A DNA stretch of 32,575 nucleotides from Candidatus Woesearchaeota archaeon (lineage in GTDB: Archaea > Nanobdellota > Nanobdellia > Woesearchaeales > GW2011-AR9). Location of the stretch: positions 1-32,575 of the forward strand of contig JABIJM010000013.1 in the NCBI GenBank assembly GCA_018655525.1, read 5' to 3'. The notes under the pieces are model-generated. The model saw nothing but the letters and a program-made list of their open reading frames with translations. It made no database searches and was not told the origin of the DNA. Both the position numbers and the translations under genes were made by a program. Positions 1 through 32,575 of the stretch are shown in pieces. How positions within the stretch are numbered: position 1 is the first letter of the stretch; each line of letters starts with the position of its first letter.

Positions 1-3000
1 ATTAAAACTCCTAGTAATGCTGTGTAACTACTTGATTCACGGAAACCTCCTTGAACAGTAGCGCCAGTAATTGCATTCTTACCAGATGCTAATTGTGCTT
101 GTAGTTGTGCTTGTAATTGCTGTGCTAAGCTTGAATCGCTTCCTAAGACTTGTTGTGAACCAGAACTCTGGGAACTTGTTCCACATTCTGCAACTGTTAA
201 TGTAACAGTCTTAGATTCTTCCAAATCGCCATCGTTGTAAACATCAACAGCAATAGGATAAGATCCTTTTTTAGCATTTGCAACATTTAAGTTAAAGGTA
301 GCACTGTAATCGTTGTCACTTCCACTGTATTCATCAAGATCAATTCCAGTTCTTTGAGAACTTAATCCTAATTCACTGTTTGATACACGAATTTCAACGT
401 CATCTTCATCATTTTTACCAACGTTCTTTACAGAAACGTATAATGATGTGAAGTCGCTACATTGTACATTGCTTAAACTTAATGAAGCAGCATCAATGAT
501 TACTTTGTGTTTCTCACGATCAACACTTACAGTTTTTGTGAAAGTTGTTACGTGCTTTGTACCTTCATCGTCAGTTTCACCTTCTACGGTAATCTTTACA
601 ACATAACTATCTTCTTCAATATCTTCATTTGATAAATCAAATTTCACAGTTATTGTGTCGTCATCTCCTTCGTCTAGGTCAAACTCATCAGATTCCTCTT
701 CTAAGTCATCTCCATCAACGTCTAAGATTTCTACAGTTACAGTTACATCAACCATATCTTCATCTAAGTCATTTTGAACTTTGATTTCAATTTCGTTTTC
801 TTCTTCCAATGTGAAATCTCCAGAGTTTTTTCCGTTAATTTCAACATCTTCAATTGTAAGGAAACTTTTTGGGTGAACTTTTACTGCGATTGTACTTGCA
901 ATAGCAACACCTTTAGCATCTTTACCAGTTACAACAATGTTACCAATGGTATGTTTTTCACCATCTGCATCTTCTGGAACGAAGAATTCAATGTTTACAT
1001 TTCCTTGGCCAACAGCTGAAATACTAGCAGGTGAAGATAATACCTTAAATTTGTATTTACTTGCAATACCACTTACATCAAATTTCAAATCATTGATTGC
1101 GTCAACGCTACCAATGTTTTTTACAGTAAATGTTTTTTTGACAGTTGTTTTCCGATCTACGTTTTCAACTAAAACTTCAGACACTTCCAGAGCAGCAGCT
1201 TTTTTCTCTTCTACCTTGTATGTACTGAAACCATTTACTTCAAACGCAAATTTACCAGATACTTTACTATCATCTACAACTTTACAATCTCCACAAATTG
1301 TGAATCCTGTATTAGCATTAAAAGCGGATGCTTTCAAAATTACAGGGTCTGCGAAAGATTTCGCTAACGTAATTGTTGCTTTCTGATTGAATGTGCTTGC
1401 TTTCTTAGAATCTACAGAAACCACGCCATCCTTGATTACAATAACTTCAGCTAAAGAAGCAATGTCAGATAACTTTACATTTTGTGTAAATGCAACCATT
1501 CCATTACTATTCTCTAATACAAAGTTAGGAACTTTATCAGAATCTACAATTGTAGTTGGGTTTGTTGTTTTACTTCCTGTAAACTTCGCAAAATCTGTAG
1601 GTTTATCAACAATTGTGATTGTCCATTTAACAGTTTTAGATTCTCCTTCTTTGTTAAATTTATGTTCAACAACATGTTTTCCTGATTTTCCTGCTGCATC
1701 AAATGTGAATTTTGAATCAAAGGTTTCTAACTTTGAAATACCTTTAGCTGCAAATGCATTATTTACATTCCATTGGTATTCAACATTTTTTGCATCAATA
1801 TTACTTACAGAAACAACAAAATTAACTTTACCATTCTTAGTTACAGCAACATCAGATTTTGTAGGTTCGGATTTTGTGATTGTTCCTAAGTCTGCATTAT
1901 CGTTTATTACCATTATTGGAAATTCAGCAGTTGATTTTGATCCAGATGAATCAGTTACGGTTAAAATCACTTTATCATTTCCAGCAAAATTCTTTTCAGA
2001 TGTTAATTTCAATATTTTTTTTGCATTGTTAACACTTGCAGTAACATGTTTTCCAGATGAAACACTAAAAGTTACAGTTTCAGATTTCTCTGCATTCTTG
2101 TAATAAGGTGTTAAATCAAACTCTTGTGTTCCTTTATCTTCGGTAATTTTAAAAGTTGTAGTTTGGATTTTAACAGGACAATTACTTACAGTAACTTTTA
2201 TTTCTACAGAATCTTTGAAGATTGTATCGTAGCTTTGTAATTGTACTTTGAAAGAATGTGTTCCAATTAAATTATCAATAGGGTATTGTAAGGTTGCAAT
2301 TGCACTTTTACCTTTTCCAATCTTTAATTCAACTGGTGTAGCAACATCTTTTCCATTATTATCAATTAAATGTACTCTAACCTTTGCATCTTCGGGATTA
2401 CTCCCAGATCCACCGGTATTTGCAACATTTACTTTTAGGTCTTTCTTAGCACTTTTATCATTATCACAAGTAAATGTATATTTTCCTTTTAGGATTTCTT
2501 CTTTATTTGTAATTTTGAAATCATTAACTGCTTGATCAACGTTTAATTTAACAACATGATCTTGAGCTTTCACAACTAATTTTGCACCATCAATTAATAC
2601 TTGATTATCTTTAGCTCCAGCAGCAAATGTTATCTCGTAATCACTTTCTGCTAATGTGTATGGAATTTCATAATCAAATTTAAATGTCTTTGATACTCCC
2701 GCTTTGATGTAATCATTTTTAGCAGCTAATTCAGTTGAATCTTTATTAGGAAAATTTGTTAATTTTAACTTATCTTTTGGTGTTGCAGTTAAACTTAAAT
2801 CAACAACAGCACTTGTGGATTTTGTATTCTTAACAGTAACTTCAAAACTAACTTTGTCTCCAGGACTAACAGCATCACTTAATGTTCCAGTAGAAACACT
2901 TTTCCCATTAACTTTTACTTCGCTAATTTGAAGAACTGCTTCTCCAACTTTAATGCTCGCACTTCGTGTAGATAAAGTAGTTACTTTTTTAGTTACATCA

Positions 3001-3407
3001 TCTGTACCAGAAACTGCAAAATCTACATTACTGGTTTGAACTTTTAAATCTGAAAGTAATGTGTAAGAATATGTTACTTTTCCAGTTTTTCCAGCAGCTA
3101 ATGAACTTACAGTTGTAACTGTTTTTGTAGGAAATGTACCTAAATCTTTGTGAGGGGATACAGTTGGCTTAATACTGCTAATTGTATTCTTCCCATTATT
3201 CTTAAGTGTTAATTCAATAAACACTTCTTCTCCAGGATGGAAAGTGGTTGTATCAGCTTTATCAGATACGGAAGCTAAATCTCCCTTTAAACCAATTTCC
3301 ACATTTGTAATTTCTAAGTCTTCTCCAGCTGCTAATGCACTTGCTGCAGTTAATGCAACAAGTAGAACTAGTACCAAAGCGACTAAAAATGTGTAATTTT
3401 TTTTCAT
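1..3407 (-). CDS. Large S-layer-like surface protein, 3' end outside window
   Basis: The reading frame is open from an ATG at 3407 to the left edge (1135 codons seen, no stop), so the C-terminus is missing. It starts with a Lys-rich signal peptide and hydrophobic core ending near SALA, then gives a long chain of beta-sandwich (CARDB/Ig-like) domains made of Thr/Val/Lys-rich strands. A Cys-flanked CARDB-like domain lies at about residues 310-410. A very acidic Asp/Glu-rich domain (about 835-965) is followed by a second Cys-flanked CARDB-like domain (about 970-1072) and a Gln/Ser-rich stalk. The last visible residues are hydrophobic, which suggests that a C-terminal membrane anchor begins here. 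GAGGTCA, 6 nt before the ATG, is a good ribosome site. The gene follows a smaller paralogue by 28 nt in the same operon. The likely role is main envelope or S-layer protein, inferred from architecture. Confidence 0.8.
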   Translation of the reverse strand, partial: MKKNYTFLVALVLVLLVALTAASALAAGEDLEITNVEIGLKGDLASVSDKADTTTFHPGEEVFIELTLKNNGKNTISSIKPTVSPHKDLGTFPTKTVTTVSSLAAGKTGKVTYSYTLLSDLKVQTSNVDFAVSGTDDVTKKVTTLSTRSASIKVGEAVLQISEVKVNGKSVSTGTLSDAVSPGDKVSFEVTVKNTKSTSAVVDLSLTATPKDKLKLTNFPNKDSTELAAKNDYIKAGVSKTFKFDYEIPYTLAESDYEITFAAGAKDNQVLIDGAKLVVKAQDHVVKLNVDQAVNDFKITNKEEILKGKYTFTCDNDKSAKKDLKVNVANTGGSGSNPEDAKVRVHLIDNNGKDVATPVELKIGKGKSAIATLQYPIDNLIGTHSFKVQLQSYDTIFKDSVEIKVTVSNCPVKIQTTTFKITEDKGTQEFDLTPYYKNAEKSETVTFSVSSGKHVTASVNNAKKILKLTSEKNFAGNDKVILTVTDSSGSKSTAEFPIMVINDNADLGTITKSEPTKSDVAVTKNGKVNFVVSVSNIDAKNVEYQWNVNNAFAAKGISKLETFDSKFTFDAAGKSGKHVVEHKFNKEGESKTVKWTITIVDKPTDFAKFTGSKTTNPTTIVDSDKVPNFVLENSNGMVAFTQNVKLSDIASLAEVIVIKDGVVSVDSKKASTFNQKATITLAKSFADPVILKASAFNANTGFTICGDCKVVDDSKVSGKFAFEVNGFSTYKVEEKKAAALEVSEVLVENVDRKTTVKKTFTVKNIGSVDAINDLKFDVSGIASKYKFKVLSSPASISAVGQGNVNIEFFVPEDADGEKHTIGNIVVTGKDAKGVAIASTIAVKVHPKSFLTIEDVEINGKNSGDFTLEEENEIEIKVQNDLDEDMVDVTVTVEILDVDGDDLEEESDEFDLDEGDDDTITVKFDLSNEDIEEDSYVVKITVEGETDDEGTKHVTTFTKTVSVDREKHKVIIDAASLSLSNVQCSDFTSLYVSVKNVGKNDEDDVEIRVSNSELGLSSQRTGIDLDEYSGSDNDYSATFNLNVANAKKGSYPIAVDVYNDGDLEESKTVTLTVAECGTSSQSSGSQQVLGSDSSLAQQLQAQLQAQLASGKNAITGATVQGGFRESSSYTALLGVL

Positions 3408-3413
3408 TTTTTT

Positions 3414-3420
3414 TGACCTC
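3414..3420 (-). promoter_or_regulatory. Ribosome binding site of the large surface-protein gene
   Basis: GAGGTCA on the minus strand lies 6 nt upstream of the ATG at 3407. It matches the archaeal anti-SD and fixes the start. A strong site at an internal operon position suggests high translation. Confidence 0.6.
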
Positions 3421-3435
3421 GTAGATCTATTTAAT

Positions 3436-4845
3436 TTATTTTCTTCTCGCAAGCAATGTAATGCTTATCGCCATCATTGCAAAGATTATAATCATCGCAA
3501 CAATAATTAACGCAATAAATGCATCTTCAACAGTGTAGGGCTGTTTCTCAACAGTTTTTACAATATCAGATGAACTTACTTTTGTTGCTTCTTGTTCCTG
3601 TGTTTTTACAGTACCAGCAACAGCTTTTGCCAATTGATCTGTGATGGAATCTTTCTTTGCAACTTCAACGACAGGTTTTGTTTCAGTTTTCTTTTGAACA
3701 CAATCCTTTACTGTTAAAATTGCACTTTCTTTTCCACCAAGAGATGTGTAATCATATAATGCACTTGCAATAATGGTGTAATCTCCTGGTTTTACAGAAT
3801 CTTCAATTGGGAAAATATGTTGTACTAATTTACTATTGTCTGAACTTGTACCTTGTTTAAGTGCAAATTCAAATTTTTGATCTAAATTTAATTGTTGGTT
3901 GTAAAGTGTTAATGCAGCATGACTTTGCCTATCTGTTCCAAAGTTTACAACATTTGCAGTGATTGTTGCTTCTCTATTACAACTAATTTCCTTAGGTAAT
4001 ACTACAAGTGTTGAAACTCTAACATCATCATTTTCTCGTTCAACTTCAAGCCCAATAACCCATTTGATTTCATAAATAGCTTTATTTCCATCCTTTCCTT
4101 TTACACGAACATTAAGATCATAATCTCCATCTTCGGCATCAGTTGGAACTGTAAATGTTATAGAAACATCGTCATCTTCAAATGTTTCATCAGCTTCTAA
4201 ATCGTAATCTTCTTCTTCATCAATATCATCACCAAAATCAGAATCATCTAATTCAACATAAAATGTTATATCTAAATCCCCTTCATCGTAATCCTTGTCA
4301 AATAGATTGTCAACTTCAAATTTTAATTCAATCTCATCGCCAGGCTCAAGATTTTTTAACTCTTCGTCATCATCATCATTAACGGTTTTTTCTTTGTCAC
4401 CATTCACGTACAAGGTTATTTTTTTAACATCCAACATAGACTCAACATCTGTTTTAAGATCAAATCTCTTCACATTTGTTGCATCTGCTTTATCAGTTGC
4501 AACGATTGTTCCAACAACACCAGTTTCTCCTGAATCAACATTTACGGGAACTGTTAAGGAATATGTTAATGATTTCTCGTTTGAATCAATTTGTAATTCT
4601 GCCTGATCAATTTCTAATTTATAATCTGTTTTTATATTTTCTGTTGTAAAAATATAATCTTTAGGACCAGTTGTGTCCTTCAAAGCTAATGATTTTGATA
4701 ATTTCATTTCATCGTCATTATCTTCAAGGTTTTCATAATTTAACGTGATTGTAAGGTCGTTAGAATTCGTTGTTTCAAGTTCAGCAAAAGAACTAAATGC
4801 AAACAATAATAATAGTACTACTATAGTTAGGTTTTTTAGTTTAAT
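3436..4845 (-). CDS. Smaller S-layer-like membrane-anchored protein, probable ATT start
   Basis: The frame gives 469 residues if it starts at the ATT at 4845; the first standard start (TTG at 4806) would cut the signal peptide in half. From the ATT the N-terminus is basic (KLKN) with a hydrophobic core ending at SSFA. It continues with a beta-rich domain, a strongly acidic domain (about 137-270), a CARDB-like domain bounded by Cys289 and Cys382, a Lys/Thr/Gln linker, and a C-terminal membrane helix (about 440-463) ending in ARRK. The last three domains match in order and style those near the end of the downstream larger protein, so the two are paralogues. A TATA box lies at 4883-4893 and GGGGGCG lies just before the ATT. 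It is probably an envelope protein anchored in the membrane with most of its mass outside. Its exact role is unknown. Confidence 0.8.
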   Translation of the reverse strand: MKLKNLTIVVLLLLFAFSSFAELETTNSNDLTITLNYENLEDNDDEMKLSKSLALKDTTGPKDYIFTTENIKTDYKLEIDQAELQIDSNEKSLTYSLTVPVNVDSGETGVVGTIVATDKADATNVKRFDLKTDVESMLDVKKITLYVNGDKEKTVNDDDDEELKNLEPGDEIELKFEVDNLFDKDYDEGDLDITFYVELDDSDFGDDIDEEEDYDLEADETFEDDDVSITFTVPTDAEDGDYDLNVRVKGKDGNKAIYEIKWVIGLEVERENDDVRVSTLVVLPKEISCNREATITANVVNFGTDRQSHAALTLYNQQLNLDQKFEFALKQGTSSDNSKLVQHIFPIEDSVKPGDYTIIASALYDYTSLGGKESAILTVKDCVQKKTETKPVVEVAKKDSITDQLAKAVAGTVKTQEQEATKVSSSDIVKTVEKQPYTVEDAFIALIIVAMIIIFAMMAISITLLARRK

Positions 4846-4851
4846 TGTAAT

Positions 4852-4858
4852 CGCCCCC
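4852..4858 (-). promoter_or_regulatory. Ribosome binding site deciding an ATT start
   Basis: GGGGGCG on the minus strand, followed by ATTACAATT, lines up base for base with GGTGATTATAATG at the start of the neighbouring gene (5553). In the same position the triplet here is ATT (4843-4845) instead of ATG. No ATG, GTG or TTG occurs in frame between this site and the middle of the signal peptide. Confidence 0.55.
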
Positions 4859-4882
4859 GAGTTTCTATTCTAAAGTGGTTAC

Positions 4883-4893
4883 TCTTTTATAAA
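4883..4893 (-). promoter_or_regulatory. TATA box of the surface-protein operon
   Basis: CTTTATAAAAG on the minus strand is centred near 4888. The usual 25-27 nt spacing puts the transcription start near 4862, giving a leader of about 16 nt that just includes the ribosome site at 4852-4858. Confidence 0.6.
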
Positions 4894-4962
4894 GTTTTTG
4901 GAACAAGTATTAGAGAATAGGTTTATTTGTGTAGAAATAAGAAAAAATAAGAGGGAATAGGC

Positions 4963-5553
4963 TTAATTCCCGTAATAGAAAAACTTCTCAATAGAAACAT
5001 CCGTATCTGTGAATCCACCTACTCTTGGATGTGGTTCTTGTTTCACTGGTTGAGGAGCTGCTGCTTGTTGAACTGGTTGTGTTACAGGTTGAGGTGCAGC
5101 TTGTTGTACTTGCACCTGTGGTTGTGGTTCTGCAGCCTTTTTCTCAGCTTCCATTGTTACTAATTCAGAAACAGTTGGTAACCTTTCAGAACTAACTTTT
5201 GTACGTAATTGTGCTATTTCTCTTTCTAAAGCTTGGATCTTCTCACTATGCTCTTTAAACGTCTTTACGATAAACTTTGTGTTCTGTTCAAGAATTTCCT
5301 TTACTTTGTATGCAGGAATTTCTGCACTTGTCACAGATTCTTGAGATTGAGGATTCATAGCAGAATATTCTTCTTTTTTATGAGCTTCAACTTCTCCTAA
5401 TGTTTGACGCATTTCATTGTATGCTGTTGTCCCTTTATCTCCAGAAAAAATACGTTCTGCTTGTGCAATTGCATCTTCACGAGTATGAGCTAAACCTTGT
5501 TTCATTAAATCTAATGCTAAATTATTTACTTTTTGAATTCTTTCTACATCCAT
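4963..5553 (-). CDS. Conserved-looking coiled-coil protein, unknown function
   Basis: The product is 196 residues. The ATG at 5553 is chosen because GGTGATT sits directly upstream; earlier in-frame triplets lie inside that site. There is no signal peptide or membrane segment, so it is probably cytoplasmic. The N-terminal 60 residues look helical and polar. A heptad-like coiled coil covers about residues 78-125. A low-complexity Pro/Gln/Ala linker (about 140-175) follows, and the protein ends in a distinct aromatic tail (FTDTDVSIEKFFYYGN). Helices, linker and sharp end motif suggest an adaptor whose C-terminal peptide docks onto a partner. I do not recognise the family. Confidence 0.75.
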   Translation of the reverse strand: MDVERIQKVNNLALDLMKQGLAHTREDAIAQAERIFSGDKGTTAYNEMRQTLGEVEAHKKEEYSAMNPQSQESVTSAEIPAYKVKEILEQNTKFIVKTFKEHSEKIQALEREIAQLRTKVSSERLPTVSELVTMEAEKKAAEPQPQVQVQQAAPQPVTQPVQQAAAPQPVKQEPHPRVGGFTDTDVSIEKFFYYGN

Positions 5554-5557
5554 TATA

Positions 5558-5565
5558 ATCACCTT
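5558..5565 (-). promoter_or_regulatory. Ribosome binding site of the coiled-coil protein gene
   Basis: AAGGTGAT on the minus strand, a few nt before the ATG at 5553, fits the archaeal GGTGAT consensus and decides the start. Confidence 0.6.
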
Positions 5566-5641
5566 TCTTATTTATAGTAGAAAAAGAACAATCTAATGGT
5601 TATTAATGTTTTCTATACTCTGGTTATCATAAAAAGAAATT

Positions 5642-5785
5642 TTATCCACAAACTAGTGGAATTTGGAAAGGAATGACTTCCATAGTTCCTAATGCAACTA
5701 TTACTAATGTTACAATGAGACCGATGAAAAAACCAGTTATCCAGTATTTGAATTCTATTATCCCTAATTGCCCTTTTTTATTCAT
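5642..5785 (-). CDS. 47-residue prepilin-like membrane peptide
   Basis: The short gene starts at the ATG at 5785 and encodes MNKKGQLGIIEFKYW followed by one membrane helix and a short tail ending IPLVCG. KKG|QL fits the class III signal peptide cut by archaeal prepilin peptidase, but almost nothing remains after the helix, so it would be a pilin reduced to its N-terminal helix. A frame extension upstream to 5833 is rejected: the TATA box at 5808-5817 lies inside it and sits 26-27 nt before 5785, which implies a leaderless mRNA. It diverges from tfb. Its role is unknown; a structural or assembly peptide of a pilus-like structure is possible. Confidence 0.7.
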   Translation of the reverse strand: MNKKGQLGIIEFKYWITGFFIGLIVTLVIVALGTMEVIPFQIPLVCG

Positions 5786-5807
5786 AGAGAAAATGATTTT
5801 TTTAGGG

Positions 5808-5817
5808 TTTATAAAGC
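5808..5817 (-). promoter_or_regulatory. TATA box, leaderless promoter of the 47-residue gene
   Basis: A minus-strand TTTATAAA core is centred about 26.5 nt before the ATG at 5785. This is the same spacing seen at most first genes of the window. Confidence 0.6.
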
Positions 5818-5863
5818 TTTCTTTTGGTGTCAAAAAGAACTATTTAAGCTTAAACACCGCAAG

Positions 5864-5873
5864 CTTTATATAC
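5864..5873 (+). promoter_or_regulatory. TATA box of tfb
   Basis: CTTTATATAC predicts a transcription start near 5893 and a leader of about 40 nt containing the ribosome site GGAGGTTAT (5917-5925), 7 nt before the ATG. Unlike most promoters here it makes a true leader. Confidence 0.6.
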
Positions 5874-5932
5874 AACCTACCTACATTGTATTTAAACTTA
5901 ACGATTATGGGGTTCTGGAGGTTATACTCAAA

Positions 5933-6859
5933 ATGATTAGAAAACAAATAAAGGAATGTTCTGAATGTGCTAGCCGAAACATCTACAGGAATGTAGAAAA
6001 AGGTGAAACAATATGCCGAGACTGTGGTCTTGTTATTGAAGACCGTATGGTAGATATGGGTCAAGAATGGCGAAGCTTTGAAGATGACAAAGGTGGCGAT
6101 AGACGAAGAACTGGAGCACCAACATCCGCAACACAATTTGACGGTGGTTTAGGAACAGAAGTTGGAACTACATCAGATTTTTATAAATTAGGATCAGACC
6201 GTGAACGAGATAGATTCTTCCGTTTACGAAAATGGAATATCAGAATTTCTACAGCAATTGAACGAAACTTAAAAGTCGCATTAGCAGAATTAAAACGTGT
6301 AAGCTCATTCTTACGATTACCAAGAAGCGTAGAAGAAGAAGCAGCACGTATCTATAGACAAGCTGTTCAGAAAGGACTTGTACGAGGACGATCAATGGAA
6401 TCCGTCATTGCAGGTGCATTATACGCAGCATGTAGAAGACATGAAATCCCACGTACTTTAGATGAAATGGGAGAAGCTTCCGGTATTGAGAAGAAAGAAA
6501 TTGGAAGAACCTATAGATTCGTAACACGGGAATTAGGCATTAGCATCAAACCTTCAAATCCTGCTGATTACATCCCACGATTTGCATCCGCATTAAAACT
6601 CTCACCAGAAACACAATCCAAATCCGTAGAAATTCTAGAAATGGCGCGTGATATTGAATTAACTTCTGGAAGAGGACCTACCGGAATCGCAGCAGCAGCA
6701 CTTTACGTTGCTTCTTTAATCCATGGTGAGAAACGAACCCAGAGAGAAGTTGCAGATGTTGCTGGTGTTACTGAAGTAACCATTCGGAACAGATATAAAG
6801 AGTTAATCAAGAAACTAAAATTAACGAAAGCTGTTGAGAAAAGCAAAGCTAAGAAATGA
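5933..6859 (+). CDS. tfb: Transcription initiation factor B (TFB)
   Basis: The 308-residue product is the archaeal homologue of TFIIB. It binds the TBP-TATA complex and recruits RNA polymerase. The N-terminal zinc ribbon has Cys9-x2-Cys12 and Cys28-x2-Cys31, followed by the B-reader/linker region (EWRSFEDD, then RRRTGAPTS). Two cyclin-like repeats follow at about 110-200 and 205-297; the second includes the GRGPTGIAAAALYVAS and VTEVTIRNRYKEL stretches. The length is normal. The ATG at 5933 is chosen because GGAGGTTAT lies 7 nt upstream; the longer frame reads through the promoter. The next gene overlaps by ATGA, so tfb leads a four-gene operon. It is the only TFB in the window. Confidence 0.97.
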   Translation: MIRKQIKECSECASRNIYRNVEKGETICRDCGLVIEDRMVDMGQEWRSFEDDKGGDRRRTGAPTSATQFDGGLGTEVGTTSDFYKLGSDRERDRFFRLRKWNIRISTAIERNLKVALAELKRVSSFLRLPRSVEEEAARIYRQAVQKGLVRGRSMESVIAGALYAACRRHEIPRTLDEMGEASGIEKKEIGRTYRFVTRELGISIKPSNPADYIPRFASALKLSPETQSKSVEILEMARDIELTSGRGPTGIAAAALYVASLIHGEKRTQREVADVAGVTEVTIRNRYKELIKKLKLTKAVEKSKAKK

Positions 6860-7197
6860 GCAAATACATGCAACATATCGGATTAGCACTAGAAGAATTA
6901 ACAGAAGATCACATTGATACTGTTTTTGGCATCTATAGGAATTTAGGTTTACCAATTCTTCAAGGTGCAAAGGTAACGCCTGCATCTATTCGTGCAAATA
7001 TTGATCCGATGATGTTAGCAGATGGTGTTTTTTGTAAAGAACTAACACCTGAACCTTATGAAGCGCCTCATCGTAAAGTCTATTTTCAATCTGGTGACGT
7101 ACCTGGATTAGTGTATGTTGGGATCAAAGTTGATGGTTCTCTAGAAGCTCACCTTGCACATAGATTTGTTTCTGAAATTAAGCGAAACTTTTTGTAA
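6856..7197 (+). CDS. Unknown 113-residue protein in the tfb operon
   Basis: The ATG overlaps the tfb stop (ATGA) and no separate ribosome site is visible, so translation is probably coupled. The product is a small soluble alpha/beta protein of mixed composition, with no signal peptide, membrane helix or Cys-based metal site. I recognise no family. The ATGA overlap ties its expression to tfb. TAAAATG follows its stop and starts the HAD gene. Codon use and composition match the neighbours, which supports a real gene. Confidence 0.7.
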   Translation: MSKYMQHIGLALEELTEDHIDTVFGIYRNLGLPILQGAKVTPASIRANIDPMMLADGVFCKELTPEPYEAPHRKVYFQSGDVPGLVYVGIKVDGSLEAHLAHRFVSEIKRNFL

Positions 7198-7198
7198 A

Positions 7199-7795
7199 AT
7201 GGTAAAAGCAGTTATCTTCGACTTTGATGGAGTTATTGGTGATACATTAGATTTAATTTTTTCTATTAATAAAAAACTTTTTCCAGAAATTACTTTGGAA
7301 GATTATAAAAACCTCTTTAATGGAAACATTTACAAAAAAGGAAATTTCACGTCAGAATCAATAAAGGAATTCTATAAATACCAAAATGAAGAATTTAAAA
7401 CATTAATAATTAAAGATTCTGTCAAAACAGAACTTAATAAAATAAACAAAGAGTTTCCAATTTATATCATTTCCTCTAATCAGGAATATGCATTAAATCT
7501 TGTTTTTGAAAATAATCATATGACAAATGTATTTACGCAGGTTTTAGGTATGGAAACAGAAAAATCAAAAGTGAAGAAATTTGAAATACTATTAAACTCT
7601 CAAAATATTAAAAGTGAAGATTGCATTTTTATTACAGATACCTTAGGTGATATCAAAAAAGCTTCTAAATTAAACATTAAAACAATTGCTGTAGATTTTG
7701 GTTTCCATGAACGTGCACGGTTAGAACAAGGAAACCCTTTCAAAATCGTTTCAAATTTCAATGAAATATATCCTTTAATACAAACACTAAAATGA
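7199..7795 (+). CDS. HAD-superfamily hydrolase, phosphoglycolate-phosphatase-like
   Basis: The product is 198 residues from the ATG at 7199, one base after the previous stop (TAAAATG). An upstream in-frame start at 7154 lies inside the previous gene and would put 15 odd residues before the core strand. HAD motif I is FDFDGV (nucleophile Asp8, acid/base Asp10), motif II the ISSN stretch near 91-94, motif III a Lys at about 122-127, and motif IV ITDTLGD (Asp147, Asp151). A helical cap lies between motifs I and II, as in subclass I. It should remove phosphate from a small metabolite in the cytoplasm; the substrate cannot be read from sequence. Its stop overlaps the next ATG (ATGA). Confidence 0.88.
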   Translation: MVKAVIFDFDGVIGDTLDLIFSINKKLFPEITLEDYKNLFNGNIYKKGNFTSESIKEFYKYQNEEFKTLIIKDSVKTELNKINKEFPIYIISSNQEYALNLVFENNHMTNVFTQVLGMETEKSKVKKFEILLNSQNIKSEDCIFITDTLGDIKKASKLNIKTIAVDFGFHERARLEQGNPFKIVSNFNEIYPLIQTLK

Positions 7796-8838
7796 AAATC
7801 TCTCCAGAACATCAAGCACAGATTGATGCACAAAAAAAAGAATGTATCTATTGTAAAATCAATCGTGGTGAAATACCAGGAAAGAAAGTATTTGAAGATG
7901 ATAAATCTCTTGCAATTTTAGATATTTATCCTGCAAAGAAGGGACATACTGTTTTCTTATTCAAAGAACATTATCCCTTGCCTGCATTTATTCCTGCAGA
8001 TGAATTTACACATTTCTTTGGACTAATCCCTGGATTATCTAAAGCATTGAAATCATCTCTTGTCACAACAGGGATCAATATGTTTCTTGCAGCAGGTGGT
8101 CCGGCAGGTCAACAATTTCCTCACATGGGTATTCATTTATTTCCACGTGAAAATGGAGATGGATTTTTCAATTTCATGTTTAAACTCAATACAACAACAG
8201 AAGAAGGTATTTCAAAAATGCTTCAAACAAATCTTCCAATTATGATGCAGAACCACTTCGGTAGAAATCCCGCTGAATGGCATACTGGTAAAGGAGATGT
8301 ACCTGGATTCCTATCAGAGATCTATGAAAATTCAACCGTCATCTATGAAGACGAAAAAGCACTCTGTGTGTTACCAAAGAAAGGTGCTACTGTTGGTCAC
8401 ATGATGATCTACAGTAAACAAGAAGAAAAATATATTGAAAACCTTTCTCCAGCAGATTCAGCCCATTTAAATTTTGTTGCTTCCTTTGCCGCAACTGCAG
8501 CATTTGAAGGATTGCAAGCGCATGGAACAAATGTTGTCATGGTTTCAGGAGAATCAGATGATAATCCTGAAGGAAAACTAATACTTCATATCTTACCAAG
8601 AATGCAAGATGATGCTTTGAAACATATGTTTTGGCAACCAGCACAACCAAAAGATGATCTGGATGCAATGGCAAAGAAGATCAAAGACAAAACCTGGAAA
8701 TTATCTCATAAAGAAAAAAAATCTGATGTACCTAAATACGTCAAACCACCTGTGATAAAACTTGGTGGAACAAAAAAAGTAAAATCTTCAAGTCCAGAAG
8801 ATGAAATTCAAGCAGCAATTGCAAAAATGCAGAAATAA
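7792..8838 (+). CDS. Tandem HIT-domain protein lacking the catalytic histidine
   Basis: The 348-residue product has two HIT-like domains and a Lys-rich tail. Domain 1 (about 18-130) starts with the zinc-type CIYCKI (Cys18, Cys21), then EIPGKKVFEDD, and ends in FPHMGIHLFPR (110-119). The HIT triad is normally His-x-His-x-His, with the middle His as nucleophile; here the positions are His111, Gly113 and His115. Domain 2 (about 180-275) is more eroded: its matching stretch GKLILHILPR (261-270) keeps only the last His (His266). The fold and substrate pocket may remain, but nucleotidyl transfer by the usual mechanism should not work. It is the last gene of the tfb operon. Nucleotide sensing or binding is possible, but this is inference. 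Confidence 0.85.
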   Translation: MKISPEHQAQIDAQKKECIYCKINRGEIPGKKVFEDDKSLAILDIYPAKKGHTVFLFKEHYPLPAFIPADEFTHFFGLIPGLSKALKSSLVTTGINMFLAAGGPAGQQFPHMGIHLFPRENGDGFFNFMFKLNTTTEEGISKMLQTNLPIMMQNHFGRNPAEWHTGKGDVPGFLSEIYENSTVIYEDEKALCVLPKKGATVGHMMIYSKQEEKYIENLSPADSAHLNFVASFAATAAFEGLQAHGTNVVMVSGESDDNPEGKLILHILPRMQDDALKHMFWQPAQPKDDLDAMAKKIKDKTWKLSHKEKKSDVPKYVKPPVIKLGGTKKVKSSSPEDEIQAAIAKMQK

Positions 8839-8847
8839 TGCATAATT

Positions 8848-8857
8848 CTTTTAAATA
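8848..8857 (+). promoter_or_regulatory. TATA box, leaderless promoter of the DHH gene
   Basis: CTTTTAAATA is centred about 25 nt before the ATG at 8878, with no ribosome site between them. The DHH gene is therefore a separate unit from the tfb operon just upstream. Confidence 0.55.
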
Positions 8858-8877
8858 CGCTAATTAAAAACACTTCT

Positions 8878-9927
8878 ATGACAACATCACAAATCATCGC
8901 AACACATGGAGAAGACCCAGATGGAATTATTGCACATGCATTATTATTACGTGCTTTAGAAATTTCAGATCAAACATTATCTCCTGAAACTAATCATTTT
9001 TTACGTTATGATAGGTTAGTAGAACAATTTAAAGGAATTAATTCTCTTGTACAGGATGGAAAAACTTCTTTGTATATTGCAGATGTTGGATTAAATCCTT
9101 TGTTAGCTGGTGAAAATGGTGGTAATCTAATTATCGACCTTTTACAAAAACCTCGTCAAGTTATGTGGATTGATCATCATCTTCCAACTATTGAAAGGAA
9201 ATCTTTATTTGATCAATTTGGAGGGAATTTAGTTTATTGTTCAAAACGTTCTTCGGGATTTTTAACAAAAACTCATTTTAATTTAAACTCAGATTATGAC
9301 ACTTTACTTGGAGGTATCTCTCAAGCTCATGATTACAAAAGACCTGGGAGGAATCATACCTTAATTACTTTAGGTGATGAATTACAACGAGTGATTTCTT
9401 ATGCTAATGCCCTTCCTGATGAGTCTTCGTCTTTTGAACTTTTATCTAATCTTACAACTAGTTTGAGAGATGATAAAATCATTCGTGGGTCTCGTCTTTC
9501 TTCTGATTGGGAAGACCTAATCATTGAATATGAATTTTTACAGCAACAAGCGTTTCATGATTTGGAAGAATCTCTTGAATTTGAAAACATTGCAGGCCAT
9601 GAAGTATTGTGGGCAGTATCTTCTCCTTATCTTTCTCAGAAAATTGCACCAAGGTATTTAGAATCTCAATACAGTGATAGTGTCGATCTTTGCGTAACTA
9701 TTTTTACCTCACCCGTTAGAAACCACATCATTGATGGATATTTTTGTAATGGTTTATCTATTGGAGATATTTGTAAATCCTTAGGTGGTGGTGGTCGTGG
9801 AAATGGAGGCGGATTCTCAGTTCCCTACGATACAACAGAAAAAACAATCCCTCAGATTAAAGAACTGGTCAGAGAACAAATAGAACTTTACTCGCCATCA
9901 AATTGCAGAAGTGAAAAAACATCATAA
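8878..9927 (+). CDS. DHH/DHHA1-family phosphoesterase
   Basis: The 349-residue product has the DHH metal-site motifs: THGEDPDG (His10, Asp13, Asp15), IADVG (Asp69) and IDHH (Asp99-His101). A C-terminal DHHA1 domain ends in the Gly-rich substrate loop GGGGRGNGGGF (303-313). Such proteins are manganese-dependent phosphodiesterases (NrnA or RecJ-like) acting on short RNA or DNA pieces or signalling nucleotides; the exact substrate is not clear. It is cytoplasmic, with no signal peptide. The last 40 bp overlap the 3' end of the convergent salvage-fusion gene, so both C-termini are coded on opposite strands of the same DNA. The start is set by the promoter at 8848-8857 (leaderless). Confidence 0.9.
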   Translation: MTTSQIIATHGEDPDGIIAHALLLRALEISDQTLSPETNHFLRYDRLVEQFKGINSLVQDGKTSLYIADVGLNPLLAGENGGNLIIDLLQKPRQVMWIDHHLPTIERKSLFDQFGGNLVYCSKRSSGFLTKTHFNLNSDYDTLLGGISQAHDYKRPGRNHTLITLGDELQRVISYANALPDESSSFELLSNLTTSLRDDKIIRGSRLSSDWEDLIIEYEFLQQQAFHDLEESLEFENIAGHEVLWAVSSPYLSQKIAPRYLESQYSDSVDLCVTIFTSPVRNHIIDGYFCNGLSIGDICKSLGGGGRGNGGGFSVPYDTTEKTIPQIKELVREQIELYSPSNCRSEKTS

Positions 9928-12218
9928 TTTGCTAACTTTTCTTTTCCTTTTAAATCTGGTAAATCAATTACAAATGATAACCCAGCAACCTTTCCACCAA
10001 GTTTCTCAACCAAATCACAAGCAGCTCTTGCCGTTCCACCGGTTGCAATCAAATCATCTACAATTAATACTTGATCTTCAGGATCAATAGAATTTTTATG
10101 GATCTCAATTGTATCAACACCATATTCTAACATATATTCTTGTCCTACTGTTTCTGCAGGTAACTTTCCTTTTTTTCTGATTAATACAAAAGGAAGTCCT
10201 AATTCCAATGCGAGTGGTGCACCAAAAATAAAACCGCGTGAATCAATTCCAGCAATTTTTGTTAAACCTGTATTTTTATATCTTGCAACTAATCTTTTCA
10301 TTGCTTCTTTGAACGCTATAGGGTTCTCTAATAACGTTGTGATATCTTTAAACATTACTCCTTCCTTCGGCCAGTTTGGAACTGTTCTAATAGAGCCAGC
10401 AAGATCAAATTCTTTCTTTTCCGTAGCCGTGGGTGATGAGTTAGCAACCTCCTTTCCACAAATCTTCGGAATCGTATTTACTAATAGTCCTGTGACTTTT
10501 TCAACATTCTCCTTAAAAACTTCAAGAACCGCTTCCCATGTTACGGGTTCTTCCTCTTCCTTCCAACAATCATAATCTGTACTCATTGCGACAGCAGCAT
10601 AAGGAATGCCAATCTCGTTTGCAAGAATTGCTTCAGGTGCAATAGACATATTAATTACATCTGCGCCCCAAGATCTAAATACGTGACTCTCGGCTTTTGT
10701 AGAAAATCTCGGACCTTCTATTGTTACAACTGTTCCTTTTGGATGACATTTCACTCCTAAATTATGAGCGGTTTCAATAAACAACTCTCTTAAATTTTCA
10801 TCAAAAGGATTTGCCATTGGAGTATGTTTGATATTTCCATCAACAAATTCTTCATGGAATGTAATTTTTCTATGTCTTGTAAAATCAATGAATTGATCCA
10901 ATACTACAAAGTCTCCTCTTCCAATTTCTTCACGTAAACTACCACATGCAGTAGTTGCAAGAATATGTGTGCAACCAATTTCTTTTAATGCATAAATGTT
11001 TGCACGAAAATTAACTTGTGTTGGAGGAATGCTATGATCTCTTCCATGTCTTGCTAATAATGCAACATCAATTCCTCCAATTTTACCAACTTTCAGTAAA
11101 GAAGTCGTTTTTCCATATGGCGTTTCTATTTCTTCATCCTTAGCATCTTGCAATATGTCAGGATCATCTAATCCAGATCCACCTATAATCCCAATTTTGA
11201 TGCATTGAGATTCCTCTTCATTTTCTACTTCTAATCTGTCAGCATATTCTTTGGCTAATGTAAAATATTCTTTTGCAGTACCTTCAATTTTTGTTTTTTC
11301 TTCATAGGATAATCCTTCATGTAATCCAAAGCATGCAATTTTTGCTCTAATATATGCACGATAACATTTATAAAAATTAAGTAATGTGTGTGTGTCTTTA
11401 TCTTCACTTAATTTCTTATATTCATTTACAAAAATATCCGATAAATCTTTTCTTCCGAAATAATCTAAATCCATTGCCATAAATGCAACTTCTGAAATGA
11501 CATCGCTGCATGGAAATCGCTTGTTAAATGTTAATGAATCAAATATCACTGGTCCATTTTTTGTAAGGAATATATTTGCAGAATGAAAATCGCCATGGCA
11601 ATGTTTGATTTTTCCATCTACAACCCTTTTATTGAATAATTCTTTATTATTTAGTATAAACTTTTCAACTTTATTTTTTATCTCTTCAAAATTTCCTACT
11701 AAATGTTTATGTTGCTCCGTTTGTTCAAAATTTTCTTTCCAATTTAATGTAATATTATCTAAACTTCCAAATTGTGAAACTTCTTGATCACTTATCGCAT
11801 TTGTATGGAAATCAAACGTTTTTTTTGCTAATTCTTGAACGTCTGATTCTTGAACTTCATTTCTTTGTAATTTCAGATCCATGGAACTCTCGGGATCTTC
11901 TTGGCGCATACGTAACGCATATTCAATAACTTCTCCATCTCCATTAATCCTTAAACCTTCGAGCTCTTTTGTAATTGGAACTACATCAATATAGAGCTCA
12001 GGAGTGATTCTAGAATTTAAACGTAATTCATTATAACAATGATTTTTTCTTTTCTCTAATGTTGAAAGGTCAAGGAATCCAAGATTAACGCCTTTATTTA
12101 TTTTATACGCATACTTCCCTGTAAGAAATACAACTGCGGTAGATGTCTCTCTAATCTTAATATCTTCCGTTTCATGGGGGTATGTTTCAGATTTATACAA
12201 ACAATCTCGTAAATGCAT
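9888..12218 (-). CDS. Three-domain fusion: APH-like kinase, MTA phosphorylase, APRT
   Basis: The 776-residue product joins three domains. Residues 1-335 are a COG2187/APH-type kinase: AYKINKG (Lys39), LGFLDLSTLEKR, catalytic loop HGDFHSAN (208-215, Asp210), IFDSLTF (Asp227). Residues 340-587 are S-methyl-5'-thioadenosine phosphorylase: IIGGSGL, ARHGRDHSIPPTQ, EGPRFSTKAES, and STDYDCWKEEEE, which is typical of MTAP rather than inosine-type PNP. Residues 603-776 are adenine phosphoribosyltransferase, with PRPP loop VLIVDDLIATGGTA (717-730). MTAP splits methylthioadenosine into adenine and methylthioribose-1-phosphate; APRT turns the adenine plus PRPP into AMP. The kinase substrate is unknown. 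Linkers are short (331-339 and 588-602), and all key residues are present. The start ATG is 25 nt from a shared TATA box. Confidence 0.93.
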   Translation of the reverse strand: MHLRDCLYKSETYPHETEDIKIRETSTAVVFLTGKYAYKINKGVNLGFLDLSTLEKRKNHCYNELRLNSRITPELYIDVVPITKELEGLRINGDGEVIEYALRMRQEDPESSMDLKLQRNEVQESDVQELAKKTFDFHTNAISDQEVSQFGSLDNITLNWKENFEQTEQHKHLVGNFEEIKNKVEKFILNNKELFNKRVVDGKIKHCHGDFHSANIFLTKNGPVIFDSLTFNKRFPCSDVISEVAFMAMDLDYFGRKDLSDIFVNEYKKLSEDKDTHTLLNFYKCYRAYIRAKIACFGLHEGLSYEEKTKIEGTAKEYFTLAKEYADRLEVENEEESQCIKIGIIGGSGLDDPDILQDAKDEEIETPYGKTTSLLKVGKIGGIDVALLARHGRDHSIPPTQVNFRANIYALKEIGCTHILATTACGSLREEIGRGDFVVLDQFIDFTRHRKITFHEEFVDGNIKHTPMANPFDENLRELFIETAHNLGVKCHPKGTVVTIEGPRFSTKAESHVFRSWGADVINMSIAPEAILANEIGIPYAAVAMSTDYDCWKEEEEPVTWEAVLEVFKENVEKVTGLLVNTIPKICGKEVANSSPTATEKKEFDLAGSIRTVPNWPKEGVMFKDITTLLENPIAFKEAMKRLVARYKNTGLTKIAGIDSRGFIFGAPLALELGLPFVLIRKKGKLPAETVGQEYMLEYGVDTIEIHKNSIDPEDQVLIVDDLIATGGTARAACDLVEKLGGKVAGLSFVIDLPDLKGKEKLANYDVFSLLQFDGE

Positions 12219-12236
12219 ACATTTCTACCCAAACAC

Positions 12237-12250
12237 AATATATATAAAGA
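12237..12250. promoter_or_regulatory. Single bidirectional TATA box between the salvage fusion and gatD
   Basis: AATATATATAAAGA is a near-palindromic TATA element. The divergent ATGs are at 12218 (minus) and 12270 (plus), with midpoint 12244, inside the element. Each start is 24-28 nt away, so one TATA box can serve two leaderless genes. Confidence 0.6.
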
Positions 12251-12269
12251 TTTAGGAATTCTATTCTTC

Positions 12270-13544
12270 ATGGCAAATCCCGGTGATAGAGTTCAAATCA
12301 AAACCAAAAAAGGAACAGAAGAAGGTGTTCTTATTCCAAGTTCTGAAAAAAATGTTGTTTTAATCAAATTAGATAATGGATATAATCTCGGATTTGAGAA
12401 GAAAAGTATTACATCAACAAAAATTCTTAAGAAATCAACCTCTCCTACCAATAAAAAACAAAAAATCACCAAAAACAAATCTCTTCCAACTATCGCAATC
12501 CTTCATACGGGAGGAACCATTGCTTCTAAAGTAGATTACAAAACAGGAGGAGTAACAACAGATTTCTCTCCAGAAGAATTAGTTTCTCTGTTTCCAGAAT
12601 TAAAAGAGATTGCAAACATAGAATCAGAATTAATCTCACAAATGTGGTCAGACGATTTACGATTTGCGCATTTCACATTAATGGCAAAAGCAATTGAAAA
12701 ATATGTGAAGAAAGGTGTGAAAGGAATTATTGTGGGCATTGGAACTGACAATTTAGCAGTTGCATCTGCAGCATTATCATTTATGGTTGAATCCTCTCCA
12801 GTTCCAATTGTATTGGTTGGATCTCAAAAATCTTCAGACCGTGGTTCTTCAGATGCAGGAATGAATCTAATCTGTGCAGCCGAATTTGTATCTAACTCAG
12901 ATTTTGGTGGCGTTGGTGTCTGTATGCATGCATCTGCACATGATCAAAGTTGCAATATTCTGCCCGGAACTAAAACTGTAAAATTACATTCAAGTAGAAG
13001 AGATGCATTCAAAGTTGTGAATGAAGATTCCATTGCAAGCATAGATTACAAAACACGAAAAATCACATTTTGTAATTCATATAGAAAACAAGCACCCTTA
13101 AAATTAAAACCAAAAATGGAAGATAAAGTTGGCTTACTTAAAGTTCATGTAAATATGTTTTCTGAACAGTTTGAATTTTTTAAAGGTTACAAAGGCTTAG
13201 TGATTGAAGGAACTGGTCTTGGTCACACGCCAGGGCAATCTCCAAATAAAGAAACTGCAATCCATAAAAAAATGTATCCTGCAATTAAAAAAGTCATTGA
13301 TTCCGGATGTGTTGTTGTAATGACAACGCAATGTATTTTTGGTGGCGTAAATTTGAATGTCTACAGTAAAGGACGAGATTTGCAAGAAATAGGTGTAATC
13401 TCAGGAAAAGATATGTTAGCAAACACTGCGTTAGTAAAATTATCTTGGTTACTTGCAAATGAAAAAGATGTTAAAAACTTAATTGGAAAAAATCTTCGTG
13501 GAGAAATAAATGCCTCTTTGAAATACAGCGAGGAATTCATGTAA
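12270..13544 (+). CDS. gatD: Glu-tRNA(Gln) amidotransferase subunit D
   Basis: The 424-residue product is the archaeal asparaginase-like subunit. With GatE it frees ammonia from glutamine or asparagine and turns Glu-tRNA(Gln) into Gln-tRNA(Gln). The N-terminal small domain is GDRVQIKTKKGTEEGVLIPS and on to about residue 50; a Lys-rich linker follows, then the asparaginase core. Catalytic motifs are HTGGTIAS (Thr83), GTD (Thr159, Asp160), SQKSSDRGSSDA, and Lys238 in the GTKTVKLHSSRRDA stretch. GTD is preceded by Gly-Ile where the family usually has His. The length is normal. A longer frame from 12213 is rejected because it crosses the TATA box. No gatE is present here. The next gene follows after TAAAATG. 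Confidence 0.93.
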   Translation: MANPGDRVQIKTKKGTEEGVLIPSSEKNVVLIKLDNGYNLGFEKKSITSTKILKKSTSPTNKKQKITKNKSLPTIAILHTGGTIASKVDYKTGGVTTDFSPEELVSLFPELKEIANIESELISQMWSDDLRFAHFTLMAKAIEKYVKKGVKGIIVGIGTDNLAVASAALSFMVESSPVPIVLVGSQKSSDRGSSDAGMNLICAAEFVSNSDFGGVGVCMHASAHDQSCNILPGTKTVKLHSSRRDAFKVVNEDSIASIDYKTRKITFCNSYRKQAPLKLKPKMEDKVGLLKVHVNMFSEQFEFFKGYKGLVIEGTGLGHTPGQSPNKETAIHKKMYPAIKKVIDSGCVVVMTTQCIFGGVNLNVYSKGRDLQEIGVISGKDMLANTALVKLSWLLANEKDVKNLIGKNLRGEINASLKYSEEFM

Positions 13545-13545
13545 A

Positions 13546-13863
13546 ATGGGTGATGATAGGTGGTGGAAAAAGTATCTTAAAAATGGTGTTGTTGGTATTT
13601 TCGTTCCTGTTTTTTTAATGATTGTTTCGTGGTCAGTTTCAAATTATACCTCTATCTCATATCTTTTTACCATTTTCCTTCAAATTTTACTTTTCCTTTC
13701 AATATTGATTTTTCCAAAATGGGGACTTTATTTAAATATAAGAAACAAAGACTATGGGCTTGGTTTTTGGACTAATTTAATTTGGATTTTGTCAATTTGG
13801 ATTTTTATTATTGTGGTGTTTTTCCTTTCATATCACGCTCAAACAATTGGTGCTGGTCTATGA
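13546..13863 (+). CDS. Small integral membrane protein, unknown
   Basis: The 105-residue product has a basic/aromatic N-terminus (DDRWWKKYLKN) and three predicted membrane helices at about 13-31, 36-57 and 75-98, with a charged loop between the second and third. It starts one base after the gatD stop (TAAAATG) and ends overlapping the lipoprotein start (ATGA). It is translated as part of the gatD operon. I do not recognise a family. Confidence 0.65.
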   Translation: MGDDRWWKKYLKNGVVGIFVPVFLMIVSWSVSNYTSISYLFTIFLQILLFLSILIFPKWGLYLNIRNKDYGLGFWTNLIWILSIWIFIIVVFFLSYHAQTIGAGL

Positions 13864-14126
13864 AAAAAATACTGTTTGTATTACTTGTACTTACAATCTT
13901 TCTAGTAGCATGTTCATCAGAAGTTCCTAAAGAAAAACAATGTAAAGTAGATGTAGATTGTGTGCCCAACAAATGCTGTGGTGCAACGGATGGTGTTAAT
14001 GTAGATTCCGGACCAGACTGTGAAGGAATTCTTTGTGCGGCTGTGTGTAATCCAGATACAATAGATTGTGGAAACGGTCAAATTAAATGTGTAGATAATG
14101 CATGCACGGCGGTATTCAATGCATAA
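13860..14126 (+). CDS. Small cysteine-rich lipoprotein
   Basis: The 88-residue product starts at the ATG at 13860, which overlaps the previous stop. The N-terminus MKKILFVLLVLTIFLVAC is a lipoprotein signal with lipobox LVAC, so the mature protein should be lipid-anchored at Cys18 outside the membrane. The remaining 70 residues hold ten further Cys in a close pattern (CKVDVDCVPNKCC, then Cys pairs to CVDNACTAVF), which suggests a small disulfide-knotted domain. The next gene overlaps by 8 bp. Its function is unknown; association with the adjacent metal transporter is possible. Confidence 0.8.
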   Translation: MKKILFVLLVLTIFLVACSSEVPKEKQCKVDVDCVPNKCCGATDGVNVDSGPDCEGILCAAVCNPDTIDCGNGQIKCVDNACTAVFNA

Positions 14127-14643
14127 TAAACATCCATGGAGTGAAAATCTTAGAGAAGTTATTTTTGGAGTAGAAGATGGTGCTATTGGAAATTTAGGAC
14201 TTGTTATTGGAATGGCGCAAGCACTTACGCCGAATAATACAATTCTTTTGGCAGGACTTGCAACTATGTTTGCACAAGCAATATCCATGTCAGCAGGAAA
14301 TTATCTCTCTGTAAAATCAGAGAAAGAATATTTTCAAGTAAAAAAGAAATCACGGTCTTATGGAAAAGGGTATGCGGAACATAAAAGTCCTGTTCGTTCA
14401 TCTTTAGTCATGGCAATTTCAGTGATTCTAGGTGCCGCAATTCCATTGGCTGCATTTTTATTTTGGGAATCTAAACAAGGTATTCTTCCTTCTGTTGTAA
14501 TTACTTTAATCGGACTCTTTATTCTTGGAGCTTCTAAATCTAAATTTACTATGAAAAACTGGTTCCGTTCTGGTATTGAGATCACATTTGTTGGTTTTAT
14601 TGCGGCGATTGCGGGATTCATTATTGGGAACTTATTTGCGTAA
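14119..14643 (+). CDS. VIT1/CCC1-family iron/manganese transporter
   Basis: The 174-residue product is a membrane protein of the vacuolar iron transporter family, which moves Fe2+ or Mn2+ out of the cytoplasm. The N-terminal signature is REVIFGVEDGAIGNLGLVIG; helix 2 carries AISMSAGNYLSVKSEKEY. About five membrane helices are visible, with a short cytoplasmic basic loop (KKKSRSYGKGYAEHKS). No ferritin-like domain is fused. The ATG at 14119 gives MHNKHPWSENLREV, the usual start; it overlaps the lipoprotein by 8 bp. The role in metal detoxification is known for the family, not tested here. Confidence 0.9.
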   Translation: MHNKHPWSENLREVIFGVEDGAIGNLGLVIGMAQALTPNNTILLAGLATMFAQAISMSAGNYLSVKSEKEYFQVKKKSRSYGKGYAEHKSPVRSSLVMAISVILGAAIPLAAFLFWESKQGILPSVVITLIGLFILGASKSKFTMKNWFRSGIEITFVGFIAAIAGFIIGNLFA

Positions 14644-14664
14644 TTTACCCCTTTTGAAGAGAAA

Positions 14665-14674
14665 CTTTAAATAA
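14665..14674 (+). promoter_or_regulatory. TATA box, leaderless promoter
   Basis: CTTTAAATAA is centred about 26 nt before the ATG at 14696, which supports that short gene as real. Confidence 0.5.
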
Positions 14675-14695
14675 TTCGTTGATTTACTACTTTTT

Positions 14696-14899
14696 ATGGT
14701 ATATGTACATATTGATCAGATTATAGACATGGAACGAGAAAAGCAAAGAAAATACGTCCCTCTTTCAGTACCAGTTTCTTCGCCAATATATATTCCTATC
14801 CCAGATTCTCCTGGAACTTGTATTGATATCAGTGATATCTCCTCGGGGAATTCAGATGATTCAGACTTGGGTAGTAGGGTAATTATCATAGACAGATAA
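14696..14899 (+). CDS. Small unknown protein, Pro/Ser-rich and acidic
   Basis: The 67-residue product has a short charged helix at the N-terminus, then a Pro/Ile/Ser-rich stretch (VPVSSPIYIPIPDSPG) and an acidic Ser/Asp tail. There is no signal peptide. A well-spaced TATA box precedes it, and its stop leads by TAAAATG into the DNA glycosylase gene, so it heads a two-gene operon. The function is unknown. Confidence 0.6.
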   Translation: MVYVHIDQIIDMEREKQRKYVPLSVPVSSPIYIPIPDSPGTCIDISDISSGNSDDSDLGSRVIIIDR

Positions 14900-14900
14900 A

Positions 14901-15446
14901 ATGCAACAACTTCCTCAAGAATTCTTTGCGCAAAATACCCTAGTGGTAGCGCGAGATCTTCTTGGAAAAGTACTTGATATTAACGGTATGAAAGGAAGAA
15001 TTGTAGAAACTGAAGCATATTGCACAGATAAAGCATCGCATGCCTACAAAAGAACTGAACGTAGTCAATTAATGTTTGATACGCACGGGCATGTGTATGT
15101 CTACATGATTTACGGTATGCATCATTGTTTAAATATTACAACAGATAAAGAAAACCCTGGTGCAGTTTTAATCAGGGCAGTAGAACCTTTGTCAAACCTT
15201 ACGGTCATGGAACTTAGGCGACAAACGCCTATTAAAGAAAACCTTTGTTCTGGTCCTGGAAAATTATGCCAGGCATTTCTTGTTGACTTGCGATTCAATG
15301 GTGTTGAGCTTGGTGACGATATTAAAATTTTTGACGATAGTTTTATCCCAAAGAAACGAGTTCAAACGACAAGAATTGGGATTAAAGAAGACGTAGAACT
15401 TCCGTGGAGATTTTATCTTGATGGAAATGATTATGTGGGCAGATAA
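14901..15446 (+). CDS. 3-methyladenine DNA glycosylase, AAG/MPG family
   Basis: The 181-residue product removes alkylated purines and related lesions from DNA in base-excision repair. It keeps the family's active site: ARDLLGK, then GRIVETEAY (Glu38 general base, Tyr40), ASHAY (His47), and HVYVYMIYGMHHCLNI (Tyr66, Tyr68, Asn78), which correspond to the known human AAG residues. SGPGKLCQAF follows. The length is normal for the single-domain bacterial/archaeal form. It starts one base after the upstream stop. A T-rich stretch follows the gene. Confidence 0.93.
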   Translation: MQQLPQEFFAQNTLVVARDLLGKVLDINGMKGRIVETEAYCTDKASHAYKRTERSQLMFDTHGHVYVYMIYGMHHCLNITTDKENPGAVLIRAVEPLSNLTVMELRRQTPIKENLCSGPGKLCQAFLVDLRFNGVELGDDIKIFDDSFIPKKRVQTTRIGIKEDVELPWRFYLDGNDYVGR

Positions 15447-15478
15447 CTTTTAATTAGATTTTTGCTTTTATTTTTTAG
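15447..15478 (+). terminator. T-rich likely terminator after the glycosylase gene
   Basis: Three T-tracts (ACTTTTAATT, ATTTTTGCTTT, TATTTTTTAG) lie directly after the stop, with no hairpin. Archaeal RNA polymerase ends at such T runs. The gene on the other strand ends just beyond. Confidence 0.4.
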
Positions 15479-15496
15479 GAAAAGTAGGGGTGTTTA

Positions 15497-16099
15497 TTAT
15501 TTCTTATCCTTCAATATATTTTTACCATAACTTGGATAATACACTTGAATTGCATCCATCAATTTTTCTTTTACTGGATGACCTTCTGGTAAGGCATCTT
15601 CGGCTTCTATCATAACCCAAGGCAATTCTACTAATTCATCTATAGTTCCTGCATCGATATTGTCCAACCTTTCTGCATAATGATCTATGGCCTTATTTGT
15701 AGGGCGATCAAAAATAAAATATTTTATTGCTTTATTAACCGTTAATCCTGTTATAACAGAAACAGCAATTGCAGAGCCTGCAGAAATTAGAAAAGGATTT
15801 TCGCTCAATGTATAAATCAATGTCCCAAATCCTGTGAACATTCCAGCCAAGAAATCCATTGAAGATGAATTTTGGTTAATATAAATTTGTTCCATTCCGC
15901 CATGAATATTTTCCAAAAAACTTGTCATCTGCCTAATTCTTTCAGGTGTTCTTTCTTCAGGAGATAATGATGCTGCATAATCTTCTGCGACCCGCTCTGC
16001 TTTATCACGGATTGTTAAGCTCTCAGAACTATTTTTATATGTTTTAATGTTTCTTATTCCGACTTTTACTAATTCACCAAGTTGTTCTTTATTATTCAT
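15497..16099 (-). CDS. Membrane protein of unknown function
   Basis: The 200-residue product has a charged helical N-terminal region (about 1-75), then two hydrophobic segments (about 83-98 and 103-123), and a C-terminal acidic helical region (about 130-200). Both soluble parts probably face the same side of the membrane. The minus-strand TATA at 16119-16132 lies 26 nt before the ATG, so the mRNA is leaderless. I do not recognise the family. It is a single-gene unit, convergent with the glycosylase operon. Confidence 0.65.
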   Translation of the reverse strand: MNNKEQLGELVKVGIRNIKTYKNSSESLTIRDKAERVAEDYAASLSPEERTPERIRQMTSFLENIHGGMEQIYINQNSSSMDFLAGMFTGFGTLIYTLSENPFLISAGSAIAVSVITGLTVNKAIKYFIFDRPTNKAIDHYAERLDNIDAGTIDELVELPWVMIEAEDALPEGHPVKEKLMDAIQVYYPSYGKNILKDKK

Positions 16100-16118
16100 T
16101 AATACTTAAAATGATGAT

Positions 16119-16132
16119 TTTTATTAAAAAAC
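16119..16132 (-). promoter_or_regulatory. TATA box, leaderless promoter
   Basis: GTTTTTTAATAAAA on the minus strand is centred about 26 nt before the ATG at 16099. Confidence 0.45.
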
Positions 16133-16199
16133 TTTCTCCTATTTGTTCAATTTTTCTCCAAAATGTTTCAAGATGATCTCAATACTTATTAGCAGATAA

Positions 16200-16210
16200 C
16201 TTTTTAAAGA
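16200..16210 (+). promoter_or_regulatory. TATA box of tRNA-Leu
   Basis: CTTTTTAAAGA is centred about 30 nt before the tRNA 5' end at 16236, the normal place for an archaeal tRNA promoter. Confidence 0.5.
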
Positions 16211-16235
16211 ATTCTTCTTCTAAACTTCATATTAC

Positions 16236-16319
16236 GCGGGGGTGGCAGAGTGGTCAAATGCGCTGGCTTGAGGGGCCAGTCCCTTAGTGGGTGCGCGTGT
16301 TCGAGTCACGTCCTCCGCA
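16236..16319 (+). tRNA. tRNA-Leu(GAG)
   Basis: The acceptor stem GCGGGGG/CCTCCGC pairs fully with one G-T wobble. The anticodon stem CTGGC/GCCAG carries loop TTGAGGG with anticodon GAG at 16270-16272, reading CUC and CUU. A long variable arm and T arm GCGTG-TTCGAGT-CACGT fit a class II leucine tRNA. The discriminator is A. CCA is not encoded, and no intron is present. Confidence 0.95.
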
Positions 16320-16347
16320 TATTTTCTTAAATTCTCTAAATCCAAAA

Positions 16348-16357
16348 CTATATAAAT
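16348..16357 (+). promoter_or_regulatory. TATA box, leaderless promoter of the PAC2 gene
   Basis: CTATATAAAT is centred about 26 nt before the ATG at 16378; no ribosome site is visible. Confidence 0.55.
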
Positions 16358-16377
16358 CATAAAAAAATCATCTGTAC

Positions 16378-17190
16378 ATGACATCAAAATGGGTGATTGA
16401 GCAAGAAGTAGAAAAACTTCCTACTTTAAACAAACCTGTTTTCATTGAAGGACTTCCTGGTTTAGGAAATGTCGGAAAAATTGCAGCTGATTTCTTAATT
16501 GAAGAAGTAAAAGCAAAAAAATTATATTCATTCTTTTCCTACAAATTTCCACATTCAGTTTTCGTTGGAGATAATAATCTTGTAGAAATGCCAAAGATTG
16601 AATTATATTACAAAAAATATGCTACTAAAAGCAAAAAGAAAGATCTTTTGATTCTCACTGGAGATATCCAGCCAATTGATGAAGAAAGTTGTTATACTTT
16701 CTGCGATGTCCTTTTGAAAATAATTAAACAATTCAAATGTTCTGAAGTTCTTACCACGGGTGGTATAGGTTTACAACAAGTTCCTGACTCTCCCAAAGTT
16801 TATTGCACAAGTAATGATGAAAAACTTTACAAACAATTTACCAAGAAAGGGATGGGTGTAGAAAAAGAAATCTTTGGCGTTGTTGGACCAATCATTGGTG
16901 TATCTGGCGTTTTGTTAGGATTAGGAAAAAAACGTCAAGTTAAAGGTGCAGCGTTACTTGCAGAAACCTTTGGTCATCCTATGTATCTTGGTATCAAAGG
17001 AGCGAAAGAAATTCTAAAAGTCATTGAACGAAAATACAAATGTAAACTCAATATCAAGAAAATGTCTAAAGAAATTATTGAAGTTGAAAAAGAATTAATG
17101 AACAAAACTCAAGAGTGGGCTTCTGAAACAATTCATCATGCACAAGCAGGTGCAAAGATGAAAAATAAAGAAGTCAGTTATATTGGGTGA
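16378..17190 (+). CDS. PAC2-family (proteasome assembly chaperone-like) protein
   Basis: The 270-residue product matches the archaeal PAC2/COG1938-type ATP-grasp-like family: IEGLPGLGNVGKIAADFLI near the start, LLILTGDIQPID in the middle, TTGGIG, and GVVGPIIGVSGVLLGL. The C-terminal 60 residues form a charged helix. The eukaryotic relatives help assemble the proteasome; the archaeal role is less clear. It is soluble and leaderless. Its TGA directly abuts the convergent gene's stop (TGATCA), with no space between them. Confidence 0.85.
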   Translation: MTSKWVIEQEVEKLPTLNKPVFIEGLPGLGNVGKIAADFLIEEVKAKKLYSFFSYKFPHSVFVGDNNLVEMPKIELYYKKYATKSKKKDLLILTGDIQPIDEESCYTFCDVLLKIIKQFKCSEVLTTGGIGLQQVPDSPKVYCTSNDEKLYKQFTKKGMGVEKEIFGVVGPIIGVSGVLLGLGKKRQVKGAALLAETFGHPMYLGIKGAKEILKVIERKYKCKLNIKKMSKEIIEVEKELMNKTQEWASETIHHAQAGAKMKNKEVSYIG

Positions 17191-17511
17191 TCACGCTTCT
17201 AATTTATTTTGTTCTAATTGGTCTGCGAGAAGTTTTGATCTATATGCGCTTCCCTTGTCAAATTGTTCTTGATAATCAGGGGGAACATAATCTTCGCTTT
17301 TAATAAACCCGCGAGCGCCTTCAAATCGGTTTCTTGTCCCTTGGATGCCATCACAAAAACCTGCGTATGCTCTTGTTCCTATTACTTCTTCATCACTTAT
17401 AATTTGGTCTAAACACCAATAATATTTCTTTTTATTTTGAAAATCAACATGATTAAACTCTAATTCATTCGCTTGAACATAGTATTTCCAAAGGAGATTT
17501 GTTGATTTCAT
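17191..17511 (-). CDS. Unknown small protein, third gene of a three-gene operon
   Basis: The 106-residue product starts at 17511, one base after the upstream stop (TAAAATG); a longer frame to 17559 would overlap the upstream gene. It is soluble and mixed alpha/beta, rich in Tyr/Phe/Lys, with a Gly-rich middle (GTRAYAGFCDGIQGTRNRF) and a charged helical end. No family is recognised. Confidence 0.6.
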   Translation of the reverse strand: MKSTNLLWKYYVQANELEFNHVDFQNKKKYYWCLDQIISDEEVIGTRAYAGFCDGIQGTRNRFEGARGFIKSEDYVPPDYQEQFDKGSAYRSKLLADQLEQNKLEA

Positions 17512-17512
17512 T

Positions 17513-17719
17513 TTATTTGTCTTTTTTCTCACTTTGGTTTGATAATTGGTCGAGGTCATTTTCTAATTTCGAGTATTCAATCGCTGTTCTTAAAAGAAAG
17601 TTTATGGCCTTTTCTCTTTGCATTTCTCTCTCAAATTGGTTACCAAAAATATCGTAAGCAACTCTTAGGTTTCCATTTTCATAAAATGCGGTCATATTGT
17701 CTTTTCTGTTTAGAATCAT
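17513..17719 (-). CDS. Unknown small helical protein, second gene of a three-gene operon
   Basis: The 68-residue product is mostly helical and charged after residue 30, with a Lys/Asp-rich end. The ATG at 17719 lies one base after the upstream stop (TAAAATG); an internal Met9 is the alternative. No signal peptide or metal site is visible, and no family is recognised. Confidence 0.55.
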   Translation of the reverse strand: MILNRKDNMTAFYENGNLRVAYDIFGNQFEREMQREKAINFLLRTAIEYSKLENDLDQLSNQSEKKDK

Positions 17720-17720
17720 T

Positions 17721-18065
17721 TTATGCTCTCAAAACCAATTGATCTTTTGAATTTAGAAAAACTATCTCTCTTGGTTGTTTATGGGTTGTATAATAATCAA
17801 ACTTGGTTTCTAAGCCATAACATGTTGAGGTATATCCTACAATTTCCTCTTTTGAAGTCTCCATTCCTTCCAATGCAATTATTGCCGCCGTATGAACTCC
17901 TGAAATGTATTGTCCGACTTCACTTTTTGATATATTTGATTCAATTTGCAAGATTTTATCTAATCCTCTGGGAGATTGGCTCTCTAACTTCCTAAATGCA
18001 TTTTTGTTATTTCTATTTTGAAAACACTTCAAAGATTCTTTTTGTAAATTTATTTTTATTGTCAT
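17721..18065 (-). CDS. Unknown protein, first gene of a three-gene operon
   Basis: The 114-residue product starts at an ATG with a good ribosome site (AAAGGTGA, 18073-18080). A basic N-terminal third is followed by a mixed region with TAAIIALEGMETSKEEIVGYTSTCYGL in its middle. It is soluble, and I do not recognise the family. It is divergent from a TrmB-type regulator that shares its promoter region, which suggests that the regulator controls this operon. Confidence 0.6.
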   Translation of the reverse strand: MTIKINLQKESLKCFQNRNNKNAFRKLESQSPRGLDKILQIESNISKSEVGQYISGVHTAAIIALEGMETSKEEIVGYTSTCYGLETKFDYYTTHKQPREIVFLNSKDQLVLRA

Positions 18066-18072
18066 TTTATTT

Positions 18073-18080
18073 TCACCTTT
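18073..18080 (-). promoter_or_regulatory. Ribosome binding site of the small-gene operon
   Basis: AAAGGTGA on the minus strand, about 7 nt before the ATG at 18065, shows that this operon has a true leader, unlike the divergent leaderless regulator. Confidence 0.55.
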
Positions 18081-18112
18081 TCATTTGTTATTCTTTAATG
18101 ACAAAACAGAAA

Positions 18113-18123
18113 CCTTTAAATAC
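18113..18123. promoter_or_regulatory. Shared TATA region of the TrmB regulator and the small operon
   Basis: CCTTTAAATAC has the palindromic core TTTAAA. On the plus strand it lies about 27 nt before the ATG at 18146. On the minus strand it predicts a start near 18091 and a leader of about 26 nt with a ribosome site. Confidence 0.5.
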
Positions 18124-18145
18124 TACTATTAGCAACAAGCTACTA

Positions 18146-18892
18146 ATGGGTGAGAAATTACGTAAACTAGGACTAAGCCCGTACGAATCAAAGTGTTATC
18201 TCACTTTAGTTAAGTACGGAAACCTTCTAGGAAAAGAGGTTGCAAAGAAATCTAATGTTCCTCCTACGTCTGTTTACAGAAACTTAGAAACTCTGCGAAA
18301 GAAAGGATTTGTGCAAGTTATTCAAAAGGATCCCTTAGTCTATCAAGCAGTTGATCCAGAAATTGCAGTTCAAACTCATGTCAACAATCAAAAAGAACAA
18401 TTGGAGATATTAGAAAAAAACACAATCTCGGAATTAAAATCAATCAAAAAAACAGGTGTCATTGAAAAGAAGGAAGAAGTTCTTGAAGTTTATGCTGGAA
18501 GAGAACAATCTTACACTTTAGGAAAAAAATTAATTCAGCAATCAAAGAAAGAATTTCTACTTGTTGGAAGAGGAAATCAACGTTCAATTATTTCATTAAT
18601 TCATGTGCTTCGTGCTGCAGTGAAACGGAATGTAACTTGTAAATTTCTCATAACTGGCTTTGATGAAGTTAGGGGAGATATTGAAGAACTAAAAAAAGCA
18701 GGTGTTAAAATAAAACATCTTCCTCTAACTGGTTTCTCCCTTTTAGTAAAAGACCGTACAGAATCACAAGTCGTAATAAAGGATAAAAATCTAAAAGAAG
18801 AAAGAGTTGTTCTAAGAATTAAATCAAAAGATCTTTCGCAAGCACATGCAACATATTTTGATTCCATGTGGAAAAAGGCAACGCCCATCTAA
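18146..18892 (+). CDS. TrmB-family transcriptional regulator
   Basis: The 248-residue product has an N-terminal winged-helix domain (GLSPYESKCYLTLVKYG, then VPPTSVYRNLETLRKKGFV), a coiled-coil-like helix, and a C-terminal effector-binding region with a PLD-like alpha/beta pattern (FLLVGRGNQRSI, KFLITGF). TrmB proteins sense sugars or other small molecules and switch nearby genes. The start at 18146 is chosen by the leaderless TATA spacing and because it begins right before the helix-turn-helix; upstream Met options would cross the promoter. It likely controls the divergent three-gene operon, itself, or the surface operon downstream. Confidence 0.87.
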   Translation: MGEKLRKLGLSPYESKCYLTLVKYGNLLGKEVAKKSNVPPTSVYRNLETLRKKGFVQVIQKDPLVYQAVDPEIAVQTHVNNQKEQLEILEKNTISELKSIKKTGVIEKKEEVLEVYAGREQSYTLGKKLIQQSKKEFLLVGRGNQRSIISLIHVLRAAVKRNVTCKFLITGFDEVRGDIEELKKAGVKIKHLPLTGFSLLVKDRTESQVVIKDKNLKEERVVLRIKSKDLSQAHATYFDSMWKKATPI

Positions 18893-18950
18893 GTTAACTG
18901 CAATCATTTCTCCAAAAAAACACGTATTTCTCCCCTTTAACTACACACAA

Positions 18951-18962
18951 GCTTTATAAAGC
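18951..18962 (+). promoter_or_regulatory. TATA box of the four-gene surface operon
   Basis: GCTTTATAAAGC is a perfect 12-bp palindrome centred about 25.5 nt before the ATG at 18982. No other promoter is visible until 29352, so it should drive all four genes. Confidence 0.65.
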
Positions 18963-18981
18963 AAGAAACTATTCTAAGACC

Positions 18982-20958
18982 ATGTACAAAAAGAGGTGTA
19001 AATTAGATGTACTTAGGTCTATTTCTAAAACTAATTCCAAGAAAGGTCAAGTTACTGTTTTTATCATAATTGGGATCGTTCTTGTACTTGCGTTAGCACT
19101 TGTAATTGCAGTTCAGACAGAAGTAATCAAATTTGGAACAGATGAAGTTTCACCACCCGAAGAAGGAAAAGTGGGAAGTTTCATTTCTACATGTATCAAA
19201 AATATCGGTGAAGATGCAATTCATCAAATAGGATTACAAGGTGGATATGTGACTGTTCCTAATTCCATTGCAAACGATGGGTTTGTTCATCTTAGAACTT
19301 CTCCATTTCAAGTAATTCCATATTGGGCAGTTGGAAGTACAACAAACATTCCTACATTAGATGACCTCAAGTTACGAATAGATCAACATCTTGAACAAAA
19401 CCTCAAAGCATGTGTTTTTAATTCACAGGCATTTCAAGAAACATATGACTTAATTGAAAAAAGTGACATCTCATCAGACACAAAAATAGAAAACAGTAAA
19501 GTTATTTTTAATATTCAATGGAATGTAGAACTTCGTGAGAAATCGGGAAGTCTTGTTGGCGAAGTTTTACAACATAGAGCAGAGTCACCAATCAAACTGA
19601 AGAAAACACATTTCCTTGCAACAAGAATTGTAGAAAAAGAATTACAAAACTTAAAATTAGAAGATATTGCGCAAGATTTAATTGCGTTAGATCATCCAAA
19701 TGTGCCTATCTCTGGAGTTGAAATAAGTTGTTCACAGAAAACATGGGATGTATCAAAAGTTAAAGAGTCCTTACAAGGATTACTTAGTCATAATATTCAA
19801 CAACTTAAAATTCAAGGAACAAATTTTGAAGAATTTCCTGAAGATTTACCTTATTACTCCTCACATTACATCTGGAATGTTGGAGAAGATATTGATGAAG
19901 ATGAATTAAGTGTTTCTTTTGATTATGAACCTTCGTATCCGTTCACATTTGGTGTAACACCTTTAACGGGTTCTAAATTAAAAAGTTCACAATTAGGTGG
20001 TTCTGATGTTCTTTCATTTTTATGTATACAAAACTGGAAGTTTACCTATGATTTAGAATTTCCAGTCAGAGTACGTGTACGAGATGAAACAACAGGGTAC
20101 AATTTCAACTTTGCATTTACAGTACATCTTATCAGAAATGAACCAAATCGTGGTTTAATCATAGCACGACCAACAACTACCTTTGAAACAGTTACTGATG
20201 AAGCTTTTTGTAACACTAGGGATATTCCGATGACTGTTAAAACATATGAACACATTACTAATGAAGAAGGTGTTGATTTTAGGAATGATTTAGGTGACGT
20301 TGCATTATCTTATACATGTATAAAATATAAATGTGAATTAGGAAATGCAGATTACAATTTTGGGGATCAAGGATTTTCCGGTCTCACAACAAATTTCCCG
20401 TATTGCGTAGGAGGAATTTTACGAGGAACGCGTGATGGTTACAAAGAAACATGGGAACGAGTTATAACATCTGCAGGACAGGAAATAGAATTAAACCTTG
20501 TTCCTTTATACAAATTCCCACATGCGAAGGTTACAATTTTAAAACACGAATTATTAGAAGATGGTTCAATGGGTCAAGGAATCCCCTTATCAACAAAAGA
20601 ATCAGCTCTTATCACATTAACATATAGAAAATCTAACGATCCTGTCAATCAACCATCTCATGAAACAACTTTTGTGAGATCTTTTGACATAGATCCTAAA
20701 GTTGTGGAAGAATCCGAATTTGAATTATTAGCAAAAGCAGATTTCCCTTATGATGTTGACATCACTCTAATTGATGATAAAACAATTATGGGTGGATATG
20801 AGGGAGTATGGAATGTTGAATGGGCAGAATTACAATCAGCACAAGAAATGGTGTTCCATGTTTTTACAACACAAAAAGATAACGAAGAAGAACTTGCAAG
20901 TTTACTGATTGCAAAAGAAGCAACAAGCAAGAACCTTCCAAAACCAGAATTAAAATGA
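18982..20958 (+). CDS. Large prepilin-like exported protein
   Basis: The 658-residue product begins with a basic stretch and the class III signal motif KKG|QV (residues 20-24), followed by one hydrophobic helix (about 24-45). Archaeal prepilin peptidase should cut after Gly22. The rest is a large extracellular part with no further membrane segment and about a dozen Cys, made mostly of beta-rich sequence. Ordinary archaeal pilins are 100-200 residues, so this is a giant relative. Its stop overlaps the next start (ATGA), which makes it the first gene of an operon of exported proteins. I infer a pilus-like or surface-complex core; the family is not one I can name. Confidence 0.8.
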   Translation: MYKKRCKLDVLRSISKTNSKKGQVTVFIIIGIVLVLALALVIAVQTEVIKFGTDEVSPPEEGKVGSFISTCIKNIGEDAIHQIGLQGGYVTVPNSIANDGFVHLRTSPFQVIPYWAVGSTTNIPTLDDLKLRIDQHLEQNLKACVFNSQAFQETYDLIEKSDISSDTKIENSKVIFNIQWNVELREKSGSLVGEVLQHRAESPIKLKKTHFLATRIVEKELQNLKLEDIAQDLIALDHPNVPISGVEISCSQKTWDVSKVKESLQGLLSHNIQQLKIQGTNFEEFPEDLPYYSSHYIWNVGEDIDEDELSVSFDYEPSYPFTFGVTPLTGSKLKSSQLGGSDVLSFLCIQNWKFTYDLEFPVRVRVRDETTGYNFNFAFTVHLIRNEPNRGLIIARPTTTFETVTDEAFCNTRDIPMTVKTYEHITNEEGVDFRNDLGDVALSYTCIKYKCELGNADYNFGDQGFSGLTTNFPYCVGGILRGTRDGYKETWERVITSAGQEIELNLVPLYKFPHAKVTILKHELLEDGSMGQGIPLSTKESALITLTYRKSNDPVNQPSHETTFVRSFDIDPKVVEESEFELLAKADFPYDVDITLIDDKTIMGGYEGVWNVEWAELQSAQEMVFHVFTTQKDNEEELASLLIAKEATSKNLPKPELK

Positions 20959-23900
20959 ATCACATCAAAAAATTAAGTACATTGTTGGTCATCTTACTAT
21001 TCATATCTCTCCCATTAGCATCCGCTTTAGAAATCTCTGGAGTACAAACAACACATGTCACAGATACTTCCGCAACGATTACGTGGCAAACTGATGAACC
21101 GGCAGATACATTTGTTGGATTTGGAACAACAAAAACAACATTAGAAAAGAAAGGTGATGCATCTCCTGTAACAACGCATGAACTTCCTTTATTTAATCTA
21201 AAACCAAAAACAAAATATTTCTTTAATGTTGAATCTGGGACTACAACTGATGATAATGGCGGGAAACTTTACAGTTTTGAAACTCAAGCACCAGACACAA
21301 CAGCACCTGAAGTTGAACTTTCATTTCCAGAAATGGTTGCAGGAAATCAATTAACTTTGAAAGGTTCAACAGAACTTGGTGCAACAGCTACGATTTTTGT
21401 AGGTGGAAATCAAGCAGGAATTGCCTTGGCAAAAAAATCAGATGAAACATCAGGAAAAGAATACAAACATACTGGTGTGTTTACATTTAGTGGTGTTTTA
21501 CTTCAAAATAATAAAGAAAATGATGTGAAAGTAGAAGTTAGTGATGCTTCTGGAAACAAAGCAAGTGTTGATGCAAAAATCTTTGCAGATACCAACAAAC
21601 CAAAAATTACGATTGGTAAGGTTCCAAGTTTAATTGGAGATACCTCTTATAAAATTGAAGCAACTGTTTCTGAGGAAGTATCCTATGAAATTACAATTAA
21701 CAATAAATCTGTGAAGAAGGGTGAAGGAAAGAAAATTTCAGAAACTATTTCGCTTAAAGAAGGAAAGAATGATGTTCAGATCATTGCAACAGATAAAGCT
21801 GGTTGGGAAGTTGTAGAACAATTTTCAATTTCTACTGATACAAGAGATCCAACGGTCAAATTTAAAGTTGCGAAAGGAAATGAATATTACCAAGGATCTG
21901 CTGAATCTTCTATCTCTGGAACCACTGAAGCAGGTGCAAAAGTATTCCTATATATTTATAGACCGACAACAATAGAATTTAATCCTGATTTCTCTAAGGC
22001 ATGGATGGAAACTACTGCGAATAATAAGGGAGAATTTACTTTTGAAGAAGTAAACTTTGAATCACAACCAATCTCTTTGAAATCTCTTGCACCAAAGCAA
22101 GTTCCTCAAGGATTACAGAAAGTAACGCTTCAACCTGTGGCGCAAGCAGGAGAATTACAACGTCAAACTGCACATGTGTATGTCATTGCAGAAGATCAAT
22201 CCGGTAAAACAGGATATCAACAAGCAACTGTAAGTATTAATTCTTGCTTCTCCGGTGATTTTGTGTTTGATGTACATTCTATCACACAATTCCAAGCGCC
22301 ATTAAAATTAAACCCTCAACTTTTAGATGAAGGAAGGGAAGTTGCAACTGCCGTATTTAATTTTTCATATCGTGGAAGCGCTTCTCCAATTGTTGATCCT
22401 GTTACAGGTGATGAAGTTGAGCCTGCATTTAAAATTACAAATGTTGCATTTGACCCTGCATGTACGCAAGGTATGTTAAAAGATCCAGATACAAAATTAG
22501 GATGTAACATCTTACCACGACGACCTCAAAGTAGGATACCAAATAATGACATGACTGCATATATGTTAACGTACAATTTGAAAAGTTCAGAAACTTTAAG
22601 TAAAAAAGAAAGTGGCTATTGGGATGAATTCAAAAAACGTCAAATTATGTTTCCACTAAAAATTACAGTGAGTTACCAAGAACGTGAAACTGTTACCACA
22701 GGAAGCGTGCTTGGCTCCACCACAAAAGCAAATTATGGTCCTAAAAAAACACAGGTTTCTTGTCAACAATTAGGATATTTTGTAGATATCCCTATAGATA
22801 GTTCTGAATATGTGCCAGATTGGTTAGCAGATGAAGGAATTGCAACAACGACATATGTCAGTGAAAAAATTGAAGCGCTTCTTCCGATTTTAGAAAAAAC
22901 AGTTCTTGTAACTGGTGTAGGATGTATCACGTCATTTGTTGGAAGAATTGGATTTAGATTTGCAAGGATTTTCACATCTAAAATGGAAGTGATTGAATCT
23001 GCAGCTGCAGTTAAAGCAGGAACAAAAAAGGAAGAAGAAGCATGTCCATTAAATCAAGAGGATTTAATTTTAGAATCAACAAGATCTGAATGGGATACAT
23101 TACAAAAAAATGGTATTCTTTCAGGAAATTCAATTCCAAGAGTTGATTTAACTAATAAAAAAGATACTTTAGACGAACGATGCCCAGCAACCGCAAAATT
23201 ATGGAAAGCAGAGGCAGCATTTGATCAAGCATATAGATGGAGTTGCGATCGTGTATTCTGTCGTCCAGCACCAGCAGCATGGACTGCATCAGAAGACAAA
23301 GGTGGTGTTGATGCGGTAATTATTAAACAAGAGCAATGTACCGTGACAAGTAGAGGGATTCCTTTACAGAAAGTTGAAAATTGTCAAGATAAAATTAGCA
23401 CAGCTCCTACAGTTCAATTAAGTGCAGAAGCAACTAAATTAAAACAAAAAGGTTCCTTTACATGTTATAGAAACCCATTAACTGAACAATTATACTATGT
23501 TGATCCTGCTGAAATTCAAGCGAGTGATGGAAAATCTGTGAAATTAAAATGGTTAAGTCCTGTGAGAGGATTAGAATTGAATTCTGCATTTAATCTTAAG
23601 AAAACAGGTGATACGTTGTTTGCCTATAAAGGACCAAATTCAAAAGAGGTTATTGTAGGGACTGATCAAGTTTGTAAAAATGTATGTGAAAATCCTAAAG
23701 CACCAGGATATAAAGCAGCAGATAGATGTTATGATGAAGTAAAAACAGGATTAACTGGTCAAACTAAATTAATGGATGGTACACAAAAATTACCTGAAGG
23801 CGCACGTCCTGCTGGATATACTAAAGATTGTTTTATTCCAGGAAAAGGAGCTGTTAAACCTACAGGAAGTAAAACAGGATTACAACAATGCGTTTGTATT

Positions 23901-26303
23901 CCGGATGAAAAAGCAAAAATTGATAATCTTGGAAATGCGCGTGAAGCAACAAAAGAAAAAACAGTTGCTACGGGAACATTCTCTGAAGATTGGGTTTACC
24001 GACAAGATCAATTATATAAAACAAATCCTTCTAAAGGAACCTATTATCCAACATGGCGATATTATTCAGGAAGAGATACCTCTGCAACATTTGGATTAAA
24101 TCATGTGTTAGATTTTGTTGGTTCTAATGATATTCCAACGATTAACCCTCACACTCAACACATTGGAGCTTTTCAATCAATGTGTCTTTCAGGAATTCAT
24201 GCACGTTTAAAATTAACAAATAATATTTTGAAATCGTTTAATTCCTGTATTGAAGAAGCAAAAACTGGTGGATTTAAAGATGCAGGTGTATGTAAAACAT
24301 TATTCTCGCAACAAATTTGTGGGCTAGCCTACAAAGGAATTTCTTACTTAACAAACTCATGCCAACCACTTAATTTTCAAGATGAATTGAAAGGAAGTAC
24401 AACAATTGATACACTTGGTCAAGGAACGAAAGCATTCTATTCTTCAATCCCTGAAGCGTTAAGTTCATCAACAAATGATTTACGTTCAGATTATGCGAAT
24501 TCAAATGTTGAAGCATTCTTTTCTGGCGGTGCACAAGGATTTGCACAAAGTATGTGTATGGCAGCATTTGGATATGATTTCCCTTCAGTGTCTAGTTTGA
24601 TTTTAGATTCCGCATATAATTTTCCTATGAAAACAACGGCTCATGCAATCCCAAGAGAACGTGAATTTTCGTCCTTTGATCCTGCAAGAGGAACTGCAGT
24701 TTATAATTATAATTTAGGAGCATTAATCATTCCAGGATGTAAAATTAGATCTGCAACTGCATCACTTGTATGTGTCGGTCCTGATGAACAAAACAGGCCT
24801 GGTGTCCAATGTGGAGATCAAGGATGCGATTGTGTACGTGCAACAGCACCCTCAAGTTTTGCAGGAGAAAAAACGAAACAACTTAATGGTGGAACTTTAT
24901 TTAACTTAAAACCTCATGACCCTATTTCAATTCCTTTACCATCTCCGCAAAAAATAAATTCAAATTTTAGATATGATCATGTTTTGATTGATTTAAAATT
25001 AGCTACAAATGAAAAACCTGAAACCTGCTTTGATGAAGGGTACTTAGATGGAAAATTCTACTTCCCTCTTCAAGACGTTTCACCACCTGGTGTAACAACG
25101 GCATGTCAAGCACAACTAACTACAGGGAAGTTCTTTTGTGCAGAAATTCAAGGATTATTTGGCACTGCTGGTAGTTATCTACAAGACCCTTATTTCACAT
25201 GCTTTGATAAAAATACGCAATCATGGGCTTCATGTGATACTGCGAATTTATTCACAAAAGGCGATGATATTCGTGTGAAGACACATGTGTTCTCAGATGG
25301 AAAGCCTGCTTGTTTAAAAATTACAGAACGGGGATTACAATCAAGTCAAACACGTGTAAGAGGACAACAACTATTACCTCAAAATCTACCTGGATCTTTT
25401 CAACCAGAATGGAACCTTGGTCAAGTAACACCTAATTTATTTTCAGGTGCAAGCAATTCTGTTGTGCCTGTAGCAAGTGAGAGTGATTCGGGATGTAGTA
25501 CTAATATTAATTATTTAACATCTCCAACAAGCCAAATTACGTCCTCCCAAACTTATAGATTTAATTATGAAACGCTTACAGGAGGATTGTATAAAGTAAC
25601 GATCCCTTCAGGTGTTACTGTAGATTCAGCGTCAAATTATACTGTTGTAAATAATATTTTGAAGAAAGGAACACAAGAAGGATTCACGGGATCAGATCTT
25701 GCAGCTGTGCCGTTCATATTTAATGGATTTAAAGTATCTGGATTAATTGGCTCTCCAACGAATCCTCAAAAACGTCAATGTGCATATCAAGTTCGTGGAT
25801 CAGCTAGTCAACAATATTCACAAAATGACAAGGCTTTTACAATTACTGCAGAATTATTCAAACCAGATGCAAATGGTCAATGTTTCAACGTAAATCAACT
25901 TGTGAAAGCTCCTGCATTTGGAAAATCAAAAATTAGTAAAAATATCAAAATTCAACTTGACCCTGCTAAAATACAAATTGTGTCTCAAATACACAATGAT
26001 TTCATGGCAGGAAGTTGTAGTGCAGTTCAACAACAAGCATCAGGAATTATTAATTCTGGTGGAAATGATCTTCAAGAAGCTAAAGCATTGTATTATTCAA
26101 CAGCGTGTTATGTTATGCAAGGACAATCAAATTGGCGACAGCAATATAAAAATGAAATCTGTACACGTACGGATATTTTCTTGAACAGAAAAGATGCTAG
26201 TGGTCAACCAATGACTCCTTATCCTCCTACCGTAACAAGTTCAATTGAATACACTAAAATGAAGCAATATTTATCAACAATTAGGAGTCAAGCAGCATGT
26301 TAA
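20955..26303 (+). CDS. Giant Cys-rich surface protein with fibronectin III and Ig-like domains
   Basis: The 1782-residue product has a signal peptide (cut near residue 24, PLASA). A fibronectin type III domain follows (about 26-112: TSATITWQTDEPADT, then LKPKTKYFFNV). Three Ig-like domains (about 116-430) contain no Cys. From about residue 431 to the end there are roughly 45 Cys, many in pairs (CKNVC, CVC, CGDQGCDC), and the last residue is Cys. A moderately hydrophobic helical stretch lies at about 638-673. No catalytic motif is visible. The N-terminal domains suggest adhesion; the Cys-rich body suggests a disulfide-locked extracellular structure. It is ATGA-coupled to the gene before and overlaps the gene after by 7 bp. 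Confidence 0.85.
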   Translation: MNHIKKLSTLLVILLFISLPLASALEISGVQTTHVTDTSATITWQTDEPADTFVGFGTTKTTLEKKGDASPVTTHELPLFNLKPKTKYFFNVESGTTTDDNGGKLYSFETQAPDTTAPEVELSFPEMVAGNQLTLKGSTELGATATIFVGGNQAGIALAKKSDETSGKEYKHTGVFTFSGVLLQNNKENDVKVEVSDASGNKASVDAKIFADTNKPKITIGKVPSLIGDTSYKIEATVSEEVSYEITINNKSVKKGEGKKISETISLKEGKNDVQIIATDKAGWEVVEQFSISTDTRDPTVKFKVAKGNEYYQGSAESSISGTTEAGAKVFLYIYRPTTIEFNPDFSKAWMETTANNKGEFTFEEVNFESQPISLKSLAPKQVPQGLQKVTLQPVAQAGELQRQTAHVYVIAEDQSGKTGYQQATVSINSCFSGDFVFDVHSITQFQAPLKLNPQLLDEGREVATAVFNFSYRGSASPIVDPVTGDEVEPAFKITNVAFDPACTQGMLKDPDTKLGCNILPRRPQSRIPNNDMTAYMLTYNLKSSETLSKKESGYWDEFKKRQIMFPLKITVSYQERETVTTGSVLGSTTKANYGPKKTQVSCQQLGYFVDIPIDSSEYVPDWLADEGIATTTYVSEKIEALLPILEKTVLVTGVGCITSFVGRIGFRFARIFTSKMEVIESAAAVKAGTKKEEEACPLNQEDLILESTRSEWDTLQKNGILSGNSIPRVDLTNKKDTLDERCPATAKLWKAEAAFDQAYRWSCDRVFCRPAPAAWTASEDKGGVDAVIIKQEQCTVTSRGIPLQKVENCQDKISTAPTVQLSAEATKLKQKGSFTCYRNPLTEQLYYVDPAEIQASDGKSVKLKWLSPVRGLELNSAFNLKKTGDTLFAYKGPNSKEVIVGTDQVCKNVCENPKAPGYKAADRCYDEVKTGLTGQTKLMDGTQKLPEGARPAGYTKDCFIPGKGAVKPTGSKTGLQQCVCIPDEKAKIDNLGNAREATKEKTVATGTFSEDWVYRQDQLYKTNPSKGTYYPTWRYYSGRDTSATFGLNHVLDFVGSNDIPTINPHTQHIGAFQSMCLSGIHARLKLTNNILKSFNSCIEEAKTGGFKDAGVCKTLFSQQICGLAYKGISYLTNSCQPLNFQDELKGSTTIDTLGQGTKAFYSSIPEALSSSTNDLRSDYANSNVEAFFSGGAQGFAQSMCMAAFGYDFPSVSSLILDSAYNFPMKTTAHAIPREREFSSFDPARGTAVYNYNLGALIIPGCKIRSATASLVCVGPDEQNRPGVQCGDQGCDCVRATAPSSFAGEKTKQLNGGTLFNLKPHDPISIPLPSPQKINSNFRYDHVLIDLKLATNEKPETCFDEGYLDGKFYFPLQDVSPPGVTTACQAQLTTGKFFCAEIQGLFGTAGSYLQDPYFTCFDKNTQSWASCDTANLFTKGDDIRVKTHVFSDGKPACLKITERGLQSSQTRVRGQQLLPQNLPGSFQPEWNLGQVTPNLFSGASNSVVPVASESDSGCSTNINYLTSPTSQITSSQTYRFNYETLTGGLYKVTIPSGVTVDSASNYTVVNNILKKGTQEGFTGSDLAAVPFIFNGFKVSGLIGSPTNPQKRQCAYQVRGSASQQYSQNDKAFTITAELFKPDANGQCFNVNQLVKAPAFGKSKISKNIKIQLDPAKIQIVSQIHNDFMAGSCSAVQQQASGIINSGGNDLQEAKALYYSTACYVMQGQSNWRQQYKNEICTRTDIFLNRKDASGQPMTPYPPTVTSSIEYTKMKQYLSTIRSQAAC

Positions 26304-26839
26304 ATAGTAAAGGAAAACTTGCAGTACAACTTTTAACGTTCCTCGTTGTCGCAGTTCTTAGTTCAGCGATTATGCTAACACTCGTACAAACAGGTGTTCT
26401 TAGTGTACGTGCAGAGAACCAACCTTCTTTATTAGATTCTGAATTTGTGCCTGTTGGAAGGGTAGGAACACTTGCAATCACCAGTTTTGATTTTTGTAGG
26501 AGTATAGGTGATACCTTGAATTGTGTTGGAGAAACAGATGATTTCAATGTGAATCAAGAAATTCATTTCAAATTTGTCGTAGAAACCACAACTTCTTATG
26601 GGCAAATTCAACTTGTAGAAAATTATAGGGTAAAAGATTCCGAAGGTAATATTATTTTAAATGCAGATACAGAAGATGATTTCTATTTTGATTTAGAAAC
26701 AGATCAGAAACAAGAATTAGTAACGATGGCGGAATATTTTTTAATTTCAAATTCAGGAGATTACACTTTAGAATTAATTGTCAAAAATCCTCATTTAGGA
26801 AAAACAACAACAATCACAGAGGGGTTTAGTGTAGAATGA
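26297..26839 (+). CDS. Small membrane-anchored surface protein, pilin-like N-terminus
   Basis: The 180-residue product has a short basic start (NSKGKLA) followed by a hydrophobic helix (about 11-32), then an extracellular beta-rich domain of about 140 residues with two Cys and an Ig-like strand pattern. The KGK start only loosely fits the class III signal peptide, so it may be a minor pilin-like subunit or a simple signal anchor. The start lies 7 bp inside the giant gene, and the stop overlaps the next start (ATGA), so it is tightly co-translated. Confidence 0.75.
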   Translation: MLNSKGKLAVQLLTFLVVAVLSSAIMLTLVQTGVLSVRAENQPSLLDSEFVPVGRVGTLAITSFDFCRSIGDTLNCVGETDDFNVNQEIHFKFVVETTTSYGQIQLVENYRVKDSEGNIILNADTEDDFYFDLETDQKQELVTMAEYFLISNSGDYTLELIVKNPHLGKTTTITEGFSVE

Positions 26840-29352
26840 GGTTTAATCAATTATCTTTAATTGGGGTGATGTTATTAGTCTTATTTTCCTTTTCAATTAT
26901 GGGGGCTGAAGAATTAAATTCATGTGATAATGCAAACAGTAATACTTTTTGTCATCATAAATTAAATATTTTTTATAAAGCTGGAACAGCTTCTTATACG
27001 GGTGCGAAAATGTTGTCCTCTGGGAAATTAGAAGTTAATGGTGGTACATTTTTATGGACTTGGGGAGATATGGCTGACGATGAAATTGCAAAAAGTTTGG
27101 TTACTGTTGAACAATGGAAATGGGCACAATCAAGTTATTGTGGTAAATCAAATGCATGTACCAAAGAAAATTTTGATGCAAAGAAAACTTTTCCTCCTGG
27201 AGGTCCAGCAGTTGCTGCAACTCCTTCTTCAGGAAAATTAGATTGTGAATATAAGAAAATTGCAATTATTGGTGCATCAAATACTGTCAAAGCTAATTGG
27301 CGAAAAAGTTTTGGCGAATTTATTCAAGATTCATGTGATACAGAAGTGAAGATATTTGCAAAAGGAAGTTGTGGCCCTAATTGCCAATATAATACCTTCT
27401 TACAAAATGCATTAGACTTCAATCCTGATTTCATTATTGTTAATCCTTCAGGCAATGGGATTTCTAATCTTGATTCTTACACAAATAATGTCAGAAAAAT
27501 TGTTAAAAGGATTCAAGGACATTCTAAAAAAATCCCTGTAGGGATTATGGAAATTTCTGCACGGAAAAATTATAATTATGGAGGAAGTGCGAAATGGTCT
27601 CAAAAAATCCAGGATAATGTAGAAGAATTTAATAACAATCTCAATAAAAATCTAAATAAAGACATAACTTCAATTCACGATCATCTTACTATTGATGTTG
27701 TAATAAAAACTTACAATTTACTTGATGGTAATGATGGTGATGCCATTTGTAATTACTGTACTTCCGATGGGGGCCACTGGACAGAAAAAGGCCATCAGTT
27801 AGTTGCAGATCACATTTTAAAAGAGGTCTTCATTGCAGCTCCATCTTCGGTAGTTTCTCCTAAAACTCCTTCATCTCAAAAAGGAGCAGGCACTAAAGTT
27901 TCAGCAGGTGGGAAAACATTCTCTTCTGCTACCTTTCAAGGAACTGATTCTGAACGAGAACTAGATGAAGTTTGGAACAGAATCAGTGGATTTGTAGGAA
28001 CTCATAGTGGAGATGTATTTTATCAAAATAAATGGCAGCCGTATTTAATTGTTTATGGAAGCGGAATTCCTTCTTCTGGATCGTCTTCTGTGCCTCCTGT
28101 GGCCTCACCTTCTGTAACTCCTTCCTTGAACTCAGGTTTTTTAAAATGTACTGGTGCTGACCTTTCAAAGTTAAGTTCCTCTTCATTAAATCGTTGTGGG
28201 AATCATTTAGATCTTTATAAAAAACATGCAAAAACGATATTGGGAGTTGACGATACGGAAACAATTTTAACTCTTATGGCATTAACACAACAAGAAAGTT
28301 CTTGTAGGACTGATGTGAATGGTGGTTTAATGCAAGTTGATGCTGTTTGTAGGCCGGTTTCAAATTGTCCGACTGCCGATAAACAGATTGAAGAAGGAAT
28401 TAAAGTTTATAAAAGTTCATTTGATGGTTTGTCAAAAGCTACATCTGAAGATCGTATTAAATTAGTGTTGTTCTCATATAATCGTGGTCTTAATACTGCA
28501 AAAAAAGCCTTAAATTATAGAGGTCAAGGATTATCTTTACATGATGCAATGATTAAAGCTTGTCGTGAAAATTTTAATAAGGACTGTAAAGGCACGCAAG
28601 CATCTTGTAAATACGATAAAAATGGGAATGATAAATGTGATTTCCCTGGTTATGGTGCTCAGTATCATACAAAAGTTCAAAGTCGTTTTGATAAGGCTTG
28701 TGCTGAATTAGGAGGGGCATCAGGAATGGTTTCTTCTTCAACCTTAAACATCAAAAAAGATTTCCTTGGTCAACTAAAAGGAGGATCAAATACAAGATTG
28801 GCTTATGATTTTTTTGTTCTTCATGATGGTGCAGGTACATCTACCCCCAATTGTAAAAAAGCGATCACCTCTGTTATAAAAAATTGGAAATCTAGGAGTG
28901 ATGGTCTTGAAATATCCTCGCATTATTACATCTGTCATGATGGTACTACATATCAACTTCTTGATGAAGAAAAATATGGGATTCATGCGGGAAGATCTAA
29001 TTGTCCTGCAGGATTATGTCCTATCAAAAATGTTAACAGAAGATCGGTTGGTATTGATTTCCAGAATTATCAAGGGAGTTCTAAGAAAGGTATGTATACA
29101 GATGCACAATATGCAGCTGCAAAATCACTTCTTAAAGATATTGGAAGTCGGAGAAATATTCCTGTAGATGATCAGCATGTACTAGCTCATTTTGAAGTAA
29201 CGAAATCTGATCCTACCAAGAAACCTTCATTTTTTAAGAATGATCCTTATCCAGGATTTGACTGGTCAAAGATTGGAATGATTTATGACCATCATAATGT
29301 AAATGGACCATGGCAACCAGCAGTTGTTAAAGATGTGAACTTAGTATCTTAA
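26836..29352 (+). CDS. Secreted multidomain murein hydrolase: SGNH, lytic transglycosylase, amidase
   Basis: The 838-residue product has a signal peptide (about 1-24), a Cys-containing N-terminal region, then three enzyme-like domains. SGNH hydrolase (about 138-332): GASNT (Ser148) and SDGGHWTEKGHQLVADH (Asp311, His314). Lytic transglycosylase, SLT-type (about 455-625): LTQQESSC (Glu487), GGLMQV and FSYNRGL. N-acetylmuramoyl-L-alanine amidase, Amidase_2 type (about 655-815): VLHDGAG (His663), SSHYYICHDG, YGIHAGRSN, LAHFEV (His785), KNDPYPGFDW (Asp803), so all three zinc ligands are kept. Pro/Ser linkers lie at about 335-365 and 411-432. All targets are bacterial murein; archaea lack it. The SGNH domain may remove O-acetyl groups that block the transglycosylase (inference). 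It is the last gene of the surface operon. Confidence 0.9.
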   Translation: MRFNQLSLIGVMLLVLFSFSIMGAEELNSCDNANSNTFCHHKLNIFYKAGTASYTGAKMLSSGKLEVNGGTFLWTWGDMADDEIAKSLVTVEQWKWAQSSYCGKSNACTKENFDAKKTFPPGGPAVAATPSSGKLDCEYKKIAIIGASNTVKANWRKSFGEFIQDSCDTEVKIFAKGSCGPNCQYNTFLQNALDFNPDFIIVNPSGNGISNLDSYTNNVRKIVKRIQGHSKKIPVGIMEISARKNYNYGGSAKWSQKIQDNVEEFNNNLNKNLNKDITSIHDHLTIDVVIKTYNLLDGNDGDAICNYCTSDGGHWTEKGHQLVADHILKEVFIAAPSSVVSPKTPSSQKGAGTKVSAGGKTFSSATFQGTDSERELDEVWNRISGFVGTHSGDVFYQNKWQPYLIVYGSGIPSSGSSSVPPVASPSVTPSLNSGFLKCTGADLSKLSSSSLNRCGNHLDLYKKHAKTILGVDDTETILTLMALTQQESSCRTDVNGGLMQVDAVCRPVSNCPTADKQIEEGIKVYKSSFDGLSKATSEDRIKLVLFSYNRGLNTAKKALNYRGQGLSLHDAMIKACRENFNKDCKGTQASCKYDKNGNDKCDFPGYGAQYHTKVQSRFDKACAELGGASGMVSSSTLNIKKDFLGQLKGGSNTRLAYDFFVLHDGAGTSTPNCKKAITSVIKNWKSRSDGLEISSHYYICHDGTTYQLLDEEKYGIHAGRSNCPAGLCPIKNVNRRSVGIDFQNYQGSSKKGMYTDAQYAAAKSLLKDIGSRRNIPVDDQHVLAHFEVTKSDPTKKPSFFKNDPYPGFDWSKIGMIYDHHNVNGPWQPAVVKDVNLVS

Positions 29353-29363
29353 TAACTTAATTC

Positions 29364-29852
29364 TCATTCATTCTCTTTTCTCTTCACAGTTCTATTCTCT
29401 TCAATCAATTTCTCAACTAATTCAAGAACTTGGTGAGGATTATCAATATCTTTTAATTCAAACGCTTCTCCACTTGATGTTAAGAAAACCGTGCCAATGT
29501 TAAAAATACGTTGAATTCTACTTTGTTTTACATTTAAATCTGGAACGAAACCAAGTGGATGGAAATAGATGTTTTTCTTTTTTTGTTGAATGATTCCATG
29601 AGTAATTACTAACTTATGTGGAAGAATTTTATACCTCACCATAGCAAGCATGAATTCAGCGGATCCAATTGCTGTTAATGCGATTCCTCCCATGAAATAA
29701 AACATATATGGTTTTACTTGTAATCCTTTTAATGTTCCAATAACTAATAAACCTAATAAAAAAACTCCGCAACTGTATTCTGCGATGAATGCTTTTCTTG
29801 TTTTTCGCAGGTTAATTGGTTGTTCATCGGTTGGCTGTGCAATATTAACCAT
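29364..29852 (-). CDS. PH-domain membrane protein
   Basis: The 162-residue product has two membrane helices (about 28-46 and 52-71) with a short loop, then a bacterial-PH-like (bPH2/YdbS type) domain: YKILPHKLVITHGIIQQKKKN followed by a Lys-rich turn, DLNVKQSRIQRIFNIGTVFL, and a C-terminal helix that is acidic then basic. Such proteins sit in the membrane with the PH-like domain inside the cell; the role is unknown. A TATA box lies 27 nt before the ATG. It converges on the surface operon with an 11-nt gap. Confidence 0.8.
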   Translation of the reverse strand: MVNIAQPTDEQPINLRKTRKAFIAEYSCGVFLLGLLVIGTLKGLQVKPYMFYFMGGIALTAIGSAEFMLAMVRYKILPHKLVITHGIIQQKKKNIYFHPLGFVPDLNVKQSRIQRIFNIGTVFLTSSGEAFELKDIDNPHQVLELVEKLIEENRTVKRKENE

Positions 29853-29872
29853 ATCTCCTATGAAGTATCAAA

Positions 29873-29886
29873 GATTTATATATCTT
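29873..29886. promoter_or_regulatory. TATA-like palindrome between divergent genes
   Basis: GATTTATATATCTT is near-palindromic and about 27 nt before the minus-strand ATG at 29852. On the plus strand it could also start the transcript of the zinc-finger gene with a leader of about 70 nt. Confidence 0.45.
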
Positions 29887-29961
29887 ATCCTTGTCTTATA
29901 CTCACTCGCCGAAGAATACAAACCTTTTTAAGAAGATAAAAAAAGAAATGTACATATTAAA

Positions 29962-29968
29962 GAGGTGG
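29962..29968 (+). promoter_or_regulatory. Ribosome binding site deciding the zinc-finger gene start
   Basis: GAGGTGG lies 9 nt before the ATG at 29978. An earlier in-frame ATG (29948) lies upstream of this site and is disfavoured. Confidence 0.5.
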
Positions 29969-29977
29969 CAATCAAAT

Positions 29978-30220
29978 ATGGTGATTAAAAAGTTATGGCG
30001 AAAAGTCCGAGGACAAAAAAAAGAATACTCAAATCGTTTTTTAAAATTCTATCATGAAAATAAAACTCGTTTAAACAAAGAACGACGAGGAAGTTATCAT
30101 GTCAAACAAAAGAAAGGTATTTGTGTTCGTTGTAAACGAAAATCTCTCAAAAATATTGTGTTTTGTTCATATCATAGAAAGAAACAGCAGGAATACAATA
30201 AAAAAGCACGGAGTACCTAA
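29978..30220 (+). CDS. Small basic zinc-finger-like protein
   Basis: The 80-residue product from the ATG at 29978 is very rich in Lys/Arg. It ends with a probable zinc site CVRCKRK followed by FCSYHRKKQQEYNKKAR (Cys-x2-Cys ... Cys-x2-His). Small and basic, it is likely a nucleic-acid-binding protein, possibly ribosome- or DNA-associated. If the ATG at 29948 is used, it gains ten residues. The lysine-tract gene begins at once after its stop. Its exact function is unknown. Confidence 0.7.
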   Translation: MVIKKLWRKVRGQKKEYSNRFLKFYHENKTRLNKERRGSYHVKQKKGICVRCKRKSLKNIVFCSYHRKKQQEYNKKARST

Positions 30221-30352
30221 ATGGAAACACCTGTTGATCCTTACGATAAATTCAAAAAGAAAAAAAAGAAGAAGAAGAAAGATGATGAATCAGATGATCA
30301 TCCAGCTCATGAGAAATACACAGAAATGGATTATAATGAACAAAAAAAATAA
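30221..30352 (+). CDS. 43-residue peptide with a nine-lysine tract
   Basis: The short frame starts at the base right after the previous stop (TAAATG) and encodes METPVDPYDKF, nine Lys in a row, then an acidic Asp/Glu/His-rich tail. Its TAA abuts the convergent metallophosphoesterase stop (TAATTA). The tight junctions on both sides suggest a real gene. It may be a tail-like nucleic-acid-binding peptide, or an accessory of the zinc-finger gene. The purine-rich repeat (AAG/AAA) could also slip in replication. Confidence 0.5.
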   Translation: METPVDPYDKFKKKKKKKKKDDESDDHPAHEKYTEMDYNEQKK

Positions 30353-31051
30353 TTATTGTAAGTCTTTAAGTTTTCCAAAACCAAATGCTTCTCCTTTATT
30401 GACAACAAATATGTTGAACTCTTCTATTTTCTTCAAAAAAGGGCTTAACATTCTTCCTTGAAGAATATCAGTTCCTTCTACTAAAGGATTAAAACTTGGA
30501 ACAACAATTAACGTATGTTTCTTCCACTTTCCTTTGAGGAAACATTTATACTTCTCCACTTTACTTCCTTCTTTAATACTAATTGCAGGATGCTCATGGC
30601 CAATAATGATCACTTCTTTCTTTGTATCTACAAGTTGGTCTCCGTGGACTACCAAACCCTCCTTTAATTCTAATTCTGGAACGACTTTCACATTTCTTTT
30701 ATCCGCAATAGGCTTAATGATTGGGTCATGGTTCCCTTGTACGATAATAACCTCTTCAACACGTTCTAACAAATAATCAAGGAATTGTAACACTTCTTTC
30801 CATTCATCTCTACTTATCCCTCCAAACTGATGTTTTAAATCTCCATTGATTAATACTTTCTTTGGCTTCGCCACTTCTAAGATTTGATCCATTTTCTCTA
30901 GAATTTGTTTCAACTGAAATCGTGGAACAAGAATGCCTTTTCTTTTCAATTCACCTTCATATCCAATATGCAAATCATTGATAATTAAGACCGAAGATTC
31001 TTCTAGAAAAAGAGATGTTCCAATGATCTGGATATTGGTGTGGATGTTCAT
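30353..31051 (-). CDS. Metallophosphoesterase, COG1407-type
   Basis: The 232-residue product has the calcineurin-like metal motifs: NDLHIGYE (Asp26, His28), INGDLKH (Asp71), VQGNHD (Asn107, His108), VVHGD (His136) and IGHEHPA (His152, His154). The DLHIGYE form and length fit the archaeal COG1407 group (ICC-like), often linked to DNA repair helicases in other archaea. It is a cytoplasmic, metal-dependent phosphodiesterase; its substrate is unknown. It is leaderless, with the TATA box shared with the tRNA-Asn gene. Confidence 0.9.
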   Translation of the reverse strand: MNIHTNIQIIGTSLFLEESSVLIINDLHIGYEGELKRKGILVPRFQLKQILEKMDQILEVAKPKKVLINGDLKHQFGGISRDEWKEVLQFLDYLLERVEEVIIVQGNHDPIIKPIADKRNVKVVPELELKEGLVVHGDQLVDTKKEVIIIGHEHPAISIKEGSKVEKYKCFLKGKWKKHTLIVVPSFNPLVEGTDILQGRMLSPFLKKIEEFNIFVVNKGEAFGFGKLKDLQ

Positions 31052-31071
31052 ATTGAGAAAAAATCCGCTAA

Positions 31072-31084
31072 CTTTATAAATAAC
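31072..31084. promoter_or_regulatory. Single bidirectional TATA box, metallophosphoesterase and tRNA-Asn
   Basis: CTTTATAAATAAC is centred at 31078, exactly midway between the minus-strand ATG (31051) and the tRNA 5' end (31105), 27 nt from each. One TATA box can serve both a leaderless mRNA and a tRNA. Confidence 0.65.
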
Positions 31085-31119
31085 TTATGTTTGAGAATGA
31101 TTATGCCCCTGTGGCTTAG

Positions 31120-31142
31120 ACTTAGGTAAAACTAAGGAGCAA
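31120..31142 (+). other. Probable D-loop intron of tRNA-Asn
   Basis: The insert folds with its exons: helix GCTT (31114-31117) with GAGC (31137-31140, one wobble), bulge AG|A on one strand, inner helix CTTAG/CTAAG with loop GTAAAA, and bulge AA|T on the other. Cutting between the second and third bulge bases restores an 8-nt D loop. The outer helix is weak, so it is a relaxed bulge-helix-bulge. Confidence 0.65.
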
Positions 31143-31164
31143 TGGTTATAGCATGCGGCTGTTA

Positions 31165-31180
31165 TCCTTTATGGGAAGAT
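31165..31180 (+). other. Anticodon-loop intron (37/38) of tRNA-Asn
   Basis: The 16-nt intron fits a bulge-helix-bulge: outer helix TGCGG/CCGCA, bulge AT|A, central CTGT/GAAG (one G-A mismatch and one wobble), bulge TA|T, inner CC/GG with loop TTTAT. The cut sites predicted by the bulges rebuild the loop CTGTTAA. Confidence 0.8.
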
Positions 31181-31197
31181 ACCGCAGGATCATCGGT

Positions 31198-32007
31198 TCA
31201 AATCCGATCAGGGGCGCTCACGAGGGGATTTATTCCCCTCACTTTTAATAATTCTAAACGGTCGTTTATATTTGTTCCTTTTGGTAAATATCCATATTCT
31301 TTCCAAACACGGTATCTTGTAATTGAATTATAGCTTGAATATCCTACTTCTTCAATCCATTTTGAAAGATTTTTTTTACCATTTATCTCAATTTGATGAC
31401 TAACAAAGGGTTTATCTATTCTAATTCTATTATATGTAGCAGAAAAAATATTAAAATCCATTTCAATTAATAATTCTTTAAGAGAATCATGAAGCGTTTT
31501 ACTATTTGTTGCATGACTGATTACTGGATATTTTCCTCCCTTCTTGAAGACAAGACTAAAATCGGTGTCTGCAATCCCTCTAAGGAAAGCTCGTTTTATC
31601 TTCATATTTGAATTAAGTATGGGTTTTGGAATTCTTATGTTTGTTTTAGGGCTAAAAGAAATGTCACAAGAGTTATGGAGGAATGTTAATATTGCTTTAG
31701 ATCTAATTTCAATTTTTACAATATTTTTTGTAGATTTTGTTATATTAACTTTTTTATTGAATAAATTATTAATAAGTGGTTTTATGAATTCAATATACCA
31801 TTGGTATTCATTAATTTGATGTCCTCCATATAAAAGATGATAATCCCATTTGTTTTTTCTAATTTTAAGCTTCATGTATCCATCACCCACATGAAACCCT
31901 AAAAAATACGCTAATTCTTCTGTAAGAAATTCGGGAACTTTAATCCCAAGACGTTTGTCGTTGTTGCTATATTCTACTTTTGATAAATCTAATTTTTTCA
32001 TTTTCAC
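31198..32007 (-). CDS. LAGLIDADG-type homing endonuclease
   Basis: The 269-residue product has two LAGLIDADG-like motifs, ELAYFLGFHVGDG (31-43, Asp42) and AFLRGIADTDFS (140-151, Asp149), each followed by a beta-rich DNA-contact region. This is the single-chain two-motif layout. Such enzymes cut one long target and help introns or their own gene to spread. The last six codons are antisense to the 3' 19 nt of the intron-bearing tRNA-Asn. The start may be the GTG at 32007 (leaderless by TATA spacing) or the ATG two codons later. Asp149 is followed by Phe, not Gly, so activity is not certain. Confidence 0.82.
   Translation of the reverse strand: MKMKKLDLSKVEYSNNDKRLGIKVPEFLTEELAYFLGFHVGDGYMKLKIRKNKWDYHLLYGGHQINEYQWYIEFIKPLINNLFNKKVNITKSTKNIVKIEIRSKAILTFLHNSCDISFSPKTNIRIPKPILNSNMKIKRAFLRGIADTDFSLVFKKGGKYPVISHATNSKTLHDSLKELLIEMDFNIFSATYNRIRIDKPFVSHQIEINGKKNLSKWIEEVGYSSYNSITRYRVWKEYGYLPKGTNINDRLELLKVRGINPLVSAPDRI
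31222..31240 (+). terminator. Hairpin after tRNA-Asn
   Basis: GAGGGG and CCCCTC flank a 7-nt loop, five bases after the tRNA, followed by ACTTTT. It may end or process the tRNA transcript. It lies inside the endonuclease coding region on the other strand, so the repeat might also be chance. Confidence 0.4.
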
Positions 32008-32030
32008 CAGAAATCAAATGAGAAAATTTA

Positions 32031-32038
32031 TTTATAAA
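32031..32038 (-). promoter_or_regulatory. TATA box of the endonuclease gene
   Basis: The minus-strand TTTATAAA core is centred about 27 nt before the GTG at 32007, which favours a leaderless GTG start. Confidence 0.45.
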
Positions 32039-32072
32039 TTCTATCTGAACTTGTCTAGTGGTCGTGTGCTTC

Positions 32073-32351
32073 TTATTTCTTCTTAAATATTTTGTCTTGT
32101 GGTAAACCAATAGAATAAACTTTCTTAGCAATCTTTTCCATTAACTTCACATCAGAACATTCTTTAAACATCAATTCTCCATATCCATGTACAATCACTT
32201 CAACTTCTTGTTCCTTAATCACTAAAAGAATCTTTGTATCTAAGACCACATTAAACTTTTTAGAAATTGCAGCAAGATCTAACTTCACTCTTTGCGGAAG
32301 TTTTGCAGAATATGCTGCTTTCGTCTTACATTTTTCTAATGTGAATTTCAT
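32073..32351 (-). CDS. Small soluble protein of unknown function
   Basis: The 92-residue product is an alpha/beta protein (KFTLEKCKTKAAYSAKLPQR, then a strand pattern VVLDTKILLVIK and EVEVIVHGYGEL) with a basic end (DKIFKKK). It has no signal peptide or membrane helix. A TATA box at 32371-32380 sits 25-26 nt upstream, so it is leaderless. The compact size suggests a conserved small domain, but I do not recognise the family. Confidence 0.65.
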   Translation of the reverse strand: MKFTLEKCKTKAAYSAKLPQRVKLDLAAISKKFNVVLDTKILLVIKEQEVEVIVHGYGELMFKECSDVKLMEKIAKKVYSIGLPQDKIFKKK

Positions 32352-32370
32352 TATGTAGTAAAAGGACCTA

Positions 32371-32380
32371 TACTTTAAAA
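32371..32380 (-). promoter_or_regulatory. TATA box, leaderless promoter
   Basis: TTTTAAAGTA on the minus strand is about 25-26 nt before the ATG at 32351. Confidence 0.45.
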
Positions 32381-32388
32381 AACCTAAC

Positions 32389-32400
32389 TTTTATATACTC
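32389..32400 (+). promoter_or_regulatory. TATA box of the last gene
   Basis: CTTTTATATACT predicts a start near 32420, just before the ribosome site AGAGGTTA (32423-32430) and the ATG at 32435. Confidence 0.5.
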
Positions 32401-32434
32401 TAAAAAAATAATCCTTATTAAAAGAGGTTAAATT

Positions 32435-32575
32435 ATGGCTAAACGAAAATCATCTAAACGAAAATCAAGTTCAAAAAAATCAGTAGAGTTACATAGAATT
32501 GCACATTATGCATTCTTTGCAGGACTTTTAATTGCAATCATTGCAGGTTTATTTCAAAATTTTATCAGTGCTGAA
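32435..32575 (+). CDS. Membrane protein, 5' part only
   Basis: Forty-seven codons are visible before the right edge. A Lys/Arg/Ser-rich N-terminus (AKRKSSKRKSSSKKS) is followed by a hydrophobic helix (about residues 23-42). The basic start and helix suggest a membrane protein with its N-terminus in the cytoplasm. The ATG is set by AGAGGTTA 4 nt upstream. Too little is present to name it. Confidence 0.65.
   Translation, partial: MAKRKSSKRKSSSKKSVELHRIAHYAFFAGLLIAIIAGLFQNFISAE

Follow-up and report, generated by a model that had tools for sequence, protein, structure and literature searches.

Four consecutive genes, P1 to P4, located in the 32,575 bp stretch of DNA analysed here (the window), probably specify a surface apparatus with which one Woesearchaeota family presents or deploys exchangeable peptidoglycan-cutting enzymes against bacteria. 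This reading draws on the synteny of the four genes, a conserved TATA box ahead of P1 but almost never ahead of the fourth gene, a constant module (EIDEVW) confined to products of the fourth position, the exchange of catalytic domains around that module, the presence of an A24 prepilin peptidase and the absence of a PBP transpeptidase. The source assembly is archaeal (Woesearchaeota; 0.96 Mb, 93.6% complete), and all data are from metagenome-assembled genomes (MAGs), the named relatives being Woesearchaeota and Nanoarchaeota MAGs.

P1 to P4 occupy positions 18982 to 29352 and are all on the forward strand, with overlaps of 4, 7 and 4 nt between successive genes (Table 1). The first-pass annotation had described genes joined by ATGA or 7-bp overlaps, one promoter with a palindromic TATA box at 18951 and four exported products; the overlaps were as described, GCTTTATAAAGC was confirmed at that position, and export signals were recognised in all four sequences. 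TTTATA was found at -29 to -32 relative to P1 (in one case at -40) in 24 of the 25 relatives' loci scanned, the 25th having no ATG within the scanned part, and the conservation of this predicted promoter is beyond chance. A TATA-like box ahead of the fourth gene was found in only one of 23 loci, where the gene is the second of two tandem copies. As the box is kept before P1 but nearly absent before the fourth gene, the pattern points to a single transcript that begins at P1, and it is likely that P1 to P4 form one co-transcribed unit. The 29 nt promoter spacing would be compatible with a leaderless archaeal transcript.

Table 1. Coordinates in the window of the predicted promoter, genes and protein domains of the P1-P4 operon
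Feature	Coordinates	Strand	Description or basis
Promoter, palindromic TATA box GCTTTATAAAGC	18951..18962	+	Sequence; TTTATA 29 nt before P1 ATG
P1, 658 aa	18982..20958	+	Prepilin-like N-terminus KKGQVTVFIIIGI (residues 20-32), one TM helix (22-50)
P2, 1782 aa	20955..26303	+	Signal peptide, FnIII/Ig-like N-terminal part, large Cys-rich core
P2 FnIII / purple-acid-phosphatase-N-like domain, residues 28-110	21036..21284	+	Pur_ac_phosph_N E 3.8e-6, fn3 E 8.8e-5 (both just under Pfam's own cut-off)
P2 Glucodextran_B Ig-like domain, residues 227-295	21633..21839	+	E 7.1e-7, above Pfam cut-off
P3, 180 aa	26297..26839	+	Prepilin-like N-terminus SKG-KLAVQ and one small domain
P4, 838 aa, predicted secreted mosaic murein-degrading enzyme (fourth-slot 'cartridge')	26836..29352	+	Pfam, HMM, comparison
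P4 N-terminal module, residues 28-123	26917..27204	+	Comparison with G001, G002
P4 SGNH/GDSL hydrolase domain, residues 144-327	27265..27816	+	Lipase_GDSL PF00657 E 1.3e-7
P4 EIDEVW module, constant part of cartridges	27943..28059	+	HMM A4 E 1.0e-14
P4 SLT / lysozyme-like domain, about residues 479-564	28270..28527	+	hhalign and motifs
P4 Amidase_2 domain, residues 657-794	28804..29217	+	PF01510 E 1.1e-18; AmpDh2 similarity

The gene directly upstream of the operon in the window (17996-18892, +) encodes a TrmB-family regulator. It was considered as an operon member and rejected, as none of the relatives examined had it ahead of P1, the usual gene there being one of the PAC2 family. Downstream, P4 is followed by a conserved gene for a bPH2-domain protein on the opposite strand, with enolase and other genes found in this position elsewhere.

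P1 had been proposed to be pilin-like, and its sequence bears this out, with a predicted leader, KKG-QVTVF, of the class-III type (basic residues, Gly/Ala at -1 and a hydrophobic helix, by inspection of the alignment). The TM helix is followed by an extracellular part of ~600 residues, modelled as an extended, mostly beta-sandwich chain (AlphaFold pLDDT 82.8). P1 had no match in Pfam, its sequence profile retrieved nothing significant from the PDB, and comparison of the fold with the PDB and viral structures gave only generic beta-sandwiches, with query-normalised TM-scores of no more than 0.19 among the matches listed. Members of the P1 family were found in 129 of 147 genomes of the phylum, counting paralogs, one of which is in the same genome as the window (G000:C23:109666).

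P2 has the 1782 residues reported for it and 42 Cys, where about 45 had been given; most are conserved within the family. The FnIII/Ig domains assigned to it were also recovered, as Glucodextran_B and FnIII-like matches in Pfam. The N-terminal signal is the only strong hydrophobic segment, with a marginal one near residues 641-667. The core of P2 could be assigned to no known family, and its profile gave nothing significant against the PDB. The core model was weaker than that of P1 (pLDDT 71.4), and its fold matched generic beta-sandwiches only in the PDB (query-normalised TM-score no more than 0.19 among the matches listed).

P3 had been described as a small anchored subunit, and it is small. 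However, the family alignment revealed a prepilin-like N-terminus, mostly KKG-xxxxE with Glu at +5 in the relatives, and the plain anchor was therefore dropped in favour of a second prepilin-like protein. A search of the PDB with the P3 profile found nothing significant.

P4, previously seen as a single murein hydrolase, is indeed predicted to degrade the wall, but as a mosaic of three enzymes (Amidase_2, Lipase_GDSL and SLT-like) rather than as one. A predicted export signal, the hydrophobic segment at residues 1-27, precedes the N-terminal module, which is followed by the SGNH, EIDEVW, SLT-like and Amidase_2 parts in that order. The GAS, N and DxxH motifs are present in the SGNH domain. The SLT-like part had no direct match in Pfam and none in the PDB search, and its assignment thus rests on hhalign, which aligned it with the SLT domains found in other proteins of the fourth slot (probability 90%, E 1.4e-6), and on the motifs QQES, GGLMQ and SYNRG, found in that order. 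NCBIfam and PHROGs added only amidase/endolysin matches, and Pfam scans of P4 and the other fourth-slot proteins identified no known wall-binding domain.

When 60 genomes were searched with P2, 52 had a relative; the match was strong in 33 of the 36 family genomes, while weaker matches extended across the order. In 40 fetched neighbourhoods, other families included, P1 was directly 5' of P2 wherever the contig permits, and a script placed it no more than 600 nt upstream of P2 in 47 of the 48 non-redundant loci with room, the remaining locus having P1 somewhat further upstream. Using an HMM, P3 was found to follow P2 directly in almost every locus belonging to the window's family, and in no locus of other families in the non-redundant set. 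Judged by these neighbourhoods, P1-P2 is the older and wider core, while P3 and the fourth-slot cartridge are essentially limited to one family. The grouping of the genes, initially drawn from operon structure, was upheld by synteny across relatives, and the case of relatives that are never neighbours elsewhere did not occur. That P1 to P3 and the fourth gene form a real, conserved unit is well supported by gene order.

Two loci of the family, L026 and L047, have P1-P2 but no recognisable hydrolase after them. In these, P2 or P3 is followed by a non-hydrolase gene (L026, 14219-15481; L047, 11677-13020), the two being related (37% identical) and AlbA/Schlafen-like by eye.

The gene after P3 was found to encode a secreted multi-domain protein that is different in almost every genome, with modules shared in a mosaic fashion. 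Pfam matches placed about nine unrelated peptidoglycan-hydrolase families in this fourth slot, namely SLT, Amidase_2, Peptidase_M15_4/VanY, Peptidase_M23, Peptidase_M74, Hydrolase_2 (SleB type), Glucosaminidase, Phage_lysozyme2 and DUF2272, the Glucosaminidase, VanY, Hydrolase_2, one M74 and one M23 match being below Pfam's own cut-off. They are often accompanied by an SGNH esterase (Lipase_GDSL), and the other accompanying domains are polysaccharide deacetylase, metallophosphatase, endonuclease/phosphatase, DUF218 and FGE-sulfatase.

Almost all of the fourth-slot proteins include the EIDEVW module, which consists of 45 residues with the signature EIDEVW...W; the M74 protein in L045 is without it, and an EIDEVW protein in L033 has no known domain. 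When whole genomes were searched with the EIDEVW HMM, 29 matches at E<1e-6 were obtained in 26 of 37 family genomes, including that of the window. Of these matches, 25 are downstream of P2 in the same contig and the other four are near contig ends; of these four, two keep the flanking bPH2 gene and one is followed by enolase, as in several intact loci. Strong matches were limited to family members among 147 genomes of the phylum, with none in 128 genomes of other families, and inspection by eye showed a divergent copy in a single other family (G048, L132). A weak EIDEVW protein was also found in G006, a genome with no P2 match. This genome is 700 kb in size and 95% complete, and the protein (L137, 1330-3273, -) is secreted and CHAP-like at its C-terminus by eye. 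It is well supported by these comparisons that the fourth slot is an exchangeable murein-hydrolase position with a locus-specific constant module.

Within the genus, identity was 83% for P1, 79-81% for P2, 75-83% for P3 (83% in G002) and 76-86% for EIDEVW. For the catalytic parts of P4, the amidase region shared 21% identity with both same-genus relatives, and the SLT-like part 19% with one and 76% with the other. The N-terminal module was 60% identical in G001 and was not found in G002 (11%), where VanY and a further C-terminal part are present in place of the Amidase_2 domain of the window. When 28 loci were placed on a tree of P2, closely related sister species turned out to carry different enzymes, and M15 requires six changes for its six carriers and Amidase_2 four for four, though as the enzyme labels are Pfam matches, absences are less sure than presences. 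On these comparisons, the predicted cutting domains have been swapped repeatedly between close relatives around a constant EIDEVW module. The distances of P3 and EIDEVW were correlated beyond the P2 distance (partial r 0.40; 0 of 5000 permutations), which may be due either to binding or to joint exchange of neighbouring genes. In the sister species represented by L042 and L092, P2 is 80% identical, P3 35% and EIDEVW 36%, a pattern that would be compatible with joint exchange of P3 and EIDEVW.

A PBP transpeptidase was absent from 24 of the 25 family genomes searched, including that of the window, and in archaea without this enzyme the bacterial wall is the likely target. As many murein-specific enzyme families occupy the fourth slot, the substrate of the predicted enzymes is most likely bacterial peptidoglycan. 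Killing of bacteria by secreted archaeal hydrolases has been shown for haloarchaeal examples (PMC12352652), which lends independent backing to the proposed target and effect. The family's only PBP transpeptidase match is on a contig, G004:C22, that also carries an SLT gene and is possibly a bacterial contaminant.

The first-pass annotation had pointed to co-occurrence with prepilin peptidase and type IV assembly ATPase genes, and this was found in part. An A24 prepilin peptidase (PF01478) is encoded in the same genome as the window (G000:C2:10-351, E 2.7e-13) and in 54 of 60 relatives. A divergent T2SSE-family ATPase of 762 aa is present in nearly all family genomes (e.g. L130, 1711-3999), but was not found in the window's own assembly, G000 (93.6% complete), or in G001. 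An earlier view that the family is without any assembly ATPase was withdrawn on finding this protein, which may, from its family assignment, be an unrecognised assembly motor. A multi-TM protein adjoining it in some genomes had no match to T2SSF models. Neither the peptidase nor the ATPase was seen near the operon; no assembly genes were noted there, and the T2SSE matches are outside the fetched P1-P2 neighbourhoods. With the peptidase present and the ATPase not found in the assembly of the window, assembly of P1 and P3 by a type IV route is no more than possible. In L136 (G000:C2:1-6500), the A24 peptidase gene is followed by two small pilin-like ORFs, identified by eye, and a little past these is a separate gene for a secreted SLT transglycosylase of 307 aa.

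In the proposed surface apparatus, a single leaderless mRNA would give rise to all four proteins, and the class-III (prepilin-type) leaders of P1 and P3 would be cut by the A24 peptidase of the genome, leaving both proteins kept in, or built on, the membrane via the N-terminal helix. Secreted, very large and rich in Cys, P2 would then sit on P1 as a stalk or adhesive body, with the FnIII/Ig domains as its arms. The product of the fourth gene would be exported by its own signal peptide and dock via EIDEVW, with P3 the most likely partner, and the SGNH esterase, lytic transglycosylase-like and amidase domains of P4 would cut the murein of a contacted bacterium, presumably for entry, feeding or killing. 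Changing bacterial targets would select for catalytic swaps while the docking module stays with P1 to P3. It is likely that P1-P3 present P4 at the cell surface and that the enzyme acts on bacteria. We tentatively put forward the more specific possibility of a new archaeal contact weapon, in which a P1-P2-P3 surface complex carries interchangeable cutters via the docking module and enables DPANN archaea to breach living bacteria; P1 to P3 are unrelated by sequence or fold to the solved structures searched. The surface-apparatus reading is weakened by the L042/L092 pattern, by the missing ATPase in the window's own assembly, by the hydrolase-free loci L026 and L047, and by L033 and G006, as well as by the lack of a functional fold neighbour for P1 and P2, of assembly genes seen near the operon and of a recognised wall-binding domain in P4.

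It could instead be supposed that P1-P2-P3 form a general envelope or S-layer-like coat and that P4 is a free scavenger of murein from dead bacteria which shares a strong promoter with them. The occurrence of P1-P2 in families without P3 or a cartridge and of P1 relatives in 129 of 147 genomes of the phylum would be accounted for, and coats normally contain Ig-like and Cys-rich domains. However, a module found only adjacent to P3, and retaining 76-86% identity amid swapped enzymes, has no obvious use in a free enzyme, and the correlation between P3 and EIDEVW distances points the same way, making this reading unlikely. It is improbable, too, that P4 is a released antibacterial weapon with EIDEVW as its wall-binding or secretion module and P1-P3 as a separate adhesive structure. 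Secreted archaeal murein hydrolases that kill bacteria are documented (PMC12352652), and modular hydrolases often bear a wall-binding domain, a role open to EIDEVW as the sole constant part. A wall-binding module would be expected in the archaea's other SLT proteins, whereas strong EIDEVW matches were found only in the slot and SLT domains also elsewhere in the same genomes, and the strict linkage of EIDEVW to P3 would be left unexplained.

The prepilin-like N-termini of P1 and P3, the A24 peptidase in 54 of 60 relatives and the 762-aa T2SSE ATPase of most family genomes, with its multi-TM neighbour in some, are features that a type IV pilus-like filament would also have, with P1 and P3 as subunits, P2 at the tip and the hydrolase used at the bacterial wall in twitching or DNA uptake. 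This is more doubtful still, as the surroundings of the operon showed no assembly gene, the ATPase was not found in the window's assembly, the multi-TM neighbour has no T2SSF match, and the 600-residue extracellular part of P1 is unlike a major pilin. Remodelling of the archaeon's own wall was rejected as barely credible; murein hydrolases in bacteria are mostly housekeeping enzymes, but 24 of 25 family genomes, including that of the window, have no PBP transpeptidase, the single match being the possible contaminant.

Whether and how Woesearchaeota live on bacteria has so far been addressed mainly through single enzyme genes. Large extracellular proteins with murein lytic-transglycosylase domains were reported in Woesearchaeota and Pacearchaeota as fam00969 (Castelle et al. 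2021; PMC8204110), 'vampiristic' MAGs were described by Vigneron et al. 2022 (PMC9723730), and attack on bacteria was proposed from single transglycosylase genes (PMC8204110, PMC9723730). These enzymes are from the same archaeal group, and for them, as for P4, an SLT-type action on the walls of bacteria has been proposed. However, in the parts of the two papers drawn on here they appear as single enzymes, without a P1-P2-P3 operon, an EIDEVW module, slot exchange or prepilin-like partners. The antibacterial archaeal hydrolases of PMC12352652 (PLoS Biol 2025), a study that also noted Nanoarchaeota as rich in peptidoglycan hydrolases, are likewise secreted, modular and found in archaea without murein, but were selected for catalytic and known wall-binding domains, whereas P4 has no recognised wall-binding domain and is tied to a surface operon. 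Archaeal type IV pili and archaella share the class-III leader-like N-termini of P1 and P3 and the A24 peptidase in the genome, though not the very large non-pilin ectodomains, the giant partner or the lack of assembly genes nearby.

By analogy, the closest system in terms of how it may work is the polymorphic toxin locus, where a single constant module is likewise paired with a wide choice of catalytic domains, and the locus is fixed and preceded by conserved genes. Here, however, the constant module is internal, and wall hydrolases would be harmless to a murein-free producer. No cognate immunity gene was seen downstream of the fourth slot, where bPH2, enolase or other genes are found, and the locus thus does not belong among polymorphic toxin systems. 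Murein lytic enzymes were known in Woesearchaeota before, whereas no description of the P1-P4 operon or of its exchangeable cartridge was found in the open-access literature searched, and it is these that appear to be new. The operon offers defined parts, namely a surface core that is conserved, a module that is likely to serve for docking, and enzymes, and the swappable cutters have the look of an exchangeable tool directed at bacteria, either as a weapon or for feeding. The predicted bond specificity of the enzymes changes between close relatives and could indicate the bacteria that a given lineage encounters. If the reading is correct, the operon would be an archaeal counterpart of bacterial modular weapons and would provide numerous new peptidoglycan hydrolases.

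Elsewhere in the window, two adjacent long ORFs on the reverse strand (3-4806; 1150+ aa, cut by the contig end, and 456 aa) gave weak Ig/CARDB-like matches and are possibly another surface locus. A 776-aa protein (9888-12218, -) has nucleoside phosphorylase (PNP_UDP_1) and phosphoribosyltransferase domain matches, and the counterparts of its two parts are neighbouring ORFs in G042 (L058). An ORF at 31198-32007 (-) includes a LAGLIDADG_3 domain (E 1e-7) and is possibly a homing-endonuclease remnant.

Follow-up and report, generated by a model that had tools for sequence, protein, structure and literature searches.

A two-intron tRNA-Asn gene in a Woesearchaeota genome: recurrence of its D-loop intron across the order and a single detectable EndA of alpha4 appearance

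The stretch of DNA analysed here (the window; 32,575 nt of contig JABIJM010000013.1, GenBank assembly GCA_018655525.1, Candidatus Woesearchaeota archaeon, genome G000) contains, at positions 31105–31216 (+), a tRNA-Asn(GUU) gene interrupted by two introns. It is the only tRNA-Asn(GUU) gene detected in the genome, and very probably it would be transcribed into a two-intron pre-tRNA that is cleaved by the splicing endonuclease EndA and ligated by RtcB. Judged from the sequence of the motif and its pattern of change among relatives, it is almost certain that the D-loop insert is spliced out as an intron, and its general kind is known; what is surprising is its recurrence across the lineage, the existence of relatives with five introns in the same tRNA, and the mismatch with the type of endonuclease encoded.

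The gene comprises exon 1 (31105–31119, tRNA positions 1–15), a 23-nt D-loop intron at position 15/16 (31120–31142; ACUUAGGUAAAACUAAGGAGCAA), exon 2 (31143–31164, positions 16–37, with the anticodon GUU), a 16-nt anticodon-loop intron at position 37/38 (31165–31180; UCCUUUAUGGGAAGAU), and exon 3 (31181–31216, positions 38–73), all on the (+) strand. Joining of the exons yields a tRNA of 73 nt with a fully paired acceptor stem (7/7) and T stem (5/5), and 20 of the 21 cloverleaf pairs are formed, U13–U22 in the D stem being the sole mismatch. An earlier note on this DNA had proposed two introns of the bulge-helix-bulge (BHB) type, of 23 and 16 nt, within 31105–31216, with a perfect 73-nt tRNA-Asn as the product; the introns, the coordinates and the length are right, while "perfect" slightly overstates the pairing. 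A TATA-box-like promoter element (TTTATAAATA; 31073–31082, +), read in the sequence about 27 bp 5' of the tRNA, is identical in the sister genome (G002). The hairpin GAGGGGA...UCCCCUC, which is followed by UUUU (31222–31240, +), is also kept there and may represent a 3'-end or terminator structure. ARAGORN and Rfam reported only a tRNA-Leu in the window, and the Rfam tRNA model also missed the tRNA-Asn gene in a search of the whole genome, so standard annotation would lose this gene.

The D-loop intron can be folded into a well-defined splice motif. Its central helix is formed by exon nucleotides 31114–31117 (GCUU, positions 10–13) and intron nucleotides 31137–31140 (GAGC), and its inner helix of 5 bp by 31121–31125 and 31132–31136, which enclose a loop at 31126–31131 (sequence reading and fold). 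The 5' bulge is the 3-nt AG^A, and the 3' bulge reads AA^U. Among the nine registers tried, only one restores the tRNA, and the same register alone has all four central-helix pairs. Reading of the sequence showed no outer helix, as positions 7–9 are unpaired with the nucleotides past the 3' site; the motif is therefore of the relaxed HBh' form, a known class, and not of the strict hBHBh' form, in agreement with the earlier description of a relaxed motif lacking a firm outer helix. The second intron is of the canonical kind and occupies the same site as the canonical archaeal 37/38 intron, but it differs by a G34–A mismatch that leaves three of the four central-helix pairs. Of the 4-bp central helix which, with an adjoining 3-nt bulge, characterises archaeal BHB tRNA introns, 4/4 pairs are formed in the D loop and 3/4 at 37/38.

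In the proposed splicing pathway, GCUU, which is the 5' half of the D stem, would pair in the precursor with GAGC at the 3' end of the intron, and not with its mature partner UAGC. The resulting 4-bp central helix would lie between the 3-nt bulge (AG^A, followed by the intron hairpin) and the open 3' junction (AA^U), EndA would cleave each bulge 3' of its second base, and the exons would then be ligated by RtcB. Removal of the insert would free GCUU for the true D stem, and the 37/38 intron would be excised likewise at its canonical site. The single EndA would presumably act alone, as a homotetramer with a specificity broader than that described for alpha4 enzymes. Observations that count against this explanation include the alpha4-like EndA, since alpha4 enzymes are reported to be poor on relaxed motifs (PMC6379350), and the G–A mismatch in the 37/38 helix.

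A pattern search followed by reading of the loci revealed the 15/16 D-loop intron in 36 of the 352 genomes of the order (Woesearchaeota metagenome-assembled genomes), distributed over 17 of 88 families, and tRNA-Asn was the host in every locus resolved. As the survey pattern contained GAGCAA, the 4/4 central helix of these matches is partly given by construction; the inner helix lay outside the pattern. Another pattern, without any BHB feature, retrieved 20 D-region inserts, 19 of which have a 4/4 central helix by reading; 12 are located at 15/16, seven at 20/21, and one is an apparent chance match. The 20/21 inserts make up a second class among the D-loop introns of tRNA-Asn; their central helix is complete as well, and they end in CUGUAA or similar (genomes G123, G156, G165, G174, G176, G182 and G216). 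The D loop of tRNA-Asn is uninterrupted in most genomes of the order; many relatives have a 37/38 intron, which in several of them shares its GAAGAU/GAAGAA-type end with that of the window gene. A second intron in the D loop had been called rare; in published work a D-loop intron is indeed rare, but within the order it recurs. In a scan of contigs, the bacterial matches L156 and L159 (two of three) were found to be chance matches in protein-coding DNA, without a tRNA. The third, L162:3010–3067 (+), is a genuine tRNA-Asn that carries the same intron in its D loop; its contig is labelled Cloacimonadota bacterium and is probably a mis-binned archaeal contig.

The tRNA-Asn genes of the relatives contain from one to five introns each according to an automatic resolver, which required a fit to the Asn template and no fewer than 3/4 central pairs. 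In a few relatives this resolver put the 37/38 intron in the wrong place, and it undercounted L055, which was given three introns and has four by reading. Five introns were found in L030 (G103), L053 (G032, which shares its family with the window genome) and L067 (G284), at positions 15/16, 30/31, 37/38, 43/44 or 44/45, and 59/60, which recur across independent genomes. The closed, 100% complete genome G046 has a tRNA-Asn with three introns. By comparison, the archaeal maximum found in the literature is three introns per tRNA (PMC8450103, PMC4390854); for Asgard tRNAs multiple introns are described, and the part of that text consulted gives no maximum (PMC11291895). In the literature searched, no paper dealt with the tRNA introns of Woesearchaeota. 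Non-canonical BHB introns of Thermoproteales, Nanoarchaeota, Thaumarchaeota and Asgard archaea are short, with a 4-bp central helix and a 3-nt bulge, as here, and the relaxed HBh' form, D-arm positions and several introns per tRNA are already known among them (PMC4090602, PMC6379350, PMC4390854, PMC11291895). Position 15/16 is not named in the consulted text of PMC4090602, whose list ends in "etc.". The introns described here differ from those known in forming a recurrent, lineage-wide family in tRNA-Asn. Within the window genome, canonical introns are found in other tRNAs as well, and tRNA-Pro(UGG), tRNA-Cys(GCA), tRNA-iMet and tRNA-Phe(GAA) (loci L110, L112, L114 and L106) apparently have non-canonical introns, with apparent sites in the D arm, at about 22/23, at 53/54, and at 30/31 plus 37/38.

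The genome encodes one RtcB gene and one EndA gene, the latter specifying a protein of about 200 aa that combines a single N domain with a single C domain and has the catalytic Tyr, His and Lys intact. Its best matches among solved structures are the alpha subunit of Nanoarchaeum equitans (3iey, the closest), a two-repeat EndA-like protein (5x89) and the EndA of Methanocaldococcus jannaschii. EndA was detected in 307 of 344 genomes of the order, almost always as a single gene; when 11 genomes, among them the closed G046, were searched with a profile built from the EndAs of the order, each gave exactly one. No insertion at the site of the crenarchaea-specific loop (CSL) of S. tokodaii is seen in any of 31 aligned EndAs from the order, and the loop with its lysine is absent there. 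The ARMAN-specific loop (ASL) with its lysine may be lacking too: the same alignment shows no long insertion, and a three-unit fused EndA of the epsilon2 kind was not found. Judged by these features, the EndA looks like an alpha4 enzyme. It resembles the M. jannaschii-type alpha4 EndA in being a single gene of about 200 aa with N and C domains, the Tyr-His-Lys triad and no CSL, but unlike that type it is nearest in sequence to N. equitans alpha, and the EndAs of the order co-occur with many relaxed non-canonical introns. Efficient cutting of relaxed motifs has been reported only for (alpha-beta)2 and epsilon2 enzymes, and not for alpha4 (PMC6379350, PMC12397907). The (alpha-beta)2 enzymes of Crenarchaeota and N. 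equitans, or the epsilon2 enzyme of ARMAN-2, would explain the cleavage of such motifs; in contrast to these, neither a second subunit nor a three-unit fusion was found here, nor a CSL at the corresponding site. The earlier expectation of an endonuclease with recognisably broad specificity was not borne out by the genome, which has one detectable EndA of narrow, alpha4 appearance: either this EndA has a wider specificity than has been assumed, or there is a partner that has escaped detection.

It is possible, if somewhat doubtful, that such a partner is a divergent structural subunit, which either goes unrecognised by the Pfam and NCBIfam models or is encoded in the ~6% of the genome absent from the assembly, and which would give a broad, (alpha-beta)2-like enzyme; this alternative concerns the enzyme only. 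It would fit the fact that the nearest solved relative, N. equitans alpha, works with a beta subunit, the view that relaxed motifs need (alpha-beta)2 or epsilon2 enzymes, and the presence of a conserved gene of no known family directly 3' of endA in most relatives checked. Against it, no second EndA subunit was matched in the 93.6% complete assembly by PF01974, PF02778, NF007085 or the profile of the order's EndAs, and the closed G046, with its three-intron tRNA-Asn, has one EndA only. The endA neighbour itself (L021:178–1431, −; homologs in L073–L102) has no Pfam family and encodes a protein with a winged-helix-like N-terminal part and a basic C-terminal domain of about 100 aa. As a hidden EndA subunit it was rejected, having no profile similarity to EndA and no convincing PDB match; it is possibly a partner of EndA. 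A more far-reaching reading, possible though rather less likely than not, is that in this order a single-gene, alpha4-like EndA without the CSL cuts relaxed introns of the D loop, anticodon stem, variable region and T loop, up to five per tRNA, and that its broad specificity was gained by an undescribed route, possibly together with a conserved partner encoded directly after endA.

Comparison with the sister genome argues for selection on the splice motif. The tRNA-Asn gene of G002 is 91% identical and keeps both introns, all intron differences being confined to the D-loop intron (the 37/38 intron is identical); the exons are the same apart from one compensated T-stem pair. In the D-loop hairpin, CUUAG/CUAAG is replaced by CCCAG/CUGGG, a compensatory change. 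Across 28 distinct D-loop introns of the order, 96% of the named pairs form, compared with 83% in shuffles and 33–45% when the introns are slid, and 42 two-sided changes were counted against 12.9 expected from shuffles, with a similar figure from an independent count. The inner helix covaries far above both the shuffled and the slid controls. Such compensatory changes, in G002 and across the 28 introns, indicate that the D-loop BHB motif is under selection. A stable, covarying hairpin would also be expected of RNA that is kept in the mature molecule, as a D-arm expansion. Retention of the insert is nevertheless very unlikely, because GCUU would then be paired to the insert, so that the true D stem and G18–G19 would lose their arm, because excision gives an identical mature tRNA throughout the relatives, many of which have no insert, and because the archaeal splice motif is just such a 4-bp helix plus a 3-nt bulge, with AA^ on the 3' side.

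A search of the genome, among its tRNA matches and by an Asn pattern, found no second tRNA-Asn, in a census that rests on searches by which multi-intron genes can be missed. Together with the TATA box kept in G002, this indicates that 31105–31216 is a functional gene and not a decayed copy. Although the genome is a draft, 93.6% complete, it is hardly credible that the gene is decayed or damaged by assembly while an intact tRNA-Asn exists elsewhere, given that none was found and that G002 has unchanged exons but for the compensated T-stem pair and compensatory changes in the intron.

The convergent neighbour of the tRNA gene is a LAGLIDADG_3 homing-endonuclease-like ORF (31198–32007, −), placed tail to tail with it and terminating at a stop codon within the T loop of the tRNA; the ORF is not needed for splicing. 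LAGLIDADG genes 3' of tRNA-Asn are also present in the sister genome (84%) and in other families (G100, 45%; G025, 27%). In the window genome, 5 of 14 LAGLIDADG places are less than 700 bp from a tRNA (post-hoc binomial p of about 0.00015). Besides the window locus, these observations concern L010, L143, L017 and L106. A general link between LAGLIDADG genes and D-loop introns was rejected, as most intron-bearing tRNA-Asn loci have no homolog.

According to the current model, the diversity of tRNA introns co-evolved with the architecture of EndA, and relaxed introns occur only together with (alpha-beta)2 or epsilon2 enzymes. Since common tRNA finders miss genes of the kind described here, genomes that carry them can seem to be without tRNA-Asn. 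The lineage appears to break the rule on EndA architecture across dozens of genomes, one of them closed, and it offers ready substrates for testing that rule, namely a single tRNA interrupted at fixed positions by one to five introns, along with only one gene for the enzyme.
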